Assembly (NCBI RefSeq): GCF_001591405.1
Contig: NZ_BCUV01000007.1
Coordinates: 1,240,001 to 1,304,000 of the forward strand
Length of the DNA: 64,000 nt
DNA from: Janibacter terrae NBRC 107853
Lineage (GTDB): Bacteria > Actinomycetota > Actinomycetes > Actinomycetales > Dermatophilaceae
Direction of reading: 5' to 3'
Shown in pieces: positions 1 to 64,000 of the stretch. The notes under the pieces were generated by a model that did no database searches, was not told the DNA's origin, and saw only the letters and a list, made by a program, of their open reading frames with translations. The first letter of the stretch is position 1. Every line of letters starts with the position of its first letter. The position numbers and the translations under genes are program-made.

Positions 1-1
1 C

Positions 2-1402
2 CTCGTCGACGAGGCGGCCTCGCGGCTGCGCATGGAGATCGACTCCAGCCCGGTCGAGATCGACGAGCTCTCCCGCGCCGTCGACCGGCTGAAGATGGAG
101 GAGCTGCACCTCGCCCGGGAGAGCGACGACGCGTCGAAGGAGCGCCTGGAGCGGCTGCGCCAGGACCTCGCCGACAAGAGCGAGGAGCTCGCCGGGCTCA
201 CCGCGCGGTGGGAGGCGGAGAAGACCGGCCTCAACGCCGTCGGTGACCTCAAGGCGCGGCTCGACGACCTGCGCACCCAGGCCGACCGGCTGCAGCGCGA
301 GGGTGACTACGAGGGGGCGTCGCGCCTGATGTACGGCGACATCCCCGCGCTGGAGGCCGAGCTCGCGCAGGCCAGCGAGGCCGAGGCCAACCGCGACGAC
401 GACCTCATGGTCAAGGAGCGCGTCGGGGCCGACGACATCGCCGAGGTCATCTCCGCCTGGACCGGCATCCCGGCCGGGCGCCTGCTCCAGGGCGAGACGG
501 AGAAGCTGCTGAGCATGGAGTCGATCATCGGCTCACGCCTCATCGGCCAGACCGCGGCCGTGCGGGCGGTCTCCGACGCGGTGCGCCGCTCGCGGGCCGG
601 CATCGCCGACCCGAACCGGCCGACCGGCTCCTTCCTCTTCCTCGGCCCGACCGGTGTCGGCAAGACGGAGCTGGCCAAGTCGCTCGCGGACTTCCTCTTC
701 GACGACGAGCGTGCGATGGTGCGCATCGACATGTCGGAGTACGCCGAGCGGCACGCGGTCGCGCGCCTGATCGGTGCGCCTCCCGGCTACGTCGGGTACG
801 AGGAGGGCGGCCAGCTCACCGAGGCCGTGCGGCGCCGTCCGTACTCCGTCGTGCTCCTCGACGAGGTGGAGAAGGCGCACCCCGAGACCTTCGACATCCT
901 GCTGCAGGTGCTCGACGACGGCCGCCTGACCGACGGTCAGGGGCGCACGGTGGACTTCCGCAACGTCATCCTCGTGATGACCTCCAACCTCGGCAGCCAG
1001 TTCCTCACGGACCCGCTCATCGAGCAGGAGGCGCGACGCGAGTCGGTCATGGGCCTCGTGCGGCAGTCCTTCAAGCCGGAGTTCCTCAACCGGCTCGACG
1101 AGATCGTCATCTTCGACGCACTGACCCGTGACGAGCTCGGCCACATCGTCGAGCTGCAGGTGCGTGAGCTCACCACCCGCCTGGCCGACCGGCGGATCGG
1201 GCTCGAGGTCACCCCGGCCGCACGCGAGTGGCTCGCCGAGACCGGGTACGACCCCGCCTACGGCGCCCGACCGCTGCGTCGCCTGGTGCAGAAGGAGATC
1301 GGTGACCGGCTGGCCACCGCCCTGCTCGCCGGTGACGTGCGCGACGGCTCGACCGTCGTCGTGGACGTCGATGACGAAGGGGGGCGGCTCTCCCTTCGCT
1401 GA
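2..1402 (+). CDS. clpB: ClpB disaggregase chaperone, C-terminal two thirds (5' end outside window)
   Basis: This is the 3' part of the Hsp100 AAA+ disaggregase that threads aggregated protein through a hexameric ring together with DnaK. The reading frame is open from base 2, so the gene begins upstream; 466 residues are visible. The order is the coiled-coil middle domain, a linker, then the second nucleotide-binding domain with Walker A GPTGVGKTELAK, Walker B VVLLDEVEKAH, a sensor/arginine-finger region (LNRLDE) and the C-terminal small domain (GARPLRR). The middle domain distinguishes ClpB from ClpC or ClpA. Its last codons contain an inverted pair of the word CGAAGGG (1375-1398), and a strong hairpin follows the stop. 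Confidence 0.95.
   Translation, partial: LVDEAASRLRMEIDSSPVEIDELSRAVDRLKMEELHLARESDDASKERLERLRQDLADKSEELAGLTARWEAEKTGLNAVGDLKARLDDLRTQADRLQREGDYEGASRLMYGDIPALEAELAQASEAEANRDDDLMVKERVGADDIAEVISAWTGIPAGRLLQGETEKLLSMESIIGSRLIGQTAAVRAVSDAVRRSRAGIADPNRPTGSFLFLGPTGVGKTELAKSLADFLFDDERAMVRIDMSEYAERHAVARLIGAPPGYVGYEEGGQLTEAVRRRPYSVVLLDEVEKAHPETFDILLQVLDDGRLTDGQGRTVDFRNVILVMTSNLGSQFLTDPLIEQEARRESVMGLVRQSFKPEFLNRLDEIVIFDALTRDELGHIVELQVRELTTRLADRRIGLEVTPAAREWLAETGYDPAYGARPLRRLVQKEIGDRLATALLAGDVRDGSTVVVDVDDEGGRLSLR
1375..1398. repeat. Inverted pair of CGAAGGG at the 3' end of clpB
   Basis: CGAAGGG at 1375-1381 is mirrored by CCCTTCG at 1392-1398 with a 10-nt loop. It lies inside the last codons of clpB and just before its stop. 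It is one of several inverted pairs of an over-represented word in this window. Confidence 0.7.
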
Positions 1403-1427
1403 GGGCCGAACCGCCGGCACGGTCGAC

Positions 1428-1460
1428 GAGGGCCCACGGACCAGGAGTCCGTGGGCCCTC
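1428..1460. terminator. Bidirectional terminator hairpin between clpB and fadE
   Basis: A perfect 14-bp inverted repeat, GAGGGCCCACGGAC (1428-1441) and its complement (1447-1460), flanks a 5-nt loop. It sits between two convergent genes, which suits a bidirectional terminator. No long U-tract follows, as is common in actinobacteria. Confidence 0.85.
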
Positions 1461-1465
1461 GTGGC

Positions 1466-2554
1466 TCACGCGAGGACGTCGACGCCGGCGTGGTCGGCGA
1501 TGCGCTCGGACAGGTCCGCGAGGTGTGCTCGCCGGTCACCCCACGTGCGGGTGATCATCGTCAGCCGGGAGGTCAGGTGCCCGACCGGGTGCTCAGCGGT
1601 GACCCCGATGCCTCCGTGCATCTGGATGGCCTCCTGGCCGACGAGCCGGGCTGCCCTGTCCACGACGACCAGGGCGCGCAGGACGGTGTCGACGTCGAGG
1701 GGTGACTCGTCGACCACCATCGCGGCGTAGAGCGTCGCGCTGCGGGCCAGCTCCAGCTCGGCGTACATGTCGGCGGCCCGGTGGGTCAGGGTCTGGAAGC
1801 TGGCGAGGCTGCGGCCGAACTGGGTCCGGGTGCGCAGGTACTCCGTCGTGAGGCGCAGGGCTTCGTCCATGGCGCCGATCGCCTCGGCGCACAGGACCGT
1901 GTGGCCGGAGGCGAGCGCCTCACGGAGCGCGGTGTCGGCGGCCGGCCCCTGCCCGAGCAGGGTCGCAGGGGTGGCGTCGAGCACGACCTCCTGCGTGGTC
2001 GCACCCGTGGTCGACACGAGGAAGACCCCGGTCCCCGCGTCCGTGGCTGCCGTGACGACCAGGTGGGTCGCGGACGGGGCGTAGCGCACGGGCGACTTGG
2101 TGCCGGTGAGGGTCCACGCACCGTCGGCGCCGGTCGCGGTGACGTCGGTCGGGACGGGGGACCACGCGCGCATCGGCTCGGCGAGCGCGGGAACCGCCAG
2201 GACCTCTCCTGACGACAGGCCGGCGAGGACCTCGCGGCGGACCTCGTCGGTGGCGAGGGAGCGGACGAGCGACCCGGCGACGACCGTCTCGGCGAGCGGT
2301 ACCTGCACTCGGGACCGGCCGACCTCGGTGGCGGCGGCGGCGAGGTCGGCGAAACCGGCGCCTACCCCTCCGTCCTCCTCGGACCAGAGCAGAGCCGGCA
2401 CGCCTGTCTCGACCAGACCCGACCAGACGGTCTCGTCATGGTGAGCAGGGGCGGCGGAGTCGCCGCGCTCGGCCGCAGGGGAGCCGTGGCGGCGCAGCAC
2501 GCCGCGGACGGCATCGGCCAGGGCACGTTGCTCGTCGGTGGGGGTGAAGTCCAT
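1466..2554 (-). CDS. Acyl-CoA dehydrogenase family protein, subunit 2 of a pair
   Basis: FAD-dependent acyl-CoA dehydrogenase fold of 362 residues, introducing an alpha,beta double bond into an acyl-CoA. The N-terminal helical domain (about 1-110), a middle beta domain and the C-terminal helical domain with MHGGIGVTAEHP (about 315-326) are visible. It lies 3 bp downstream of another acyl-CoA dehydrogenase gene, so the two are co-transcribed. Side-by-side actinobacterial pairs of this size (about 390 + 360 residues) often form obligate alpha2beta2 enzymes for sterol or bulky side chains. That they pair here is inference; the substrate is unknown. Confidence 0.85.
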   Translation of the reverse strand: MDFTPTDEQRALADAVRGVLRRHGSPAAERGDSAAPAHHDETVWSGLVETGVPALLWSEEDGGVGAGFADLAAAATEVGRSRVQVPLAETVVAGSLVRSLATDEVRREVLAGLSSGEVLAVPALAEPMRAWSPVPTDVTATGADGAWTLTGTKSPVRYAPSATHLVVTAATDAGTGVFLVSTTGATTQEVVLDATPATLLGQGPAADTALREALASGHTVLCAEAIGAMDEALRLTTEYLRTRTQFGRSLASFQTLTHRAADMYAELELARSATLYAAMVVDESPLDVDTVLRALVVVDRAARLVGQEAIQMHGGIGVTAEHPVGHLTSRLTMITRTWGDRRAHLADLSERIADHAGVDVLA

Positions 2555-2557
2555 GGG

Positions 2558-3733
2558 TCAGCCCTTCAGTCCGAGGATGGTCGCGGCCACGATGCCGCGC
2601 TGGACCTCGCTGGATCCGCCGTAGATCGTCGCCTTGCGGTAGTTGAGGTAGGTGGGGACGCTGCGCGCGGCCCAGGCCGGCACGGAGTCGAGCTCGTCCC
2701 AGACCAGGCCCATCGGGCCGCTGATGTCCACCGCCAGCTCGAGGACCTCCTGCTGGAGCTGGGAGCCGCACAGCTTGAGGATCGAGGACGCCGGGTTGGG
2801 CCGGCCGTCCTCCGAGGTGCCCGAGACCCGCACGACGGTCAGCTCGAGCGCCATGAGCCGCGACTCGAGGTCGGCGAATCGCGCGGCCGTGCCCGGGTCG
2901 TCGAGGAGGGTGCCGTCGCCGAGGCGCACCTGTCGAGCGTGCTCCTTGAGCTCGACGAGCCAGCGCTTGACGAGCCCGGTGTTGGCGACGCCCACGCGCT
3001 CGTTGCCCAGCAGGAACTTCGCGTAGTCCCAGCCCTTGTTCTCCTCGCCGACGAGCTGGTCGGCCGGTACGCGGACGTTGTCGAAGAAGACCTCGTTGAC
3101 CTCTTGGCCCCCGTCGAGCGTGCGGATCGGCCGGACCGTCACCCCCTCGCTGCGCATGTCGAGCAGCAGGAAGGAGATCCCGGCCTGCTTCTTGGGTGCC
3201 GCGGGGTCGGTGCGGACGAGGGCGAACATCCAGTCGGCGTGCTGCGCGAGGGTCGTCCAGGTCTTCTGGCCGTTGACGACGTACACGTCACCGTCGCGCA
3301 CAGCGGTCGTGCGCAAGGACGCGAGGTCCGACCCGGCACCCGGCTCGGAGAACCCCTGGCACCACCAGATCTCGGCGGTGGCCGTCTTGGGGAGGAACCT
3401 CTGCTTGAGCTCCTGGGACCCGAAGGTCGCGATGACCGGCCCCACCATCGACGCGTTGAAGGGGAGCGGCGGCGGGACACCCGCTGCCTGCAGCTCGGTG
3501 TTCCAGATGTGCTTCTGCAACGCGGTCCAGTCCTGACCGCCCCACTCCGTCGGCCACCCGGGCGTGGCGAGACCCGCCTCGGCGAGGGCTGCCTGACTGC
3601 GTCGGATGTCCTCTGGTCCAAGTTTCTCGCCCGCCCCGACCTTGTCGCGGAGATCCTGGGGGAAGGTCGTCGTGAAGTACTCACGCAGCCGTTGCTGGAA
3701 GGCCGAGTCGTCGGCTGAGAGGCGTCGATGCAT
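2558..3733 (-). CDS. Acyl-CoA dehydrogenase family protein, subunit 1 of a pair
   Basis: Acyl-CoA dehydrogenase of 391 residues, with flavin-binding WWCQGFSEPGAGSDL (about 126-140) and a C-terminal GGSSEVQRGIVA typical of the family. It probably catalyses an oxidation step of beta-oxidation on a CoA thioester, passing electrons to ETF. The ATG at 3733 is supported by a -10-like TAGCCT exactly 6 nt upstream on the minus strand, so the mRNA is probably leaderless. It is first in a two-gene unit with the acyl-CoA dehydrogenase at 1466-2554. The next gene upstream is divergent. Substrate specificity cannot be read from the sequence. Confidence 0.9.
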   Translation of the reverse strand: MHRRLSADDSAFQQRLREYFTTTFPQDLRDKVGAGEKLGPEDIRRSQAALAEAGLATPGWPTEWGGQDWTALQKHIWNTELQAAGVPPPLPFNASMVGPVIATFGSQELKQRFLPKTATAEIWWCQGFSEPGAGSDLASLRTTAVRDGDVYVVNGQKTWTTLAQHADWMFALVRTDPAAPKKQAGISFLLLDMRSEGVTVRPIRTLDGGQEVNEVFFDNVRVPADQLVGEENKGWDYAKFLLGNERVGVANTGLVKRWLVELKEHARQVRLGDGTLLDDPGTAARFADLESRLMALELTVVRVSGTSEDGRPNPASSILKLCGSQLQQEVLELAVDISGPMGLVWDELDSVPAWAARSVPTYLNYRKATIYGGSSEVQRGIVAATILGLKG

Positions 3734-3739
3734 GGGGTC

Positions 3740-3745
3740 AGGCTA
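3740..3745 (-). promoter_or_regulatory. Leaderless -10 element (TAGCCT) for the acyl-CoA dehydrogenase pair
   Basis: TAGCCT read on the minus strand ends 6 nt before the ATG at 3733. A TANNNT hexamer 6-7 nt from a start codon is the usual layout of actinobacterial leaderless promoters. Confidence 0.65.
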
Positions 3746-3769
3746 GTCGGGACGACCTCCGGTTGCTGG

Positions 3770-3775
3770 CAGGGT
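3770..3775 (+). promoter_or_regulatory. Probable leaderless -10 element (CAGGGT) for the flavin monooxygenase
   Basis: CAGGGT lies 6 nt before the GTG at 3782. It matches the C/T-ANNNT spacing seen at other starts, but the first base is not the preferred T. Confidence 0.45.
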
Positions 3776-3781
3776 GGACCC

Positions 3782-4810
3782 GTGCGACCACGCCATCACG
3801 TCCTCGTCGTCGGGGGCGGCATCGCCGGCCTCGCGCTCGCCGCGGCCCTCGACCCGCGCCGGGTGCATGTCACTCTCGTCGAGGAACGCCCCGAGCGGGC
3901 CGGGCACGGCACCGTCCTCGCCCTGTGGCGCGGCGGCCGATCGGCCCTCGACGACCTCGGGGTCGGCGAGACGGTCCGGCGCACCGCGCTGCCGGTCGAG
4001 CGGGCCGCGCTCCGCTCGGCGGACGGCGCCCCCCTCGTCGCCCGCCGCGACCTGCCGTTGTGGTTCGTCCCGCGCCGCGATCTCGTGACGTCGCTCGAGG
4101 CGGGGATCCCCCCTTCGGTCACGCGCACGACCCGGCAGGTCACCGACCCGCGCGCGCTCGCCGCGGAGGTCGGCGCCGACCTCGTCGTCGGGGCCGACGG
4201 GGTGCGCTCGGTCTGCCGGCAGCAGGCCTTCGAGGGCAGCGCGCCGGTCGTCACGGAGTGGATCGCGCTGCGCGGCCACCTGCCCGGACCGCCGACGACG
4301 AGCGCCACGGAGTGGTGGGGGCCGGACGGCCTCTTCGGGACGACGCCCGGCCCACAGGGCGTCGCGTGGTTCTGCGCGGTGCGCGCCGACCACCGGGGCG
4401 TCACCGTCGACCCGGCGGAGGCGGTCGCCGCCGCGCGGGGCCACTTCGGTGACTGGGACCCCACGGTCCGCGACGTCCTGGCCCGCGTCGGCGATGCCGC
4501 GGACGTCCAGCGGGTGCTCCTCGCGCCGCCGATGCGCACGATCGTCGACGACGGCCTCGTCCTCGTCGGCGACGCCGCGCACGCGATGAGCCCCAACCTC
4601 GGCCGCGGCGCCAACGAGGCCCTCCGGGACGCGGTCGTCCTCGCCGAGGAGATCCACCGCCGGGGGACGAAGGGAGCCCCCCTCGCCTACAGCAGACGCC
4701 GCCACGCCTCCGGCCAGGTCCTGCGGCTCACCGCGACCGTCGCCCTCCGGGCGGCGACGAGCCGCCGCGGCCGCGGTGTGCGCGACCGAGCGCTGCGCCT
4801 CGTGCCCTAG
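3782..4810 (+). CDS. FAD-dependent monooxygenase/oxidoreductase
   Basis: PHBH-fold flavoprotein of 342 residues from the chosen GTG. It shows the FAD Rossmann motif VVGGGIAGLALAAAL at about residues 8-22, a middle GADGVRS motif, and LVGDAAHAMSPNLGRG, which contacts the FAD ribityl chain. Such enzymes hydroxylate or epoxidise organic substrates using NAD(P)H and O2; the substrate here is unknown. An upstream ATG at 3728 would overlap the divergent gene and add unrelated residues, so the GTG with CAGGGT 6 nt upstream is preferred. Its TAG stop doubles as the first three bases of the -10 hexamer of the next gene. Confidence 0.85.
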   Translation: MRPRHHVLVVGGGIAGLALAAALDPRRVHVTLVEERPERAGHGTVLALWRGGRSALDDLGVGETVRRTALPVERAALRSADGAPLVARRDLPLWFVPRRDLVTSLEAGIPPSVTRTTRQVTDPRALAAEVGADLVVGADGVRSVCRQQAFEGSAPVVTEWIALRGHLPGPPTTSATEWWGPDGLFGTTPGPQGVAWFCAVRADHRGVTVDPAEAVAAARGHFGDWDPTVRDVLARVGDAADVQRVLLAPPMRTIVDDGLVLVGDAAHAMSPNLGRGANEALRDAVVLAEEIHRRGTKGAPLAYSRRRHASGQVLRLTATVALRAATSRRGRGVRDRALRLVP

Positions 4811-4813
4811 TCT
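4808..4813 (+). promoter_or_regulatory. Leaderless -10 element (TAGTCT) overlapping a stop codon
   Basis: TAGTCT lies 7 nt before the GTG at 4821. Its first three bases are the stop codon of the monooxygenase gene, so the next gene can be transcribed independently. Confidence 0.65.
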
Positions 4814-4820
4814 CTGGCGT

Positions 4821-5861
4821 GTGGACCACGACCACCTGGACGTCGCGCGCGAGCGCGTGCGCCTCCACCTGTCGCGAGGGCTCTACGACGCGGCGCTCCA
4901 GGACGTCGATCAGGCCCTGGCGAGCGCCCCGGACGACGCCGAGCTGCAACGCCTGCGCGTCGTCGCCCTCCTCGACTCCGGTCGCTCGCAGTGGGCCCTC
5001 GACGCGGCCAACCACGCGCTCGTCGCCGACCCGGACGACCCGACCCTGCACCTCCTCGCGTCGATGGCCCTGTCGCGACTCGGCCACCACGGCGACGCCG
5101 TCGCGGCCGCCGGCGAGTCGGCGCGGCTGGCCCCCTTCGAGCCGGAGCCGCAGCGCCAGCTGGCTCGCGCCTACGCGGCGGGCGGTCCGCAGTGGTCCGC
5201 CGAGGCACGGCTCGCCGCCGGGCGCGCCCTCGAGCTCGGTCCCCGTGAGGCCGACAGCCACCTGGCGATGGTGGACGCCGTCTTCCCGCAGGGCCGCCGA
5301 CCCGGACGGCGCGACCTCGAGCTCGCCGAGCACCACGTGCGCGCCGCCCTCGACCTCGAACCCGAGTCGCCCATGGCGCTCAACGAGCTCGCGCGCATCC
5401 AGATGGCGCGCCGGCGCCCCGCTGCGGCCGCCGGCACCCTCGCGCGAGCCGTGTCGGGGTCACCTCAGGAGCAGCTCTTCCACGCCAACATGGACGTCGC
5501 CCTGACCAACAACGTGGCGATCGCGCACTGGGCGCTCTTCCTGTCGGTCTTCATCATCGGTCGGATCGACGCGATCCCGGAGCGCCCCCGCTTCGGGATC
5601 ATCGCCGGGCTCTCGCTCCTCGCCGTCGGGTTCATCGTCGTGCGCCTGCTGCGCGAGGTGCCGACCGCCCGCGGTGCCTACCTCCGCGGCTTCGCGCGGC
5701 GGCAGCCGCTCGTCGCGATCTGGGCCTGCCTGCTCCTCGTGGGCGTGCTCGCCTTCCTCCTCGGTGCGGCGACCGGCTTCGCCGGGGCCTACGGCATCGG
5801 GGTCGGCTGCCTCCTCGTCGGCGCGGTCCTGTCGTGGGTCGCCTGGGCCCGCAACCGCTAG
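4821..5861 (+). CDS. TPR-repeat membrane protein, paralogue 1
   Basis: No named family is recognised. The 346-residue protein has several tetratricopeptide-like helical repeats in the N-terminal 230 residues (pattern AL..L...P.D/N..), then about four hydrophobic segments (roughly 233-345). This suggests a cytoplasmic TPR scaffold anchored in the membrane. The GTG at 4821 is chosen because TAGTCT lies exactly 7 nt upstream. The next gene is a paralogue with the same layout, and the third is a TPR-AAA ATPase; all three are head-to-tail with almost no gap. Together they look like a scaffold-plus-ATPase module, which is inference. Confidence 0.8.
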   Translation: MDHDHLDVARERVRLHLSRGLYDAALQDVDQALASAPDDAELQRLRVVALLDSGRSQWALDAANHALVADPDDPTLHLLASMALSRLGHHGDAVAAAGESARLAPFEPEPQRQLARAYAAGGPQWSAEARLAAGRALELGPREADSHLAMVDAVFPQGRRPGRRDLELAEHHVRAALDLEPESPMALNELARIQMARRRPAAAAGTLARAVSGSPQEQLFHANMDVALTNNVAIAHWALFLSVFIIGRIDAIPERPRFGIIAGLSLLAVGFIVVRLLREVPTARGAYLRGFARRQPLVAIWACLLLVGVLAFLLGAATGFAGAYGIGVGCLLVGAVLSWVAWARNR

Positions 5862-5863
5862 GC

Positions 5864-6802
5864 GTGCCAGCCGGGGGAGCGGCCGAGCGGGTCCACGCAC
5901 AGCTCGGCCTGGGGCGGGTGGCGCAGGCGCTCGCGACCGTCGAGTCCGGCCTCGCGGCGACACCGGACGACCCCGAGCTGCTCACCCTGCGTGCCCGCGC
6001 GCTGCACCAGCTCGACCGCGGCGCCGAGGCCCTGCGCGCCGTCGGCGAAGCCCTCGCCGTCGCGCCCGACGAGCCCGGGCTGCACATGATCCGCTCGTCG
6101 GTCCTCCACGTCCGCGGCGACCGCGCCGGCGCCTACGAGGCGGCGGTCGAGGCGACGCGGCTGGCTCCCTTCGCCCCCGGCCCGCACCGGCAGGTCGCGC
6201 TCGTGCTCGTGCAGGACATCGGGACCCGGGAGCGAGCCGTGGCCGTCGCGGCGCACGCGCTCTCGCTCGACCCGGGCGACCCCGACAGCCACGTGACGAT
6301 GGGCATCACCCTCTGGCCCAGCTCGCCCGGAGGCTCCCGGGCGCAGCGCGACGCGGCCCGCTGGCACCTCATGGAGGCCCTGCGTCTCGACCCCCACCAC
6401 GCCTGGGCCATGACCGAGCTGGCCCGCACGGACCTGCGCGGCGCCCGCATCGGGAGCGCCACCTCCCGCATCGTGCGTCAGGCCGCGCTCGACGACGGCC
6501 GGTCCGCGGGGTCGATGGACCTGGTCCTCGTCTTCCTGCTCGGGCTGTGGACCGCACTGGTCGTCGGGCAGCTCGTCACGGTCATGGCCACCGGGTCGCT
6601 GCCGTGGGTCGGGCGTGCCGTCTCGCTCCTCCCGCCGCTGCTGCTCGCCCTGCCCGCGCTCGCCTGGGCCCGCGCCGTCCCCCGAGGACGAAGGGCGTAC
6701 CTGCGCCGCTTCTCCCGTGCCCACCGCGTCGCCACCGGTTGGGCCGTCGTCGTCACCGTCGCGTGCGTCGCGGCGATCGTCATCGCCTGGAGCCGGTGGT
6801 GA
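5864..6802 (+). CDS. TPR-repeat membrane protein, paralogue 2
   Basis: This 312-residue protein resembles its upstream neighbour. TPR-like repeats fill about residues 1-215, followed by membrane segments near 222-245, 250-275 and 290-310. Both share a short arginine-rich loop (RRAYLRRFSR here, RGAYLRGFAR upstream) between hydrophobic segments. A GTG 2 nt after the previous stop is taken as the start; an in-frame ATG at 5834 inside the previous gene is the alternative. No enzymatic motif is visible. It probably arose by tandem duplication and is probably translationally coupled to its paralogue. Confidence 0.78.
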   Translation: MPAGGAAERVHAQLGLGRVAQALATVESGLAATPDDPELLTLRARALHQLDRGAEALRAVGEALAVAPDEPGLHMIRSSVLHVRGDRAGAYEAAVEATRLAPFAPGPHRQVALVLVQDIGTRERAVAVAAHALSLDPGDPDSHVTMGITLWPSSPGGSRAQRDAARWHLMEALRLDPHHAWAMTELARTDLRGARIGSATSRIVRQAALDDGRSAGSMDLVLVFLLGLWTALVVGQLVTVMATGSLPWVGRAVSLLPPLLLALPALAWARAVPRGRRAYLRRFSRAHRVATGWAVVVTVACVAAIVIAWSRW

Positions 6803-6827
6803 GCCGGGTGTCGTGGAGGATGGGCCC

Positions 6828-8045
6828 ATGAGCGACCTCATCGACTCACTCGCCCGCGCCGTCGGAGCCAGCCCGCAGGACCTGCCGCTGCGTCTCCACC
6901 TCGCGCAGCTGCTCGTGGACGCCGGCCGCGGCGACGAGGCCGTCACCCACTGCGCCACCGTCCTCCAGCAGGACCCGGCCAACGCCGCGGCGCGGGAGCT
7001 GATGGCCGCGGCCCTCACGCCAGGGCCCACCTCACCCGGGCCCACCACGCCCGCGCCTGCCCGCTCCCACGACGGCTTCGACTGGAGCGCCGCCGAGGGG
7101 GAGATGGGCGACATCTCCCCGCAGCCGATGTTCGTCGACGGCGACCCGGGCGCGTCCGAGGTCGCCGCGCACGACCTCGAGCGTCCCGCGATCACGCTCG
7201 AGGACGTCGGGGGCATGCAGCAGGTCAAGGCGCGGCTCGACGCGGCCTTCCTCGCCCCCCTTCGCCATCCGGAGCTGCGCAAGGCGTACGGCAAGTCGCT
7301 CAAGGGCGGCATCCTCCTCTACGGTCCGCCCGGCTGCGGCAAGACCTTCGTCGGCCGCGCCCTGGCAGGCGAGCTCGGCGCCGGCTTCGTCAACGTCGGG
7401 ATCAGCGACGTCCTCGACATGTACACGGGCCGGTCCGAGCGCAATGTCTCGGAGATCTTCGAGTTCGCCCGCTCGCACGCGCCGACGGTCGTCTTCCTCG
7501 ACGAGCTCGACGCCATCGGCGCCAAGCGTGCGACGACGCACAACAGTGGCCTGCGCACGGTCGTCAACCAGCTGCTCATGGAGATGGACGGGGTCGAGGC
7601 CGACAACGAGGGGGTCTTCGTCGTCGGCGCGACCAACCAGCCGTGGGACGTCGACGCGGCCCTGCGCCGCCCCGGCCGACTCGACCGCACGCTCTTCGTC
7701 GCCCCGCCCGACGAGGAGGCGCGGGCCGCGATCTTCCGCCACCACCTCGCCGACCGGCCCGTCGAGGGCGTCGACGTCGCCTGGCTCGCGCGCCGGTCGC
7801 AGGGCCTCTCGGGCGCCGACATCGCGCACGTCTGCGAGACCGCCACCGAGTTCGCCCTCATGGAGGGCGCGCGCACCGGGACGATGCGCTGGATCGGCAT
7901 GGCCGACCTCAAGCGCTCGCTCGGGGAGGTGCGCCCCTCCACCGGGCCGTGGTTCACGTCCGCGCGCAATGTCGTGGAGTTCGCCAACGTCGATGGTGCC
8001 TACGACGAGCTGCGGGACTGGATGCGCAAGAACAAGGTGCGTTGA
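6828..8045 (+). CDS. AAA+ ATPase with N-terminal TPR segment (Cdc48/Vps4-like module)
   Basis: The 405-residue protein starts at an ATG preceded by GGAGGA at 6815-6820. Residues about 15-65 form a TPR-like unit, and a Pro-rich linker follows. A single AAA domain has Walker A GPPGCGKTF, Walker B VVFLDELDAIGAKR, and an arginine-finger region RRPGRLDR. The small lid domain carries GLSGADIAHVCE, as in the Cdc48/FtsH/Vps4 clade. There is no protease domain. It probably remodels or unfolds proteins, with partners bound through the TPR part. Its position after two TPR membrane proteins suggests they recruit it to the membrane (inference). A non-degrading chaperone role cannot be distinguished from one feeding a protease. 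Confidence 0.85.
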   Translation: MSDLIDSLARAVGASPQDLPLRLHLAQLLVDAGRGDEAVTHCATVLQQDPANAAARELMAAALTPGPTSPGPTTPAPARSHDGFDWSAAEGEMGDISPQPMFVDGDPGASEVAAHDLERPAITLEDVGGMQQVKARLDAAFLAPLRHPELRKAYGKSLKGGILLYGPPGCGKTFVGRALAGELGAGFVNVGISDVLDMYTGRSERNVSEIFEFARSHAPTVVFLDELDAIGAKRATTHNSGLRTVVNQLLMEMDGVEADNEGVFVVGATNQPWDVDAALRRPGRLDRTLFVAPPDEEARAAIFRHHLADRPVEGVDVAWLARRSQGLSGADIAHVCETATEFALMEGARTGTMRWIGMADLKRSLGEVRPSTGPWFTSARNVVEFANVDGAYDELRDWMRKNKVR

Positions 8046-8085
8046 CCCGGGTCACGTCCGCACCGGGACCGGTGCCCGCAGCGGT

Positions 8086-8091
8086 TAGGTT
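8086..8091 (+). promoter_or_regulatory. Leaderless -10 element (TAGGTT) for the LprG-like lipoprotein
   Basis: TAGGTT ends 7 nt before the ATG at 8099, so the lprG-like/MFS pair probably has its own leaderless promoter. Confidence 0.65.
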
Positions 8092-8098
8092 GGCCGAC

Positions 8099-8791
8099 AT
8101 GCGACGACGACTCCTGGTGGCCGCCGTGCCCCTCGCCCTGGCACTGCCGGCCGGCTGCTCGGCCTTCGAGGACGCAGCCCCGCCCGCAGAGGCCCTCGAG
8201 ACGGCGCGCACGGCCTTCGTCGACGCCGGTGCGGTCGGCTTCGACCTCAAGCAGTCCGCCATCCCCAAGGGGCGCGACGGCGTGTCCGCGGCGGACGGCT
8301 CGGGCATCGTCGACACGACCACGCCCAAGTTCCAGGGAGAGGTCACCGGGGTCATCCGGGGCAACTCCGCAGGCGTCGAGATCATCGCCGTCGACGACAA
8401 GACGTGGATGTCCTTCTTCACCAAGGACTTCAACCCGGTCGACATGTCCGACCTCGGCGCGCCCAACCCGGCCGAGTTCTTCCGCCCCGGCAGCGGCGTC
8501 GACCAGATCCTCGCCGGCACGACCGACGCGAGCGAAGGGGAGCGCACCCGCGCCGGCGACACCGTCCTGCAGGAGTACACCGGCAAGGTCCCGGCCGAGG
8601 ACGTCCACCGACTGTTCGCGCTCGGTGAGGGCGCCGACGACTTCGACGTCACGTACGGCATCGAGCCCGAGAGCGGGGAGCTGCGCTCGGCGGAGATCAC
8701 CGGCAACTTCTACGAGGAGCAGGAGACGACCTTCACGCTCAAGATCAAGGACTACGGCAAGGCCGTCGAGATCTCCGAGCCCGCGTCCTGA
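8099..8791 (+). CDS. lprG: LprG/LppX-family lipoprotein
   Basis: This 230-residue secreted lipoprotein has a signal peptide ending in the lipobox LPAGC, with the acylated cysteine at residue 20. The rest matches the LppX_LprAFG fold in size and pattern (a beta-sheet half-barrel that carries lipids in mycobacteria): an early helix with ETARTAFVDAGAVGFDLK, then alternating strands with DDKTWMSFF, and a C-terminal VTYGIEPESGEL. The next gene, 2 nt away, is a P55-like MFS pump. LprG and P55 form a conserved operon in mycobacteria that delivers triacylated lipids to the cell surface, so the pairing supports the call. The lipid handled here is unknown. Confidence 0.82.
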   Translation: MRRRLLVAAVPLALALPAGCSAFEDAAPPAEALETARTAFVDAGAVGFDLKQSAIPKGRDGVSAADGSGIVDTTTPKFQGEVTGVIRGNSAGVEIIAVDDKTWMSFFTKDFNPVDMSDLGAPNPAEFFRPGSGVDQILAGTTDASEGERTRAGDTVLQEYTGKVPAEDVHRLFALGEGADDFDVTYGIEPESGELRSAEITGNFYEEQETTFTLKIKDYGKAVEISEPAS

Positions 8792-8793
8792 CC

Positions 8794-10575
8794 GTGACGC
8801 TCGACGTCCCCGGGCGCAGCCCCCGGGCCCTGCTCGCGCTCGCCTCGACGGCGGTCGCGCTCGCCGCCGCGGACACCTACGTCGTCGTCCTCGCGCTGAC
8901 CGACATGATGAACGGCGTCGGCCTCGGCCTGGACAACCTCCAGCGCGCCGCACCGATCATCTCGGGCTTCCTCCTCGGCTACGTCGCGGCCCTGCCCCTC
9001 ATCGGGCGCCTCGCCGACGTCGTGAGCCGATCGCGGATCCTCCTCGGCTGCCTCGCCGTCTTCGTCGTCGGCTCAGGCATCACCGCGCTCGCGGTCGACC
9101 TCGACGTGCTCGTCGCCGGCCGCGTCGTCCAGGGCGTCGGCGGAGGCGGCCTCGTCCCAGCGACCCTCGCGCTCGTCGCGGACCTCTGGCCGCCGGGACG
9201 CCGGGGGATGCCGCTCGGCGTCGTCGGCGCGGTCCAGGAGCTCGGCTCGGTCCTCGGCCCCCTGCTCGGGGCAGCGGTCCTCGCCGTCGCGGACTGGCGG
9301 GCGATCTTCTGGCTCAACGTCGTGCTCGGCCTGGTCCTCTGGGTCGCGATCGCGTCGATCACCCGGGTGGCGCCCTTCGAGACGGCCGCGGGCGGCCTCC
9401 TCAGGGAGCGGGGGAGTCCGGCTGCGGGCGGCCTCCTCAGGGAGCGGGGGAGTCCGGCTGCGGGCAGGGAGCGGGGGAGGCGTACTGGGACGGTCGTCCT
9501 CGGGGTCGTCACCGTCGGCCTGCTCTGGCTGACGCTCGCGGCCCCCGCGGTGCTCGCCACGGACGTCTACCTCGGGGTGCCGTTCGTCCCCTTCGTCGGC
9601 GACCGCCGGGTGCTCACGCCGGTCGGTGCGCTGACCGCGGCCCTCGCCGTGCTCCTGCTCGTCCGCACCGCCCGCCTCTGGTGGGCGCCGCTGCGCGACA
9701 GCGACCTCCCGGGCGCGCTGCTCCTCGGGACGGCACTCGGGAGTGTCGTGCTCACCTTCAGCTCGGCGGACCCGGAGAGCGAGGTCGTCGGCCCGCTCGG
9801 CTACGCGCTGCTGCCCGTCGCGGTCGTCGCCGTGCTGCTCTACGTCGTCCGGCACCGCACGGCCGGAGCGCCGCTCGTCCCGCGGGGCACGGTCCGCGGC
9901 CGCACGGGCTGGTCGCTGCTCGTCTCGCTCGCCGTGGGGGTGGCCCTCGTCGCGGTCGTCGTCGACGTGCCGCTCTTCTCCCGCCTGACGACGGAGGGCT
10001 CGCAGACCGACGCGGCGATGGAGCTCGTGAAGTTCCTCGTCGCCGTCCCGGTCGGCGCCCTCCTCGGTGGGTGGGTGCTGCGCTGGGTCGGCGACGGTCT
10101 GGCCGCCGGCGTCGGGCTCACCCTCGCCGCCGTCGGGCTGCTGCTCATGTCGGGCTGGGAGCGCGGGTCGCTCGCCGAGCTCACCTCGACCCTCACCCTC
10201 GCGCTCGTCGGGCTCGGGCTCGGCATGGCGCTCGCGCCGGTCAACGACGCCGCGCTCGCGGACTCGCCCCAGGACGTCCACGGCACCGCCTCGAGCCTCG
10301 TGGTCGTCGCCCGCATGGTCGGGATGGTCGTCGGGCTCGCGCTGCTCACCGGTGTCGGCCTGCACCGCTACTACGCGGCCGTCGAGGCGCTGCCGCGCGA
10401 GCAGCAGACGAGCGGCCGGGCGCTGCTCGACGCCGCGCTGCTGCAGGTGCACACGGTCTTCGTCGGGGCCGCCGGTGCCGCCGCGGTGGGCGCGCTGCTC
10501 GCCTTCGTCTTCCTCGGCATCCGGCGGCGCGAGGGCTCAGGCTCGTTGGCGCGCGGGTTCGGCGTCGAGGAGTAG
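8794..10575 (+). CDS. MFS transporter, P55-like partner of LprG, with internal tandem repeat
   Basis: Major facilitator of 593 residues with about 14 membrane segments, as in the DHA2 drug:H+ antiporter class. The motif GRLADVVSRSRIL (loop 2-3) and a motif-C-like VVGAVQELGSVLGP are visible. It follows the LprG-like lipoprotein by 2 nt, which matches the lprG-p55 layout of mycobacteria. There it exports lipids or contributes to drug tolerance. Residues about 199-229, between membrane segments 6 and 7, are a duplicated GGLLRERGSPAA unit not expected in this family. The 3' end overlaps a convergent hydrolase gene by 39 bp. Confidence 0.88.
   Translation: MTLDVPGRSPRALLALASTAVALAAADTYVVVLALTDMMNGVGLGLDNLQRAAPIISGFLLGYVAALPLIGRLADVVSRSRILLGCLAVFVVGSGITALAVDLDVLVAGRVVQGVGGGGLVPATLALVADLWPPGRRGMPLGVVGAVQELGSVLGPLLGAAVLAVADWRAIFWLNVVLGLVLWVAIASITRVAPFETAAGGLLRERGSPAAGGLLRERGSPAAGRERGRRTGTVVLGVVTVGLLWLTLAAPAVLATDVYLGVPFVPFVGDRRVLTPVGALTAALAVLLLVRTARLWWAPLRDSDLPGALLLGTALGSVVLTFSSADPESEVVGPLGYALLPVAVVAVLLYVVRHRTAGAPLVPRGTVRGRTGWSLLVSLAVGVALVAVVVDVPLFSRLTTEGSQTDAAMELVKFLVAVPVGALLGGWVLRWVGDGLAAGVGLTLAAVGLLLMSGWERGSLAELTSTLTLALVGLGLGMALAPVNDAALADSPQDVHGTASSLVVVARMVGMVVGLALLTGVGLHRYYAAVEALPREQQTSGRALLDAALLQVHTVFVGAAGAAAVGALLAFVFLGIRRREGSGSLARGFGVEE
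9388..9480 (+). repeat. In-frame 36-bp tandem repeat, two and a half copies, inside the MFS gene
   Basis: Two identical 36-bp units run 9388-9423 and 9424-9459, followed by a shortened third copy to about 9480. Each full unit encodes AAGGLLRERGSP or a shifted equivalent. The length of 36 bp keeps frame, so copy number can vary without breaking the transporter. Confidence 0.9.
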
Positions 10576-11415
10576 CTCGATCTTGTCGGCGACCACCGCA
10601 GGGACCTCGAGCAGGACCATGTGGCCGGTGCGCGGCACCATCCAGAAGTCGGCCCCCGGGATGCCGGCGGCCAGCCGCCGGCCGGCGGAGACCGGGGTGA
10701 GCCGGTCCATCCCGCCCGTCACGACGACCGTGCGCACGTCCGCGAAGGGGGCGAGGTGCTTGCGGAAGTCGAGCTCGCCGATCGCGCGGTGCCAGTCGGA
10801 GACGACATTGGCCCGGGTGCGCGTGGTCATCCGCATCGTCGTCCGCACGGCGACCGGGTCGGGGTCCGGACCGAAGAGGTTGGCTGCCGTGAGCCGCGCC
10901 GTGGAGGGCAGCCCGCGGGCCTTGGCCGGCAGACGGCCGAGCAGCCCCATGGCGAGGGCCTCGCCCCGGATCGCCCGCCGGTCGAGGTGCGCGGCGGTGC
11001 CGACCAGGGCGACGCCACGGACGCGGCGGCGCACCAGCTCGGGGTCGACCTGGGCCATCGCCATGATCGTCATGCCGCCCATCGAGTGGCCACCGAGGAC
11101 GACATCGCCCTCCGGCGCGGTCTCCGCGATGACCTCACGCAGCGTGACCCCGAGGTCCAGGAGGGAGACGCGGCGGTCCCGGCCCGGCGTCGACCGGCCG
11201 TGGCCCGGCTGGTCGTAGGTGATGACCCTCAGGTGGGGGCGCCGGCGCTGCAGCTCGGCGACGACCGGTTCCCACACCTCGGTCGTCGAGCACCAGCCGT
11301 GGGCGAGGACGAGCGTCGGGCCCTCGGGGCGGCCGCCGGCGGCCGGGTGGTCGAGGACCGCGATGAGCGCCCCGTCGGGGGCGGCGACCGTGAGGCGACG
11401 GGCCGTCGAGGTCAC
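10537..11415 (-). CDS. Alpha/beta-hydrolase
   Basis: A 292-residue alpha/beta-hydrolase. It shows an oxyanion-hole HGWCSTTEVW near residue 40, the nucleophile elbow GGHSMGG, an acid in the C-terminal half and a catalytic histidine in RTGHMVLLE. The substrate is unknown; esterases, haloperoxidase-like and C-C hydrolases all share this fold. The GTG at 11415 overlaps the stop of exonuclease III by 4 bp (GTGA), so the two genes are translationally coupled. Its last 39 bp overlap the convergent MFS gene. Confidence 0.85.
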   Translation of the reverse strand: MTSTARRLTVAAPDGALIAVLDHPAAGGRPEGPTLVLAHGWCSTTEVWEPVVAELQRRRPHLRVITYDQPGHGRSTPGRDRRVSLLDLGVTLREVIAETAPEGDVVLGGHSMGGMTIMAMAQVDPELVRRRVRGVALVGTAAHLDRRAIRGEALAMGLLGRLPAKARGLPSTARLTAANLFGPDPDPVAVRTTMRMTTRTRANVVSDWHRAIGELDFRKHLAPFADVRTVVVTGGMDRLTPVSAGRRLAAGIPGADFWMVPRTGHMVLLEVPAVVADKIELLLDAEPARQRA

Positions 11416-12215
11416 GCAGGGCTCCCCGGGTCGCCGTCGAGCCCGACGATGACCGGCGCGTGGTCGCTCGCGCCCTTGCCCTTGCGCTCCTCGCGGTCGA
11501 TGGAGGCGCCCGTGACGCGGTCGGCGAAGGACGGCGACCCGAGGATGAAGTCGATGCGCATGCCGCGCTTCTTGGGGAAGGCGAGCTGCTGGTAGTCCCA
11601 GTAGGTGTAGGTACCCGGCCCGGGGGTGTGGGGACGGACGACGTCGACGAAGCCGGACTCGAGGAAGGCGTTGAAGGCGGCCCGCTCCGGCGGCGAGACG
11701 TGGGTCTTGTCGGCGAAGTACGCCATCGACCACACGTCCTCGTCCTGCGGCGCGACGTTCCAGTCGCCGCACAGCGCCGTCGGGGTCCCGTCGGCGCTCC
11801 ACTCGCTCGCGCGCTGCCGCAGCTGCTCGAGCCAGGAGAGCTTGTAGGCCATGTGCGGGTCGTCGAGGGTGCGGCCGTTGGGGACGTAGAGCGACCACAC
11901 GCGCACGCCCCCGCACGTCGCGCCGATCGAGCGCGCCTCGGGCGCGAGCGGATCGCCGAACCCGGGGTCACCGTCGAACCCGATCGAGACGTCCTGCAGG
12001 CCGACCCTGGAGAGGATCGCCACGCCGTTCCACTGGTTGAGGCCGTGGTGGGCGACCTCGTAGCCCAGGGCGGTGAAGCGGTCGAAGGGGAACTGCTCCT
12101 CCTTGGCCTTGGTCTCCTGGATGGCGAGCACGTCGACGTCGCTGCGCTGCAGCCAGGCCTCGACGCGGTCGACGCGGGAGCGGATGGAGTTGACGTTCCA
12201 GGTCGCGATACGCAC
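11412..12215 (-). CDS. xthA: Exodeoxyribonuclease III (AP endonuclease family)
   Basis: A 267-residue Mg2+-dependent nuclease of the exonuclease-endonuclease-phosphatase fold, cleaving DNA at abasic sites in base-excision repair. The N-terminal MRIATWNVNSIRSR (catalytic Asn), IQETKAKEEQFP with the metal-binding Glu, a CGDWNVAPQDEDVW motif, and a C-terminal RIDFILGS...SDHAPV are all present. The GTG start at 12215 has TAGGGT exactly 6 nt upstream, implying a leaderless mRNA. The following alpha/beta-hydrolase overlaps by 4 bp. Confidence 0.93.
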   Translation of the reverse strand: MRIATWNVNSIRSRVDRVEAWLQRSDVDVLAIQETKAKEEQFPFDRFTALGYEVAHHGLNQWNGVAILSRVGLQDVSIGFDGDPGFGDPLAPEARSIGATCGGVRVWSLYVPNGRTLDDPHMAYKLSWLEQLRQRASEWSADGTPTALCGDWNVAPQDEDVWSMAYFADKTHVSPPERAAFNAFLESGFVDVVRPHTPGPGTYTYWDYQQLAFPKKRGMRIDFILGSPSFADRVTGASIDREERKGKGASDHAPVIVGLDGDPGSPA

Positions 12216-12221
12216 GGCGCC

Positions 12222-12227
12222 ACCCTA
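12222..12227 (-). promoter_or_regulatory. Leaderless -10 element (TAGGGT) for xthA
   Basis: TAGGGT on the minus strand is 6 nt from the GTG at 12215. Confidence 0.65.
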
Positions 12228-12268
12228 GTCGGGCGCCTTGGCCTGCCCCGCGGGTGAGCGCGGCCTGA

Positions 12269-12274
12269 CACCAT
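12269..12274 (+). promoter_or_regulatory. Possible leaderless -10 element (CACCAT) for the dienelactone hydrolase
   Basis: CACCAT ends 6 nt before the ATG at 12281. It fits the spacing rule but has C rather than T first. Confidence 0.4.
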
Positions 12275-12280
12275 GGGCCC

Positions 12281-13057
12281 ATGGCCATGCGACCCCTCGT
12301 CGAGATCCCCGCTGCCGACGGCACGGCCGAGGCGGTCGTCGCCCGGCCCGACGCGGACGGCACGTACCCCGGCGTCCTGCTGTGGATGGACGCCATCGGG
12401 CTGCGGCCCCGCATCGAGGAGATGGCCGACCGCATCGCCTCGTGGGGCTACATCGTGCTGGCGCCCAACACCTTCTACCGGCTCGGCTCTGCGGCAGAGA
12501 TGTCGCCCCCTGCAGGTACCGACCTGACCGACCCCGAGCAGCGGGCGACCTACGGTCAGCTGAGCCTGCCGCGTGTCGCCGAGCTGACGAAGGAGCGCAC
12601 CGAGGCGGACGTCGCCCCCTTCGTCGCCGCGCTGCGCGCCCTGCCCGGCGTCGCCGAGGGCCCGATCGGGACCACGGGGTACTGCATGGGGGCCAAGCAC
12701 GCGGCCCGGGCTGCCTGCGTCGACCCGAGCATCGCGGCCTGCGGTGGCTTCCACGGGGCGCACGTCGCCTCCGACGGGCCCGACAGCCCGCACCTGTCGC
12801 TGGGGAGCGCGCGGGCGGCCTTCGTCTACGGGCACGCCGACCGCGACGGCACGATGCCGCCGGAGATGGTCGAGCGGCTCGACGCGGCGCTCGCGGAGCA
12901 CGGCCTGCAGGCGCAGACCGCGATCTACCCCGACGCCCCGCACGGCTTCACGATGAGCGACACGTCGAGCTACCAGGAGGCGGGCGCCGAGCGGCACTTC
13001 GCCGAGCTCGAGGAGCTCTTCGCGCGGACCCTGCACGCCGGGGGAGAGCACGCATGA
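12281..13057 (+). CDS. Dienelactone hydrolase family protein
   Basis: A 258-residue DLH-type alpha/beta-hydrolase with cysteine nucleophile in TGYCMGAKHAAR, acid in HADRDGT and histidine in APHGFTM. It hydrolyses lactone or ester bonds; in aromatic catabolism the substrate would be a dienelactone, but no other aromatic genes are nearby, so the actual substrate is open. The ATG is supported by CACCAT 6 nt upstream. It overlaps the next gene by 4 bp (ATGA), so a short-chain dehydrogenase is translated with it. Confidence 0.87.
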   Translation: MAMRPLVEIPAADGTAEAVVARPDADGTYPGVLLWMDAIGLRPRIEEMADRIASWGYIVLAPNTFYRLGSAAEMSPPAGTDLTDPEQRATYGQLSLPRVAELTKERTEADVAPFVAALRALPGVAEGPIGTTGYCMGAKHAARAACVDPSIAACGGFHGAHVASDGPDSPHLSLGSARAAFVYGHADRDGTMPPEMVERLDAALAEHGLQAQTAIYPDAPHGFTMSDTSSYQEAGAERHFAELEELFARTLHAGGEHA

Positions 13058-13827
13058 GCACCGCCCTCGTCACCGGTGCCACGGCCGGCATCGGCCGCGA
13101 GTTCGCGGTCCAGCTGGCCGCGCAGGGTCACGACCTCGTCCTCGTCGCCCGCGACACCGCGCGGCTGCACGACCTCGCCACCGAGCTGGGCGAGGCGCAC
13201 GGGGTGCACGCCGAGGTGCTCGCGGCCGACCTGTCCGACCGTGCCCAGCTGGAGCGGGTCGCCGAGCGGCTGCGCGCCGCCGACCGGCCCGTCGACCTGC
13301 TCGTCAACAACGCGGGGTACGGGCTGGGGACCCCCTTCGTCGACACCGACGTCGAGGACGAGGAGCGCCTGCTCGACGTGCTCGTGCGCGCGGTGCTCGT
13401 CCTCAGCCACGCGGCAGCCGGCGCCATGGTCGCGCGCGGGCACGGCCGGATCATCAACGTCTCATCCGTCGCCGGCCACCTGACGAGCGGCACGTACGCC
13501 GCGGCCAAGGCCTGGGTGACGACCTTCACGGAGTCCATCGCGGCACAGCTGCGGCCGAAGGGGGTCCGCGTCACCGCGCTCCTGCCCGGCTACGTGCGCA
13601 CCGAGTTCCACGAGCGCGCCGGGATCGACAAGGGCACCCGGTCCGGTCCCTTCTGGCTCGACGCGAGCGACCTCGTGCGCGCGGCGCTCGCCGACTCGGA
13701 GCGGGGTCGCGTCGTCTCCGTGCCGAGCCCGCAGTACAAGGCCGTCGTCGCGCTCGTCCGCCACCTGCCCCGGGTGCTCCTGCGCAACCCGCGCGTCACC
13801 GCGCTGCATCGCAAGGACACCCACTGA
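13054..13827 (+). CDS. Short-chain dehydrogenase/reductase
   Basis: A 257-residue classical SDR with NAD(P)-binding TGATAGIGREFA near residue 7, NNAG at about 87, a catalytic serine in INVSSVAGH, and catalytic YAAAK. The C-terminal extension (about 220-257) with basic residues (HLPRVLLRNPRVTALHRK) resembles membrane-associating SDRs. It starts inside the stop of the dienelactone hydrolase gene. The substrate is unknown. Confidence 0.88.
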   Translation: MSTALVTGATAGIGREFAVQLAAQGHDLVLVARDTARLHDLATELGEAHGVHAEVLAADLSDRAQLERVAERLRAADRPVDLLVNNAGYGLGTPFVDTDVEDEERLLDVLVRAVLVLSHAAAGAMVARGHGRIINVSSVAGHLTSGTYAAAKAWVTTFTESIAAQLRPKGVRVTALLPGYVRTEFHERAGIDKGTRSGPFWLDASDLVRAALADSERGRVVSVPSPQYKAVVALVRHLPRVLLRNPRVTALHRKDTH

Positions 13828-13839
13828 CGACGGTCGACC

Positions 13840-13845
13840 TAAACT
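13840..13845 (+). promoter_or_regulatory. Leaderless -10 element (TAAACT) for pyrE
   Basis: TAAACT is 7 nt from the GTG at 13853, giving pyrE a leaderless mRNA. Confidence 0.65.
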
Positions 13846-13852
13846 GGCAGGC

Positions 13853-14407
13853 GTGACTGACATCGCTGCCGACCGCGCCCGCCTGCTCGAGATCGTCAAG
13901 GACAAGGCCATCGTCCACGGACGCGTGACGCTGTCCTCCGGCGCGGAGGCCGACTACTACGTCGACCTGCGCCGCATCACCCTCGACGGCGAGGCCTCCC
14001 CGCTCGTCGGCCGCGTCATGCTCGACCTCGTCGAGGACCTCGACTTCGACGCCGTCGGTGGGCTCACCCTCGGTGCCGACCCGGTCGCCACGTCGATGCT
14101 CCACGCCACGGCGGCGAAGGGGGAGCGCCTGGACGCCTTCGTCGTGCGCAAGGCGGGCAAGGCGCACGGCCTGCAGCAGCGCATCGAGGGCCCGTCGATC
14201 GCCGGGCGGCGCGTCCTGGTCGTCGAGGACACCTCGACGACCGGGAGCTCGCCGCTCGAGGCAGCCACCGCCGCCCGCGAGGCGGGCGCCGAGGTCGTCG
14301 CCGTCGCGACGATCGCCGATCGCGCGACCGGTGCGGCGGAGAGGTTCGCCGAGGCCGGCCTCGAGTACCGCCACGTCTTCGGGCTCGAGGAGCTCGGGCT
14401 CGCCTGA
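13853..14407 (+). CDS. pyrE: Orotate phosphoribosyltransferase
   Basis: A 184-residue PRTase that joins orotate to PRPP to make OMP in pyrimidine synthesis. The PRPP-binding loop VLVVEDTSTTGSS (about 120-132) and the flexible catalytic loop with VVRKAGKAHG (about 98-107) are intact, as is the N-terminal GRVTLSSG typical of PyrE. The GTG start is fixed by TAAACT 7 nt upstream. Other pyr genes are not in the window. Confidence 0.93.
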   Translation: MTDIAADRARLLEIVKDKAIVHGRVTLSSGAEADYYVDLRRITLDGEASPLVGRVMLDLVEDLDFDAVGGLTLGADPVATSMLHATAAKGERLDAFVVRKAGKAHGLQQRIEGPSIAGRRVLVVEDTSTTGSSPLEAATAAREAGAEVVAVATIADRATGAAERFAEAGLEYRHVFGLEELGLA

Positions 14408-14422
14408 CCCCGTGCTCCACGA

Positions 14423-14441
14423 CTAGGTTAGGGTCGCCTCA
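14423..14441. promoter_or_regulatory. DtxR/IdeR-type iron box upstream of the siderophore-interacting protein
   Basis: The 19-mer CTAGGTTAGGGTCGCCTCA matches 14 of 19 positions of the IdeR/DtxR consensus TTAGGTTAGGCTAACCTAA, with a near-perfect left half. It lies 35 bp before the GTG at 14476, so iron should repress that gene. Confidence 0.75.
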
Positions 14442-14475
14442 CCAACCCGTCCCGGTCGCACGAGGAGAGCCGAAG

Positions 14476-15252
14476 GTGGAGTCGCAGTTCGAGGTGACGG
14501 TCGTCGCCGTCACGGACCTCAACCCCGTGGTGCGCCGGATCACGTTGTCCGCGCCGCAGCTGCGCGACCACCGACTGGTCGGCCCCGACGAGTACTTCGG
14601 TCTGCTCGTCCCCGGTGTCGACGGCCGGCTGCACCTGCCCGATCCCGCGTGCAGCAACGTGCGGGCTGCGATCAGCGAGATGCCCGAGGACGAGCAGCCC
14701 GGGCTGCGCTGGTACACGGTGCGCGCGCTGCGTCGCGATGTCCACGAGATCGACGTCGACATCGTCACGCACGGCGACTCCGGCCCGGGCTCCGCATGGG
14801 CGACGGCCGCCCAGGTCGGCGACAGGGCCGCTTTCCGCTCCGGGGGAGCGCTCTACTCCAGCTTCGAGCACGCGCGCCAGCTGCTCGTCGCCGACGAGAC
14901 CGCGGTGCCCGCGCTGCTCGCGATCCTCGAGGAGCGCGACCGTCGCGGCCTGCCAGGCCTCGGCGCCGACATCGAGGCGCACGTCGAGGTCCCCTCCGCC
15001 GAGGTCCTGGGCGGCCTCGACGTCCCGGCCCGGGTCACGGTCCACGAGCGCGGGGACGCCGCCCCCGGGACCGCGGTCCTCACCGCACTCGTCGCCACCC
15101 CCGTCTCGACCGCGGACCTGGACCACGCGTGGCTGTGCGGCGAGTCGGGGCTGGCGACCTCCCTGCGGCGCCATCTCGTGCAGGAGGTCGGCATGGACAG
15201 GCGCGCGATCACCTTCTCCGGCTACTGGAAGCTCGGTGCCGCACGCGTCTGA
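14476..15252 (+). CDS. Siderophore-interacting protein (FAD-binding ferric reductase)
   Basis: A 258-residue ViuB/SIP-family flavoprotein that probably releases iron from ferric siderophores by reduction in the cytoplasm. The FAD domain has YTVRALRRD near residue 77 and GPGSAWA near 100. The C-terminal NAD(P)H part has WLCGESGLATSLRRHL and ends with FSGYWKLGAARV, the hallmark of the family. The GTG is preceded by AGAGCCGAAG, a weak ribosome site. The DtxR-type box at 14423-14441 indicates iron-repressed expression. Confidence 0.9.
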   Translation: MESQFEVTVVAVTDLNPVVRRITLSAPQLRDHRLVGPDEYFGLLVPGVDGRLHLPDPACSNVRAAISEMPEDEQPGLRWYTVRALRRDVHEIDVDIVTHGDSGPGSAWATAAQVGDRAAFRSGGALYSSFEHARQLLVADETAVPALLAILEERDRRGLPGLGADIEAHVEVPSAEVLGGLDVPARVTVHERGDAAPGTAVLTALVATPVSTADLDHAWLCGESGLATSLRRHLVQEVGMDRRAITFSGYWKLGAARV

Positions 15253-15306
15253 GCCCTTCGAGATGGTTGCTTCGCGACCTCCTCCGGGGGCGGGGCGGGC
15301 GGCGGG

Positions 15307-15312
15307 TAGCCT
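15307..15312 (+). promoter_or_regulatory. Leaderless -10 element (TAGCCT) for the HAD hydrolase
   Basis: TAGCCT ends 7 nt before the ATG at 15320. Confidence 0.65.
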
Positions 15313-15319
15313 GCGCGAC

Positions 15320-16111
15320 ATGGAGCCGCACCTCGTCGCCCTGGATGTCGACGGCACGATCCTGACCCACGCCGGCGAGCTGCGTCCGGCCACCCGCGAC
15401 GCGATCCGCGCGGTCGCCGACGCGGGGCACCACATCGTCGTCTCGACGGGCCGCTCCGTCCTGGCGACGACCCCGGTCCTCGACCTGCTCGGTCTCTCGC
15501 ACGGGTGGGCGATCTGCTCCAACGGCGCGGTCACCCTCGAGCTGGATCCCGCTGCGCCGCAGGGTTATCGGATCGCCGACACGGTGACCTTCGACCCGCG
15601 CGCGGCGCTCACGCTCGTCATGGAGCACGCCCCGCACATCCTCGTCGCGGTGGAGGAGGTGGGCGTGGGATTCAAGGTCGCCCGCCCCTACCCCGAGGGC
15701 GTGCTCCAGGGCGAGCAGGTCGTCGTCCCCTTCGAGCAGCTCGTCGACCGGCCGACGACCCGCGTGACCTTCCACGACCCCGACGCGGCGAGCGAGGACT
15801 TCCTCGAGCTCGTCGAGCGGATCGGTCTGCACGGCGTGAGCTACGCCGTCGGCTACACCGCCTGGCTCGACCTCGCGCCCGAGGGTGTGTCCAAGGGGTC
15901 CGCGCTCGAGCTCGTGCGCCGTCGCCTCGGCGTCGAGCCGCACCTGACCTTCGCCGCGGGGGACCAGCGCAACGACCTCGAGATGCTCCGGTGGGCGGCA
16001 CGCGGGGTCGCCATGGGCGGTGCGCCGCCCGAGGTCGTCGATGCCGCGGACGAGACCACGGGGTCCGTCGACGAGGACGGGCTGGCGCACGCCCTTCGCC
16101 CCCTCGCCTGA
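15320..16111 (+). CDS. Cof-type HAD-superfamily phosphatase
   Basis: A 263-residue HAD hydrolase with the nucleophile motif LDVDGTIL near residue 9, motif II VSTGRS, a type-IIB cap in the middle, lysine in SKGSAL, and the terminal GDQRNDLEML (motif IV). Cof-like enzymes dephosphorylate sugar phosphates, nucleotides or flavin/PLP phosphates; specificity is not readable here. The start is set by TAGCCT 7 nt upstream. Confidence 0.88.
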   Translation: MEPHLVALDVDGTILTHAGELRPATRDAIRAVADAGHHIVVSTGRSVLATTPVLDLLGLSHGWAICSNGAVTLELDPAAPQGYRIADTVTFDPRAALTLVMEHAPHILVAVEEVGVGFKVARPYPEGVLQGEQVVVPFEQLVDRPTTRVTFHDPDAASEDFLELVERIGLHGVSYAVGYTAWLDLAPEGVSKGSALELVRRRLGVEPHLTFAAGDQRNDLEMLRWAARGVAMGGAPPEVVDAADETTGSVDEDGLAHALRPLA

Positions 16112-16134
16112 ACCCTCCGGGTCCGGCGGAGGGG

Positions 16135-16140
16135 CATGAT
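16135..16140 (+). promoter_or_regulatory. Probable leaderless -10 element (CATGAT) for the DUF1206 gene
   Basis: CATGAT ends 6 nt before the GTG at 16147; it differs from TATGAT only at the first base. Confidence 0.5.
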
Positions 16141-16146
16141 TGGCAG

Positions 16147-16971
16147 GTGAGCCGCACCCGAGACCTCGACGACGCCCGTGACGCTGCCCGGGACACCGCC
16201 CGAACCGTGGGCGACCACCCCGCCCTCGAAGCCCTCGCCCGCGTCGGCTTCGTCGTCTCCGGCGTCCTGCACATCGTCATCGGCTACACCGCCGGTCGCG
16301 TCGCGTGGGGCGGTGGCGGCGGGCAGGCCGACCAGTCCGGCGCGCTCGCCTCGCTCGCGAGCAACCCCGGTGGCGTCGTGCTCATGTGGGTCGTCGTCAT
16401 CGGCCTCGTCGCGCTCGCCCTCTGGCAGCTGGCCGTGGCCGTCGCGCCCGCACTCGGTGACGGGGGCGTCGGCGACCGGCTCAAGGCCGTCGGCAAGGCC
16501 GTCGTCTACGGAGCGCTGGCCTTCACGGCGCTGAAGTTCGCGCTCGGCTCGGGCTCCTCGTCGTCGAGCGAGCAGTCCTCGCAGGATGTCACCGCGAGCC
16601 TCATGCAGCAGCCGGCCGGGCGGTGGCTCGTCGGTGCGCTCGGCGTCGGGATCATCGCGGTCGGCGGGTACCACGTGTACAAGGGCGTGACGCAGCGTTT
16701 CATCAAGGACCTCGAGGAGGACCCGGGCACCGTGGCGCGCACGCTCGGCATGATCGGCTACCCGGCGAAGGGGGCCGTCCTCGCCCTCGTCGGCGTCTTC
16801 TTCATCATCGCGGCCGTGCAGGAGCAGTCGGAGGAGGCCACCGGCCTGGACGGCGCGCTGAAGTCCCTGCGCGACCAGCCCTTCGGCCCGTACCTGCTCA
16901 CCGCCGCGGCCCTCGGCCTCGTCGCCTTCGGCCTGTACTGCTTCGCGCGGGCGCGTCACCAGCGGATCTGA
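16147..16971 (+). CDS. DUF1206 integral membrane protein
   Basis: A 274-residue protein with about six membrane helices arranged as three DUF1206 repeats. Each repeat begins with a short amphipathic stretch (ALARVGFVVSGVLH, LKAVGKAVVYGALA, ARTLGMIGYPAKGA). The family is common in actinobacteria and has no established function. The GTG start has CATGAT 6 nt upstream. Its final 74 bp overlap the 3' end of the convergent PAP2 gene, an unusually long antiparallel overlap. Confidence 0.85.
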   Translation: MSRTRDLDDARDAARDTARTVGDHPALEALARVGFVVSGVLHIVIGYTAGRVAWGGGGGQADQSGALASLASNPGGVVLMWVVVIGLVALALWQLAVAVAPALGDGGVGDRLKAVGKAVVYGALAFTALKFALGSGSSSSSEQSSQDVTASLMQQPAGRWLVGALGVGIIAVGGYHVYKGVTQRFIKDLEEDPGTVARTLGMIGYPAKGAVLALVGVFFIIAAVQEQSEEATGLDGALKSLRDQPFGPYLLTAAALGLVAFGLYCFARARHQRI

Positions 16972-17629
16972 GCGGGCGCAGGACGGCCAGGCCCGTCAGG
17001 GCCGTGGCCGTGCCGAGGAGCAGTCCGGCGCTCACGTCGGTCACGTAGTGCACCCCCAGGACGATCCGGTCGACCGCGGTCAGCAGGGCGCCCAGGACGA
17101 CCAGCGCCGTGGCGCCCCAACGGATCCATGCGGTCCGCACGGTCGCCAGGAGTGCCACGAGCAGCACCGCGCCGAGGGCCGCGTTGTTCGCGTGCCCGCT
17201 CGGGTACGACCAGCTGCCGAAGGCGACGACCGCGTCCTCGGGCCGGGCCCGTTGCACGACCTCCTTGCACAGGGCGCCGAGCCCCCAGCCGACGAGCCCG
17301 ATCGCGGGCACGACGAGCGCCCAGCGCCCGACGCAGCCCCGTGCGATGAGGACGAGGGTGACGGCGATGACGAGCGGGTGCACGACCCACGGACCGCTGA
17401 GGTCGGACCACACCTGCGCGACATCGGCCAGCCACGGCGCCGAGAGGACGAGGTCGGTGCCCGCAGCCAGGCCCCCTTCGTCCATCCGCCGTGCCCACCC
17501 GGACGGGATGAGCACCCAGCGACCGAGGGCCGCGACGCAGAGCATGATGAGCGTCATCGTCACGAGGGCGGCCACGGCACGCAGAGACGTGGGGTGGTGG
17601 TCGGCAGGCACCACCCGATTGTGGGGCAT
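16898..17629 (-). CDS. PAP2-family membrane phosphatase
   Basis: A 243-residue membrane protein with the three acid-phosphatase motifs: KEVVQRARP (motif 1), YPSGHANN (motif 2) and VDRIVLGVHYVTD (motif 3), with about six membrane segments around them. It probably removes phosphate from a membrane lipid such as undecaprenyl- or phosphatidyl-phosphate. The C-terminal 25 residues are arginine-rich and overlap the convergent DUF1206 gene by 74 bp, so they may be a read-through extension. It is divergent from the RNA methyltransferase, with 12 bp between starts. Confidence 0.87.
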   Translation of the reverse strand: MPHNRVVPADHHPTSLRAVAALVTMTLIMLCVAALGRWVLIPSGWARRMDEGGLAAGTDLVLSAPWLADVAQVWSDLSGPWVVHPLVIAVTLVLIARGCVGRWALVVPAIGLVGWGLGALCKEVVQRARPEDAVVAFGSWSYPSGHANNAALGAVLLVALLATVRTAWIRWGATALVVLGALLTAVDRIVLGVHYVTDVSAGLLLGTATALTGLAVLRPLRSAGDAPARSSTGRRRRGRGPRR

Positions 17630-17641
17630 GCTTGTCCCGCC

Positions 17642-18448
17642 ATGTCCGATCTCGTCATCACCTCCCCGGCCAACCAGCGGCTCAAGGACCTCGTCACGCT
17701 CCGGCGCCGTCGTGCCCGTGAGAGCACCGGCACGACCCTCGTCGAGGGCCTCGAGGAGACCACCCTCGCGCTGGACGCCGGGGTCGCGCCGATCGCGCTC
17801 TTCCACTGCCCCGAGCTCATGCTCGACCCCTCCGTCGGCGCCGCGCTCGTCGAGGGCGCCCGCGCCGCCGGCGCCGAGGTCGTGGAGCTGGGGCGCGCCG
17901 CCTTCGAGAAGGTCGCCTACCGGGAGGGGCCCGACGGCATCCTCGCCAAGGTGCCCGCACCAGGCCTCCGGCTCGACGAGGTCGACCTGCCCGACGGCGC
18001 GCTCGTCCTGCTGTGCGAGGGCGTCGAGAAGCCAGGCAACCTGGGCGCGATGCTGCGCACCGCCGACGCGGCCGGCGTCTCCCTCGTCATCTCCGCGGAC
18101 CCGGTGACGGACTGGGGCAACCCCAACGTCATCCGGTCGAGCAAGGGCACCGTCTTCTCCGTGCCGGTCGCCGCCGCGAGCACGCACGACGCCCTCGCGT
18201 GGCTCGCCGAGCGCGACATCGGGGTCGTCGCCACGACGCCCGACACCGACGTCGAGCACACCGACGTCGACCTCACCGGTCCCGTGGCGCTGGCGGTGGG
18301 TTCGGAGAAGTACGGTCTCACCGACACCGCCCTCGCCGGTGCCCGCCACCGCGTCCGCATCCCCATGGTCGGACGCGCCAACTCGCTCAACGTCGCCACC
18401 TCTGCTGCCGTCGTCGTCTACGAGGCGGTCCGCCAGCGACGGGTCTGA
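17642..18448 (+). CDS. TrmH/SpoU-family RNA 2'-O-methyltransferase
   Basis: A 268-residue SPOUT methyltransferase. The N-terminal substrate-binding part begins ITSPANQRLKDLVTLRRRRAR, typical of the rRNA Gm subfamily. The knotted SAM site carries CEGVEKPGNLGAMLRTADAAG, NPNVIRSSKGTVFSVP, and the C-terminal MVGRANSLNVATSAAVVVYE. It probably methylates a ribose in 23S rRNA, though tRNA cannot be excluded. It starts 12 bp from the divergent PAP2 gene. Confidence 0.9.
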   Translation: MSDLVITSPANQRLKDLVTLRRRRARESTGTTLVEGLEETTLALDAGVAPIALFHCPELMLDPSVGAALVEGARAAGAEVVELGRAAFEKVAYREGPDGILAKVPAPGLRLDEVDLPDGALVLLCEGVEKPGNLGAMLRTADAAGVSLVISADPVTDWGNPNVIRSSKGTVFSVPVAAASTHDALAWLAERDIGVVATTPDTDVEHTDVDLTGPVALAVGSEKYGLTDTALAGARHRVRIPMVGRANSLNVATSAAVVVYEAVRQRRV

Positions 18449-18482
18449 CCACCCCGATTACTGGCCCGGGTGCGGCCTGTGT

Positions 18483-18488
18483 CACGAT
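18483..18488 (+). promoter_or_regulatory. Possible leaderless -10 element (CACGAT) for the glyoxalase-like gene
   Basis: CACGAT ends 6 nt before the ATG at 18495. Confidence 0.4.
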
Positions 18489-18494
18489 GCCTGC

Positions 18495-19136
18495 ATGCGC
18501 GTCGACCATGTCTCCTTTGCAGCAGACAAGTCCGGTGTCAAGGCCACGGCCCAGCGTCTGGGCGAGGCACTGGGCGTGACCCCCGTCGACGGGGGTATCC
18601 ACCCGCGCTTCGGCACGCGCAACATGATCCTGCCGCTCGCCCACGAGCGCTACGTCGAGGTCGTCGGGGTCCTCGACCACCCGAGCTCCGACAAGGCCCC
18701 CTTCGGCCAGGTCGTCCGTGCCCGCTCCGAGGCCGGTGGTGGCTGGATGGGCTGGGTCATCCGGGTCGACGACGACCTCGAGGCCGTCGAGGCGCGCCTC
18801 GACCGCCCGGCCGTCGACGGTAACCGTCGCCTCGCCGACGGCCGCGAGTTCACCTGGAAGCAGATCGGCATCAAGGGCACCCTCGCCGACCCGCAGCTGC
18901 CCTTCTTCGTCAAGTGGAACGACGACTCCCCGCACCCCTCGGCCGAGGCCGAGACCGAGGTGACCATCTCCGCGCTGATGATCGCCGGCGACCCGGCGCG
19001 CGTCACCGACTGGCTCGGTGGCCTGCCGCCCGAGGAGACCTCCTCCGTCATCGACTTCGAGTTCGTCGCGCCGCACGGCACGCCGGGCCTGATGTCGGTC
19101 ACCTTCAACACCCCCGGCGGTCCGGTCACCCTCTGA
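18495..19136 (+). CDS. VOC/glyoxalase-like domain protein
   Basis: A 213-residue protein with an N-terminal vicinal-oxygen-chelate unit (MRVDHVSFAA, FGTRNMILPL, YVEVVGVLD) of the Glyoxalase_3 type, followed by a second degenerate half. His4 and the Glu of the YVEVV strand could bind metal. No substrate can be assigned. The ATG is preceded by CACGAT at 6 nt. A frameshifted small gene follows after 5 bp. Confidence 0.75.
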   Translation: MRVDHVSFAADKSGVKATAQRLGEALGVTPVDGGIHPRFGTRNMILPLAHERYVEVVGVLDHPSSDKAPFGQVVRARSEAGGGWMGWVIRVDDDLEAVEARLDRPAVDGNRRLADGREFTWKQIGIKGTLADPQLPFFVKWNDDSPHPSAEAETEVTISALMIAGDPARVTDWLGGLPPEETSSVIDFEFVAPHGTPGLMSVTFNTPGGPVTL

Positions 19137-19141
19137 CCACC

Positions 19142-19372
19142 GTGGCCTCCCGGCTCGACCACGTCGGCGAGTCGCTCCTCAGCAAGCTCATCGCCGCGTG
19201 GTTCGTCGCCTGCCCCCCTCTCGGGGACGGTGGCCGACGTACCCGGCTGGGTGCCCCCCTTCTCCGCGATCCTGCAGCCGATGCGTCTCGTCGCCGAGCG
19301 GATCCACCGGCGGCCGCTCATGCAGACCCGCGGCTCGCTCTCTACAGGGAGGCGTGGCGGGCGGAGGTGTGA
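19142..19372 (+). pseudogene. Small gene with two compensating frameshifts
   Basis: The open frame from GTG 19142 gives 76 residues, but good third-position bias moves between frames. Codons 1-25 (begins VASRLDHVGESLL) and the last ten (LYREAWRAEV) are in one frame. The middle, encoding ADVPGWVPPFSAILQPMRLV and beyond, is in the +1 frame. Removing one C from the six-C run near 19215 and one CT from the CTCTCT near 19340 would give one continuous, sensible protein of about 75 residues. I do not recognise the family. It is either a decayed gene with a net +3 indel or carries sequence errors at two slippery tracts. It follows the VOC gene by 5 bp. Confidence 0.65.
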
Positions 19373-19389
19373 CACCTCTGCCGGTCACG

Positions 19390-19430
19390 CGTCGGCCCGG
19401 GTACCCGCAGGGGGCGTACCCGGGCCGACG
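19390..19430. terminator. Bidirectional terminator hairpin
   Basis: A perfect 15-bp stem, CGTCGGCCCGGGTAC (19390-19404) and its complement (19416-19430), encloses an 11-nt loop. It lies between the convergent small gene and the P-type ATPase. Confidence 0.85.
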
Positions 19431-19441
19431 TTCGTCTCGGG

Positions 19442-21463
19442 TCAGTCGGCAGCGCGCCGCAGGCGAAGGGAGCTGAGCACCACCGCGACCGACGCCACCG
19501 CGGTCAGTGCACCGGCGACGACCGGCGGGACCAGACCGGTGAGCGCGAGCAGGAGCGCGACGACGTTGTAGCCGATCGCGAAGAGCACGTTGTGCCGGCT
19601 CACGGTGTGGGTACGCCGGGTGAGCGCGACCGCCCGCGGCACGGACTCGAGGTCACCGTGGACGAGGACGATGTCGGCCGAGTCCGCAGCCAACGGGGCG
19701 CCAGTGCCGAGGGCGAGGCCGAGGTCGGCCCGCTCGATGGCGGTGCCGTCGTGGCTGCCGTCACCGACGACGGCGACGACCCGGCCGGCCTCCTGGAGCC
19801 GGGCGATCTCGTCGTGCTTGTCCTGCGGGCGCACGTCGGCGATGACGTGCTCGGGCTCGATGCCGACCTTCGCCGCGATCTCGGTGGCGTTGTGCGCGTT
19901 GTCGCCGCTCACGAGCCAGATCTCCAGACCGGCGGCGCGCAGGGAGCGCAGGGCGTCCCCGGACGAGTCGCGCACCGGGTCGGCGACGGTGAGCGCGCCG
20001 CGGGCGGTGCCGCCCCAGCCGACGAAGACCGTCGTCCCGGGACGCTCGAGCGTTGCGAGCTCGGCCGGCACCTCGTCGAAGAGGTCGGCCCGGCCGACCG
20101 TGACGCGGGTGTCCTTGATCGACGCGACGGCACCGGAGCCGGGCAGCGCCTCGAAGTCGCGGACCACGGGGATCTTGATGCCCTGGTCCTGCGCCCGGCG
20201 CACGATCGCCCGCGCGATGGGGTGGTCGCTGCCGGACTCGACCGCCGCGGCCGCGGTGAGGACAGCGGCGGGATGCAGGCCGGGGGCGGCGGCGAGGTCG
20301 GTCACCTGGGCGTCGCCGGTGGTGATCGTGCCGGTCTTGTCGAGGACGAGGGTGTCGATGCGACCGACCCCGTCGAGGACGTGCGGGCCGGCGACGAGGA
20401 TGCCGCGCTGGGCGCCGCGGGTCGTGCCGACGAGCACGGCCGCCGGGGTCGCCAGGGCGAGCGCGAGGGGGCAGGCGATGACGAGGACGGCGACGGCGAC
20501 GCCGAGCGCGGTCACCGTCGAGCCGCTGCCGACCCACCAGCCGAAGAAGGCCAGCACGGCGAGGCCAAGGACGGCGGGCACGAGCGCCGAGGCGCCCCGG
20601 TCGGCGAGCCGCTGTGCGTCGGACGACCCGGTCTGCGCCCGCTCGACGCGGCGCACGATCTCGGCGTGGGTGGTGTCGGCGCCGAGCGCCGTGACCTCGA
20701 CGACGAGGCGGCCGGAGGTGTTGACCGTGCCGGCGTCGACGTGGTCCCCGCTGCGGACGTCGAGCGGGACCGTGCTGCCGGTGAGCAAGGAGGTGTCGAT
20801 CGAGCTCGTGCCGTCGACGACGACGCCGTCGGTGGCGACCCGCTCGCCGGGCCGGACGATGAAGTGGTCGCCGACCCGCAGGTCGCCGAGCGGCAGGAGG
20901 ACCTCGGTCGTCGCCCGGGTGCGGGAGTCGATGCGCTGCACGGCGACCCCGTCGGCGCCCAGCCCGGTGAGCTCGTCGAGGTCCGCCCGGGCCGCGTCCA
21001 TGGCCCGGGCCTCGACCCAGCGGCCGACGAGGAGGCAGGCGGTGACGACGGCGGCCGGAGCGAAGAAGTAGGTGGCCTCTGCTCCGGCGCCAGTCAGCAG
21101 GGTGACCGTGGACCACAGCCAGGCGAGGACGACACCCAGGCTCGAGAGGGTGTCGGTGGTGGTGCTGCGGCGGCGGGCGGCGAGGACCGCGGCTCGGTGC
21201 AGCGGCCAGGCGGCCCAGCCGATGACCGGGGTGGCGAGCAGCCACTGGACCCACGGGATGGCCGGCCCGTCCCACGGCCCGAGTGCGAGGACGACGACGG
21301 CGAGCGAGAGCACGACGGCCACGGCGGTGCGCCGTTGCAGGTCGGTGCCCTCGAGCGCGGTGTGCGTCGGGGGAGCGAGTCGGGGGCCGGGCGCGATGCT
21401 GCCCTCGTCCCCGGTGGCCGGCTCGACGTCGGCCTCGGGGCGGGGGGTGGTCGTGGTGCTCAT
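19442..21463 (-). CDS. P1B-type heavy-metal ATPase with altered signature residues
   Basis: A 673-residue P-type ATPase with the phosphorylation motif DKTGT (375-379) and an HP motif SDHP (412-415), next to csoR, so copper export is the natural guess. There is no N-terminal CxxC metal domain. Several normally invariant motifs differ: TGES is TGST (228-231), the transport-site CPC is CPL (331-333), TGDN is SGDN (519-522), and GDGxND is GDGSHD (567-572). The last two membrane helices keep YN but lack the MxxSS metal ligands. It may be a divergent clade with other substrates or a poorly active regulator-like copy. Conserved DKTGT argues against simple decay. Confidence 0.85.
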   Translation of the reverse strand: MSTTTTPRPEADVEPATGDEGSIAPGPRLAPPTHTALEGTDLQRRTAVAVVLSLAVVVLALGPWDGPAIPWVQWLLATPVIGWAAWPLHRAAVLAARRRSTTTDTLSSLGVVLAWLWSTVTLLTGAGAEATYFFAPAAVVTACLLVGRWVEARAMDAARADLDELTGLGADGVAVQRIDSRTRATTEVLLPLGDLRVGDHFIVRPGERVATDGVVVDGTSSIDTSLLTGSTVPLDVRSGDHVDAGTVNTSGRLVVEVTALGADTTHAEIVRRVERAQTGSSDAQRLADRGASALVPAVLGLAVLAFFGWWVGSGSTVTALGVAVAVLVIACPLALALATPAAVLVGTTRGAQRGILVAGPHVLDGVGRIDTLVLDKTGTITTGDAQVTDLAAAPGLHPAAVLTAAAAVESGSDHPIARAIVRRAQDQGIKIPVVRDFEALPGSGAVASIKDTRVTVGRADLFDEVPAELATLERPGTTVFVGWGGTARGALTVADPVRDSSGDALRSLRAAGLEIWLVSGDNAHNATEIAAKVGIEPEHVIADVRPQDKHDEIARLQEAGRVVAVVGDGSHDGTAIERADLGLALGTGAPLAADSADIVLVHGDLESVPRAVALTRRTHTVSRHNVLFAIGYNVVALLLALTGLVPPVVAGALTAVASVAVVLSSLRLRRAAD

Positions 21464-21536
21464 GCCTCATTGTCCCGTCCGGCGGGTGGCTCCCGAGGGA
21501 GGCCGGGGTGGCGCGTCGCCGGTGCCGTCTGCCCGG

Positions 21537-21595
21537 ATCGAGGTATTCGCGACCGCTTATCCGGTCGCTGGCCCATCGACCCCTTGTACCTCGAT
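21537..21595. repeat. Nested inverted repeat between csoR and the P-type ATPase
   Basis: The outer arms ATCGAGGTA (21537-21545) and TACCTCGAT (21587-21595) are perfect complements. Inside them a 7-bp hairpin, GCGACCG/CGGTCGC (21549-21555 and 21562-21568), has a 6-nt loop. It sits in the 158-bp gap before the ATPase and could be a terminator after csoR, an attenuator, or a dyad operator. Confidence 0.6.
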
Positions 21596-21621
21596 CGGGG
21601 GGCTGACGACGACCGGTCGAC

Positions 21622-21903
21622 TCAGGAGCGGACGAGCCGGGCGATCGCCGCGCTGGCCTCGGCGACCTTGGCGGCCGCGGCCTCGTCGGACTCGCGGGCG
21701 GCATCGACGACGCAGTGGCCGACGTGGTCCTCCAGCAGCCCGAGGCTCACGGCCTGCAGGGCCTTGGTCGCGGCGGCCACCTGGGTCAGGATGTCGATGC
21801 AGTAGGTGTCCTCCTCGACCATCCGCGAGATGCCGCGGATCTGGCCCTCCACGCGGCGCAACCGCTTGAGGTAGTCGTCCTTGCTGCCGCTGTAGCCGGC
21901 CAT
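21622..21903 (-). CDS. csoR: CsoR-family copper-sensing repressor
   Basis: A 93-residue all-helical DUF156 repressor. The copper ligands of CsoR are all present: Cys35 (DTYCIDIL), His60 and Cys64 (EDHVGHC), one off from the M. tuberculosis numbering 36/61/65. Cu(I) binding would release DNA. The start is the ATG with AGGAGG upstream, not the longer frame reaching 22011. A CsoR-type palindrome, ATACCC-N5-GGGTAT, lies at 21938-21954 in its promoter, implying autoregulation. The P-type ATPase follows in the same direction after 158 bp. Confidence 0.93.
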   Translation of the reverse strand: MAGYSGSKDDYLKRLRRVEGQIRGISRMVEEDTYCIDILTQVAAATKALQAVSLGLLEDHVGHCVVDAARESDEAAAAKVAEASAAIARLVRS

Positions 21904-21937
21904 GTCGTCCTCCTGATGGTCTCCAGAGGTCAACACC

Positions 21938-21954
21938 ATACCCCGGCAGGGTAT
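21938..21954. promoter_or_regulatory. CsoR operator
   Basis: ATACCCCGGCAGGGTAT is a 6-5-6 palindrome matching known actinobacterial CsoR boxes (ATACCC...GGGTAT). It lies 35 bp before the csoR start and 1 bp after the end of the upstream methyltransferase gene. Confidence 0.85.
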
Positions 21955-21955
21955 T

Positions 21956-22756
21956 TCAGGCCGTCGCCGTGACGAGGTGCGCGGTGATGGGGCCACTGAC
22001 CGGCTCGTCACCCCACCGCTCGCGGAGCAGCCGCGCCATGTCCTCGGTGACCTGCTCGGCGTCGAGCTGCAGCTCGGCGAGGATGTTGGCGACTGGCGTG
22101 CCCTGGCAGTGCGCGAGGGCGATGTCGTGGGCGGACGCGGGCCGGTTGCGGTGGGCGACCACGCGGACGTCCACGTCGGTGAGGCCTGCGTCCTCGAGCT
22201 CGGCCCGGATGACGCCCACGTCGGTGTAGCCGAAGGGGACCCGCCGCAGGAAGAGGGGTGGGTCGTCCGGGAGGAGGGCCTCGAGGGCCTCCTGCACGCC
22301 GAGCGCGGCCTCGTTGTCCTCGAGGCGTCCCCATGCGGCGAGGACGAGCCGTCCTCCGGGCCGAAGGACGCGCCGGGCCTCGGCGTGGGCGCGGGGGCGG
22401 TCGAGGAACATCACCCCGAACTGGCACACCAACGCGTCGAAGGAGTCGTCGTCGAAGGGGAGGTCGTGCGCGTCGGCGGGTGCCCAGGTCACGGACTCGG
22501 AGGCCGGGAGATGGTGGGCCGCGCGGTCCAGCATGGCCGGGCTGAGGTCGGTCGCGGTGATCCGGGCGGAGGGGAGGGCCCGGTGCAGTGCCCGGGTCAC
22601 GACACCGGTGCCGGCCGCGGTCTCGAGGACCTCGTCGGGAGCGGTGGCGGCGACCGCGAGCGCCACGTCCTCGGCGTAGTCGAGGAACATCAGCGGCACC
22701 AGGAGGGTGTCGTAGACGTACGGCACGGAGCCGGCGAACCCGAGGTCGGAGGGCAC
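21956..22756 (-). CDS. SAM-dependent class I methyltransferase
   Basis: A 266-residue methyltransferase of the UbiE/type-11 kind, with motif I LETAAGTGVVTRAL (residues about 44-57), acid in ITATDLSPAML, and motif IV PFDDDSFDALVCQFGVMF. The substrate is unknown; a small molecule is likeliest. The GTG start is supported by CATACT exactly 6 nt upstream. Its stop abuts the csoR operator, but the sensing genes have their own promoter. Confidence 0.87.
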   Translation of the reverse strand: MPSDLGFAGSVPYVYDTLLVPLMFLDYAEDVALAVAATAPDEVLETAAGTGVVTRALHRALPSARITATDLSPAMLDRAAHHLPASESVTWAPADAHDLPFDDDSFDALVCQFGVMFLDRPRAHAEARRVLRPGGRLVLAAWGRLEDNEAALGVQEALEALLPDDPPLFLRRVPFGYTDVGVIRAELEDAGLTDVDVRVVAHRNRPASAHDIALAHCQGTPVANILAELQLDAEQVTEDMARLLRERWGDEPVSGPITAHLVTATA

Positions 22757-22762
22757 CCCTCG

Positions 22763-22768
22763 AGTATG
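22763..22768 (-). promoter_or_regulatory. Probable leaderless -10 element (CATACT) for the methyltransferase
   Basis: CATACT on the minus strand is 6 nt from the GTG at 22756. Confidence 0.5.
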
Positions 22769-22808
22769 CGCCGGCCCGGCCCCGATGGACAGCCCCTCGG
22801 CGGGTCCG

Positions 22809-24059
22809 TCAGCCGATGAACCGGAAGAGCGGGCTCGAGGGGTCGACCCGCTCCATCGTCAGCGGCGAGGCGTCCATGCGGGCGAGCAGGGGGAGCAGGT
22901 CGTCGGCGTGACCGAGCTCGAGGCCGACGAGCGCCGGGCCGGTCTCCCGGTTGCTCCGCTTGACGTACTCGAAGTACGCGATGTCGTCGTCGGGCCCGAG
23001 CACCTCGTCGAGGAAGCGTCGCAGCGCGCCCGGCTCCTGGGGGAAGTCGACGAGGAAGTAGTGCTTGCGACCCTCGTGGATGAGCGCCTTCTCGACGATC
23101 TCCGCGTACCGCGAGACGTCGTTGTTGCCGCCGGAGACGACGGCGACGACGGTGGCGCCCGGCTCGATCCGCAGGTCCGGCAGGACCGCCGTCGCCAGGG
23201 CACCCGCGGGCTCGGCGATGATCCCGTCGGACTGGTACATCGCGAGCATCTCCACGCACAGCGCCCCCTCGGAGACCGACGTGAGGTGGGTGCCGGTCGC
23301 GGCGACGGCCGCGTGGGTGAGGTCGCCGGCGCGCCGGACCGCGGCCCCGTCGACGAAGGGGGAGACCTCCTCGAGCTCGACCGGCCGGCCCGCGGCGAGG
23401 GCCGCGGCCATCGAGGCCGCCCCCTCCGGCTCCACCCCGACGAGGCGGGTCGTGGACGAGTTGGCGGCGAGCCACGTGGCCATGCCGCCGAGGAGCCCGC
23501 CGCCGCCGACGGGCACGGTGACGAGGTCGGGGGTGCGGCCGAGCTGCCGGACGATCTCGACCGCGACCGACCCCTGCCCGGCCATCGTGTCGAGGGCGTC
23601 GAAGGCCGGCACCATGACCGCGCCGCTGCGTGCCGCATCCGCGGCCGCCGCAGCCGCCGCGTCGTCGTAGACCTCGCCGGTGACGATGACCTCGACCAGG
23701 TCGCCACCGAGCGCAGCGACCCGCTCCCGCTTCTGCCGGGGGGTGTTGCGCGGCAGGTAGATCCGGGCACGTACGCCGAGCCGGCGACCGGCGAGCGCGA
23801 CACCCTGCGCGTGGTTGCCCGCGGAGGCGGCGACGACCCCCTTCGCCCGCTGCTCGTCGGAGAGGTGGGCGATGAAGGTGTAGGCCCCGCGCACCTTGTA
23901 CGACCGCACCGGCTGCAGGTCCTCGCGCTTGAGCCAGACGTCGGCGCCGGTCGCGGTCGACAGGCGCTCGCTGCGGTGCAGCGGGGTCGGCGGCAGGACA
24001 TCGGCGAGCAGGGCTGCCGCCTCGTCGACGGCGGCTGCGGTGAGGAGGGGAGCGGTCAC
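22809..24059 (-). CDS. ilvA: Threonine dehydratase (threonine ammonia-lyase)
   Basis: A 416-residue PLP enzyme converting threonine to 2-oxobutyrate, the first step to isoleucine. The PLP lysine lies in VRSYKVRGAY (about 50-59), the phosphate loop is VGGGGLLGG, and SAGNHAQGVA is present. The C-terminal ACT-like domain (about 325-416, HYFLVDFPQEPGAL) marks a regulated, short-form biosynthetic enzyme. The GTG start is set by TACCGT 6 nt upstream, so the mRNA is leaderless. Confidence 0.92.
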   Translation of the reverse strand: MTAPLLTAAAVDEAAALLADVLPPTPLHRSERLSTATGADVWLKREDLQPVRSYKVRGAYTFIAHLSDEQRAKGVVAASAGNHAQGVALAGRRLGVRARIYLPRNTPRQKRERVAALGGDLVEVIVTGEVYDDAAAAAAADAARSGAVMVPAFDALDTMAGQGSVAVEIVRQLGRTPDLVTVPVGGGGLLGGMATWLAANSSTTRLVGVEPEGAASMAAALAAGRPVELEEVSPFVDGAAVRRAGDLTHAAVAATGTHLTSVSEGALCVEMLAMYQSDGIIAEPAGALATAVLPDLRIEPGATVVAVVSGGNNDVSRYAEIVEKALIHEGRKHYFLVDFPQEPGALRRFLDEVLGPDDDIAYFEYVKRSNRETGPALVGLELGHADDLLPLLARMDASPLTMERVDPSSPLFRFIG

Positions 24060-24065
24060 GACCCC

Positions 24066-24071
24066 ACGGTA
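24066..24071 (-). promoter_or_regulatory. Leaderless -10 element (TACCGT) for ilvA
   Basis: TACCGT on the minus strand is 6 nt from the GTG at 24059. Confidence 0.65.
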
Positions 24072-24101
24072 GACCTGCTCGCTCCGCCGCCCCCACCCCG
24101 C

Positions 24102-24476
24102 TCAGAGGAGGTCGAACTCCCGCAGCTCGTCCTCGGTCATCAGGCGCGACCGGATGAGGAAGCGCACGCCCTCGGGTGCCTCGACCGAGAAGCCGGAACC
24201 GCGCCCCGGGACGACGTCGACCGTGAGGTGGGTGTGCTTCCAGTACTCGTACTGTGACACGCTCATCCAGAACTCGATCGGTGTGAAGCCCTCGCCGGTG
24301 AGCGTGCCGAGGTTGATGTCGGCCTCGCTCGTGATGAAGTCCCCCGCCGGGTAACACATCGGCGATGACCCGTCGCAGCAGCCGCCGCTCTGGTGGAACA
24401 TCAGCGGTCCGTGCCGCCGCTCCAGCGTCGCGAGCATTGTTGCTGCCTCGTCAGTGAGGTCGACGCGTGTACCCAT
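24102..24476 (-). CDS. DUF779 protein accompanying aldehyde dehydrogenase
   Basis: A 124-residue DUF779 protein. Conserved features include MFHQSGGCCDGSSPMC near residues 26-41 with three cysteines, and EYWKHTHLTVDVVPGRGSGFSVE. The family is usually linked to acetaldehyde/aldehyde dehydrogenases of the ExaC type and has no proven role; a cysteine-based metal or thiol function is possible. It lies 37 bp downstream of the aldehyde dehydrogenase in the same direction, so it shares that promoter. AGGGAG precedes the ATG. Confidence 0.88.
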   Translation of the reverse strand: MGTRVDLTDEAATMLATLERRHGPLMFHQSGGCCDGSSPMCYPAGDFITSEADINLGTLTGEGFTPIEFWMSVSQYEYWKHTHLTVDVVPGRGSGFSVEAPEGVRFLIRSRLMTEDELREFDLL

Positions 24477-24513
24477 GGCGGGGAACTCCCTTCGTGTCGG
24501 TGATCGGGCTCGA

Positions 24514-26037
24514 TCAGAAGAAGCCGAGCTTGTTCTGGTCGTAGCTCACCAGCAGGTTCTTGGTCTGCTGGTAGTGATCGAGCATCATCTTGTGGTTCTC
24601 ACGTCCGATGCCGGACGCCTTGTAGCCACCGAAGGCAGCACCCGCGGGGTACTGGTGGTAGCAGTTGGTCCAGACCCGGCCGGCCTGGATGCCCCGGCCC
24701 ATGCGGTAGGTGGTGTGGGCACTGCGCGACCAGACGCCCGCGCCGAGGCCGTAGAGCGAGTCGTTGGCGATCGACAGGGCTTCCTCCTCGTCAGTGAAGG
24801 AGGTCAGCGAGACGACCGGGCCGAAGATCTCCTCCTGGAAGATGCGCATCTTGTTGGTGCCCTCGAAGACCGTCGGGGCGATGTAGTACCCGCCCGAGAG
24901 GTCACCGCCGAGGTCGACCACCTCACCGCCGGTGAGCACCTTGGCGCCCTCCTCGCGGCCGATGTCGAGGTAGCTCTTGATCTTCTCGAACTGGTCATTG
25001 CTCGCCTGGGCGCCCATCATCGTCTCGGTGTCGAGGGGGTTGCCCTGGACGATGGCCTCGACCCGCTTGATGGCGTCGGGGACGAACTTCTCGTACATAC
25101 CCTTCTGGACCAGCGCCCGCGACGGGCACGTGCAGATCTCGCCCTGGTTGAGCGCAAACATCGAGAAGCCTTCGAGTGCCTTGTCGTAGAAGGCGTCGTC
25201 CTGGGCGGCCACGTCGTCGAAGAAGACATTCGGCGACTTACCACCGAGCTCGAGCGTGACGGGGATGATGTTCTGGCTGGCGTACTGCATGATCAGCCGG
25301 CCGGTCGTCGTCTCACCGGTGAAGGCGATCTTGGCGATGCGCGGGCTCGACGCGAGCGGCTTGCCGGCCTCGAGGCCGAAGCCGTTGACGACATTGAGGA
25401 CGCCGGCGGGCAGCAGGTGGCCGATGAGCTCCATGACCTTGAGGATCGACCACGGGGTCTGCTCGGCCGGCTTCAGGACGATGCAGTTGCCGGCGGCCAG
25501 AGCGGGCGCGAGCTTCCAGACGCCCATGAGGATCGGGAAGTTCCACGGGATGATTTGCCCGACGACGCCGAGCGGCTCGTGGAAGTGGTACGCGATGGTG
25601 TCGTTGTCGATCTCGGTGTTGCCGCTCTCCTGGGCGCGGATGGCCCCGGCGAAGTAGCGGAAGTGGTCAACTGCCAGCGGGATGTCCGCGGCCAGCGTCT
25701 CGCGCACGGCCTTGCCGTTGTCCCAGGTCTCGATGACCGCGATGTCCTCGAGGTTGGCCTCGATGGTGTCGGCGATCTTGAGCAGGATATTGGACCGCTC
25801 GGTGATCGAGGTGCGGCCCCAGGCGTCCTTGGCGGCGTGGGCCGCGTCGAGGGCCTTGTCGACGTCCTCGGCGGTGCTGCGTGCGACGCGGGTGAAGACC
25901 TGCCCGGTCACCGGCGTGATGTTGTCGAAGTATTCTCCGTTCACCGGGGCGACCCACTCGCCACCGATGAAGTTGTCGTACTGCGCCTTGACCTCGATGG
26001 TCGAGTCCGAGCTGCCCGGCTGGCTGTAGACGGCCAT
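24514..26037 (-). CDS. NAD-dependent aldehyde dehydrogenase (ExaC/AldA type)
   Basis: A 507-residue ALDH that oxidises acetaldehyde or similar short aldehydes to acids. It has IPWNFPILM (about 166-174), the glycine motif FTGETTTGR, the catalytic Glu in LELGGKSPN and the catalytic Cys in [11 protein letters not shown]. The start at 26037 is preceded by AGGAGG; a longer frame to 26145 has no start signal. DUF779 follows. It is divergent from the iron alcohol dehydrogenase, and the intergenic region holds a 20-bp palindrome shared with mno and mftA. This suggests it works downstream of mycofactocin-linked alcohol oxidation. Confidence 0.93.
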
Positions 26038-26111
26038 GTCTGTCTGCCTCCTGAGAGTCAACCGACGACGCTCCGTCGCGCCGTCGTCCTGGGCCGACCG
26101 TAGGACGGGGG

Positions 26112-26132
26112 AGGTTGGTCGAAGGTTGGTCG
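26112..26132. repeat. Tandem direct repeat, one helical turn apart, in the ALDH/ADH intergenic region
   Basis: AGGTTGGTCG occurs at 26112-26121 and again at 26123-26132, an 11-bp period. This places both copies on the same DNA face, as activator sites often are, about 75-95 bp before the ALDH start. Confidence 0.6.
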
Positions 26133-26143
26133 CGTGCGCACCC

Positions 26144-26163
26144 ACCTACCCGATCGGGTAGGT
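26144..26163. promoter_or_regulatory. Operator palindrome A of the alcohol-oxidation regulon
   Basis: ACCTACCCGATCGGGTAGGT is a perfect 20-bp palindrome in the divergent region between the aldehyde dehydrogenase and the alcohol dehydrogenase. Its core TACCCGATCGGGTA resembles NarL-family heptamers (TACCCNT repeats). Related sequences occur at 34671-34690 and 40676-40695. Confidence 0.75.
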
Positions 26164-26200
26164 CTGCTCCGTCGACCTACCGTGCACCCCGACGTGGGGC

Positions 26201-26206
26201 TACGGT
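26201..26206 (+). promoter_or_regulatory. Leaderless -10 element (TACGGT) for the alcohol dehydrogenase-mnoSR unit
   Basis: TACGGT ends 6 nt before the ATG at 26213, with the regulon palindrome centred about 50 bp upstream, a usual place for an activator. Confidence 0.65.
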
Positions 26207-26212
26207 GACCGG

Positions 26213-27454
26213 ATGAGACCGGGAGGGATCACGTCGACGACGACGAGCCGACACCGACACGCGGACCCGGAGTCCGCGTCCGAGGTGACCGGTCCGTCCG
26301 ACGGCCCCTTCCTCCTGAAGTTCCACGCCCCGGAGATCCTCTTCGGCCCCGGCTCGCTCGACGAATCCGGCCGTGCCGCAGCGCGATTGGGCGCGCAGCG
26401 TCCATTCGTCGTCTCGGACCCGGGCATCGTCGAGGCGGGCTGGGTCGACGAGCTCGTCCTGCTCCTCCGGGCCGAGGGTCTCCAGCCGACGGTGTGGACC
26501 TCGGTGACTCCCAACCCCAAGGACCACGAGATCGCCGCCGCCTACGAGCGCTACCTCGAGGTGGGTGGTGACGTCATCGTCGCCATCGGAGGGGGTTCCT
26601 GTGCCGACGCGGCGAAGGGGGTCGCGGTCCTTGCGGGCAACGGCGGCGACATCCGCGACTATGCGGGTATCGACAAGGTCGACGCGCCGATCCCGCCGGT
26701 GCTCATCATCCCGAGCACCTCGGGCACGGGCGCCGACGTCTCGCAGTTCTGCATCGTCACCGACACCGACCGCCGGGTGAAGCTGACGATCATGGGCCGC
26801 GCCCTCGTCCCGGACATCTCGATCACCGACCCGCGGCTGCTCACGACGATGCCCGAGGACCTCAACGCCGCGACCGGTCTCGACGCGCTGACCCATGCCG
26901 TCGAGTCGTACGTCTCCCGGGCGCACAACCCGATCGCCGACGGTCAGGCGCTGAGCGCCGTGGGGCTCGTCTGCGGCCACCTGCGCGAGACGATGGACCA
27001 CCCCTTCGACCTCGGGCCGCGGGGCAAGATGGCGCAGGCGAGCCTGCAGGCCGGCATGGCCTTCACCAACGCGATCCTCGGCGCGACGCACGCGATGAGC
27101 CACCAGGTCGGCGGCCTCCTCGACGCACCCCACGGGGTGATCAACGGCGTGCTGCTGCCGCACGTCATCCGCTACAACGCCCGTGCGGCGCCCGACCGCT
27201 TCGTCGGGCTGGCGCGCTCGGCCGGGCTGACCGTCGGCGACGTGCCGGGCGACGAGGCCGCCGAGCTGCTCGCCGACCACGTGCGCCGGCTGGCCGACGA
27301 CGTCGGCGTCCCGCGGGGCCTGCGCGACCTCGGCGTGCGGGAGGAGGACCTCGACTCCCTCTCGGCGACCACCCTGGAGGACGCCTGCCTGACGACCAAC
27401 CCGCGGGCGGCCGACCAGGACGACATCCGGGCGCTCTTCCGGGGCGCGCTGTGA
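26213..27454 (+). CDS. Iron-containing (group III) alcohol dehydrogenase
   Basis: A 413-residue group III alcohol dehydrogenase. The NAD-binding GGGSCADAAKG (about 126-136), STSGTGAD, and metal ligands Asp in SITDPRL and His in LDALTHAVESY, THAMSHQ and DAPHGVING are visible. The N-terminal 30 residues are a variable extension. It probably oxidises a primary alcohol or diol. In M. smegmatis, from memory, a 1,3-propanediol dehydrogenase occupies the same place next to MnoSR. It overlaps the sensor kinase gene by 4 bp (GTGA), so enzyme and sensor are co-translated. TACGGT 6 nt upstream supports the ATG. Confidence 0.88.
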   Translation: MRPGGITSTTTSRHRHADPESASEVTGPSDGPFLLKFHAPEILFGPGSLDESGRAAARLGAQRPFVVSDPGIVEAGWVDELVLLLRAEGLQPTVWTSVTPNPKDHEIAAAYERYLEVGGDVIVAIGGGSCADAAKGVAVLAGNGGDIRDYAGIDKVDAPIPPVLIIPSTSGTGADVSQFCIVTDTDRRVKLTIMGRALVPDISITDPRLLTTMPEDLNAATGLDALTHAVESYVSRAHNPIADGQALSAVGLVCGHLRETMDHPFDLGPRGKMAQASLQAGMAFTNAILGATHAMSHQVGGLLDAPHGVINGVLLPHVIRYNARAAPDRFVGLARSAGLTVGDVPGDEAAELLADHVRRLADDVGVPRGLRDLGVREEDLDSLSATTLEDACLTTNPRAADQDDIRALFRGAL

Positions 27455-28851
27455 GCACCCCGCGGTCGGCCCACGACCTCGAGGCGCTCACCGGTGTCCG
27501 CTCGGGCAAGGGGTCCTACTACCGCGCCTACGTCCGCTCCGACGAGCGCACCCAGCGGGCCGTGCGGGCGATGGACTCGATCTCCCGGGCGCTCGTGCGC
27601 ACCCACGAGGGTCCGCGAGGACTCCTCGAAGAGGTCGTGCGCGCGGCGGCGTCCCACCTCGAGGCGCAGTGGATGATCCTCGCGATCGCCGACGGCCGGC
27701 TCATCGGGGCCCGGCCCCGCGTCCTCGCCCTGGCGAAGGGGGAGACCACCCCCGTCGACGACGAGGAGCAACTGCCGCCGATGGTGCGCCGCGAGCTGGG
27801 CGCGATCCGTGCGGGTCTCGCGGTGCGCACGGCCGACGAGGGGCCGTGGGTGCGGGTGCCGGTCGTGCTCGCCGGGACCCCCGTCGGCGCGCTCGCCGGG
27901 CTGCACGGCCTGGCCGCGGACCCCGAGCCCGGCGACCTCGCGGTGCTGCGGATCCTCGCCAACCAGGCCGCCGTCTCGCTGCACACGTCGGAGCAGTATC
28001 TCGAGGGCCAGCGCCAGCACCGCCGGGCGCAGAGCCTCTACGACGAGGTGCAGGCGCAGGCCCGCGACCTCGAACAGCGCACCCACGAGCTGCACCGCCT
28101 CGAAAAGAGGCTCGAGCTGGCCCGGCAGCGCGAGCTCATCGACACCGAGCGCGGCCGGATCGCCCGCGAGCTGCACGACTCGGTGACGCAGTACGTCCTC
28201 TCGGCCGGCATGGCGGTCGAGATCGCGCGGGGCGAGGTCGAGGCACGGTCGGGGACCGCCGACCCGATGCACGAGCAGCTCGTCACCGCCAAGGACCTCA
28301 CCCAGCAGGCCGTGAGCCAGCTGCGCCGGGCGATCTACGCGCTGAGCCGCTCCCAGGGCGAGACCCTCGCCTCGCTGCCCGACCTCGTCCGCGAGGTCGC
28401 CGAGCACCACCGCAGCCACCTGCAGGTCAAGGTCCGCGTCGCGGGCGAGGCCGAGCCGCTGGGCGCCGACGCCGAGCACGACATCGCCCGGGCGGTCGGC
28501 GAGGCGATGTTCAACGTCGCGCTCCACGCGCAGGCGACGCGGGCGGTGGTGCGCCTGCACTACCGGCCCGACGAGGTCGTCGCGTCGGTGGCCGACGACG
28601 GCTGCGGCGACCCGGTCGTGCTCGGGCGGCTGCTGCGCGTCGAGCGTCGCAGCACCGACGGCAGCCACCGCGGCCTGGCCAACATCGAGGCGCGGGTGGC
28701 CGACCTCGGCGGGCGGGTGCGGTTCCGCCGCGCCCGCATCGGGGGAGTGCGGGTCGAGATCCGGGTGCCCGTCCCGTCGGACGGCGAGCGGCACAGCCTC
28801 ATCGAGCAGCTCGCGCAGGGTGACCGGACCGGTGAGAGGGGACGAGCATGA
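27451..28851 (+). CDS. mnoS: GAF-domain sensor histidine kinase, MnoS-like
   Basis: A 466-residue cytoplasmic kinase without membrane segments. A GAF-like domain occupies about 45-180, a coiled coil 190-235, a HisKA_3 domain with phospho-accepting His242 (RIARELHDSVTQY), then a HATPase_c domain with a partial N box (EAMFNVALHAQA) and a G box (DDGCG; GLANIEARV). It overlaps the response regulator by 4 bp and the alcohol dehydrogenase by 4 bp. Synteny with the M. smegmatis MnoS/MnoR locus, which controls NDMA-type alcohol dehydrogenase and mycofactocin genes, supports the name. The ligand sensed is unknown. Confidence 0.82.
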   Translation: MSTPRSAHDLEALTGVRSGKGSYYRAYVRSDERTQRAVRAMDSISRALVRTHEGPRGLLEEVVRAAASHLEAQWMILAIADGRLIGARPRVLALAKGETTPVDDEEQLPPMVRRELGAIRAGLAVRTADEGPWVRVPVVLAGTPVGALAGLHGLAADPEPGDLAVLRILANQAAVSLHTSEQYLEGQRQHRRAQSLYDEVQAQARDLEQRTHELHRLEKRLELARQRELIDTERGRIARELHDSVTQYVLSAGMAVEIARGEVEARSGTADPMHEQLVTAKDLTQQAVSQLRRAIYALSRSQGETLASLPDLVREVAEHHRSHLQVKVRVAGEAEPLGADAEHDIARAVGEAMFNVALHAQATRAVVRLHYRPDEVVASVADDGCGDPVVLGRLLRVERRSTDGSHRGLANIEARVADLGGRVRFRRARIGGVRVEIRVPVPSDGERHSLIEQLAQGDRTGERGRA

Positions 28852-29516
28852 CGACAGCGACGAGCACCACCGACGAGGACGAGATCCGGCTGCTCCTCGT
28901 CGACGACCACGCCATCGTGCGCCAGGGCCTGCGCTCGGTGCTCCAGCGCGAGGAGGGCATCCGGGTCGTCGGCGAGGCCGAGGACGCGGCCCGGGCCAAG
29001 GAGCTCGTGGCCGAGCTCTCCCCGCAGATGGTCTGCCTCGACCTCAAGCTCTCGACCTCCTCCGACAGCGAGGGCATCGCCCTGTGCGAGGAGCTCACGA
29101 CGCTCCACCCCGACATCGCGGTGCTCGTGCTGACGACCTTCCTCGACGAGCGGCTCGTGCTGCGGGCGATCCGGGCCGGCGCGCGTGGCTACGTCGTCAA
29201 GGACGTCGACACCTCGGGCCTCGTCCGGGCGATCCGTGACGTGAGCCGCGGGGGCAGCGCCTTCGATGCCCGGTCGGCGGCCGCGATGGTCCGCGGGCTG
29301 CACGGGGCGGAGGAGGAGCAGCCCAAGGAGCTGACGAGCCGCGAGCTCGAGGTCCTGCGGCTGCTCGCGTCGGGCCTGTCCAACAGCAAGATCGGCGCCG
29401 AGCTCTTCATCTCCGAGACGACCGCGAAGTTCCACGTCGGCAACATCCTGCGCAAGCTCGGCGTCTCGCGCCGGGCCGAGGCCGTGTACGCGGCCTCCAA
29501 GGCCGGCCTGCTCTGA
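28848..29516 (+). CDS. mnoR: LuxR/NarL-family response regulator, MnoR-like
   Basis: A 222-residue response regulator. The receiver domain has acidic Asp19/Asp20, phospho-acceptor Asp65 in VCLDLKL and Lys in YVVKDVD. The C-terminal LuxR helix-turn-helix (about 155-215) has LTSRELEVLRLLASGLSNSKIG and FHVGNILRKLGV. It is coupled to the kinase by ATGA. NarL-family regulators recognise TACCC-type repeats, so it is the best candidate to bind the palindromes at 26144, 34671 and 40676; this is inference. It ends 10 bp from the convergent mftM. Confidence 0.85.
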   Translation: MTTATSTTDEDEIRLLLVDDHAIVRQGLRSVLQREEGIRVVGEAEDAARAKELVAELSPQMVCLDLKLSTSSDSEGIALCEELTTLHPDIAVLVLTTFLDERLVLRAIRAGARGYVVKDVDTSGLVRAIRDVSRGGSAFDARSAAAMVRGLHGAEEEQPKELTSRELEVLRLLASGLSNSKIGAELFISETTAKFHVGNILRKLGVSRRAEAVYAASKAGLL

Positions 29517-29526
29517 CCCCCTTCGC

Positions 29527-30444
29527 TCAGGCGAGGTCGAGCACGAGCCAGCCCCCGTGGTGCTCCTCGACGGCGAAGGGGAGGCCGGTGCGCAGGCCGT
29601 AGGCGGCCAGGTCCTCGCGGGTGAGGGTGCGCACGTGACCCCACAGCTCCTCGGGCTCGTCCTCGTAGGGAACGGCGATGACGACGCGGCGGCGGGCGAG
29701 GCGGACCGCCTCGGTGACGACCCGCCAGCCGTGCTGCGGCTCGAGGTGCTCGAGCAGGTGGAGCGCGACGACGGTGTCGGCGCACCCGTCGGGCAGCGGC
29801 ACGTGGGCGGCGTCCGCGGTGAGCGCCTCCACCGGCGTGCCGAGTTGCGCCGAGACCTGCTCGAGCAGGCGGATCGACCCTGCGGAGACGTCGATGGCCG
29901 TCACCTCGCGGGTCCCGGCCTGGCGCAGGGAGAAGAACCCGAAGCACGAGCCCAGCTCGACGACCGAGTCGCCGACGAGCACCTCCTCGGCGCGCGCGTA
30001 GACGGGGGCGTACCCGGCGACCGCGCCGTGCATCCCCGCGGAGGGCGAGTCGGCGAGGTCGGTCGCGGCCTCGATCGTGCGCAGGCTCGTGCGGTAGAAG
30101 TGCTCCCACGCGCTCAGCGGGTCGTCGGCGGACGTCAGGACGATGCCCGTCATGATCCGCTCGAAGACGTCGGCGCCGCGCAGCCACCCGGGGCCGAAGA
30201 TCTCCCGGGAGAGCAGCTCCGCGAGACCGGCGTGCACCTCCTCGAGGGGGACGCGGTGCGCGATGGCGACCCGGCCCCCTTCGTGGCTGATGTCGAAGTG
30301 CTCGGTCCGCACGGTCCGCAGGGTGCGCCGCGGCAGCTCGCCGTCGGTGCGCACGACCCGGACGAGGTCGTCGACGTAGGCGGGCCGCCCGGGGGCGAGC
30401 GGGTCGATGGGCCGCGGCTCGGCGCTCGCGACGACGGGGATCAC
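29527..30444 (-). CDS. mftM: SAM methyltransferase, MftM-like (mycofactocin oligosaccharide methyltransferase)
   Basis: A 305-residue class I methyltransferase with a 130-residue N-terminal region, motif I VVELGSCFGFFSLR (about 165-178), acid in VTAIDVSAGS, and a HLLEHLEPQHGW segment. Its size, position beside mnoSR and the mno cluster, and a YRTSL...EAATDL segment agree with MftM, which O-methylates a glucose of mycofactocin's glucan chain. That function is known from mycobacteria and transferred here by context. The GTG start at 30444 overlaps the stop of the VWA gene (GTGA), so it is the last gene of the moxR-VWA unit. Confidence 0.75.
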   Translation of the reverse strand: MIPVVASAEPRPIDPLAPGRPAYVDDLVRVVRTDGELPRRTLRTVRTEHFDISHEGGRVAIAHRVPLEEVHAGLAELLSREIFGPGWLRGADVFERIMTGIVLTSADDPLSAWEHFYRTSLRTIEAATDLADSPSAGMHGAVAGYAPVYARAEEVLVGDSVVELGSCFGFFSLRQAGTREVTAIDVSAGSIRLLEQVSAQLGTPVEALTADAAHVPLPDGCADTVVALHLLEHLEPQHGWRVVTEAVRLARRRVVIAVPYEDEPEELWGHVRTLTREDLAAYGLRTGLPFAVEEHHGGWLVLDLA

Positions 30445-31970
30445 GTCCCCGCCCCCACGGTCGCGGCGGACACGCGCTCGAGCCCGCCGAGGCTGCGCAC
30501 CACCTGCACGCGGTCGCACGACTCGGCGTAGAGGGGCAGGTCGCAGCTGCCGAGGCCCCACGAGTAGCGCGGCTCGGGCGTGAGCCAGATGACCGAGCGC
30601 ACCCGCCGGGCGATCTCCTCGAAGACCTCGATCCGCGGGTCGTTGCCGTTGTTGCGCCCGTCGCCGAGGACGATGACCGTCGTGCGCCGGTTGAGCGCGC
30701 CGCCGTACTGCTCGAGGAAGACCTCGAAGGCGGACCCGAAGTCGGAGTCGGCGTCGACGTCGAGCACCCCACCCGCGGGCAGGCCGGACATGACGAGCGA
30801 CAGCGCCTCCTCGACGGGGTGGTCGGCGAAGAGGTCGGTGATCTCGACGCAGTCCTGGACGAAGGCGAAGGAGCGCACCTTGGCCGCGACGGACTGCAGC
30901 GAGTGGACGAGGTGGAGCATGAAGCGCGAGGTCTGCCGCACCGACAGCGAGACGTCGCACAGCACGAGCAGCCGCGGCCGGTCCTCGACCTTGCTCACCG
31001 TGACGGGGCGGAAGGGCACGCCGTCGTAGCGCATGTTGCGGCGCATCGTCAGCCGGCCGTCGATCGTCCCGCGGGCCGCGGTGTGCCGCCGGGGGCGGGG
31101 CGCGCCGTGCAGCGAGCGCAGCAGCCGGCGGATCGAGTCCTCGAGCGCGGCCCGGTCGGCCTCGTCGACGGTCTCGGCCTGGGCCGCCTCGATCTCGCGC
31201 ATCTCCAGCTCGGCCTCGCGGGCCATGAGCTCCTCGAGGAACCCCTTGAGCCGCTCGGGCAGCGCGTCGAGGAAGGGCTGCAGCGCCTCGCGCAGCGCCG
31301 CCATCTCCGGTCCCTCGTCCTCGTCGCCCTCGGGCAGGTCGGAGGACTCGTCGAGCCACGCGAGCAGGGCCATCTCCTGCGCGACGCTCAGCTCGGCGTC
31401 GACCTGCATGCCCGGTCGGCGGGCGAGGTCGCCCGGTGCCCCGGGGTTGTGCAGCCGCGAGGTGGAGATCTGCACGCGCGCGGCCTCGTCGGGACCGGCC
31501 TGGGTCCCGTCGGACAGGACGATCTCGTCGGTGAGGTTGGCCATGTCGAGGCGGTTGGCCTCCTGGTGCAGGTTGTACTGCTGCGCCATGTCCTCGGGCC
31601 GGAAGAAGTCGTGCAGGTCGACCGGCTTGCCGTGCGAGTGACCGTCCTGAGGCATGTCGCCCGGCTCCTCTGACAGGGAGAACTCGGTGAGCTCGCCGTC
31701 GTCGGAGAGGTCGTCGTGGCTGTGCCCGTGCTCGGGGTCCTGGGTGAGCACCGGCCGCAGCGAGAAGAAGCGGTCGAAGGTCTCGTCGAAGACCGGCATG
31801 TCCCGGCGGTCCTTGATGAGGCTGACCGCGAGGGCGGCCCGGAGGACCTCGCGGTCCTCCAGGACGCCCGGCTGCGCGGCGGCTTTCAGCCCGTCGATGG
31901 CCTCGGCGACGCTCGCCGGGACACCGCGCAGCCGCAGGATCCGCACGAAGCGGTGGAGGGTGGTCTCCAT
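30441..31970 (-). CDS. VWA domain (CoxE/NorD-like) protein with His clusters
   Basis: A 509-residue protein with a C-terminal von Willebrand A domain whose MIDAS motif DVSLS is at 339-343, and a largely helical N-terminal half. His-rich stretches occur at 81-85 (HGHSH) and 111-113 (HSH), followed by DLHDFFRP. It lies just downstream of the MoxR ATPase, the classic pairing of CoxD/CoxE, NorQ/NorD and CbbQ/CbbO systems. In those systems the ATPase and VWA protein remodel a metalloenzyme or insert metal. Here the likely client is the neighbouring Mno alcohol dehydrogenase (inference). mftM starts inside its stop codon. Confidence 0.85.
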   Translation of the reverse strand: METTLHRFVRILRLRGVPASVAEAIDGLKAAAQPGVLEDREVLRAALAVSLIKDRRDMPVFDETFDRFFSLRPVLTQDPEHGHSHDDLSDDGELTEFSLSEEPGDMPQDGHSHGKPVDLHDFFRPEDMAQQYNLHQEANRLDMANLTDEIVLSDGTQAGPDEAARVQISTSRLHNPGAPGDLARRPGMQVDAELSVAQEMALLAWLDESSDLPEGDEDEGPEMAALREALQPFLDALPERLKGFLEELMAREAELEMREIEAAQAETVDEADRAALEDSIRRLLRSLHGAPRPRRHTAARGTIDGRLTMRRNMRYDGVPFRPVTVSKVEDRPRLLVLCDVSLSVRQTSRFMLHLVHSLQSVAAKVRSFAFVQDCVEITDLFADHPVEEALSLVMSGLPAGGVLDVDADSDFGSAFEVFLEQYGGALNRRTTVIVLGDGRNNGNDPRIEVFEEIARRVRSVIWLTPEPRYSWGLGSCDLPLYAESCDRVQVVRSLGGLERVSAATVGAGT

Positions 31971-31983
31971 CGTCGCTCCCTCC

Positions 31984-33174
31984 TCACAGGGGGCGCTTGC
32001 GCGCGCCCCGACCGGCGAAGGAGCGGTCGCCCTGACCCGGTGTCACCTTGCGGGAGGTCCCGAGACCCCCGGGTGCTCCGTAGTAGTCGGTGTCGTGGCG
32101 GCCGGGGGCGTCCTTCGCCTTGCGGGCCTCGCGCCCGTCGACGTCGTCGTCCCCGTGGTCGGAGCCGTGGGGATGAGGGTGGTCGTGCGTGTGGTCGTGC
32201 CCGTGCCCGTGGTCGTGCCCCTCGGGGACGACGGCATTGGGGTCGACGAGCTTGGGCAGCGCCTCGCCGGCACGGCGCAGGTCGCGGTCGTACTTGACGA
32301 CGACGCTCAGCGTGTCCGACAGCAGGGTCGCGTCGAGCTCGTCGACCCCGAGGACGGCGAGCGTGCGCGCCCAGTCGATGGTCTCGGAGATGCTCGGCGC
32401 CTTGCGCAGCTCGAGCTCGCGCAGGCCGCGGACGATCTCGACGAGGCGCGCGGCGAGCGCGTCCTGCAGCCCGGTCTCCTTGGAGCGCAGGATGTCCAGC
32501 TCGCGCTCGGGGCTCGGGTAGTCGAGGAAGAGGTGCAGGCAGCGGCGCTTGAGCGCGGCCGACAGGTCGCGGGTGTTGTTGGAGGTCAGCACGACGAGCG
32601 GCAGGTGCGTCGCCTCGATCGTCCCGATCTCGGGGATGGAGATCTGGAACTCGGAGAGCAGCTCGAGCAGGACCGCCTCGAGGGCCTCGTCGGCGCGGTC
32701 GACCTCGTCGATGAGCAGCACGACGGGCTCCTCGCTCGTGATCGCCTCGAGGAGCGGGCGGGCGGCGAGGAAGCGCTCGGAGAAGAAGATGCTGTCGTGC
32801 GCCGAGATCTGGTCGACGGCCTCGGTGAGGTCGGCGGCGTCGGAGACGACCTGCCCGATCTTCTCCCGCAGGATCTGCGTGTAGAGCAGCTGCTTGCCGT
32901 AGTCCCACTCGTAGAGGGCCTTCGACTCGTCCTGGCCCTCGTAGCACTGCAGGCGGATGAGGCGGCGTCCGGTCACCTCGGCGAGGCTCTGGGCCAGCTG
33001 CGTCTTGCCCACGCCGGCCGGCCCCTCGAGGAGGACCGGCTTCTCCAGGCGGGTCTGGAGGAAGACGGTGGTCGCGAGCTTGCGGTCGGCGAGGTACCCG
33101 TGCTCGCGGAACTTCTCGATGGTGTCCTCGACGCTCGCGAGGGCGGGCACGGCGTCCGTCGTGGTGGTGGACAT
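31984..33174 (-). CDS. MoxR-family AAA+ ATPase with histidine-rich C-terminal tail
   Basis: A 396-residue MoxR ATPase with Walker A LLEGPAGVGKTQLAQ near residue 50, Walker B PVVLLIDEVDRAD, sensor 1 LTSNNTRDL and arginine-finger ALKRRCLH. The conserved core ends near residue 315. Residues 318-340 then hold ten histidines in 23 positions (pattern HDHGHGHDH...HPHPH), a likely Ni/Zn/Fe-binding tail not found in ordinary MoxR proteins. A basic, glycine-rich end follows. It is paired with a VWA partner downstream and follows mno, with a strong hairpin between. A metallochaperone or activase role for Mno is inferred. Confidence 0.9.
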   Translation of the reverse strand: MSTTTTDAVPALASVEDTIEKFREHGYLADRKLATTVFLQTRLEKPVLLEGPAGVGKTQLAQSLAEVTGRRLIRLQCYEGQDESKALYEWDYGKQLLYTQILREKIGQVVSDAADLTEAVDQISAHDSIFFSERFLAARPLLEAITSEEPVVLLIDEVDRADEALEAVLLELLSEFQISIPEIGTIEATHLPLVVLTSNNTRDLSAALKRRCLHLFLDYPSPERELDILRSKETGLQDALAARLVEIVRGLRELELRKAPSISETIDWARTLAVLGVDELDATLLSDTLSVVVKYDRDLRRAGEALPKLVDPNAVVPEGHDHGHGHDHTHDHPHPHGSDHGDDDVDGREARKAKDAPGRHDTDYYGAPGGLGTSRKVTPGQGDRSFAGRGARKRPL

Positions 33175-33204
33175 GGCGCTCCTGTCGGTGGTTCGTCCGG
33201 GGGT

Positions 33205-33257
33205 GCGGCGGTCCCCCTTCGTCCTCCTACCCGGTGGGGACGAAGGGGGACCGCCGC
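33205..33257. terminator. Large hairpin between mno and moxR, built from an inverted CGAAGGGGG pair
   Basis: A perfect 20-bp stem, GCGGCGGTCCCCCTTCGTCC (33205-33224) and its complement (33238-33257), has a 13-nt loop. It begins 16 bp after the mno stop. It would stabilise or end the mno message and reduce read-through into moxR. Confidence 0.85.
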
Positions 33258-33273
33258 GGCTTGGTGAGGTGCG

Positions 33274-34566
33274 TCAGCTGATGAGGTCGTCGAGGTCACC
33301 GGTCATGCAGTGCTCGACGACGGGGCGCACGGTCTCGAAGGTGCACTCCTTGGCGTTGCCCGGGGTGCAGGCGTCGCCGAGGACGTGGTTGGTGATGCGG
33401 TCGACGTCCGCGGCGTCACCCTTGATCTCCGGGGAGTTCTTGTAGTACTCCGTCGGCCCGGTGCCCAGGCGGTTCTTGGAGTAGCTGTCCTGGGTGACGT
33501 CGACGAAGCGCTCGGGGATGCCCACGTCGCGCAGCAGCCGGATCGACGCCTCGAGCGCGGCGTCGGCGGCCTGCACCTTGGTCATGCCGTGGGTGTCGAT
33601 GCCCATGGCCTCCGCGATGTCGGCGAAGCGGCCGTAGCAGGCGGGCATGTTGAAGGCCCACACGCGCGGCAGGGCGATGGCGTTGTTGAGCCCGTGGTGC
33701 GTGTCGTAGAAGGCGCTCACCGCGTGGCTGATCGAGTGGATGATGCCGAGGCCACCGGAGTTGAAGGCCTGGGCGGCGATGTACTGGGCGTACATCATGC
33801 CCTCGCGGCCCTTGAGGTCCTGACCGTTCCAGACCGCCTCGCGCAGGTTCTCGGAGGTGAGCTTGATGGCGCGGATCGCGTTGCCGAGCGAGGGCTCGAA
33901 GTTCAGCCGCGAGACGTAGGGCTCGGAGGCGTGCGCGAGGACGTCGAAGCCACACTGTGCGGTGTAGTCGACCGGGCAGTCGTAGTAGAGCACCGGGTCG
34001 TCGACGGCGAGGCTGGCGACGGACGCGTCGTCGAAGGCGACGTACTTGTGCGGGTTGTCCGGATCGGTCGTCGTGTCGGTGATGACGTAGGCCCACGAGG
34101 TCTCAGAGCCGGTGCCGGCCGTGGTGGAGACCGCGATGTGCGGCGGGTTCTTCGGGTTCTCGGACATGTTGAAGCCCTCGAACTCGTTGACATTGCGACC
34201 GTCGTGCGCGACGGAGATGCGCGCGCCCTTACAGGCGTCGTGCGCGGAGCCGCCGCCGATGGAGACGAAGGAGTCGCAGGAGTTCTCCTGATAGAGCGCC
34301 ACGGAGTCCATGACGTTGTAGTCCTTGGGGTTGGACTCGACCTTGTCGTAGACGACGACCTCGAGGCCGTGGTACCTCATCGACTCGACGATGTTCTTGA
34401 CGATGTCCGTGCCGCGCAAGCCGGTCGTCATGACGAGCGTCTTGCGGAAGCCGAGCTTGAGGGCCTCCGGACCGATCATCTCCCAGGCGCCGGGGCCCAT
34501 CATGGCGCGCGGGAAGGGGTGGAACTCCTTGATCGGGAATGGCTTGAGCAGATCATCAACCTGCAT
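33274..34566 (-). CDS. mno: NDMA-type (mycofactocin-dependent) methanol/alcohol dehydrogenase
   Basis: A 430-residue group III alcohol dehydrogenase of the Mno/Mdo subtype, which keeps its nicotinamide tightly bound and passes electrons to mycofactocin in vivo and to NDMA in assays. Diagnostic stretches are FPIKEFHPFPRA near residue 10, KVESNPKDYNVM, SIGGGSAHDACKGA, STTAGTGSETSWAYVITD, and the metal-site histidines in HSISHAVSAFYDTHHGLNNAIALPRVW (split here only by function). AAAGGAGA precedes the ATG. The regulon palindrome lies 105-124 bp upstream. It oxidises methanol or other primary alcohols, with mycofactocin made by the adjacent operon. Confidence 0.93.
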   Translation of the reverse strand: MQVDDLLKPFPIKEFHPFPRAMMGPGAWEMIGPEALKLGFRKTLVMTTGLRGTDIVKNIVESMRYHGLEVVVYDKVESNPKDYNVMDSVALYQENSCDSFVSIGGGSAHDACKGARISVAHDGRNVNEFEGFNMSENPKNPPHIAVSTTAGTGSETSWAYVITDTTTDPDNPHKYVAFDDASVASLAVDDPVLYYDCPVDYTAQCGFDVLAHASEPYVSRLNFEPSLGNAIRAIKLTSENLREAVWNGQDLKGREGMMYAQYIAAQAFNSGGLGIIHSISHAVSAFYDTHHGLNNAIALPRVWAFNMPACYGRFADIAEAMGIDTHGMTKVQAADAALEASIRLLRDVGIPERFVDVTQDSYSKNRLGTGPTEYYKNSPEIKGDAADVDRITNHVLGDACTPGNAKECTFETVRPVVEHCMTGDLDDLIS

Positions 34567-34632
34567 GGCGGGTCTCCTTTGACCGGGGTGGGTTGCTCTC
34601 GGAACCTAGGGCGGCGGCGCACTGGCCGGACA

Positions 34633-34646
34633 GTCCAGAGTCCAGA
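34633..34646. repeat. 7-bp tandem repeat GTCCAGA x2 upstream of mno
   Basis: GTCCAGA occurs at 34633-34639 and 34640-34646, just upstream of a TAGGTT (-10-like, minus strand, 34602-34607). It may be part of an activator site; support is weak. Confidence 0.35.
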
Positions 34647-34670
34647 TCCCCACCCCCGAGGCAGGTGCCC

Positions 34671-34690
34671 ACCTGTCCGATCGGGCAGGG
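34671..34690. promoter_or_regulatory. Operator palindrome B of the alcohol-oxidation regulon (mno)
   Basis: ACCTGTCCGATCGGGCAGGG matches the ALDH/ADH palindrome at 16 of 20 positions, including the CCGATCGGG core. It lies 105 bp upstream of the mno start in the mftF-mno gap (34567-34765). Confidence 0.7.
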
Positions 34691-34765
34691 CCCCCGAGAG
34701 CGTCCGGACGTGGGCCATCGCCCCGCGGTGCCGGCTCGGCGCGTGGGGCGCAGGGAGGGCCGCCG

Positions 34766-36151
34766 TCAGCCGCCGGGACGGCGGGGCAGGAGGGCTCCGA
34801 AGGAGCGTGCTCGCGCGGCGCCGACCCAGAGGCCGGCGCCGTAGGCGAGGTCGTCGAGGCGGCGGCTGATCGGGGCGTAGGTCGCCTCGGGGTGGTCGGT
34901 CCGGGCGACGACGACGTCGACGAGTAGTGAGGTGACGAGGGCGCGCCGCACGGTGCTGCTTCGGGTCGCGGCGACTGCGGCGAGCGGCCACCAGTGGCGC
35001 AGCAGCAGCGCGGTCTCCTGCCGGACGGCCCAGCCCAGGCCCTGGGCGCCGAGGCGCACGGCCAGCTCGCGCCGCTGCGGTCCCTCGGGCAGCCGCCGGT
35101 CGAGCGAGCGCACGCCCCAGAGCAGGCCGAGGCCGGCGACGGGCAGCGACCAGCGGCGACGCGCGAGCACCGCGGCGGCGGCGACGGCCATCGTCGCGGA
35201 CATGACGGCGGGGGCGCCCTTGCGCCCGTGGCGCGCGGCGAGCCCGGCGCCGCCGGTGCCGTAGAGGAACTTGCGGCCGAGCCAGCCGCCGACGGTGGCA
35301 CGGGTGTCGTGCCAGGCGATCTCGTCGGGGTCGTAGCGCACGGTCTGCCCGGCGTCGACGAGCCGCCAGACGAGGTCGACGTCCTCGCCGACGCGCATGT
35401 CCTCGGCGAAGCCGCCGGCGGCGCGCAGCCGCTCGACGCGTGCCACGAGGCAGGCGCTGGGCAGCCACCCGACGGCGGCTCCCGGCCGTACGGAGCAGGC
35501 GCGGCGTCCGAGGGCGAGCGAGGAGACCTGCTCGTCGTAGCGCTCGAACCACGCGGGGTCGTCGGCGCGGGCCCGGCTGCGCACGAGGGGCCCGACGAGC
35601 GCCACCTGGTCGTCGGCGAAGTGCCGGGCGAGCCGGCGCAGCATCGCGGTATCGGCCTGGACGTCGGAGTCGACGAGCGCGACGAAGGGAGTGTCCACCG
35701 CGAGCACGCCGGCGTTGCGTGCCCCGGCGGGGCCGAGGTTGACGGGCAGGGAGATGACCCGCGCGCCGTGGTCGGCGGCGACCTGCGCGACCACCTCGGG
35801 GTCGTGCGAGGCGTCGTCGACGACGATGCAGCGCAACCCGTCGAGGGAGTCGAGGGCTCGCGCGAGCTGCTCGGGCCGGTCGCGGATCGGGGTGACGACG
35901 GTGATCTCCGACGGGTCGGGGCCGGCGCCGTGGAGCACGGGGTCGGCGAGGTTGCCGTCGACGAGGCGGGCGACGAGGGGCTCGTCGGCGGGGCCGCGCA
36001 CGACGAGGCGACCGTCGACGACGCGCTCGCGGGCGGCGGCGCCCAGGCGCACGGCCCGCAGCGGGGAGCCGCCGACGAGCAGGCCGTCGTCGTAGGCCCG
36101 CACGTCGTGGCGGATCCGGGCCTCGTAGCCGGGGGCAAACCGGGTGGTCAT
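34766..36151 (-). CDS. mftF: Mycofactocin glycosyltransferase MftF
   Basis: A 461-residue GT-A-fold family 2 glycosyltransferase, which adds beta-1,4-linked glucose units to premycofactocin. The donor-binding part has TVVTPIRDRPEQLARAL near residue 88, CIVVDDASHD, NLGPAGARNAG, VDSDVQ (DxD-like) and GEDVDLVWRL. C-terminal hydrophobic segments (about 300-345) suggest membrane association. The ATG at 36151 overlaps the stop of the SDR gene (ATGA). It is the last gene of the mft operon here, 200 bp before mno. Confidence 0.9.
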   Translation of the reverse strand: MTTRFAPGYEARIRHDVRAYDDGLLVGGSPLRAVRLGAAARERVVDGRLVVRGPADEPLVARLVDGNLADPVLHGAGPDPSEITVVTPIRDRPEQLARALDSLDGLRCIVVDDASHDPEVVAQVAADHGARVISLPVNLGPAGARNAGVLAVDTPFVALVDSDVQADTAMLRRLARHFADDQVALVGPLVRSRARADDPAWFERYDEQVSSLALGRRACSVRPGAAVGWLPSACLVARVERLRAAGGFAEDMRVGEDVDLVWRLVDAGQTVRYDPDEIAWHDTRATVGGWLGRKFLYGTGGAGLAARHGRKGAPAVMSATMAVAAAAVLARRRWSLPVAGLGLLWGVRSLDRRLPEGPQRRELAVRLGAQGLGWAVRQETALLLRHWWPLAAVAATRSSTVRRALVTSLLVDVVVARTDHPEATYAPISRRLDDLAYGAGLWVGAARARSFGALLPRRPGG

Positions 36152-36933
36152 CCGCTGAACCCCCCGTCGGCGGCGACGACGCCGCCGTTGAGCGCGGCTC
36201 CGGCGGGGGAGCAGCACAGGCTCACGGTGGCGGCGATCTCGTCGGGGTCGAGGGGGCGGCGGAGCAGCTGGTGCTCGGCGAGGTGCTCGCTCGTCGTGCC
36301 GTAGAGGGCGGCCGTCGCCGCGAGCATCGGGGTGTCGGTGCCGCCGGGGCTCACGGCGACGGCGGTGATGCCGGTGCCGACGAGGTCGGCGGCGAGCCCG
36401 CGCACCATGCCGACGACGGCGTGCTTGGCGGCGTTGTAGGCGGCGAGGTGGAAGAGGCCGCGCCCTCCGGCCGCGGAGGCGATGGCGACGAACCGGCCGC
36501 CCGAGGGGTCCGGCCCAGCGAGCATCGCGGGGACGGCGGCGGCCGCGGTGTGCCAGACGCCGAGCGCGTCGACCTGCCAGAGCAGGTCGAGCTGGTCGGT
36601 CGGTGTCTCCCAGAGGGGTTGGCCTCCGGCGACGATCCCGGCGGCGGCGACCGCGGCGTCGAGCCGCCCCCACCGCTCGACGGCGTCGACGACCGCGTCG
36701 GCCACGGCCGCGGGGTCGCGCACGTCGGCGACCCGGGTGACGACCCGGCCGCCGGCTCGCGGGTCGGCGGCGACCGACTCGAGGTCGTCGACCGTCGGCA
36801 TCGGGTAGGGGTGGGCGGTGGGGCCGGCGCACGCGTCGAGCGCGAGGACGTCGTAGCCCTCCTCCGCGAGACGAAGGGCGGTCGCCGCCCCCATCCCGCG
36901 GGCGGCCCCGGTGACGAGGGCGACCCGGCTCAT
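36148..36933 (-). CDS. Mycofactocin-coupled SDR oxidoreductase
   Basis: A 261-residue SDR with TGAARGMGAATA at residue 8, catalytic Ser in AIASAAGG and the YNAAK motif. The family that depends on mycofactocin holds its NAD non-exchangeably and has an insertion after strand 2. The segment CAGPTAHPYPMPTVDDLE (about 35-52) fits that insertion. It is embedded between mftE and mftF with ATGA overlaps on both sides, so it is expressed stoichiometrically with the cofactor enzymes. The substrate is an unidentified alcohol or carbonyl. Confidence 0.87.
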   Translation of the reverse strand: MSRVALVTGAARGMGAATALRLAEEGYDVLALDACAGPTAHPYPMPTVDDLESVAADPRAGGRVVTRVADVRDPAAVADAVVDAVERWGRLDAAVAAAGIVAGGQPLWETPTDQLDLLWQVDALGVWHTAAAAVPAMLAGPDPSGGRFVAIASAAGGRGLFHLAAYNAAKHAVVGMVRGLAADLVGTGITAVAVSPGGTDTPMLAATAALYGTTSEHLAEHQLLRRPLDPDEIAATVSLCCSPAGAALNGGVVAADGGFSG

Positions 36934-37643
36934 GACGAGGGTTCCAGGGTGGGCTGCAGCGCCTGCGCGACGACGTCGTCGACCATCGCGGCGAGGACCA
37001 GCGCGCCCTCGGCGGCGCTCGCGCCGGTCGGGTCGCCGAGCACGCCGTTGGGCGAGACGGCGATGACCCCGCCGGCCATCATCGTGGGCAGGATCTCGGC
37101 GAGGGGCCGGGTGTCGCCGGGTTCGGCGCGGTCGAGGCGGACGGTCTCGGGGCGCAGGTGGAGCAGCAGCGAGGTCTCGGTCCGCCCGGCGTGCAGGTCG
37201 ACGCTCTCGGTGGCGCACGCGGCCCAGCCGACGTCGTGGCCCTCGTCGACGAGCTGCCCCACGGCGGCGGTCAGCGCCTGGCCGTTGCCGCCGTGCCCGT
37301 TGACGAGCAGCACCCGTGGGGCCCAGGTGCGGGCCGAGCGGACGAGCTCGACGACGACCTGGCGCAGGACTTCGGTGCCGATCGAGATGGTCCCGGGGAA
37401 GTGCTGGTGCTCGCCGCTCGACCCGAGCGCGACGACGGGCGCGACCCACGCCGTCGTCCCCGCGGCGGTGAGCCGCTCGGCCACGCCCTGGGCGACGGCG
37501 GTGGCGATGAGCGCGTCGGTGTCGAGCGGCAGGTGCGGGCCGTGCTGCTCGATCGACCCGACCGGCACGACGAGGAGGTCCACCCCTTCGGCCTCCGCGG
37601 AGGCAAGGTGGGCCAGCTCGCGCGGCCGGTCGGGGGAGGGCAT
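36930..37643 (-). CDS. mftE: Mycofactocin precursor peptide peptidase MftE
   Basis: A 237-residue creatininase-family metallopeptidase that releases the C-terminal Val-Tyr-derived moiety (AHDP) from modified MftA. Metal ligands are visible in VPVGSIEQHGPHLPLDTD (Glu, His, Asp) and LVNGHGGNGQ. The ATG is 5 bp after the stop of mftD. The 3' end overlaps the SDR start by 4 bp. Confidence 0.92.
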   Translation of the reverse strand: MPSPDRPRELAHLASAEAEGVDLLVVPVGSIEQHGPHLPLDTDALIATAVAQGVAERLTAAGTTAWVAPVVALGSSGEHQHFPGTISIGTEVLRQVVVELVRSARTWAPRVLLVNGHGGNGQALTAAVGQLVDEGHDVGWAACATESVDLHAGRTETSLLLHLRPETVRLDRAEPGDTRPLAEILPTMMAGGVIAVSPNGVLGDPTGASAAEGALVLAAMVDDVVAQALQPTLEPSS

Positions 37644-37648
37644 GCCCG

Positions 37649-38899
37649 TCAGCGCGTCGTCGCGGCCGTGGGCACACCGAGCTCGCGGTGGAAACCCTCG
37701 GGGACGAGCAGGTGCTCGGGGCCCAGCTCGGCGACGGAGGAGAGGGCGAGGCCGCGCAGCGCGGAGTCGACGCCGCCGTTGAGCAGGTCGAGGACGTTTT
37801 CCACCCCGGCCTGGCCGTTGGCGGCGAGCCCCCAGAGGTAGGCCCGGCCGATGAGGACGGCCTTGGCGCCGAGGGCGAGGGCCTTGACGACGTCGGAGCC
37901 GCGGCGGATGCCGCCGTCCATGACGACGTCGACCTGGTGGCCGACCCGCTGCGAGATCGGGTGGACCATGCGGATCGCGGCGGGGGTACCGTCGAGGTTG
38001 TTGCCGCCGTGGTTGGACACCGAGATGCCGGCGACGCCGACGTCGACCGCGCGCAGCGCGTCGTCGACGCGGGAGACACCCTTGAGGACGAAGGGGGTGC
38101 CGCTGATCTGCGACCACTGCTCCCGCATCCACGCGACGTCCTGCCAGGAGGGCGGCGGCGTGGTCATCCACTCGTAGTAGGCACCGAAGAAGGTCGGCGC
38201 CTCCCCTCCGGGCGGGGTGAGGTTGGGCGCGGTGAGGTCGGGCAGCTTGCCGGTGTCGATGAACTGGCGGCCGAAGTCGACGAGCCAGCGAGGCTTCGTC
38301 GCGACCTGCGGGGCGAGCCGGATCATCGCCTTGAGGTCGACCTTCTCGGGGATCTCCGGGCTGCCCCAGTCACGGCCGATGGAGAAGGACCAGTCGAGGG
38401 TGGCGATGAGGCCCTTGGCGCCGGCCTCGTGGGCGCGGGTCATCCGCTGGATCATCGTGTCGCGGTCGCCGGTCCAGTACATCTGGAAGAAGGTCGTCGC
38501 TCCGGTGTCGCAGACCTCCTCGACGGACTTCGAGGCGAAGTTGGACAGGCCCATGATCGTGCCGCGGGCCGCGGCGGCCCGGGCGACGGCGACCTCGCCG
38601 TCGGGGTGGACCGCCTGGACGCCGGTGGGGCTGATGATGACCGGCGAGCCGATCTGCTGGCCGAAGACGGTCGTCGACTGGTCACGCTCGGGCTGCTGGC
38701 CGACGACGTGCGGTGCCAGGCCGATCTCGGCGAAGGCGCTCTGGTTGTCGTCGCGACTCTGGCCGCGCTCCGACCCGGCGACGAGTGCGCCGTAGACGGG
38801 AGCGGGCAGCTTTTTGCGGGCGCGCTCCTGGGCGACGGCGACGGACTCGAACCAGGGGTTCTGCTTCCAGGGGTTGGTGAGCCACTCGGGCTTGTTCAT
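37649..38899 (-). CDS. mftD: Mycofactocin maturation FMN enzyme MftD
   Basis: A 416-residue FMN-dependent alpha-hydroxy-acid-dehydrogenase-type TIM barrel, which oxidatively deaminates AHDP to premycofactocin. The FMN site has SPTGVQAVHPDGE near 90-102, LKGVSRVDDA, and SVSNHGGNNLDGTPA with the catalytic His and Arg (DGGIRRGSDV). The N-terminal PEWLTNPWKQNPWFESVAVAQERAR is typical of MftD (stretch split only in description). It lies 13 bp downstream of mftC. Confidence 0.93.
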   Translation of the reverse strand: MNKPEWLTNPWKQNPWFESVAVAQERARKKLPAPVYGALVAGSERGQSRDDNQSAFAEIGLAPHVVGQQPERDQSTTVFGQQIGSPVIISPTGVQAVHPDGEVAVARAAAARGTIMGLSNFASKSVEEVCDTGATTFFQMYWTGDRDTMIQRMTRAHEAGAKGLIATLDWSFSIGRDWGSPEIPEKVDLKAMIRLAPQVATKPRWLVDFGRQFIDTGKLPDLTAPNLTPPGGEAPTFFGAYYEWMTTPPPSWQDVAWMREQWSQISGTPFVLKGVSRVDDALRAVDVGVAGISVSNHGGNNLDGTPAAIRMVHPISQRVGHQVDVVMDGGIRRGSDVVKALALGAKAVLIGRAYLWGLAANGQAGVENVLDLLNGGVDSALRGLALSSVAELGPEHLLVPEGFHRELGVPTAATTR

Positions 38900-38912
38900 C
38901 GTCTCGTCCTCG

Positions 38913-40175
38913 TCATCGAGGGTCGAAGCCAGCGAGCGGGCTCTCGGCGCACGGCGAGACCGGACGCGGCGGGGCAGCGGTCTCCCCTTCGGGCCGGCGG
39001 CGCATGAGCTTGAGCATCACGGGCTCGTTGCGGGTGGGGTTGGCCTTGGAGTGGTCCTGGCTGGCGGCGGGCACGGTGCGCTCGCCCGAGAGGGCGGACT
39101 CGCCGTAGCCCTGGACGCACTCCGGGTCGGGGCCGTCGAGCGGCAGGCCGGTGAAGAACTTCGCGGCCATGCAGCCGCCGCGGCAGCTGTCGAAGTGGGC
39201 GCACTTCGAGCAGGCGCCACCGGTCTGAGGGGAGCGCAGCTCGCGGAAGAGCTCGGAGTCGCGCCACACCCCGCCGAAGCCGCCGTCGGTGAGCAGGTTC
39301 CCGGCGTGGAACTGGTCGTGGATCGCGAAGGGGCACGCGTAGACGTCACCGACGGGGTCGATGAGGCAGACGACGCGGCCGGCGCCGCAGAGGTTGAGCC
39401 CGGGCAGGGACTCGCCGAAGGCCGCAAGGTGGAAGAAGGAGTCGCCGGTGAGCACGTCCTCTCCGTGAGCCATGAGCCAGTCGTAGAGCACCCGCTGCTG
39501 CTCCGGCAACGGGTGCAGTTCGTCCCACACGTCGGCGCCGCGGCCCGAGGGACGCAGCCGGGTCAGGCGCAGCGTGGCGCCGTAGCGGTCGGCGATGGCC
39601 TTGAAGTCGTCGAGCTGGCTGATGTTCTGTCGGGTGCAGACGACGGAGATCTTGGCGTCACCGAACCCGGCGGCCTGCAGGTTGTCGAGGGCACGCAGCG
39701 CCATGTCGTAGGAGCCGGGGCCGCGGACGTAGTCGTTGACCTCGGCGGTCGCGCCGTCGAGGGAGATCTGTACGTCGACGTAGTCGGTCGCGGCGAGGAA
39801 GGCCGCGCGCTCGGGGGTGATCCGGGCGCCGTTCGTCGAGAACTTCACGCCCACGTCGTGGGCGACCGCGTACTCGAGCAGCTCCCAGAAGTCGGGGCGG
39901 ATCGTCGGCTCACCACCGCCGATGTTGACGTAGAAGACCTGCATCCGCTGCAACTCGTCGATGACGGCCTTGCACTGCTCGGTGCTCAACTCGCGCGGGT
40001 CTCGCCGACCCGAGCTGGAGAGGCAGTGGGCGCACTCGAGGTTGCAGGCGTAGGTCAGCTCCCAGGTCAGGCAGATCGGGGCGTCGAGGCCGAACTCGAA
40101 CTGCTCGACGAGCGTGCCGCCCTCGGGGCGGGCTGGTGCCTGCCGGGCCGCGGGTCGGTCGGTGGTGAGGGTCAT
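38913..40175 (-). CDS. mftC: Mycofactocin radical SAM maturase MftC
   Basis: A 420-residue radical SAM/SPASM enzyme that decarboxylates and cyclises the Val-Tyr end of MftA. The [4Fe-4S] motif is Cys44-x3-Cys48-x2-Cys51 in YACNLECAHC. Auxiliary-cluster cysteines lie in NLCGAGR, VYACPFAIH, GACSKCAHFDSCRGGC and PDPECVQGY. GGGEPT and STNGARI are also intact. A 35-residue basic tail follows the SPASM domain. It starts 9 bp after mftB. Confidence 0.95.
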   Translation of the reverse strand: MTLTTDRPAARQAPARPEGGTLVEQFEFGLDAPICLTWELTYACNLECAHCLSSSGRRDPRELSTEQCKAVIDELQRMQVFYVNIGGGEPTIRPDFWELLEYAVAHDVGVKFSTNGARITPERAAFLAATDYVDVQISLDGATAEVNDYVRGPGSYDMALRALDNLQAAGFGDAKISVVCTRQNISQLDDFKAIADRYGATLRLTRLRPSGRGADVWDELHPLPEQQRVLYDWLMAHGEDVLTGDSFFHLAAFGESLPGLNLCGAGRVVCLIDPVGDVYACPFAIHDQFHAGNLLTDGGFGGVWRDSELFRELRSPQTGGACSKCAHFDSCRGGCMAAKFFTGLPLDGPDPECVQGYGESALSGERTVPAASQDHSKANPTRNEPVMLKLMRRRPEGETAAPPRPVSPCAESPLAGFDPR

Positions 40176-40184
40176 GCTGGCTCC

Positions 40185-40481
40185 TCAGGAGTCGGTGCGT
40201 GGGCGGATCATGCCGTTGGCGGCAAGACCCTGCAGCGCACGCAGGTACCCGTCGTGCTGCTCCTGCGGGATGCCCTCGGCGACCAGGGTGCTCTGCACGT
40301 CCGGGTGGTCGGCGAGGTGCTCCACGACGCGGACGAGCTCCGGTCGCTTGAGGAAGGACAGCTTGCGGTTGTGGAAGTTGTAGGCCAGGGCCCCGAAGGG
40401 TTCGGGGCGAAGCGCCACGGATGCCGACAGCTCCCAGGGCCGCATCAGCATCCGTGGCGTTTCCGCGTTCATCGCGATCAT
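40185..40481 (-). CDS. mftB: Mycofactocin peptide chaperone MftB
   Basis: A 98-residue RiPP recognition element protein (PqqD-like) that binds MftA and delivers it to MftC. The core MRPWELSASVALRPEPFGALA and NRKLSFLKRPELVRVVE match MftB in order and spacing. The start chosen is ATG 40481; ATG 40472 is also possible, and the longer frame into mftA is not needed. It begins 22 bp after the mftA stop. Confidence 0.9.
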   Translation of the reverse strand: MIAMNAETPRMLMRPWELSASVALRPEPFGALAYNFHNRKLSFLKRPELVRVVEHLADHPDVQSTLVAEGIPQEQHDGYLRALQGLAANGMIRPRTDS

Positions 40482-40503
40482 CGATCTCTGGTCGAGGCGC
40501 GGA

Positions 40504-40611
40504 TCAGTAGACGCCGCACATGCCGTCGATGGAGACCTCTTCCACGAGGTCATCGGCGACTGCGTCGACCTGAGCGTCTTGCTCGAGACCGTCGTGCTGC
40601 TCGTCTGCCAT
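40504..40611 (-). CDS. mftA: Mycofactocin precursor peptide MftA
   Basis: A 35-residue ribosomal precursor ending in IDGMCGVY; the final Val34-Tyr35 become the cofactor core. The middle is acidic (VADDLVEEVS), the part bound by MftB. GGAAGGA lies 7 nt before the ATG. It is first in the operon mftA-B-C-D-E-SDR-F. A 115-bp gap separates it from phosphoglucomutase and carries a version of the regulon palindrome (40676-40695), so induction with alcohol dehydrogenases is likely. Confidence 0.96.
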   Translation of the reverse strand: MADEQHDGLEQDAQVDAVADDLVEEVSIDGMCGVY

Positions 40612-40675
40612 GGTGTTGTCCTTCCGACGTCGCTGTCTGGTTCGGCCCAAGTTAGTGACGTGAGAGGACGGCCGT

Positions 40676-40695
40676 AACTGCCCTAACGGGTAGTC
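40676..40695. promoter_or_regulatory. Operator palindrome C of the alcohol-oxidation regulon (mftA)
   Basis: AACTGCCCTAACGGGTAGTC keeps the TRCCC-N4-GGGTAG core of the palindrome at 26144-26163 (14 of 20 positions) and lies 65 bp before mftA. It is the weakest of the three sites. Confidence 0.6.
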
Positions 40696-40726
40696 CGTGG
40701 CCTGCCCGGGTCGGTCAGGCGGGTGG

Positions 40727-42382
<1,656 letters not shown>

Positions 42383-42388
42383 GGTGCG

Positions 42389-42394
42389 ACGCTA
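42389..42394 (-). promoter_or_regulatory. Leaderless -10 element (TAGCGT) for pgm
   Basis: TAGCGT on the minus strand is 6 nt from the ATG at 42382. Confidence 0.65.
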
Positions 42395-42399
42395 CCGCC

Positions 42400-43608
42400 C
42401 TACCGCAGCACCGCCGCCAGCCGCGCGGTGAGCGGTGCCCGGGCCGGGTGGCGCCCATCGCCCAGCTCGTCGAGCGCCCGCTGCAGCACCTCGGTGTCGG
42501 CGACGACCTCGCTGTAGGCGAGGACCGCCGAGGGGTCGGGGTCGGTGAGCAGGCACTCGCGGACGGCGACGGCGAGGTAGTCGGCCGTCTCGGTGAGCAG
42601 CGGCGAGCTGGTCCCGGGGACGAGGTCGCCGCCGTAGGCGTCGACGGCGGCCCGGGCGTCACCGCGCCGCACGGCGGCCCGGACGGCGTCGACATCGCTC
42701 GTCACCGGCAGGTCGAGTCGGTAGGGGCGCGATGCGAGCCGGCCGCCGAGGGCCGAGCGCAGGTGGCTGACCTCCGACTTCAGGGTGCTCGTCGAGACCC
42801 GCTCGTCGCCGTAGAGGTGGGCGTGCAGCTCGCCGAGCGAGAGCCCGTCGGGGTGCAGCGCGAGGATCGCGAGGATCTCGACCTGGCGGCGGGTGAGCAG
42901 CAGGCGCGAGCCGTCGAGGTGGACCTCGCTCGCGCCGAGCAGCCGTAGGTGCAGCCCCTGCTGCGCTGGCACGGTCAGCGTCGAGGCGATCGACGAGGCG
43001 GGGATCGCCGTCTCGAGGAGACGCGCCAGCGCCTGGGCGGTGGCGGCGCCGATGGGGTGGCTGCGGTCCCACGTCGTCGACAGGTCGAGCACCCCGAGCT
43101 GGGCACCGGTCACCGGGTCGTGGACGGGCGCGGCCCAGCAGACCCAGTTGTGGATGATCGGGGCGTAGTGCTCGGCGGCGAAGACGGTTGAGACGGAGTC
43201 CGTGCGCAGCGCGAGGTTGAGCGCATTGGTCCCGACGCTGCCCTCGTCCCACCGGCCGCCGGCGACGAAGTTGACCTGCTCGGCAGCGCTGCGCATGACC
43301 CGCCCGCCATAGGTCCACAGGATCCGTGTCTGGGGGTCGGTGACAGCGACGACGAGGTCGCCGTCCTCGGCCGCGGACCGCAGCGCCCCCTCGAGCCGGG
43401 CGACCGCGGCCGACAGCGGTGACTCCGCGAAGAGGCTGGCGGTCTCCCCTTCGTCGGCCAGGGGGGCCGCGTCGACGCTGGCGGGCAGGTGCTCGGCGGA
43501 CCGCTCCCACGACGAGAGGATCTCGGGGCGCACCTGCTCGGGGGCACTGCCCTCGCGCCAGTGCTCCCAGGCGCGCTGCAGCGTGCGCCGTCGGCCCGAC
43601 TCCACCAT
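42400..43608 (-). CDS. GAF-domain transcriptional regulator (AcoR-like N-terminus, winged-helix C-terminus)
   Basis: A 402-residue regulator. Residues about 1-50 (RPEILSSWERS) and the GAF domain at about 75-205 (GGRWDEGSVGTNALNLAL; HNWVCWAAPVHD) match AcoR/acetoin-type activators. The sigma-54 AAA domain is absent. Instead residues about 215-310 form an OmpR/BTAD-like winged helix (LTRRQVEILAILALHPDG). This actinobacterial type commonly sits beside DUF779-aldehyde dehydrogenases, so control of the alcohol/aldehyde genes is plausible. AGGAGG precedes the ATG. Confidence 0.8.
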   Translation of the reverse strand: MVESGRRRTLQRAWEHWREGSAPEQVRPEILSSWERSAEHLPASVDAAPLADEGETASLFAESPLSAAVARLEGALRSAAEDGDLVVAVTDPQTRILWTYGGRVMRSAAEQVNFVAGGRWDEGSVGTNALNLALRTDSVSTVFAAEHYAPIIHNWVCWAAPVHDPVTGAQLGVLDLSTTWDRSHPIGAATAQALARLLETAIPASSIASTLTVPAQQGLHLRLLGASEVHLDGSRLLLTRRQVEILAILALHPDGLSLGELHAHLYGDERVSTSTLKSEVSHLRSALGGRLASRPYRLDLPVTSDVDAVRAAVRRGDARAAVDAYGGDLVPGTSSPLLTETADYLAVAVRECLLTDPDPSAVLAYSEVVADTEVLQRALDELGDGRHPARAPLTARLAAVLR

Positions 43609-43654
43609 CGGCCACCTCCTCGTGGTCCCCGGTCAGGGTAGACCGGGCGGGGCC

Positions 43655-43660
43655 TAGAGT
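43655..43660 (+). promoter_or_regulatory. Leaderless -10 element (TAGAGT) for the YbaK-like gene
   Basis: TAGAGT ends 6 nt before the ATG at 43667. Confidence 0.65.
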
Positions 43661-43666
43661 CGAGGG

Positions 43667-44183
43667 ATGAGCACCGCAGCCGGCACCCTGACCTGGACTC
43701 CGGCGGCCGAGCGCACCGACCTGCTCGCCGCGCCCGTCGCCGCCGCGATCGCGGCGGTCCCCTCGGCCCGCGTGGCCGAGATCGACCCCGAGCTGGCGGA
43801 CACCGCCGCCTTCTGCGAGGCCTATGCGTCGCCGCCGCAGTTGTCCGCCAACTGCGTCGTCGTCGCAGGCCGAAGGGGAGGGGAGACGCGGCACGCCGCC
43901 GTCCTCGTCCTCGCGACGGACCGGGCGGACGTCAACGGCGTCGTGCGCCGGCACGTCGATGCGCGCAAGATCTCCTTCGCGCCGATGGACGAGGCGGTCG
44001 AGCTGTCGGGGATGGAGTACGGCGGGATCACGCCCGTCGGGCTCCCGGAGGACTGGCCGGTCCTCGTCGACGAGGCCGTCGTCGCGGCCGGCGAGGTCGT
44101 CATCGGCTCCGGGGTGCGCGGCTCGAAGCTGCTCGTCGACGCCGCCGAGCTGGCCGGGCTGCAGGGCGCCGAGGTGCTTCAGC

Positions 44184-44209
<26 letters not shown>
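43667..44209 (+). CDS. YbaK/ProRS-associated domain protein (aminoacyl-tRNA deacylase type)
   Basis: A 180-residue single-domain protein of the YbaK/EbsC family, which hydrolyses mischarged aminoacyl-tRNA such as Cys- or Ala-tRNA(Pro). The strand-loop NCVVVAGRRGG, the Lys in RKISFAPMDEA and GGITPVGLPEDWP (glycine loop) are recognisable. The tRNA substrate cannot be told from sequence. TAGAGT lies 6 nt before the ATG. Its last 26 bp overlap the convergent RNase J gene. Confidence 0.83.
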
Positions 44210-45869
<1,660 letters not shown>

Positions 45870-45924
45870 GTGATCTCCTCGGGGGCGTGCTCAGCGGTGC
45901 GTTGGACTGCACACGACACTACGC

Positions 45925-46347
45925 TCACGGACCGGCAGGGTCGTTCGTCGGTGGCCTGGGCAGAGCGAGCTGAGCCAAGGCGTCGGTGAAGGCCTCTGCA
46001 CGCGCGGTGGCCGCTCTCAGCTCGGTCACCCGTGTGAGTGCGTCCGCGTGGATCGCATCGACCTGCGCTCGGGCCGACGATGTGTCTGCCGCGTTCGCGG
46101 TGGGGTCTGCGAGGACATCAAGGGCGTCCACGAGCTGACGCATCTCCTCGATCGAGAACCCGAGCGGCTTCATCGGCTTGATCAGCAGGAGGCGCTCGAC
46201 GTCAGCCTGGCCGTAGAGGCGGAATCCACCTTCGGTGCGCGCGCTGGGAGTGAGCAGCCCCATCTCTTCGTAGTAGCGCAGGGTGCGGTGCGACAGGCCG
46301 GTGCGGGAGGCCACCTGGCCGATGTGGACGTGGGGGTCGTCGTTCAC
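45925..46347 (-). CDS. MerR-family transcriptional regulator
   Basis: A 140-residue MerR protein. The N-terminal winged helix carries IGQVASRTGLSHRTLRYYEEMGLL, and a coiled coil fills about 80-135. No cysteine is present, so it is not a CueR/ZntR-type metal sensor or SoxR; an organic effector or other signal is likelier. It is divergent from sulP, and a MerR-type dyad (46445-46473) lies between them, suggesting it controls both itself and the transporter. Confidence 0.87.
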   Translation of the reverse strand: MNDDPHVHIGQVASRTGLSHRTLRYYEEMGLLTPSARTEGGFRLYGQADVERLLLIKPMKPLGFSIEEMRQLVDALDVLADPTANAADTSSARAQVDAIHADALTRVTELRAATARAEAFTDALAQLALPRPPTNDPAGP

Positions 46348-46444
46348 GTCCTCATCCCGTCAGCGACAGCAGGCATGGGCGGAAGGCTACCGTCTGGCAG
46401 CCGCCCCACCGTGGCAGGTCGACACGGACTCGCGACCGGGATCT

Positions 46445-46473
46445 GGCTACCCTAACGTCACGGTAGGGTTGCC
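46445..46473. promoter_or_regulatory. MerR-type operator dyad in the merR/sulP divergent promoter
   Basis: GGCTACCCTA (46445-46454) and TAGGGTTGCC (46464-46473) form an inverted repeat with one mismatch and a 9-nt centre. The TAGGGT of the right arm could be the sulP -10 and the mirrored TAGGGT the merR -10, as in MerR-type promoters. Confidence 0.7.
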
Positions 46474-46505
46474 GTGCTCTCCGTGCCTCGTCCTGAAGGA
46501 TCCCC

Positions 46506-48065
46506 GTGCCCGACCCTGCCGTCAGTACCGCGCCCGCCGGCTCCGGCCTATCGGCAGTGCCCGAGGCCTGTGAACGCGAGACCTCCACCCGCGCTGCCTT
46601 TCGCGATCCTCGCCGGTTGAGGACCGAGGTCCTTGCCGGTCTGGTCGTGGCGCTCGCCCTGATCCCCGAGGCGATCTCGTTCTCGGTCATCGCGGGCGTC
46701 GACCCGCGAGTGGGGCTGTTCTCCAGCTTCGTCATGGCCGTGACGATCGCCTTCGTCGGTGGCCGGCCCGCGATGATCTCGGCGGCGACGGGCGCGGTCG
46801 CACTCGTCATCGCCCCCGTCGCCCGGGATCACGGCATGGACTACTTCCTCGCGACCGTGATCCTCGCGGGCGTGCTGCAGATCGTCCTGTCCCTGCTCGG
46901 CGTGGCGAAGCTCATGCGCTTCATCCCGCGGATGGTGATGATCGGCTTCGTCAACGCCCTGGCCATCCTGATCTTCATGGCGCAGCTGCCCTACCTGGTC
47001 GGTGTGCCGTGGCTGGTCTACCCCATGGTCGCGGCCGGCATCCTGATCATGATCGGCCTGCCCCGACTGACGACCCTGGTGCCGGCGCCCCTCGTGGCGA
47101 TCGTCGCCGTCACCGCCGTCGTCTGGGCCGGCGGATGGACCCTGCCGGACGTGTCCGACCAGGGCGAGCTGCCGGAGTCGCTGCCCCAGCTGCTCCTGCC
47201 CGACGTCCCGGTCACCCTCGAGACGCTCCAGGTCATCGGCCCCTTCGCACTGGCCATGGCCCTCGTCGGCATCCTCGAGTCGCTCATGACCGCCAAGCTC
47301 GTCGACGACATCACCGACACCCACTCGGACAAGACCCGGGAGACCTGGGGCCAGGGCGTGGCCAACATGGCCTCCGGCCTCTTCGGCGGCATGGGCGGCT
47401 GCGCGATGATCGGCCAGACGATGATCAACGTCAAGGTCTCGGGAGCCCGGACCCGGATCTCGACATTCCTCGCCGGGGCCTTCCTGCTGGCGCTCGTCGT
47501 CGGTGCGGGACCGCTCGTGGGCATGATCCCGATGGCCGCGCTCGTCGCCGTGATGGTCATGGTGTCGGTGGCGACCTTCGACTGGCACAGCGTCCACCCC
47601 GCCACGCTCCGGCGCATGCCCAAGAGCGAGAACCTCGTCATGGCGACAACCGTGGCCGTCACGGTCGTCACGCACAACCTGGCCTACGGGGTGATCCTCG
47701 GTGTCGTCGCGGCGATGATCTTCTTCACCCGGCGGGTGGCCCACTTCGCGTACGTCGAGCGGATCGCGGAGACCGATGTCGACGGGGACGGCGCGGTCGA
47801 CGTGAGGGTCTACAAGGTCAACGGTGAGCTGTTCTTCGCCACGAGCAACGACCTCGTCTACCAGTTCGACTACGCCGGGGACCCTGCTCGAGTCGTCATC
47901 GACCTGTCCGACAGCCACATCTGGGACGCCTCGACCGTGGCCGCGCTCGACGGCATCCGCACCAAGTACGAGCGGCTGGGCAAGAGCGTGGAGATCGTCG
48001 GGCTCAACCAGGCGTCGGCGGACCGTCACGATCGGCTCAGCGGGCGCCTGGTCGCCGACCACTGA
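46506..48065 (+). CDS. SulP-family anion transporter with STAS domain
   Basis: A 519-residue SulP/SLC26 transporter with about 11-12 membrane segments, starting with the family signature VLAGLVVALALIPEAISFSVIAGV (only the first part matters: the PEAI helix), and MVMIGFVNALAIL. A cytosolic STAS domain fills about 425-510 (VYKVNGELFFATS, VVIDLSDSHIWDAS). Substrates of the family include sulfate, bicarbonate and carboxylates; none can be singled out. AAGGA lies 5 nt before the GTG. The divergent MerR gene and dyad suggest regulation. A hairpin follows the stop. Confidence 0.92.
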   Translation: MPDPAVSTAPAGSGLSAVPEACERETSTRAAFRDPRRLRTEVLAGLVVALALIPEAISFSVIAGVDPRVGLFSSFVMAVTIAFVGGRPAMISAATGAVALVIAPVARDHGMDYFLATVILAGVLQIVLSLLGVAKLMRFIPRMVMIGFVNALAILIFMAQLPYLVGVPWLVYPMVAAGILIMIGLPRLTTLVPAPLVAIVAVTAVVWAGGWTLPDVSDQGELPESLPQLLLPDVPVTLETLQVIGPFALAMALVGILESLMTAKLVDDITDTHSDKTRETWGQGVANMASGLFGGMGGCAMIGQTMINVKVSGARTRISTFLAGAFLLALVVGAGPLVGMIPMAALVAVMVMVSVATFDWHSVHPATLRRMPKSENLVMATTVAVTVVTHNLAYGVILGVVAAMIFFTRRVAHFAYVERIAETDVDGDGAVDVRVYKVNGELFFATSNDLVYQFDYAGDPARVVIDLSDSHIWDASTVAALDGIRTKYERLGKSVEIVGLNQASADRHDRLSGRLVADH

Positions 48066-48066
48066 C

Positions 48067-48088
48067 GAAGGGGGGTCCGACCCCCTTC
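48067..48088. terminator. Bidirectional terminator between sulP and arsC
   Basis: GAAGGGGG (48067-48074) pairs with CCCCCTTC (48081-48088) around a 6-nt loop, between convergent genes. The stem is an inverted pair of the over-represented word. Confidence 0.8.
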
Positions 48089-48089
48089 C

Positions 48090-48509
48090 TCACGGGGAGA
48101 CGGAGCGGGTCATCTGTGCGGCGAGGGCGTCGACCCGCTCGGTCAGGTCGTCACGGATGAGGCGCATCCGCTCCTCGCCCTCGATGCCGCGCAGCGACGG
48201 CTCGACGGTGACCCACCGGTCGACCGGCGCGCGGCCGGGGGCGTCGATCCGGGCCTCGTCGCCGATGACGACGACGAGGCTGACGGCGTCGAGCAGCGCC
48301 GGGTCGATGGGCTTGGGGTGCTCGCCCCCGACGTCGGCACCGACCTCCTCGAGTGCGGCGACCGAGCCATCGTTGAGTGCGTCTCCCGGTCGGGTGCCCG
48401 CGGAGTGCACGTCGACGTCGGCGCCGTGACGCTGGCGCATGAGGGCCGCGGCCATCTGCGACTTCCCGCCGTTCTTGACGCAGACGAAGAGCACCGACGG
48501 GCGGCTCAT
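48090..48509 (-). CDS. arsC: Arsenate-mycothiol transferase type ArsC
   Basis: A 139-residue low-molecular-weight phosphatase-fold arsenate reductase. The P-loop is CVKNGGKSQMAAAL, with Lys in place of the usual Arg. From memory, the same CVxNGGKS loop occurs in C. glutamicum ArsC1/ArsC2, which use mycothiol and mycoredoxin. IDPALLDAVSLVVVIGD and a C-terminal RMRLIRDDL also fit. It lacks the resolving CGDACP cysteines of the two neighbouring ArsC proteins. It is last in the arsenic operon, overlapping the previous gene by 4 bp. Confidence 0.88.
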   Translation of the reverse strand: MSRPSVLFVCVKNGGKSQMAAALMRQRHGADVDVHSAGTRPGDALNDGSVAALEEVGADVGGEHPKPIDPALLDAVSLVVVIGDEARIDAPGRAPVDRWVTVEPSLRGIEGEERMRLIRDDLTERVDALAAQMTRSVSP

Positions 48510-48928
48510 CGCGAGGAGTCCTGCACGGGCACGTCGAGCGAGGACAGGAGCGCGACGACGCGGCCCCGGATCTCGTCACGGATGGGACGGACGGCCTCGA
48601 CGCCCTGACCGGCCGGGTCCTCCAGCTGCCAGTCCTCGTAGCGCTTGCCGGGGAAGATCGGGCAGGCGTCGCCGCACCCCATGGTGATGACGACGTCGGA
48701 GGACTGCACCGCGTCGGTGGTCAGCACCTTCGGCCGCTCGGCCGACAGGTCGATGCCCTCCTCGAGCATGGCCCCGTGGACAGCGGGGTTGATCGAGTCG
48801 GCAGGCGCCGAACCGGCGGAGCGGACCTCGACGGCCCCGCCGGAGAGCGCGCGCGTGTAGGCGGCGGCCATCTGCGAGCGGCCGGCGTTGTGGACGCAGA
48901 CGTAGAGAACGGAAGGGTGGTCGGTCAC
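48506..48928 (-). CDS. arsC: Thioredoxin-type arsenate reductase ArsC (second copy)
   Basis: A 140-residue arsenate reductase with the standard P-loop VCVHNAGRSQMAAA (catalytic Cys11) and the redox helix MGCGDACPIFPGKRYEDW, whose two cysteines relay the disulfide. Arsenate is reduced to arsenite for export by Acr3. The overlap with the mycothiol-type arsC (ATGA) and a 23-bp gap to the third copy place it in one operon. Confidence 0.92.
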   Translation of the reverse strand: MTDHPSVLYVCVHNAGRSQMAAAYTRALSGGAVEVRSAGSAPADSINPAVHGAMLEEGIDLSAERPKVLTTDAVQSSDVVITMGCGDACPIFPGKRYEDWQLEDPAGQGVEAVRPIRDEIRGRVVALLSSLDVPVQDSSR

Positions 48929-48951
48929 GATGCCTCCGGGTGGGCGGTGGG

Positions 48952-49569
48952 TCAGGAGAGGACGGCGCGCAGCAGCGCGGTCACGCGGCCCTGGATGTCG
49001 TCGCGGATGTCCCGGACCGCCTCCAGGGGCTGTCCGGCCGGGTCGGCGACGTCCCAGTCCTCGTAGCGCTTGCCGGGGAAGATCGGGCAGGCGTCGCCGC
49101 AGCCCATCGTCACGATGACGTCGGCGGCCTGCACGGCGGAGTGGCTGAGCGGCTTGGGGTACGGCGTCGTGAGGGCGATGCCGCGCTCGGCGAGGGCCTC
49201 CACGACGACGGGGTTGACCTCGTCGGCGGGCTGCGAGCCGGCAGAGCGGACGTGGACGCGACGGGCCGAGAGGTGCTCGGTGAGAGCCGCAGCCATCTGG
49301 GAGCGACCCGCGTTGTGCACGCAGACGAAGAGCACCTCGGGCACCTGCTTGGCGACCCGCCCCTCGGCCTGGGCGACCGTCATCAGCTGCTCGCGGGCCT
49401 GACGGGCCACGAAGATCGGCAGGTACCGCGTGATCGTCGCGCGGGGCTCGAGCAGCTCGCGGGCTTCGCGCACGACCGTGGCGACGGTCTCCGGGGAGAA
49501 GACGCCGTCGTACGCGTACGTCAGGTCGTCGACGATGTCGGCATACGGGTCGTGGGCGTGGGCGCTCAT
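48952..49569 (-). CDS. arsC: Arsenate reductase with N-terminal three-helix domain (third ArsC)
   Basis: A 205-residue protein. Residues about 1-65 form a three-helix domain (DPYADIVDDLTYAYDGVF; VVREARELLEPRATI; LPIFVARQAREQL), which in relatives aids dimerisation. An ArsC domain follows with VCVHNAGRSQMAAAL and MGCGDACPIFPGKRYEDW. The start at 49569 overlaps the acr3 stop by 4 bp; the longer frame to 49845 is inside acr3. Sequence is close to the second copy, so a duplication within the operon is likely. Confidence 0.9.
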   Translation of the reverse strand: MSAHAHDPYADIVDDLTYAYDGVFSPETVATVVREARELLEPRATITRYLPIFVARQAREQLMTVAQAEGRVAKQVPEVLFVCVHNAGRSQMAAALTEHLSARRVHVRSAGSQPADEVNPVVVEALAERGIALTTPYPKPLSHSAVQAADVIVTMGCGDACPIFPGKRYEDWDVADPAGQPLEAVRDIRDDIQGRVTALLRAVLS

Positions 49570-50666
49570 GACAGCTCCTCGGCGGGGCGGGCCGCGCCCC
49601 CGGGCGAGGCGTGAGGGAACCTGTGGCGCAGCGCGAGGCTGACGTAGACCAGGCCGACGAGGACGGGGACCTCGATCAGGGGACCGACGACCCCGGCGAG
49701 GGCCTGCCCGCTCGTGGCGCCGAAGGTCGCGATCGCCACGGCGATCGCCAGCTCGAAGTTGTTGCCCGAGGCGGTGAAGGCGAGGGTGGTCGTGCGCTCG
49801 TACGACATCCCGAGCAGCCGACCGGTGAGGTAGCCGACGCCCCACATGATCGCGAAGTACGCGAGCAGCGGCAGCGCGATGCGGGCGACGTCACCGGGCT
49901 TGGAGGTGATCGCCTCGCCCTGCAGGGCGAAGAGCAGGACGATCGTGAAGAGCAGCCCGTACAGCGCCCACGGGCCGATCCTCGGCAGGAATGAGGCTTC
50001 GTAGCGCTCACGGCCCCACCGGCGCTCGCCACCCCGGCGGGTCAGGTAGCCCGCGAGCAGCGGGATGCCGAGGAAGATCAGCACGGACTTGGCGATCTGC
50101 CACGCGGAGACGTCGAGCGCCGCCTGGTCGAGACCGAGCCAGCCGGGCAGGACCGACAGGTAGAACCAGCCGAGCGCGGCGAACGCGACGACCTGGAAGA
50201 GCGAGTTGATGGCCACGAGCACCGCGGCTGCGTCGCGGTCACCGCAGGCGAGGTCGTTCCAGATGATCACCATGGCGATGCACCGGGCGAGCCCGACGAT
50301 GATCAGACCGGTGCGGTACTCGGGCAGGTCGGGCAGCATCAACCAGGCGAGGGCGAACATCAGGGCAGGCCCGACGAGCCAGTTGAGCACGAGAGAGGAA
50401 CCGAGCAGGCGCCGGTCGCTCGTGACCGTGTCGAGCCGGTCGTAGCGGACCTTGGCGAGCACCGGGTACATCATGACGAGCAGACCGATGGCGATCGGGA
50501 GCGAGATGCCGTCGACCTCGATCGCGCTCAGCGCTCCGCCGAGGCCGGGGACGAGTCGTCCGAGGAGAAGGCCGGCGAGCATGGCCAGGCCGATCCACAG
50601 GGGGAGCCAGCGGTCCAGGGTCGACAGACGAGCGGGCGACTGGGGTCGGGCGGTGGTGGTGGTCAT
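49566..50666 (-). CDS. acr3: Acr3-family arsenite efflux transporter
   Basis: A 366-residue membrane protein with about ten helices that extrudes arsenite. The conserved cysteine of helix 4 is in GLARCIAMVIIWNDLACGD, and TASGNNFELAIAVAIATFG (helix 9) is present, as in Acr3 (ArsB type 2). ATG 50666 shares its A with the arsM stop (TGATG), so translation is coupled. Confidence 0.93.
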   Translation of the reverse strand: MTTTTARPQSPARLSTLDRWLPLWIGLAMLAGLLLGRLVPGLGGALSAIEVDGISLPIAIGLLVMMYPVLAKVRYDRLDTVTSDRRLLGSSLVLNWLVGPALMFALAWLMLPDLPEYRTGLIIVGLARCIAMVIIWNDLACGDRDAAAVLVAINSLFQVVAFAALGWFYLSVLPGWLGLDQAALDVSAWQIAKSVLIFLGIPLLAGYLTRRGGERRWGRERYEASFLPRIGPWALYGLLFTIVLLFALQGEAITSKPGDVARIALPLLAYFAIMWGVGYLTGRLLGMSYERTTTLAFTASGNNFELAIAVAIATFGATSGQALAGVVGPLIEVPVLVGLVYVSLALRHRFPHASPGGAARPAEELS

Positions 50667-51490
50667 CAGCGGGCTGCCTTCCGGGCACGGACGAATGCGC
50701 TGGCGAAGGAGCCGTCGAGCGCGTCGAGCACACCTGGGAGGGTCCAGCCCGGCGGCAGCCGCTCGCCGACCAGGTCGGACATGTCCTCCAGGTCGGAGCG
50801 GTCGAACCGTCGGGTCACCTCGACGCCCGCGTCGGCGAAGCCGGCGGCGGTGAGCTTGGCGACGTAGTCCGTGTCGAGCAGCGAGCCGGAGATGCACCCG
50901 GTCCACAGGCCGACGACGCCCCGCAGCGCGTCGGGGATCTCGCGGAGGAGCACGACGTCGGAGACGGCGAAGCGGCCACCGGGACGCAGCACGCGGTGTG
51001 CCTCGCGGATCACGGCGTCCTTGTCGGGCGAGAGGTTGATGACGCAGTTGGAGATGACGACGTCGACGGAGGCGTCCGCCAGCGGGATCTGCTCGATCAT
51101 CCCCTTCAGGAAGCGCGCGTTGTCGATGCCGGCCTCGGCCTGGTGGCGACGAGCGAGCTCGAGCATCTCGTCGGTCATGTCGAGACCGAGGGCGGTGCCG
51201 CCGGGGGCGACCCGTCGCGCGGACAGCAGGACGTCGAGGCCCCCGCCGGATCCGAGGTCGAGCACGTCCTCACCGGGCGAGAGGTCGGCCAGTGCGGTCG
51301 GGTTGCCGCACCCGAGGGAGGCGGCCAGTGCGGTGTCCGAAGGGGAGTCCGTCCCCTCGTAGAGCCCGACCGTGATCGGGTCGGTCGCCGTGCTGCCGCA
51401 GCAGGTCGAGGTCGTCGTCGGGTCGAGGGCGGCGCGGGCGGCGGAGGCGTAGCGCTCGCGGACCACGTCGTGGATGTCCTGCCGGGTCAC
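50666..51490 (-). CDS. arsM: Arsenite S-adenosylmethionine methyltransferase
   Basis: A 274-residue ArsM that methylates As(III), giving volatile or less retained species. Arsenic-binding cysteines are seen as Cys30-Cys31 (TSTCCGS), Cys61 (LGCGNP), SNCVINLSPDK and TGCISGS. SAM motif I is VLDLGSGGGLDVLL. The GTG start at 51490 has AGGAG upstream. It is first in the arsenic operon and divergent from arsR, with a 14-bp palindrome between them. Confidence 0.93.
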   Translation of the reverse strand: MTRQDIHDVVRERYASAARAALDPTTTSTCCGSTATDPITVGLYEGTDSPSDTALAASLGCGNPTALADLSPGEDVLDLGSGGGLDVLLSARRVAPGGTALGLDMTDEMLELARRHQAEAGIDNARFLKGMIEQIPLADASVDVVISNCVINLSPDKDAVIREAHRVLRPGGRFAVSDVVLLREIPDALRGVVGLWTGCISGSLLDTDYVAKLTAAGFADAGVEVTRRFDRSDLEDMSDLVGERLPPGWTLPGVLDALDGSFASAFVRARKAAR

Positions 51491-51545
51491 GGTGAGCTCC
51501 TGCTTTGATGGTTGGCCAATCAGCGGTCCCAGCGTGAAGGCTGTT

Positions 51546-51559
51546 TTGACATATGTCAA
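51546..51559. promoter_or_regulatory. ArsR operator
   Basis: TTGACATATGTCAA is a perfect 14-bp palindrome, the usual ArsR/SmtB-type site, 10 bp before the arsR ATG and 56 bp from the arsM start. It contains a TTGACA that could serve as a -35. Confidence 0.85.
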
Positions 51560-51562
51560 GAT
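51557..51562 (+). promoter_or_regulatory. Possible leaderless -10 element (CAAGAT) for arsR
   Basis: CAAGAT ends 6 nt before the ATG at 51569 and overlaps the operator, so repressor binding would block it. Confidence 0.4.
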
Positions 51563-51568
51563 GGCTCC

Positions 51569-51919
51569 ATGAGCTCCCGCACCCACCTCGCCGTCGAGCC
51601 GGTCGTCACGTGTGGCGGCCTCACCGAGGCGCCGGTCAGCGAGGCCGACGCGGTGAGCATGGCGCCGGTGTTCAAGGCCCTCGGCGACCCGGTGCGCCTG
51701 CGCCTGGCGAGCCTCATCGCGGCCCAGCCCGAGGTGTGCGTCTGCGACATCACCCCGGCCTTCGCCCTGTCCGCGGGCACGATCTCGCACCACCTGAAGA
51801 CCCTGCGCGAGGCCGGGATCGTCACGTCGGAGCGTCGCGGGACCTATGTCTGGTACCGCATCGCGCCGGAGACCCTCGGCGCGCTCTCGGCCTTCCTGGC
51901 CGTGCCGGCGACGGTGTGA
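51569..51919 (+). CDS. arsR: ArsR-family arsenic-responsive repressor
   Basis: A 116-residue winged-helix repressor. The arsenite-binding pair Cys57-x-Cys59 is in EVCVCDITPAF, the helix before the recognition helix, with an extra Cys14. The HTH continues as LSAGTISHHLKTLREAGIV. The ATG at 51569 is used; the longer frame from 51512 would run through the operator. It is divergent from arsM-acr3-arsC-arsC-arsC, which it should repress in the absence of arsenite. Confidence 0.93.
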   Translation: MSSRTHLAVEPVVTCGGLTEAPVSEADAVSMAPVFKALGDPVRLRLASLIAAQPEVCVCDITPAFALSAGTISHHLKTLREAGIVTSERRGTYVWYRIAPETLGALSAFLAVPATV

Positions 51920-51977
51920 GGCGAGCGGCGCTCCCTTCGCTTTGACCTGGGGTGCCCGGGCGGGGTCGGATGGACCC

Positions 51978-52832
51978 ATGACCGACCTCGCGATCGTCGA
52001 CGCCGACTCCACCCCGCTCCAGGCGCGGGTGGGGACCAAGTTCGCCTACGGGACCAACGGCGTCCGGGAGGCACTGCTGTCCTTCGCGGTGTCCAGCGCG
52101 CACGACATCCTCGAGGAGGAGATCCTCATCCACGCGGCCGGTCGTCGGGTCGAGGCCCGCGAGCTCGCGGGCAACCACGGCACGCGGTTGCACCTCGTCG
52201 AGGACGTGGGCAGCGGCTGGCTCGAGGTGACCTACTCGGCGCTCGTCGACATCACCCGTCCGGTGGGCGACCAGGTCGGGCCCGAGATCGACTTCGACCG
52301 CTGGGCCTTCACCCGCCCGAGCCGGTACGCGGAGTCGGATCGCCTGGCGCCCATGGCCGCCCAGCTCTTCCCGTCGCAGACCGGGGTCGAGCGCGTGCGT
52401 GCGGTCGCGGAGTGGGTGAACTCGCACATGGCCTACGTCTCCGGTTCGAGCCGCGGCACCGACGGTGCGGTCGACTCGATCCTCCAGGCGTCAGGGGTGT
52501 GCCGGGACTTCGCGCACGTCGTCGTCGCACTGCTGCGCGCGCTGGGCACGCCGGCACGGCTCGTCTCGGTCTACGCGCCGGGCCTGCAGCCCATGGACTT
52601 CCACGCCGTCGCCGAGGCCTGGGTCGAGGACGCGTGGCACATCGTCGACGCGACCCGGCTCGCTCCGCGTGAGGCGATGGTCCGCATCGCGACCGGCCGC
52701 GACGCCGCGGACACGGCCTTCCTTACCACTCGTGGGGGCCGGATGAACTTCAACCGGCAGGCCGTCACAGCCGTGCTCACCGAGGGGCGTCTGCCCCAGG
52801 AGGACCCGGACGCCCTCGTGCGTCTGGCCTGA
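51978..52832 (+). CDS. Transglutaminase-like protein
   Basis: A 284-residue protein with an N-terminal beta domain (about 1-130) and a transglutaminase-like domain. The catalytic Cys lies in ASGVCRDFAH (about 172-181), His in DFHAVAEAWVED and Asp in HIVDATRLAP. Such enzymes act as proteases or amidases in bacteria; the substrate is unknown. TTGACC (51942) with TCGGAT (51966) 18 bp on could be a promoter, 6 nt from the ATG. Confidence 0.85.
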   Translation: MTDLAIVDADSTPLQARVGTKFAYGTNGVREALLSFAVSSAHDILEEEILIHAAGRRVEARELAGNHGTRLHLVEDVGSGWLEVTYSALVDITRPVGDQVGPEIDFDRWAFTRPSRYAESDRLAPMAAQLFPSQTGVERVRAVAEWVNSHMAYVSGSSRGTDGAVDSILQASGVCRDFAHVVVALLRALGTPARLVSVYAPGLQPMDFHAVAEAWVEDAWHIVDATRLAPREAMVRIATGRDAADTAFLTTRGGRMNFNRQAVTAVLTEGRLPQEDPDALVRLA

Positions 52833-53504
52833 TCAGCCGATCGCCCCGAGCGCGAAGGGCGCGATGAGCGCGCCCACCGCGCCGACGAGCATCGGTGGGC
52901 CGTAAGGGAACTCGTCGTCCCGCTTCACCCTGCGCAGTACCAGTAGGAGCGCCGCGACAAGGCCGCCGATGAGGAACGCCGCGACCGTCCCGCGCATCAC
53001 GTGGGTCCACGAGAGCCACCCGAGGAGCATCCCGAGCAGGCCGGCGAGCTTGACGTCACCGAAGCCGATGCCGCCTCCGGGTAGAAGTGCAAGGAAAAGG
53101 TAAAGGACGAACAGGGCCACGCCCGCGACGAGCGCGCGGACGAGCGCACCCCAGTCGCTGCTCGCGATGCTGCATGCCACGAGCAGCACCAGCACGGTCG
53201 GGTAGGCCGGCAGCTGGATGCGATCGGGCAGTCGGTGCACGTCGAGATCGATGAAGGCGAGCGCCACCATGACCCAGCTGGCGAGCACGTAGACCGCCGG
53301 GACGACGGGCGGGTTCTCGGGCGAAATCGACTGCCACACAAGGACGCTCGCGATCGCCGTGATCGGGACGACCCACCACGAAGGGGGGCGCGACAGCTCG
53401 CGCTCGTCGTCCAGCCGGTAGCTCAGGCGCGTCAGCCGGAACCGCAGCGCGACCCCCGCGAGGACGCCGAGCAGGGTCACGGAGAGGGCGGCGATGTCGG
53501 GCAC
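52833..53504 (-). CDS. tadV: Prepilin peptidase (TadV/CpaA type, A24 family)
   Basis: A 223-residue membrane aspartyl peptidase with about six helices. The catalytic Asp residues are in LAFIDLDVHRLPD and the GFGDVKLAGLLG signature. The N-terminal methylase domain with cysteines is lacking, as in TadV/CpaA. It cleaves the leader of Flp pilin and pseudopilins TadE/TadG. The GTG start has TAGGGT 7 nt upstream, so the mRNA is leaderless. It is divergent from flp across a 389-bp region. Confidence 0.88.
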   Translation of the reverse strand: MPDIAALSVTLLGVLAGVALRFRLTRLSYRLDDERELSRPPSWWVVPITAIASVLVWQSISPENPPVVPAVYVLASWVMVALAFIDLDVHRLPDRIQLPAYPTVLVLLVACSIASSDWGALVRALVAGVALFVLYLFLALLPGGGIGFGDVKLAGLLGMLLGWLSWTHVMRGTVAAFLIGGLVAALLLVLRRVKRDDEFPYGPPMLVGAVGALIAPFALGAIG

Positions 53505-53893
53505 GAAATCGACCCTACCGGCGGCCGCGGGACTCGTCGATTCGGACCCCTTGAAAATTTTACTGAAGAAACTCTGGCAAAAACCTGACCAAGCCCTTAC
53601 GGTTACGAATCAGTTGGCCAGGAATTCCTGAGACAGCACTTCGGGGGAAGACCAGATCCAACCAGTTGTACGGCAGTGCCATGCCTTGGTCCTGCCGTCC
53701 CTGCACCACGTCCCTGCACCTCGGTCGTTCACGAGGTCCCTTCAGCCGCAACGGCTCTCGCCGCCAGCCCGCACCGGGCCGCCGGCCCTTCTTCGGCCCG
53801 TCGTCGACGGACCTGGTCTGACGACCACAGCACCACCCGCCACACGCCGTGCCCGTCCGGGGCTCCTCGGCGCCTTTTCACAAGGAGAGAACC
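53505..53893. other. Long regulatory gap upstream of flp, with an AT-rich patch
   Basis: This 389-bp region separates the divergent tadV and flp. It is the only long non-coding stretch in the window. Bases about 53551-53583 are strikingly AT-rich (TTGAAAATTTTACTGAAG...), unlike the surroundings. Promoter candidates for flp include TACGGT at 53598-53603, which would give a leader of roughly 285 nt. I saw the CTGGC/GCCAG pair around 53574-53621 but no known riboswitch. Short frames inside lack coding bias. Confidence 0.6.
53512..53517 (-). promoter_or_regulatory. Leaderless -10 element (TAGGGT) for tadV
   Basis: TAGGGT on the minus strand is 7 nt from the GTG at 53504. Confidence 0.65.
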
Positions 53894-54082
53894 ATGATCG
53901 AGCTCTACGTCCGCCTCCAGTCCCTGCTCACGGTCCAGCGCGAGAAGGGGGCGACCGCCGTGGAGTACGGCATGATCGTCGCGCTCATCGCGGCCGTGAT
54001 CGTGCTCGCCGTCACCACGCTCGGCACCGACATCAACGCGGCCTTCGAAAAGGTCGAGAAGGCGATCACCGTCACCCCCTGA
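53894..54082 (+). CDS. flp: Flp/Fap-type class IVb pilin
   Basis: A 62-residue major pilin. The leader peptide ends at Gly19; the mature protein starts ATAVEYGMIVALIAAVIV, with Glu at +5 and Tyr at +6 as in Flp pilins. AAGGAGAG lies 6 nt before the ATG. A hairpin follows 21 bp after the stop and probably lets pilin be made in excess over the assembly genes. Confidence 0.93.
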   Translation: MIELYVRLQSLLTVQREKGATAVEYGMIVALIAAVIVLAVTTLGTDINAAFEKVEKAITVTP

Positions 54083-54103
54083 TAGAGCCCGGTGGCAGTC
54101 CCC

Positions 54104-54134
54104 GGCGGGGGTGCCGTTCCTGCCCACCCCCGCC
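54104..54134. terminator. Hairpin after flp (partial terminator)
   Basis: GGCGGGGGTG (54104-54113) pairs with CACCCCCGCC (54125-54134) around an 11-nt loop. It lies between flp and tadE, where differential expression is expected. Confidence 0.75.
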
Positions 54135-54213
54135 GCGGATGCCATCCGATCCATGACCCGGACCCATGAGTGGTCCCAACCTCCATGACGACGACGCCTC
54201 GAAGGGGTGGACC

Positions 54214-54627
54214 ATGGCACGCACCGGACACTCCCGTCCTGCTTGGCGCCAACGGGGCGCTGCCGCAGTCGAGATGGCACTCGTCCTGCCCCTGCTGTTC
54301 CTGATGATCGCCGGCATCGTCGACTTCGGCCGATACTTCCTGACCGAGATCCAGCTGACCAACGCGGTCCGCGAGGGTGCCCGCGTCGCGGTGCTGGGTG
54401 AGTCCCAGCCGAATATTGTCCTGCGGACCGAGAAGGCCGCCGGCGTGGTCCAAGGCTTGGCGGTCACGACACCGCAACTGTGCACCGCAGGTGTGGGAGG
54501 TGACGCCGAGGTCGTCGCCACTGGCACCTTCGAGTGGATCCTCCTGGACCCGGCCATGAGCCTGTTCGGTGCCAGCGGGACCCTGCCGCCGGCACGGGCC
54601 AAGGCGGTGATGAGGTGCGGTGGCTGA
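54214..54627 (+). CDS. tadE: TadE-like pseudopilin
   Basis: A 137-residue pseudopilin of the Tad system. After a short basic leader, RGAAAVEMALVLPLLFLMIAGIVDFGRYF (Glu after the cleavage site, one helix) is the standard TadE region; the rest is extracytoplasmic. AGGGG precedes the ATG at 54214. An upstream ATG at 54166 lacks a ribosome site. It overlaps the next gene by 13 bp. Confidence 0.87.
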   Translation: MARTGHSRPAWRQRGAAAVEMALVLPLLFLMIAGIVDFGRYFLTEIQLTNAVREGARVAVLGESQPNIVLRTEKAAGVVQGLAVTTPQLCTAGVGGDAEVVATGTFEWILLDPAMSLFGASGTLPPARAKAVMRCGG

Positions 54628-55844
54628 CTCGTATCCGTTCGCACGCTTCACGGCGTCTGCAGGGTGAGCGCGGCGGCGCGGCGGTCATCGTGGCCGTCCT
54701 CTTCTCGGGGTTGATGATCATCGGCATGCTGGCCGTGAGTGTCGACCTCGGCAACCTCACCTACGAGCGCCGCCAGTTGCAGAACGGCGCGGACGCCACC
54801 TCGCTGGCTCTCGCCCAGGAGTGCGCTGAGGACGCGGCCGGGTGCGCTCCTACCGCGGTGTCCGACCTGCTGAACCCCAATGCCGGGGACGAGCGCATGC
54901 AGTACGACAACCGGACCGTGAACGGCGCGCCGAACGGCGCGTGCGGCCGCGGGATCGGGTCGCTCCCCACCTGCCTCGCCACGGGCTCGATCGGGGACCT
55001 GGGCGAGTGCCCGCCCCTGCCGTCCTGGCTCACCGGGACCGGCGCGAGCATCCCCTACGTCGAGACCTACACCCGCACGCTCACGACGTCGGGCGACGAC
55101 GAGCTCTTCCTCCCCTTCTCGCGGGTCCTGACCGGCGGGAGCGACGGGGACTCGGGGACGACTGCGTGCGCCCGTGCGGCGTACGGCCCTGCCGGAAGCA
55201 CCGGAAACACGCTGCCCATCACGATCGGGGCATGCGACTGGGCGAACAAGACCTCGGTCGGCGGGGTGCCCGGCTCCAAGTACGCGCCGTCCCCTCCGTA
55301 CACGCCGGCGCCCAACGGGAGCGCCCCGCCGGTCCTGCCCACCTCCATCTCGTCCGGGGACTACGCGACGGGCATCTTCACCCACGACAGCGCCGACCAC
55401 AAGTGCGAGGGCAGCCCGGGCGCGACCTACCCGGGCGGCTTCTCCTGGCTCGACAACGAGGGCTGCGTGGCCGACGTCTCGGACGGCTGGGTGGGCGGCG
55501 GCCCCGGCACGAGCGAGGGATGCCTTGCCGACGAGCTGAAGAAGTACATCGGGACCGAGGTCTTCATCCCGATCTACGTAGAGACCAAGGGCACGGGTGG
55601 GGGTGCGGAGTACAAGATCTCCGGCGTCGCGTCCTTCTACTTCGCGGGGTGGAACGGCGTGTCCTCGGCCGCCCCGACCAAGAGCTACGACATCTACCAG
55701 CGACCGGCGACGGTGTGCACGGGCAAGTGCAACGACTCCGTCAGCTACATCTGGGGCTGGTTCACCTCCAGCCTCAAGCCCGTCGACTCCGGCGGGTTGG
55801 GCGGCGAGGACCGCGGTGCTCGCAGCATCGTCCCGGCCGGCTGA
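54615..55844 (+). CDS. tadG: TadG-like pilus assembly protein with Cys-rich ectodomain
   Basis: A 409-residue protein. Residues about 15-45 (GERGGAAVIVAVLFSGLMII) are the pseudopilin-like helix, followed by DLGNLTYERRQLQNGADATSLALA, the TadE/TadG putative Flp domain. The long ectodomain holds 12 cysteines and is rich in Gly, Ser and Thr. It has no clear VWA domain, which Gram-negative TadG usually has. A VWA domain is instead fused to TadB in this locus. The GTG lies inside the tadE 3' end. Confidence 0.82.
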   Translation: MRWLTRIRSHASRRLQGERGGAAVIVAVLFSGLMIIGMLAVSVDLGNLTYERRQLQNGADATSLALAQECAEDAAGCAPTAVSDLLNPNAGDERMQYDNRTVNGAPNGACGRGIGSLPTCLATGSIGDLGECPPLPSWLTGTGASIPYVETYTRTLTTSGDDELFLPFSRVLTGGSDGDSGTTACARAAYGPAGSTGNTLPITIGACDWANKTSVGGVPGSKYAPSPPYTPAPNGSAPPVLPTSISSGDYATGIFTHDSADHKCEGSPGATYPGGFSWLDNEGCVADVSDGWVGGGPGTSEGCLADELKKYIGTEVFIPIYVETKGTGGGAEYKISGVASFYFAGWNGVSSAAPTKSYDIYQRPATVCTGKCNDSVSYIWGWFTSSLKPVDSGGLGGEDRGARSIVPAG

Positions 55845-55878
55845 CCAGCGTCCCACGAAACACTGAGAGAAGAGACCC

Positions 55879-56706
55879 ATGAAACGTCGAGTCATCGCCG
55901 TCATCGTCGCAGTCCTCCTGGCGCTCGGCGGGTCCGTCATGGTCCTGACCTATGTCCGCGGGGCGGATGCGCGAGCCGTGGCAGGAGCACAGCCGGTCTA
56001 CGTCTACGTCGCCGAGCAGCCCGTCCCCGCAGGCACGACCCTCAAGGACGCGCAGCGCAATGACCTCATCGTGCGGACCAAGGTCGCCTCCGAGGCGCGA
56101 CCGGATGGTGCGCTCGAGTGGGTCGGCCCGGACAACAACGCACTGCTCGCGCTCTCGGACGTGCAGCCGGGCGAGTTCCTCATGACCTCGCGTTTCGGCA
56201 CCACACCGACCGGGACCAAGGCGATCGAGGTGCCGCCCGGCAAGCTCGCGATGTCGGTCGAGCTCTCCGACCCGGCGCGCGTCGGCGAGTTCGTGACCCC
56301 GGGCTCCCGCATCGCGATCTACGCCACCCACAAGATCAAGGTCATCGGGGACGGGGCCAAGGTGAAGCAGATCAACGAGCTCGACGTCTCCGGCACGAGC
56401 GTGTTGCTGCCCGACGTCCAGGTCATCGCCATGGGGACCAAGCCCCTGGCTGCCCCGACACAGCAGGCCTCTCCCGACGACGAAGAGGAGAGCGACGCCC
56501 AGGCGACCGAGCAGCAGAGCTTCCTCGTGACTGTCGCGGTCGACCCCAAGGACGCCCCTCGACTCGCCCACGGCATCACCGAGTACCAGCTCTACGCCGG
56601 TCTGCGCGGGTCGGACGTCAAGATGGACGACGGGTCCTCGACCAACGACATGACGGTCTTCGACGAGGACGTCGCGGCCGACCTGCTACGGAAGGACGCG
56701 TCATGA
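55879..56706 (+). CDS. cpaB: CpaB/RcpC-like Flp pilus assembly protein
   Basis: A 275-residue protein with an N-terminal membrane anchor (about 5-25) and an SAF domain: VYVYVAEQPVPAGTTLKDAQ (about 41-60) and LALSDVQPGEFLM, which in relatives interacts with peptidoglycan or the secretin. Actinobacteria have no outer-membrane secretin, so a wall-facing role is likely. AGAGAAGAG precedes the ATG. ATGA overlap with the next gene. Confidence 0.86.
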   Translation: MKRRVIAVIVAVLLALGGSVMVLTYVRGADARAVAGAQPVYVYVAEQPVPAGTTLKDAQRNDLIVRTKVASEARPDGALEWVGPDNNALLALSDVQPGEFLMTSRFGTTPTGTKAIEVPPGKLAMSVELSDPARVGEFVTPGSRIAIYATHKIKVIGDGAKVKQINELDVSGTSVLLPDVQVIAMGTKPLAAPTQQASPDDEEESDAQATEQQSFLVTVAVDPKDAPRLAHGITEYQLYAGLRGSDVKMDDGSSTNDMTVFDEDVAADLLRKDAS

Positions 56707-57869
56707 CCATCCTCTGGGACCCGGACCCGCGGGCCATCGACACCTACTCCTTCGCCCTCGGCGAGTCGGCGGACGTGATGACCCACGGGCCACAGGTCGT
56801 GCGCGAGCTCGAGCAGTCGTCACGTCACCGACTCGTCGTCATCGGCCCCGACATCCCCGTCGAGGCCGCCTGCGACCTGGCCGAGCACCTGCGCGTCCAG
56901 CGCCCCGAGGTCGGCGTCCTGCTGCTGCGGCACCGCCTCGACGTCAACGTCATGGGCTTCGCCCTGCGCAGCGGCATCCGTGAGGTCGTCCAGGCAGACG
57001 ACCAGACCGCGCTCGCCGACGCCATGCGACGCAACGAGCAGCTCTCCGCCCGCCTCGGCGGTGACTCCACCCGTCAGAAGCAGGGGCGGATCATCACCGT
57101 CTTCTCGGCCAAGGGAGGAGTGGGCAAGACGACCGTGTCGACGAACCTCGCGGCTCATCTCGCGACGAGCGGGGCGCGGACGCTCCTGGTCGACCTGGAC
57201 CTGATGTTCGGCGACGTCGCCATCAGCCTCCAGCTCGTCCCCAACGGCACGGTCACCGATCTCGTCACCATGCGGGGCCACATCGACCGGGCAGGGCTCG
57301 AGTCCATCGTCGTCACCCACGAGGGCACTGGGCTCGACGTCATCGCGCCCTCGAGCGACCCGGGGGACGCGGAGCGCGTCCCCGCCGATGTCGTCCTCGA
57401 GATGCTGCGCACCGCACGCACGATGTACGACTACATCGTCATCGACACCCCGCCCGCTTTCACCGACCACGTCCTCACCGCCCTGGACATCAGTGACCTC
57501 GCGGTGCTCATCACGACGCTCGACATCCCCGCGGTGAAGAACCTGCGCATCGCGATGAACACCCTGGACACCCTGGGTGGGTCCAGGGACAACCGGGTCG
57601 TCGTCCTCAACCGCTCGGGGCTCAAGGTCGGTCTGGACGGCGGCGACGTCGAGGACGTGCTCAAGCAGGCCATCGCCGTGAGCATCCCCAACAGCCTGAG
57701 CGTGCCGGCGGCCACCAACCGTGGCGTCCCGCTGCTCGTCCAGGACCCCAAGGGACCGGCGACCCTGGCGATCCGCGACCTGACCGATCGTGAGGTCCGC
57801 CGTCGGTTCGGCGAGCTGGTCGAGGAGAGTCCGCGGCGCAGCCTCGGGCTGAAGAGGAGCAGGGCATGA
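56703..57869 (+). CDS. tadZ: CpaE/TadZ-like ATPase
   Basis: A 388-residue protein with an atypical receiver domain (about 1-120) and a ParA/MinD ATPase domain with deviant Walker A FSAKGGVGKTTVS (about 137-149) and LLVDLDLMFGDVAISL. It positions the pilus machine at a cell site in other bacteria. It overlaps both neighbours by 4 bp. Confidence 0.9.
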   Translation: MTILWDPDPRAIDTYSFALGESADVMTHGPQVVRELEQSSRHRLVVIGPDIPVEAACDLAEHLRVQRPEVGVLLLRHRLDVNVMGFALRSGIREVVQADDQTALADAMRRNEQLSARLGGDSTRQKQGRIITVFSAKGGVGKTTVSTNLAAHLATSGARTLLVDLDLMFGDVAISLQLVPNGTVTDLVTMRGHIDRAGLESIVVTHEGTGLDVIAPSSDPGDAERVPADVVLEMLRTARTMYDYIVIDTPPAFTDHVLTALDISDLAVLITTLDIPAVKNLRIAMNTLDTLGGSRDNRVVVLNRSGLKVGLDGGDVEDVLKQAIAVSIPNSLSVPAATNRGVPLLVQDPKGPATLAIRDLTDREVRRRFGELVEESPRRSLGLKRSRA

Positions 57870-59242
57870 GCAGTCTCGCCGATCGTCTCGACCAGGTGCG
57901 CAACCCCTCTTCGGGCGGGGATCCGAGCGCCGGGCCACGCACGCGACGGGCCGGGGCCCACCACCGCGCTGACCCGCACGCCGACGTCAAGGCACGCGTC
58001 CACCAGGAGCTCGTCGAGTCCCTCGGACCGCGCCTCTACGACCCGCACCTCTCCGAGGACGAGCTCGCCGCACAGGTACGAGCGACCCTGCAGTCGGTCA
58101 TCGACTCGGAGCACACACCCCTCTCGCAGGCCGACCGCACCAAGATCGCCCAGGACGTCTCCGACGACATCCTCGGTCACGGGCCGCTCGAGCCCTACCT
58201 GCGTGACCCCGAGGTCACCGAGATCATGGTCAACGGGCCGGACGACATCTACATCGAGCGTGCCGGTCGCCTCTTCCCGGCGCCGACCAGCTTCGTCGAC
58301 GATGCCCACCTGCGACGCACGATCGACAAGATCGTCTCCCGGGTCGGGCGGCGCGTCGACGAGTCGAGCCCCATGGTCGACGCCCGTCTGCCCGACGGCT
58401 CCCGGGTGAACGCGGTGCTGCCCCCCGTCGCCATCGACGGCTCGATGCTGACGATCCGCAAGTTCGCCGCGGACCCCTTCACCGATGACGACCTCGTCGG
58501 CATGGGGACGATGTCGCGGCAGGTCCGGGACTTCCTCGACGCCTGCGTGCGCGGCCGGCGCAGCATGGTCGTCTCCGGTGGTACCGGCTCGGGCAAGACG
58601 ACGACGCTCAACGTCGTGAGCAGCTTCCTCCCCGAGGACGAGCGCATCGTGACCATCGAGGACGCCGCGGAGCTCCAGCTCCACCAGCGGCACGTGCTGC
58701 GCCTGGAGTCGCGCCCGCCCAACATCGAGGGGCGCGGGGAGATCTCCATCCGTGACCTCGTGCGCAACGCCCTGCGCATGCGCCCCGACCGCATCATCGT
58801 CGGGGAGGTCCGTGACGCCGCCGCCCTCGACATGCTGCAGGCGATGAACACCGGCCATGACGGGTCGCTGACGACCGTCCACGCCAACTCTGCCCGTGAC
58901 AGCCTCGCCCGGCTCGAGACGATGGTGCTCATGGCCGGCATCGAGCTGCCGGTCCGCGCCATCCGTGAGCAGGTCGCCGGTGCCGTCGACCTCATCATCC
59001 AGCAGTCCCGTCTCAGCGATGGCACGCGGCGCATCGTCGCCATCACGGAGGTGATCGGGATGGAGAGCGAGATCGTCACGCTGCAGGATCTGTACACCTT
59101 CGACTACGCCGCAGGTCGCGACGTCGACGGCCGGTACCTCGGCTCGCTCGTGCCGACCGGCATCCGTCCGGGCTTCGTCCACGAGCTCGAGGACCTCGGG
59201 ATCGCGCTGCCACCGCAGCTCTTCGTGCGGTACTCATCATGA
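57866..59242 (+). CDS. tadA: CpaF/TadA secretion ATPase
   Basis: A 458-residue type II/IV secretion ATPase that powers pilin polymerisation. Walker A is VSGGTGSGKTTTLN (about 231-244), the Asp box VTIEDAAELQL, Walker B RIIVGEVRDAAALD and the His box HDGSLTTVHAN are intact. An N-terminal helical region with LGHGPLEPYLRDPEVTEIMV is characteristic of CpaF. It overlaps the next gene by 4 bp. Confidence 0.94.
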   Translation: MSSLADRLDQVRNPSSGGDPSAGPRTRRAGAHHRADPHADVKARVHQELVESLGPRLYDPHLSEDELAAQVRATLQSVIDSEHTPLSQADRTKIAQDVSDDILGHGPLEPYLRDPEVTEIMVNGPDDIYIERAGRLFPAPTSFVDDAHLRRTIDKIVSRVGRRVDESSPMVDARLPDGSRVNAVLPPVAIDGSMLTIRKFAADPFTDDDLVGMGTMSRQVRDFLDACVRGRRSMVVSGGTGSGKTTTLNVVSSFLPEDERIVTIEDAAELQLHQRHVLRLESRPPNIEGRGEISIRDLVRNALRMRPDRIIVGEVRDAAALDMLQAMNTGHDGSLTTVHANSARDSLARLETMVLMAGIELPVRAIREQVAGAVDLIIQQSRLSDGTRRIVAITEVIGMESEIVTLQDLYTFDYAAGRDVDGRYLGSLVPTGIRPGFVHELEDLGIALPPQLFVRYSS

Positions 59243-61188
59243 TGAGATTCCTCGCCCGGCTCCTCGGATCGGTGCTCGCCTTCCTGGTCGTCGCCGCACT
59301 CGGGGCCGCGCCCGCCGCAGCCGTGACCAAGGTGTCCATCGGCAATGTCGAGGTCGATGGCACCTCGGTGACCGGCGTCCTCACCTTCCGCAGCGCCGAG
59401 GTCGTCGAGGTCGACCCCCGCGGGCTCGTGGCGAAGGTCGACGGCGAGGCGCGAGAGGTCGTGGCATCGGAGTCCTCGAGCATCAAGCGGACCTCGATGC
59501 TCGTCATCGACACGAGCGGCTCGATGGGTGCAGACGGCATGCGCACGGTGCGTTCGGCGACCAAGGCCTATCTCGCCGAGGCGCCTAAGGACGTGCGCGT
59601 GGGAGTCGCCACCTTCGCCGACACCGCCGGTGTGGACCAGGCGCCCACCGCTGACCGCGGACGTGTCCAGCGGGTCGTCGACGGACTCGTCAGCTACGGC
59701 GACACCAGCCTCTACGCGGGCGTCACCGCCGCGGCGAAGGCCCTCGGCGACGAAGGTGACCGCAGCATCGTGCTGCTCAGCGACGGCGCCGACACGATCA
59801 GCACGGCCCGCACCTCGGACCGCAAGAAGGCGACGAAGGCCCTGCGTGACAGGGGGATCCGCGTGGACGTCGTGCGCTTCAACACCGACGACCCGGACGC
59901 CACGACCGCACTGCAGGGGTTCGCTCGTGCGGGGGGTGGCTCCGTCATCTCCGCAGGGGACGCCCAGGAGGTCGGTCGAGCCTTCGAGGGGTCGGCCCGC
60001 GCGCTGCAGTCCCAGTCCTCCTTCGAGATCACGACGCCCGAGCCGCTCGTCGGCAGCCACGTCATCCGCCTCGAGGGGACCGCGGGTGGTGAGCCCTTCG
60101 TCGTCGAGCAGCGCTTCGACCTGGGTGCCGGAGCCGGCCCCGCCGCCGTGGCGCCCACCCTCGACCCGGGGGATGGTGCCCTCGGCCAGATCGCCGCACC
60201 GGGCATGACCTCGTCGCTGTGGCCCTGGCTCGGGGCCCTGAGCCTCGGTCTGGCCATCTCGCTCTTCGCCTACGGCATGCTGACGCCCACGCTGCTGACC
60301 CGTCGTGAGCGGCGTCTTGCCGCGATCGACACCTATGTCGTGCCGGGCATGGCGACCCGCGCGGATGCCCGGGCGGCGAGCCCCCCGGTGCGGGAGCAGC
60401 TCGTCGCCTTCGGTGAGCGCACCATGCACGGTCGCAGCTCGACGACCCGGACCATGCAGCTCATCAACCGCGCGGACCTGCCGCTGCGGGCGGGGGAGTG
60501 GTTCGTCATCCGCCTGGGCGCAACCCTCGGGGGGCTCGTCATCGGTGCGCTCCTCCTGCCCGGACCCTGGCTGCTCGGGATCGTGGTGGGGCTCGTCGCG
60601 GGCGTCTTCCTGCCGCAGCTCGTGCTGCGCTACCTCGCGGCGCGCCGGGCGAAGGCTTTTGAACGGGTCCTGCCCCAGTCGCTCACGCTCGTCGCGACCA
60701 CCCTGCGGAGCGGGTTCGGGCTGCCGCAGGCGCTGAGCGCCGTGGCGCAGGACTCTGCTCCCCCCGTCGACCGTGAGTTCTCACGAGCTCTCGCCGAGAC
60801 CCGGATCGGCACCGACATCGGCGACGCGCTGGAGCGCATGGCCGATCGCATGGGCAGCGACGCGATGCACATGGCGGTCATGGCGATCCGGATCCAGCGC
60901 GAGGTCGGCGGCAACCTTGCCGAGACCCTCGAGACCACCGCACGCACCCTGCTCGAGCGCGAGACCCTCAAGCGGCAGATCGCCACCTTGTCAGCGGAAG
61001 GGCGTCTCTCGGCGCAGATCCTCATCGGCCTGCCGATCGGGATGTTCCTGTACATGCTCTACGTCAACTACGACTACATCCAGCTCCTGTGGACCACGTC
61101 CATCGGACTGATCATGCTCATCGGTGCGGTCACGCAGATGATCGTCGGGGTCGTCTGGATGCGTCGCGTCGTCAAGATCGAGGTGTGA
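59239..61188 (+). CDS. tadB: TadB inner-membrane platform fused to an N-terminal VWA domain
   Basis: A 649-residue fusion. A signal peptide (1-28) precedes an extracytoplasmic VWA domain (about 80-260) whose MIDAS motif DTSGS is at 91-95, with DTSLYAG and LLSDGAD. A membrane helix at 328-348 leads to a TadB/GspF-type platform domain (about 390-649), with ERMADRMGSDAMHMAVMAIR and four hydrophobic segments. Ordinary TadB has only the last part. The VWA domain could bind the pilus base or matrix through metal. Overlap of 4 bp with cpaF and 1 bp before tadC. Confidence 0.9.
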   Translation: MMRFLARLLGSVLAFLVVAALGAAPAAAVTKVSIGNVEVDGTSVTGVLTFRSAEVVEVDPRGLVAKVDGEAREVVASESSSIKRTSMLVIDTSGSMGADGMRTVRSATKAYLAEAPKDVRVGVATFADTAGVDQAPTADRGRVQRVVDGLVSYGDTSLYAGVTAAAKALGDEGDRSIVLLSDGADTISTARTSDRKKATKALRDRGIRVDVVRFNTDDPDATTALQGFARAGGGSVISAGDAQEVGRAFEGSARALQSQSSFEITTPEPLVGSHVIRLEGTAGGEPFVVEQRFDLGAGAGPAAVAPTLDPGDGALGQIAAPGMTSSLWPWLGALSLGLAISLFAYGMLTPTLLTRRERRLAAIDTYVVPGMATRADARAASPPVREQLVAFGERTMHGRSSTTRTMQLINRADLPLRAGEWFVIRLGATLGGLVIGALLLPGPWLLGIVVGLVAGVFLPQLVLRYLAARRAKAFERVLPQSLTLVATTLRSGFGLPQALSAVAQDSAPPVDREFSRALAETRIGTDIGDALERMADRMGSDAMHMAVMAIRIQREVGGNLAETLETTARTLLERETLKRQIATLSAEGRLSAQILIGLPIGMFLYMLYVNYDYIQLLWTTSIGLIMLIGAVTQMIVGVVWMRRVVKIEV

Positions 61189-61189
61189 C

Positions 61190-62107
61190 ATGACCATCGC
61201 TCTCATCGGTATCGGACTCATCGCCCTGGCGCTCGTGCTCGTCGTGGCCGTCGTGGTGCTCGGCTTCAGCTCGGGACCCACCGGCGTCGCCAGGAGCCTC
61301 GTGATGATCAATGGCGGCATCAGCCCGGACGCGGTGAGCCGCAGCGAGCTGCCCGTCAAGGAGCGATTCGTCACGCCCTTGATCGACGGGTGCCGTCGCC
61401 TCGCGGTCCGGCTGTCCCCCGCGGGCACGGTGGAGCGGATCGCCAAGTCGCTGGACCGTGCGGGAAACCCCGCACCGTGGACCGTCGACCGACTCATGGG
61501 GGTCAAGGGCTTGGCCCTGCTCCTGGGCGTTGCTTTCGGCATCCTCTATGCGGGTCTTGACCTCGGGGGGACCCTGGTCGCCGTCGTGCTCGGCGCCGTG
61601 GGCCTCTTCGTCCCCGACCTGCTAGTCCACAACGCCGGGCTGCATCGTCAGGAGCGCACGGCCAGGGACCTCGCGGACACGCTCGACGTGCTCACCGTCT
61701 GCGTCGAGGCCGGGCAGGGTTTCGACGCCGCACTCCTGAGGGTCGCCCGCGGCACCGACGGTCCGATGTCGGGTGAGTTCGCCCGCGTGCTCTCGGAGAT
61801 CCAGCTCGGCAAGACGCGCGCCGACGCCTTCTCCTCGCTGGGTGAGCGGATGGTGCTGCCCGAGGTGAAGAACTTCATCTCGGCGATCGTCCAGGCCGAC
61901 CGGCTCGGCATCCCGATCGCCAAGGTCCTGCGCGAGCAGACCTCGGCCATGCGCGTCACCCGCCGGCAGAAGGGTGAGGAGAAGGCACAGAAGGTCACCG
62001 TCAAGATCCTCTTCCCGCTCCTGCTCTGCATCTTCCCGGCGCTCTTCGTCGTCATCATCGGCCCTGGAGCGATCAGACTGATGGAGAACCTCATGGGTAG
62101 TCTCTGA
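61190..62107 (+). CDS. tadC: TadC-like platform protein
   Basis: A 305-residue type II secretion F family protein, partner of TadB in the Tad inner-membrane platform. After an N-terminal helix comes a cytoplasmic region, two helices (about 100-145), and the conserved DTLDVLTVCVEAGQGFDAALLRVA, then EEKAQKVTVKILFPLLLCIFPALFVVIIGP. It is the last Tad gene. No secretin or TadD gene follows, as expected in Gram-positives. Confidence 0.9.
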   Translation: MTIALIGIGLIALALVLVVAVVVLGFSSGPTGVARSLVMINGGISPDAVSRSELPVKERFVTPLIDGCRRLAVRLSPAGTVERIAKSLDRAGNPAPWTVDRLMGVKGLALLLGVAFGILYAGLDLGGTLVAVVLGAVGLFVPDLLVHNAGLHRQERTARDLADTLDVLTVCVEAGQGFDAALLRVARGTDGPMSGEFARVLSEIQLGKTRADAFSSLGERMVLPEVKNFISAIVQADRLGIPIAKVLREQTSAMRVTRRQKGEEKAQKVTVKILFPLLLCIFPALFVVIIGPGAIRLMENLMGSL

Positions 62108-62134
62108 TCCCCCTTCGTCCACCTGGAGGTACCC

Positions 62135-63208
62135 ATGCGCCACCGTCGTCGCACCCTCGCCCTGATCACCGCCGTCGCCGCGATGGGAGGTGGTGTGGGG
62201 CTGGCCGCTCCCACGGCCGGCGCCGACCCGGCGCTGGAGTACGTGCAGCTCGGTGACTCCTACTCGGCCGGCAACGGCGCGGGCACCTACGACGAGAAGA
62301 CGTGCTGGCGCTCGCCGGACAACTACGGCTCGCGGGTGGCTCGGGCCGACGGCGCGAGCTACACCGACGTCGCGTGCAGCGGCGGGGTCGTCGCCGACAT
62401 CCTCAACCCGCGCCCGCTCGGCGCGCCGACGACGCGCACCGCGACCTACGAGATCCCCGGCAGGGCGCCCAACGCCGCCCACCACTGGCTGCGCCAGGCC
62501 AAGGCCGCCGAGCTCTGCGGGGCGCCGGCCCAGGCCGACTGGTCCTACGAGTACACGGTGACCTCGGCGTCGCAGGTCGGGCGCACGCGGACCGCGACGG
62601 TCAGCTGCCAGCTGACCGCGGCCCCGCAGATCGACGCCGTCACCCGGGACACCGACGCCGTCTTCCTCACCATCGGCGGCAACGACATCGGCTTCTCCTC
62701 GATCGTGCTCAGCTGCCTCGTGCTGCGCAGCGCGAGCTCCTGCGAGGGCAGCCTCGACACCGCCGATGCCAGGTTGCCGCGGCTGCAGCAGCAGACCAAG
62801 CAGGCCCTCGACGCCGTCCACGAGCGCTCCGGCGGCCACGCACAGGTGTACCTGCTCGGCTACCCGCACCTCATCAACACCGACAGCTACTCCATCCCCG
62901 AGGCCGCCCCGACCTACGACGCCGGCGCGGCGCTCGACGCGCTCCAGCTCAGGGGCGACCGGGTCCAGCGCGAGGCCGTCGCGGAGCTCGACGACACGGC
63001 CAAGGGCCCGGGCGGGTTCACCTTCGTCGACGTCAAGCCCGCCTGGGACGGTCGGACCCACGGCCTCGACCCGCGCTCGGTGCCGGACAACTCCCGGGCC
63101 TGGCTCGTGCCAGTGCTGGCCCCGGGCCGGGCGGCGCCCGAGTGGGCGCACCCGACCCAGGACGGCTACGCCGCGTCGGCCCGTGCGCTCGCGGCAGCGA
63201 TGGACTGA
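62135..63208 (+). CDS. Secreted SGNH/GDSL-family lipase or esterase
   Basis: A 357-residue secreted hydrolase. The signal peptide (1-30, ending TAGA) precedes the SGNH blocks: QLGDSYSAGNGAG (catalytic Ser, block I), ACSGGVVADI, IGGNDIGFSS (block III Asn) and the block V WAHPTQDGY with catalytic Asp/His. Eight or so cysteines would form disulfides as in actinobacterial lipases. GGAGG lies 7 nt before the ATG. The substrate (lipid or polysaccharide ester) is unknown. Confidence 0.88.
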   Translation: MRHRRRTLALITAVAAMGGGVGLAAPTAGADPALEYVQLGDSYSAGNGAGTYDEKTCWRSPDNYGSRVARADGASYTDVACSGGVVADILNPRPLGAPTTRTATYEIPGRAPNAAHHWLRQAKAAELCGAPAQADWSYEYTVTSASQVGRTRTATVSCQLTAAPQIDAVTRDTDAVFLTIGGNDIGFSSIVLSCLVLRSASSCEGSLDTADARLPRLQQQTKQALDAVHERSGGHAQVYLLGYPHLINTDSYSIPEAAPTYDAGAALDALQLRGDRVQREAVAELDDTAKGPGGFTFVDVKPAWDGRTHGLDPRSVPDNSRAWLVPVLAPGRAAPEWAHPTQDGYAASARALAAAMD

Positions 63209-63272
63209 CGGCCGCCAGAGGCCGTTCGCCGATGACCCCGGCCTCGTGGTCCGAGATCGTCCAATGTTCGTC

Positions 63273-63278
63273 TAAGGT
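63273..63278 (+). promoter_or_regulatory. Leaderless -10 element (TAAGGT) for the MMPL transporter
   Basis: TAAGGT ends 6 nt before the ATG at 63285. Confidence 0.65.
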
Positions 63279-63284
63279 TTGGGC

Positions 63285-64000
63285 ATGGTCTCTCGAGCGC
63301 GCTCAGGTCTCCGTCTGCGGGTCCTCGCCGGCATCGTCGTCGTCCTCTGGTTCGCGCTGGCCGGGATCGGCGGGCCGCTCGTCGGCCAGCTGTCCAGCGT
63401 GCAGGACAACGACCAGGCCTCCTTCCTCCCGCAGTCGGCCGAGTCGACGCGGGTGGCCGAGCAGCTCGCGGACTTCGACGCGGACGCGACCCTGCCCCTG
63501 ATCCTCGCCGTCGAGGACGAAGGGGGGCTGGGCCGGGCCGCCCTCGGCGAGCTCAACGCCTGGGCCAAGCAACTGCCCGCCCAGCGCGTGGCCGACGTCC
63601 CCGGCACGTTCGGGGACTACCTGGCGCAGGAACGCATCCCGGTCATCCCGTCCGAGGACGGTCAGGCGGCGCTCGTCGTCCTCAGCCTCGACGCCGACGC
63701 GGTGCAGGAGACAGTCGAGGAGACCGCGATCTCCAACCTGCTCGTCGAGGACCTGCGGGGCGACCTCGCCCCCCAGGTCGACGGGGCGAGCGTCGCGGTG
63801 ACCGGTCCGGCGGGCTTCGCCGCAGACCTGGGTGAGGCCTTCGCCGGCATCGACGGGCTGCTCCTGCTCGTCACGCTCGCCGTCGTCCTCGTCATCCTGC
63901 TCGTCGTCTACCGCAGCCCGGTCCTCCCCTTCGTCGTGCTGCTGACGAGCATCTTCGGCCTGGCGCTCGCCGCACTCGTCATCTACCCGATGGCCGACGC
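63285..64000 (+). CDS. MMPL/RND-family transporter, N-terminal part (runs off the window)
   Basis: The first 238 residues of an MMPL-type membrane transporter. A helix at about 9-28 precedes an extracytoplasmic domain with DNDQASFLPQSAESTRV, the SSD/MMPL signature near the first helix. A second and third helix begin at about 195 (LLLLVTLAVVLVILLVVYRSP). These pumps export lipids or siderophores in actinobacteria. TAAGGT 6 nt upstream fixes the ATG. The 3' end is outside the window. Confidence 0.88.
   Translation, partial: MVSRARSGLRLRVLAGIVVVLWFALAGIGGPLVGQLSSVQDNDQASFLPQSAESTRVAEQLADFDADATLPLILAVEDEGGLGRAALGELNAWAKQLPAQRVADVPGTFGDYLAQERIPVIPSEDGQAALVVLSLDADAVQETVEETAISNLLVEDLRGDLAPQVDGASVAVTGPAGFAADLGEAFAGIDGLLLLVTLAVVLVILLVVYRSPVLPFVVLLTSIFGLALAALVIYPMAD

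Follow-up and report, generated by a model that had tools for sequence, protein, structure and literature searches.

What is a histidine-rich MoxR ATPase doing beside a nicotinoprotein alcohol dehydrogenase? This question is raised by a 64,000-nucleotide stretch of the Janibacter terrae NBRC 107853 genome (hereafter the window), in which the gene for an NDMA-dependent alcohol dehydrogenase (Mno) is followed by genes for a MoxR-type ATPase and a VWA protein. A first-pass annotation of the sequence had proposed that the latter two proteins form a His-rich pair that loads metal into Mno or exchanges its buried cofactor. The three open reading frames lie on the minus strand exactly at the coordinates first assigned to them, and the order mno, moxR, VWA gene bears out the placement of the pair downstream of the dehydrogenase. 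The GTG start of mftM shares 4 bases with the stop of the VWA gene.

Features of the mno locus (positions are those of the whole window)
Feature	Position	Strand	Description
mno / mdo (madA-like)	33274..34566	-	NDMA-dependent methanol/alcohol dehydrogenase, type III Fe-ADH, 430 aa; presumed client
MoxR-type AAA+ ATPase	31984..33174	-	396 aa; core residues ~12-312; Pfam AAA_5
His-rich stretch, MoxR tail	32152..32220	-	residues 319-341, 10 His in 23
MoxR tail, C-terminal end beyond His stretch	31987..32151	-	residues 342-396; alignment
VWA_CoxE protein	30441..31970	-	509 aa; Pfam VWA_CoxE (PF05762) 2.2e-30
HGHSH cluster, VWA protein linker	31716..31730	-	residues 81-85
HSH cluster, VWA protein linker	31632..31640	-	residues 111-113
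mftM	29527..30444	-	mycofactocin oligosaccharide methyltransferase; NF041255 312.9 bits > 200
MadS/MnoS-type sensor histidine kinase	27451..28851	+	operon regulator; NF047786 513.3 bits > 500
MadR/MnoR-type response regulator	28848..29516	+	NF047785 335.8 bits > 300
Second Fe-ADH	26213..27454	+	Pfam Fe-ADH; position of M. smegmatis 1,3-propanediol dehydrogenase

This gene set is already catalogued, both as the MadB/C/S/R families of NCBIfam and as the M. smegmatis mno operon. The mad locus of Rhodococcus jostii RHA1 was reportedly named by Roccor et al. in 2024. It has the same trio order (Mno/MadA, MoxR, VWA), MadS/MadR-type regulators, the same Walker and MIDAS motifs, and the same Mno metal ligands as the window. 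In contrast to the window pair, MadB and MadC have neither the His tail nor the HxH clusters. The window proteins score below the curated cut-offs of both families (370.9 bits against 475 for MadB_ATPase, NF047784; 282.2 against 600 for MadC, NF047783), as does one mycobacterial pair, whereas a MadA-lineage pair scores 485 (MadB) and 772 (MadC) bits. Judged by the curated cut-off, the window MoxR belongs to a sister lineage and not to MadB itself. In M. smegmatis, MSMEG_6242-6236 comprise, like the window, mno, an AAA ATPase gene, a gene at the VWA position, a propanediol dehydrogenase gene, MnoS/MnoR, and an mftM-type gene. In the window, however, the regulators and the second Fe-ADH are oriented opposite to mno, and it is mftM that comes after the VWA gene. 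The first-pass annotation had mentioned a similar order in this species, and published data agree: The genes for Mno (MSMEG_6242), the AAA ATPase (6241), and a hypothetical protein (6240) change expression in concert (PMC7174638), and msmeg_6242-6238 have been described as the mno operon (PMC11303327). The mno-moxR-VWA arrangement was also seen directly in five mycobacterial loci.

The linkage of the pair to mno was examined in two samples. In 645 actinobacterial genomes there are 48 mno genes, 47 of which are testable since the 48th lies at a contig end. At all 47, a moxR gene is located immediately downstream on the same strand, and a VWA gene comes next in nearly all trios retrieved. None of ten other Fe-ADH genes in the sampled genomes has an adjacent moxR. 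The same is true in the window of the second Fe-ADH, and the SDR gene (TIGR04504) within the mft cluster likewise has no MoxR of its own. The order sample comprised 249 genomes, with mftC in 131 and mno in 32, all of them mftC-positive. Here, close MoxR homologues (at least 439 bits) adjoin mno in 26 of 26 cases, and none is present in the 99 mftC-positive genomes that lack mno. We therefore reject the pair as a general component of the mycofactocin system. The co-occurrence comparison suggested earlier, run with mftC, holds for mno and fails for mycofactocin in general (0/99). These results support the conclusion that the pair is dedicated to Mno.

The MoxR protein carries the Walker A motif GPAGVGKT and the Walker B motif VLLIDEVD, and both motifs are intact in all 84 homologues. 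In a fold comparison, its AF2 model is closest to NorQ and CbbQ (Z 16.9-18.9); the next AAA+ protein scores 15.1, and NorQ/CbbQ outscore other AAA+ proteins by about 2-4 Z units. Region 79-96, checked for a helix-2 insert (H2I), is of low confidence in this model. By its core, its Walker motifs, and its nearest solved structures, the protein is a MoxR-family AAA+ ATPase. The VWA protein is modeled with an N-terminal helical domain (residues 1-70), a disordered linker (72-194, pLDDT mostly <50), helices (196-286), and, at ∼289-505, a finger-like stretch and a VWA domain with the MIDAS residues D339-V-S341-L-S343. The DxSxS motif is intact in 84/84 homologues. No solved structure was found for this protein by sequence; fold matches that also span the pre-VWA stretch include the NorD VWA domain (9qh8_G, Z 11.9, rmsd 3.7, 183 aligned) and the Rea1/Mdn1 MIDAS domain (Z 12.1-12.4). 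With its domain, its intact MIDAS, and a gene adjoining moxR, it is a VWA_CoxE-type MoxR partner.

Among known systems, NorQ/NorD offers a close parallel. It shares with the window pair the fold of the AAA+ ring, with Z scores of up to 18.9, residence in the operon of one metalloenzyme to which it is dedicated, and a partner built from an N-domain, a flexible, disordered linker, and a VWA domain with MIDAS. Deletion of the NorD linker yields NOR without FeB (PMC13036017), and the HxH clusters of the window VWA protein are located in the counterpart of this linker, which in NorD is needed for iron insertion. The differences are that the NorQ/NorD client is a membrane oxidase whereas the presumed client here is a soluble nicotinoprotein alcohol dehydrogenase, that His-rich segments are not described in the NorQD papers, and that sequence identity to the window pair is only ∼22%. 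CoxD/CoxE of CO dehydrogenase, including MSMEG_0748/0751, combine a related MoxR core with a VWA_CoxE-type partner. Core-only MoxR homologues are ∼45-59% identical to the window MoxR; CoxD is such a protein, without a tail, and its client, a Mo hydroxylase, differs. Co-immunoprecipitation showed that the mycobacterial proteins MSMEG_0748 and MSMEG_0751 interact (PMC12657314).

The ten histidines in 23 residues noted earlier in the MoxR tail were found at residues 319-341 (GHDHGHGHDHTHDHPHPHGSDHG), and the HGHSH and HSH clusters of the VWA protein at residues 81-85 and 111-113. At the local His frequency of 2.9%, the probability of 10 His in a given 23-mer is about 3e-10. The codons of the stretch are mixed and do not form one simple repeat. 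An origin as a chance or low-complexity artefact is rejected, since the stretch occurs at the same place across many genera. MoxR residues 320-347 are disordered in the AF2 model (pLDDT <50), and residues 342-396, beyond the His stretch, show the pattern DGR..R.AKD.PGRH..YYG ... GQG.RSF ... R(K/R)RP, which is largely retained even in relatives without the His stretch. Tails of His-rich MoxR relatives contain a median of eight HxH motifs, and the segments are conserved in kind. The clusters of the VWA protein recur in relatives at positions ∼81-85 and ∼113, and 235 of the 250 HxH motifs of His-rich VWA proteins fall within the linker. These placements match the site at which one would look for a metal store, and the segments are probably metal-binding. 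In UreE, HypB, and SlyD, which are His-rich metallochaperones mostly for Ni, HxH runs likewise occupy a flexible tail beside a nucleotide-driven or chaperone domain; these proteins have no known VWA partner, and no sequence relation to the window pair is expected.

The two His features occur jointly: 61 trios have both the His-rich MoxR tail and the VWA HxH motifs, 18 have neither, and two are borderline. This pattern rests on only two to three independent events, too few for an independent-pairs test to reach significance, and we reject it as statistical proof of joint evolution. Because the sister lineage without these segments (R. jostii-type MadB/MadC) has the same trio and serves an Mno with four identical metal ligands, the segments appear to be accessory and nonessential to the core task. 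The first-pass proposal of a His-rich pair for Mno holds for dedication and for a NorQ/NorD-like build, and not for His-richness as a general trait.

The window Mno belongs to the NDMA-dependent methanol dehydrogenases (TIGR04266, 674.8 bits against a cut-off of 625). Its metal ligands, D208, H212, H277, and H291, are invariant in 81/81 homologues, and no column of the Mno alignment separates lineages with His-rich pairs from those without. The idea that a different Mno metal site demands His-richness is thus unsupported. A structure search by sequence found no solved structure of a close relative; the nearest were Bacillus-type methanol dehydrogenases and 1,3-propanediol dehydrogenases. Other type III alcohol dehydrogenases, such as FucO, DhaT, and Bacillus Mdh, obtain their metal without any known MoxR-VWA pair. 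The Bacillus enzyme contains Zn and Mg and binds its NAD tightly (PMC3602061).

Given the exclusive linkage to mno, the NorQ/CbbQ-like MoxR model, and the NorD-like layout of the VWA protein, it is very likely that the pair is a dedicated Mno maturase. We infer that metal loading is the best mechanism. Six MoxR subunits would form a ring, and the VWA protein would dock on its C-terminal face with the pre-VWA finger inside the pore, holding Mno through the MIDAS site and the N-terminal domain. Cycles of ATP would twist the VWA domain, tug on the linker, and pry Mno open, and the metal site could then be filled. The non-exchangeable NAD(P), which occupies the same cleft, would probably be loaded along with the metal. 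The His-rich tails of the six MoxR subunits, which would also lie on the C-terminal ring face, and the linker HxH motifs may keep a divalent ion (Zn, Fe, Co, or Ni) close to the docked client. Such a store would be distinct from the motor, an addition that some lineages lost or never acquired. We give roughly even chances to this combination of a NorQ/NorD-like machine that fills the Mno metal site and His segments that serve as an added metal store. Expression in M. smegmatis speaks for this reading: Transcripts of MSMEG_6240-6242 decrease jointly, by 24-28-fold in a zur mutant, by 4.6-6.4-fold in an smtB mutant, and by 3-4.6-fold under zinc excess (PMC7174638), and proteins 6241 and 6242 both increase in mftC and mftD mutants (PMC8406134). 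The zinc response could be indirect because MnoSR and carbon supply also control the operon. That the machine has its own metal supply, with tails and linker motifs handing metal over while the client is being opened, is a more tentative proposal.

The pair might instead act on finished Mno, pulling on it so that a damaged or inhibitory nucleotide is expelled (ADP-ribose, or NAD(P) that is oxidised or wrong) or so that NAD(P), otherwise non-exchangeable, can be replaced; in that case, the His segments would have a regulatory function or a minor one in metal buffering. We know of no His-rich segments in CbbQ/CbbO, the Rubisco activase that would be the model for this activity. Its MoxR and VWA architecture is common to the window pair (PMC9976466; CbbQ Z 18.6-18.7), and it removes inhibitors from Rubisco rather than inserting metal. 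ADP-ribose inhibits Bacillus methanol dehydrogenases at submicromolar Ki until a helper protein frees them (PMC12926040), and Haft described a mycofactocin signal centred on the NAD site of these enzymes, whose cofactor is non-exchangeable (PMC3023750). However, mycofactocin-coupled SDR and Zn-ADH nicotinoproteins face the same buried NAD problem and show no such pair, judging by the 99 mftC-positive genomes that have neither mno nor the close MoxR, and the His segments are left unexplained. We regard this possibility as unlikely.

If metal and NAD load spontaneously, the pair could assist Mno folding, decamer building, or coupling to an electron-accepting partner. Type III alcohol dehydrogenases of this kind are decameric (PMC3602061), and MoxR proteins such as RavA work on large assemblies (PMC6987120, PMC10585395). 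Moreover, Mno and MSMEG_6241 both accumulate in M. smegmatis mftC and mftD mutants, for which a risk of Mno aggregation has been suggested (PMC8406134). Yet no MoxR-VWA proteins are known to be needed for the formation of the Bacillus Mdh decamer or of 1,3-propanediol dehydrogenase, and the paired His features again go unexplained, which makes an assembly role quite improbable. Least probable is that the His segments buffer or sense Zn, Ni, or Co without delivering metal to Mno, the ATPase activity being damped at metal excess or scarcity. Disordered stretches of variable length that are missing from some lineages are what would be expected of a regulatory add-on, and the decrease of the operon transcripts under zinc excess and in the zur and smtB mutants (PMC7174638) would also fit. 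However, the strict linkage is to one metalloenzyme and its operon rather than to metal-homeostasis genes. A literature search of limited reach found no functional test or mutant data for the pair and nothing specific on His-rich MoxR-VWA proteins.

Mno is the gateway enzyme through which mycobacteria and related soil bacteria use methanol, ethanol, and glycol, and it is a candidate for engineered use of methanol or plastic monomers. Should Mno require the action of two further proteins, moving it alone into a new host may not succeed. To the small number of known MoxR-VWA systems, the pair would add one whose client is soluble and easy to purify, and the lineages with and without His-rich segments, which serve the same client, provide a natural comparison for the role of His-rich tails on a motor protein. 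If the machine does carry its own metal supply, Mno would be the first known nicotinoprotein with an ATP-driven chaperone that loads both its metal and its buried NAD(P).

Nine genes of the window lie on the minus strand in the transcription order mftC, mftD, mftE, SDR, mftF, mno, moxR, VWA gene and mftM. A stretch of 99 bp separates mno from moxR and one of 13 bp separates moxR from the VWA gene, which overlaps mftM by 4 bases. ExaC is likely the next step in alcohol oxidation.

Genes of the mno region and their positions in the window
Feature	Positions	Strand	Remarks
mftC	38913-40175	minus	mycofactocin gene
mftD	37649-38899	minus	mycofactocin gene
mftE	~36930-37718	minus	mycofactocin gene
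mycofactocin-coupled SDR	~36150-36930 (approximate start)	minus	TIGR04504, 373.8 bits; between mftE and mftF
mftF	within 34766-36832	minus	mycofactocin gene
mno	33274-34566	minus	
MoxR AAA+ ATPase gene	31984-33174	minus	
VWA_CoxE protein gene	30441-31970	minus	
mftM	29527-30444	minus	
MadR/MnoR-type regulator	28848-29516	plus	
MadS/MnoS-type kinase	27451-28851	plus	
second Fe-ADH	26213-27454	plus	
acetaldehyde dehydrogenase ExaC	24514-26145		NF050026, 952 bits; adjoins second Fe-ADH

Scanning genomes with the window MoxR as query gave about 50 actinobacterial loci that reach at least 60% identity. Contig-end cases aside, all have mno directly upstream and a VWA gene directly downstream of MoxR. 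A less biased sample combined 396 genomes, spread evenly over the phylum, with 249 genomes of a single order. In this sample, MoxR lies immediately downstream of mno-type genes on the same strand in 47 of 48 cases (aligned ends 9-298 bp apart), and the remaining gene is at a contig end. These genomes also encode 10 further Fe-ADHs, among them the window's second one, and none of the 10 has a neighbouring MoxR.

The first-pass annotation suggested checking whether the pair and mno co-occur across genomes with mftA. The association with mno holds, but that with mycofactocin genomes generally, using mftC as marker, does not. Within the order sample, 131 genomes carry mftC; 32 carry mno, and each of these 32 has mftC as well. 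All 26 MoxR matches of at least 439 bits adjoin mno, so it is mno and not mycofactocin that the pair follows. Two genomes belonging to a different family show a second MoxR near the trio. In them (L117, G208:C1:4018000-4032000; L118, G051:C4:2806000-2821000), a CO-dehydrogenase/aldehyde-oxidase-like Mo-hydroxylase cluster (large, FAD and FeS subunits, CoxG and an XdhC-type factor) lies 5-10 kb from the mno trio, head to head with it, and carries its own CoxD-like MoxR. Each metalloenzyme there has a MoxR of its own, and several further genomes of this family show similar MoxR positions. The Mo hydroxylase is possibly an aldehyde-oxidising partner. The genome of the window encodes two more MoxR paralogues, L002 (C2:345653-346528; about 52% core identity to the window MoxR, with a VWA partner) and L003 (C7:511233-512099; about 46%).

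The His-rich segments reported at first pass are exact: 10 histidines in MoxR residues 319-341 (chance about 3e-10 per 23-mer at the local His frequency), and, in the VWA protein, HGHSH (residues 81-85) and HSH (residues 111-113). Among VWA proteins with His features, 235 of 250 HxH motifs fall inside the linker (residues 72-194 of the window protein). Past its His stretch, MoxR ends in a PGRH..YYG, GQG.RSF motif and a basic end (window 31987-32151 and relatives). This C-terminal motif is mostly retained in relatives without the His stretch and may act as a docking peptide, with the VWA protein or Mno as its partner.

Walker A/B and MIDAS motifs are intact in 84/84 trios. The MoxR model (pTM 0.64) has a well-predicted core and a disordered tail, and matches NorQ/CbbQ structures (Z 16.9-18.9) ahead of the next AAA+ protein (15.1). 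In the VWA model (pTM 0.43), which can be trusted only for individual domains, a disordered linker (72-194) lies between an N-terminal helical domain and the VWA part, an arrangement shared with NorD. Matches of this model that also span the pre-domain stretch include NorD and Rea1/Mdn1 MIDAS structures (Z 11.9-12.4, tied with many other VWA domains). NorQ twists the NorD VWA domain and stretches the linker, and NorD linker deletions yield NOR without FeB (PMC13036017). By analogy with this description of NorQD, the MoxR tail would exit the ring on the NorD-docking face.

The NCBIfam families for this gene set (MadB, MadC, MadS and MadR) evidently derive from the mad locus of Rhodococcus jostii RHA1 (Roccor et al. 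2024, as cited in PMC13210347). The window regulators exceed the MadS and MadR cut-offs. The window MoxR scores 371 against MadB (cut-off 475) and the VWA protein 282 against MadC (cut-off 600); a mycobacterial-type pair (L111) also falls under both, and a MadA-lineage pair (L103) lies above them (485 and 772). Unlike the window pair, MadA-lineage MoxR and VWA proteins lack the His features. Of 81 distinct trios, 61 have both features, 18 have neither and 2 are borderline. On the mno tree, the VWA HxH trait changes 3 times and the MoxR His tail 5 times; 2 independent pairs agree and 0 disagree, a number too small to reach significance. The Mno metal ligands D208, H212, H277 and H291 are invariant (81/81), and no Mno alignment column among the 81 splits the two groups. 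Because the ligands are common to both and no column separates them, His-richness is a feature that particular lineages added to a conserved machine, or lost from it. Tandem trios occur at a Pseudonocardia locus (L045:2184-10787), where a His-rich mno set comes directly after a MadABC-like one that has no His features. Another locus (L114, G490:C30:3400-10200) is close to the His-rich lineage (mno 84%, MoxR core 76%) with both features absent, making it the best candidate for their recent joint loss.

In M. smegmatis, MnoSR controls the mno operon (PMC11303327), whose transcripts fall when zur or smtB is mutated and when zinc is in excess (PMC7174638); in a sigB mutant, moxR belongs to the genes with the strongest decrease in transcripts (PMC6529629). 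These data show co-regulation, and the tie to zinc status may be indirect.

The economical reading is that the pair would be an Mno-specific remodeller, opening the enzyme for entry of metal and perhaps of NAD(P), with the His segments possibly serving as a local metal store. The proposal builds on observed architecture, linkage, motifs and folds; every step in it that involves binding, remodelling or metal is inferred. It is also plausible that the pair is an activase like CbbQO and frees Mno of nucleotide that is damaged or inhibitory, because ADP-ribose inhibits Bacillus methanol dehydrogenases (PMC12926040) and the NAD of mycofactocin enzymes is non-exchangeable (PMC3023750). However, SDR and Zn-ADH nicotinoproteins do without such a pair, the SDR of the window's mft cluster has none of its own, and activase function leaves the His segments unexplained. 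A role purely as an assembly chaperone, or one in metal sensing, is less likely.

The gene set is already known and its His-rich variant is new, with a function that is predicted: the pair is very probably a dedicated Mno maturase, for which metal loading would have roughly an even chance of being the main task.
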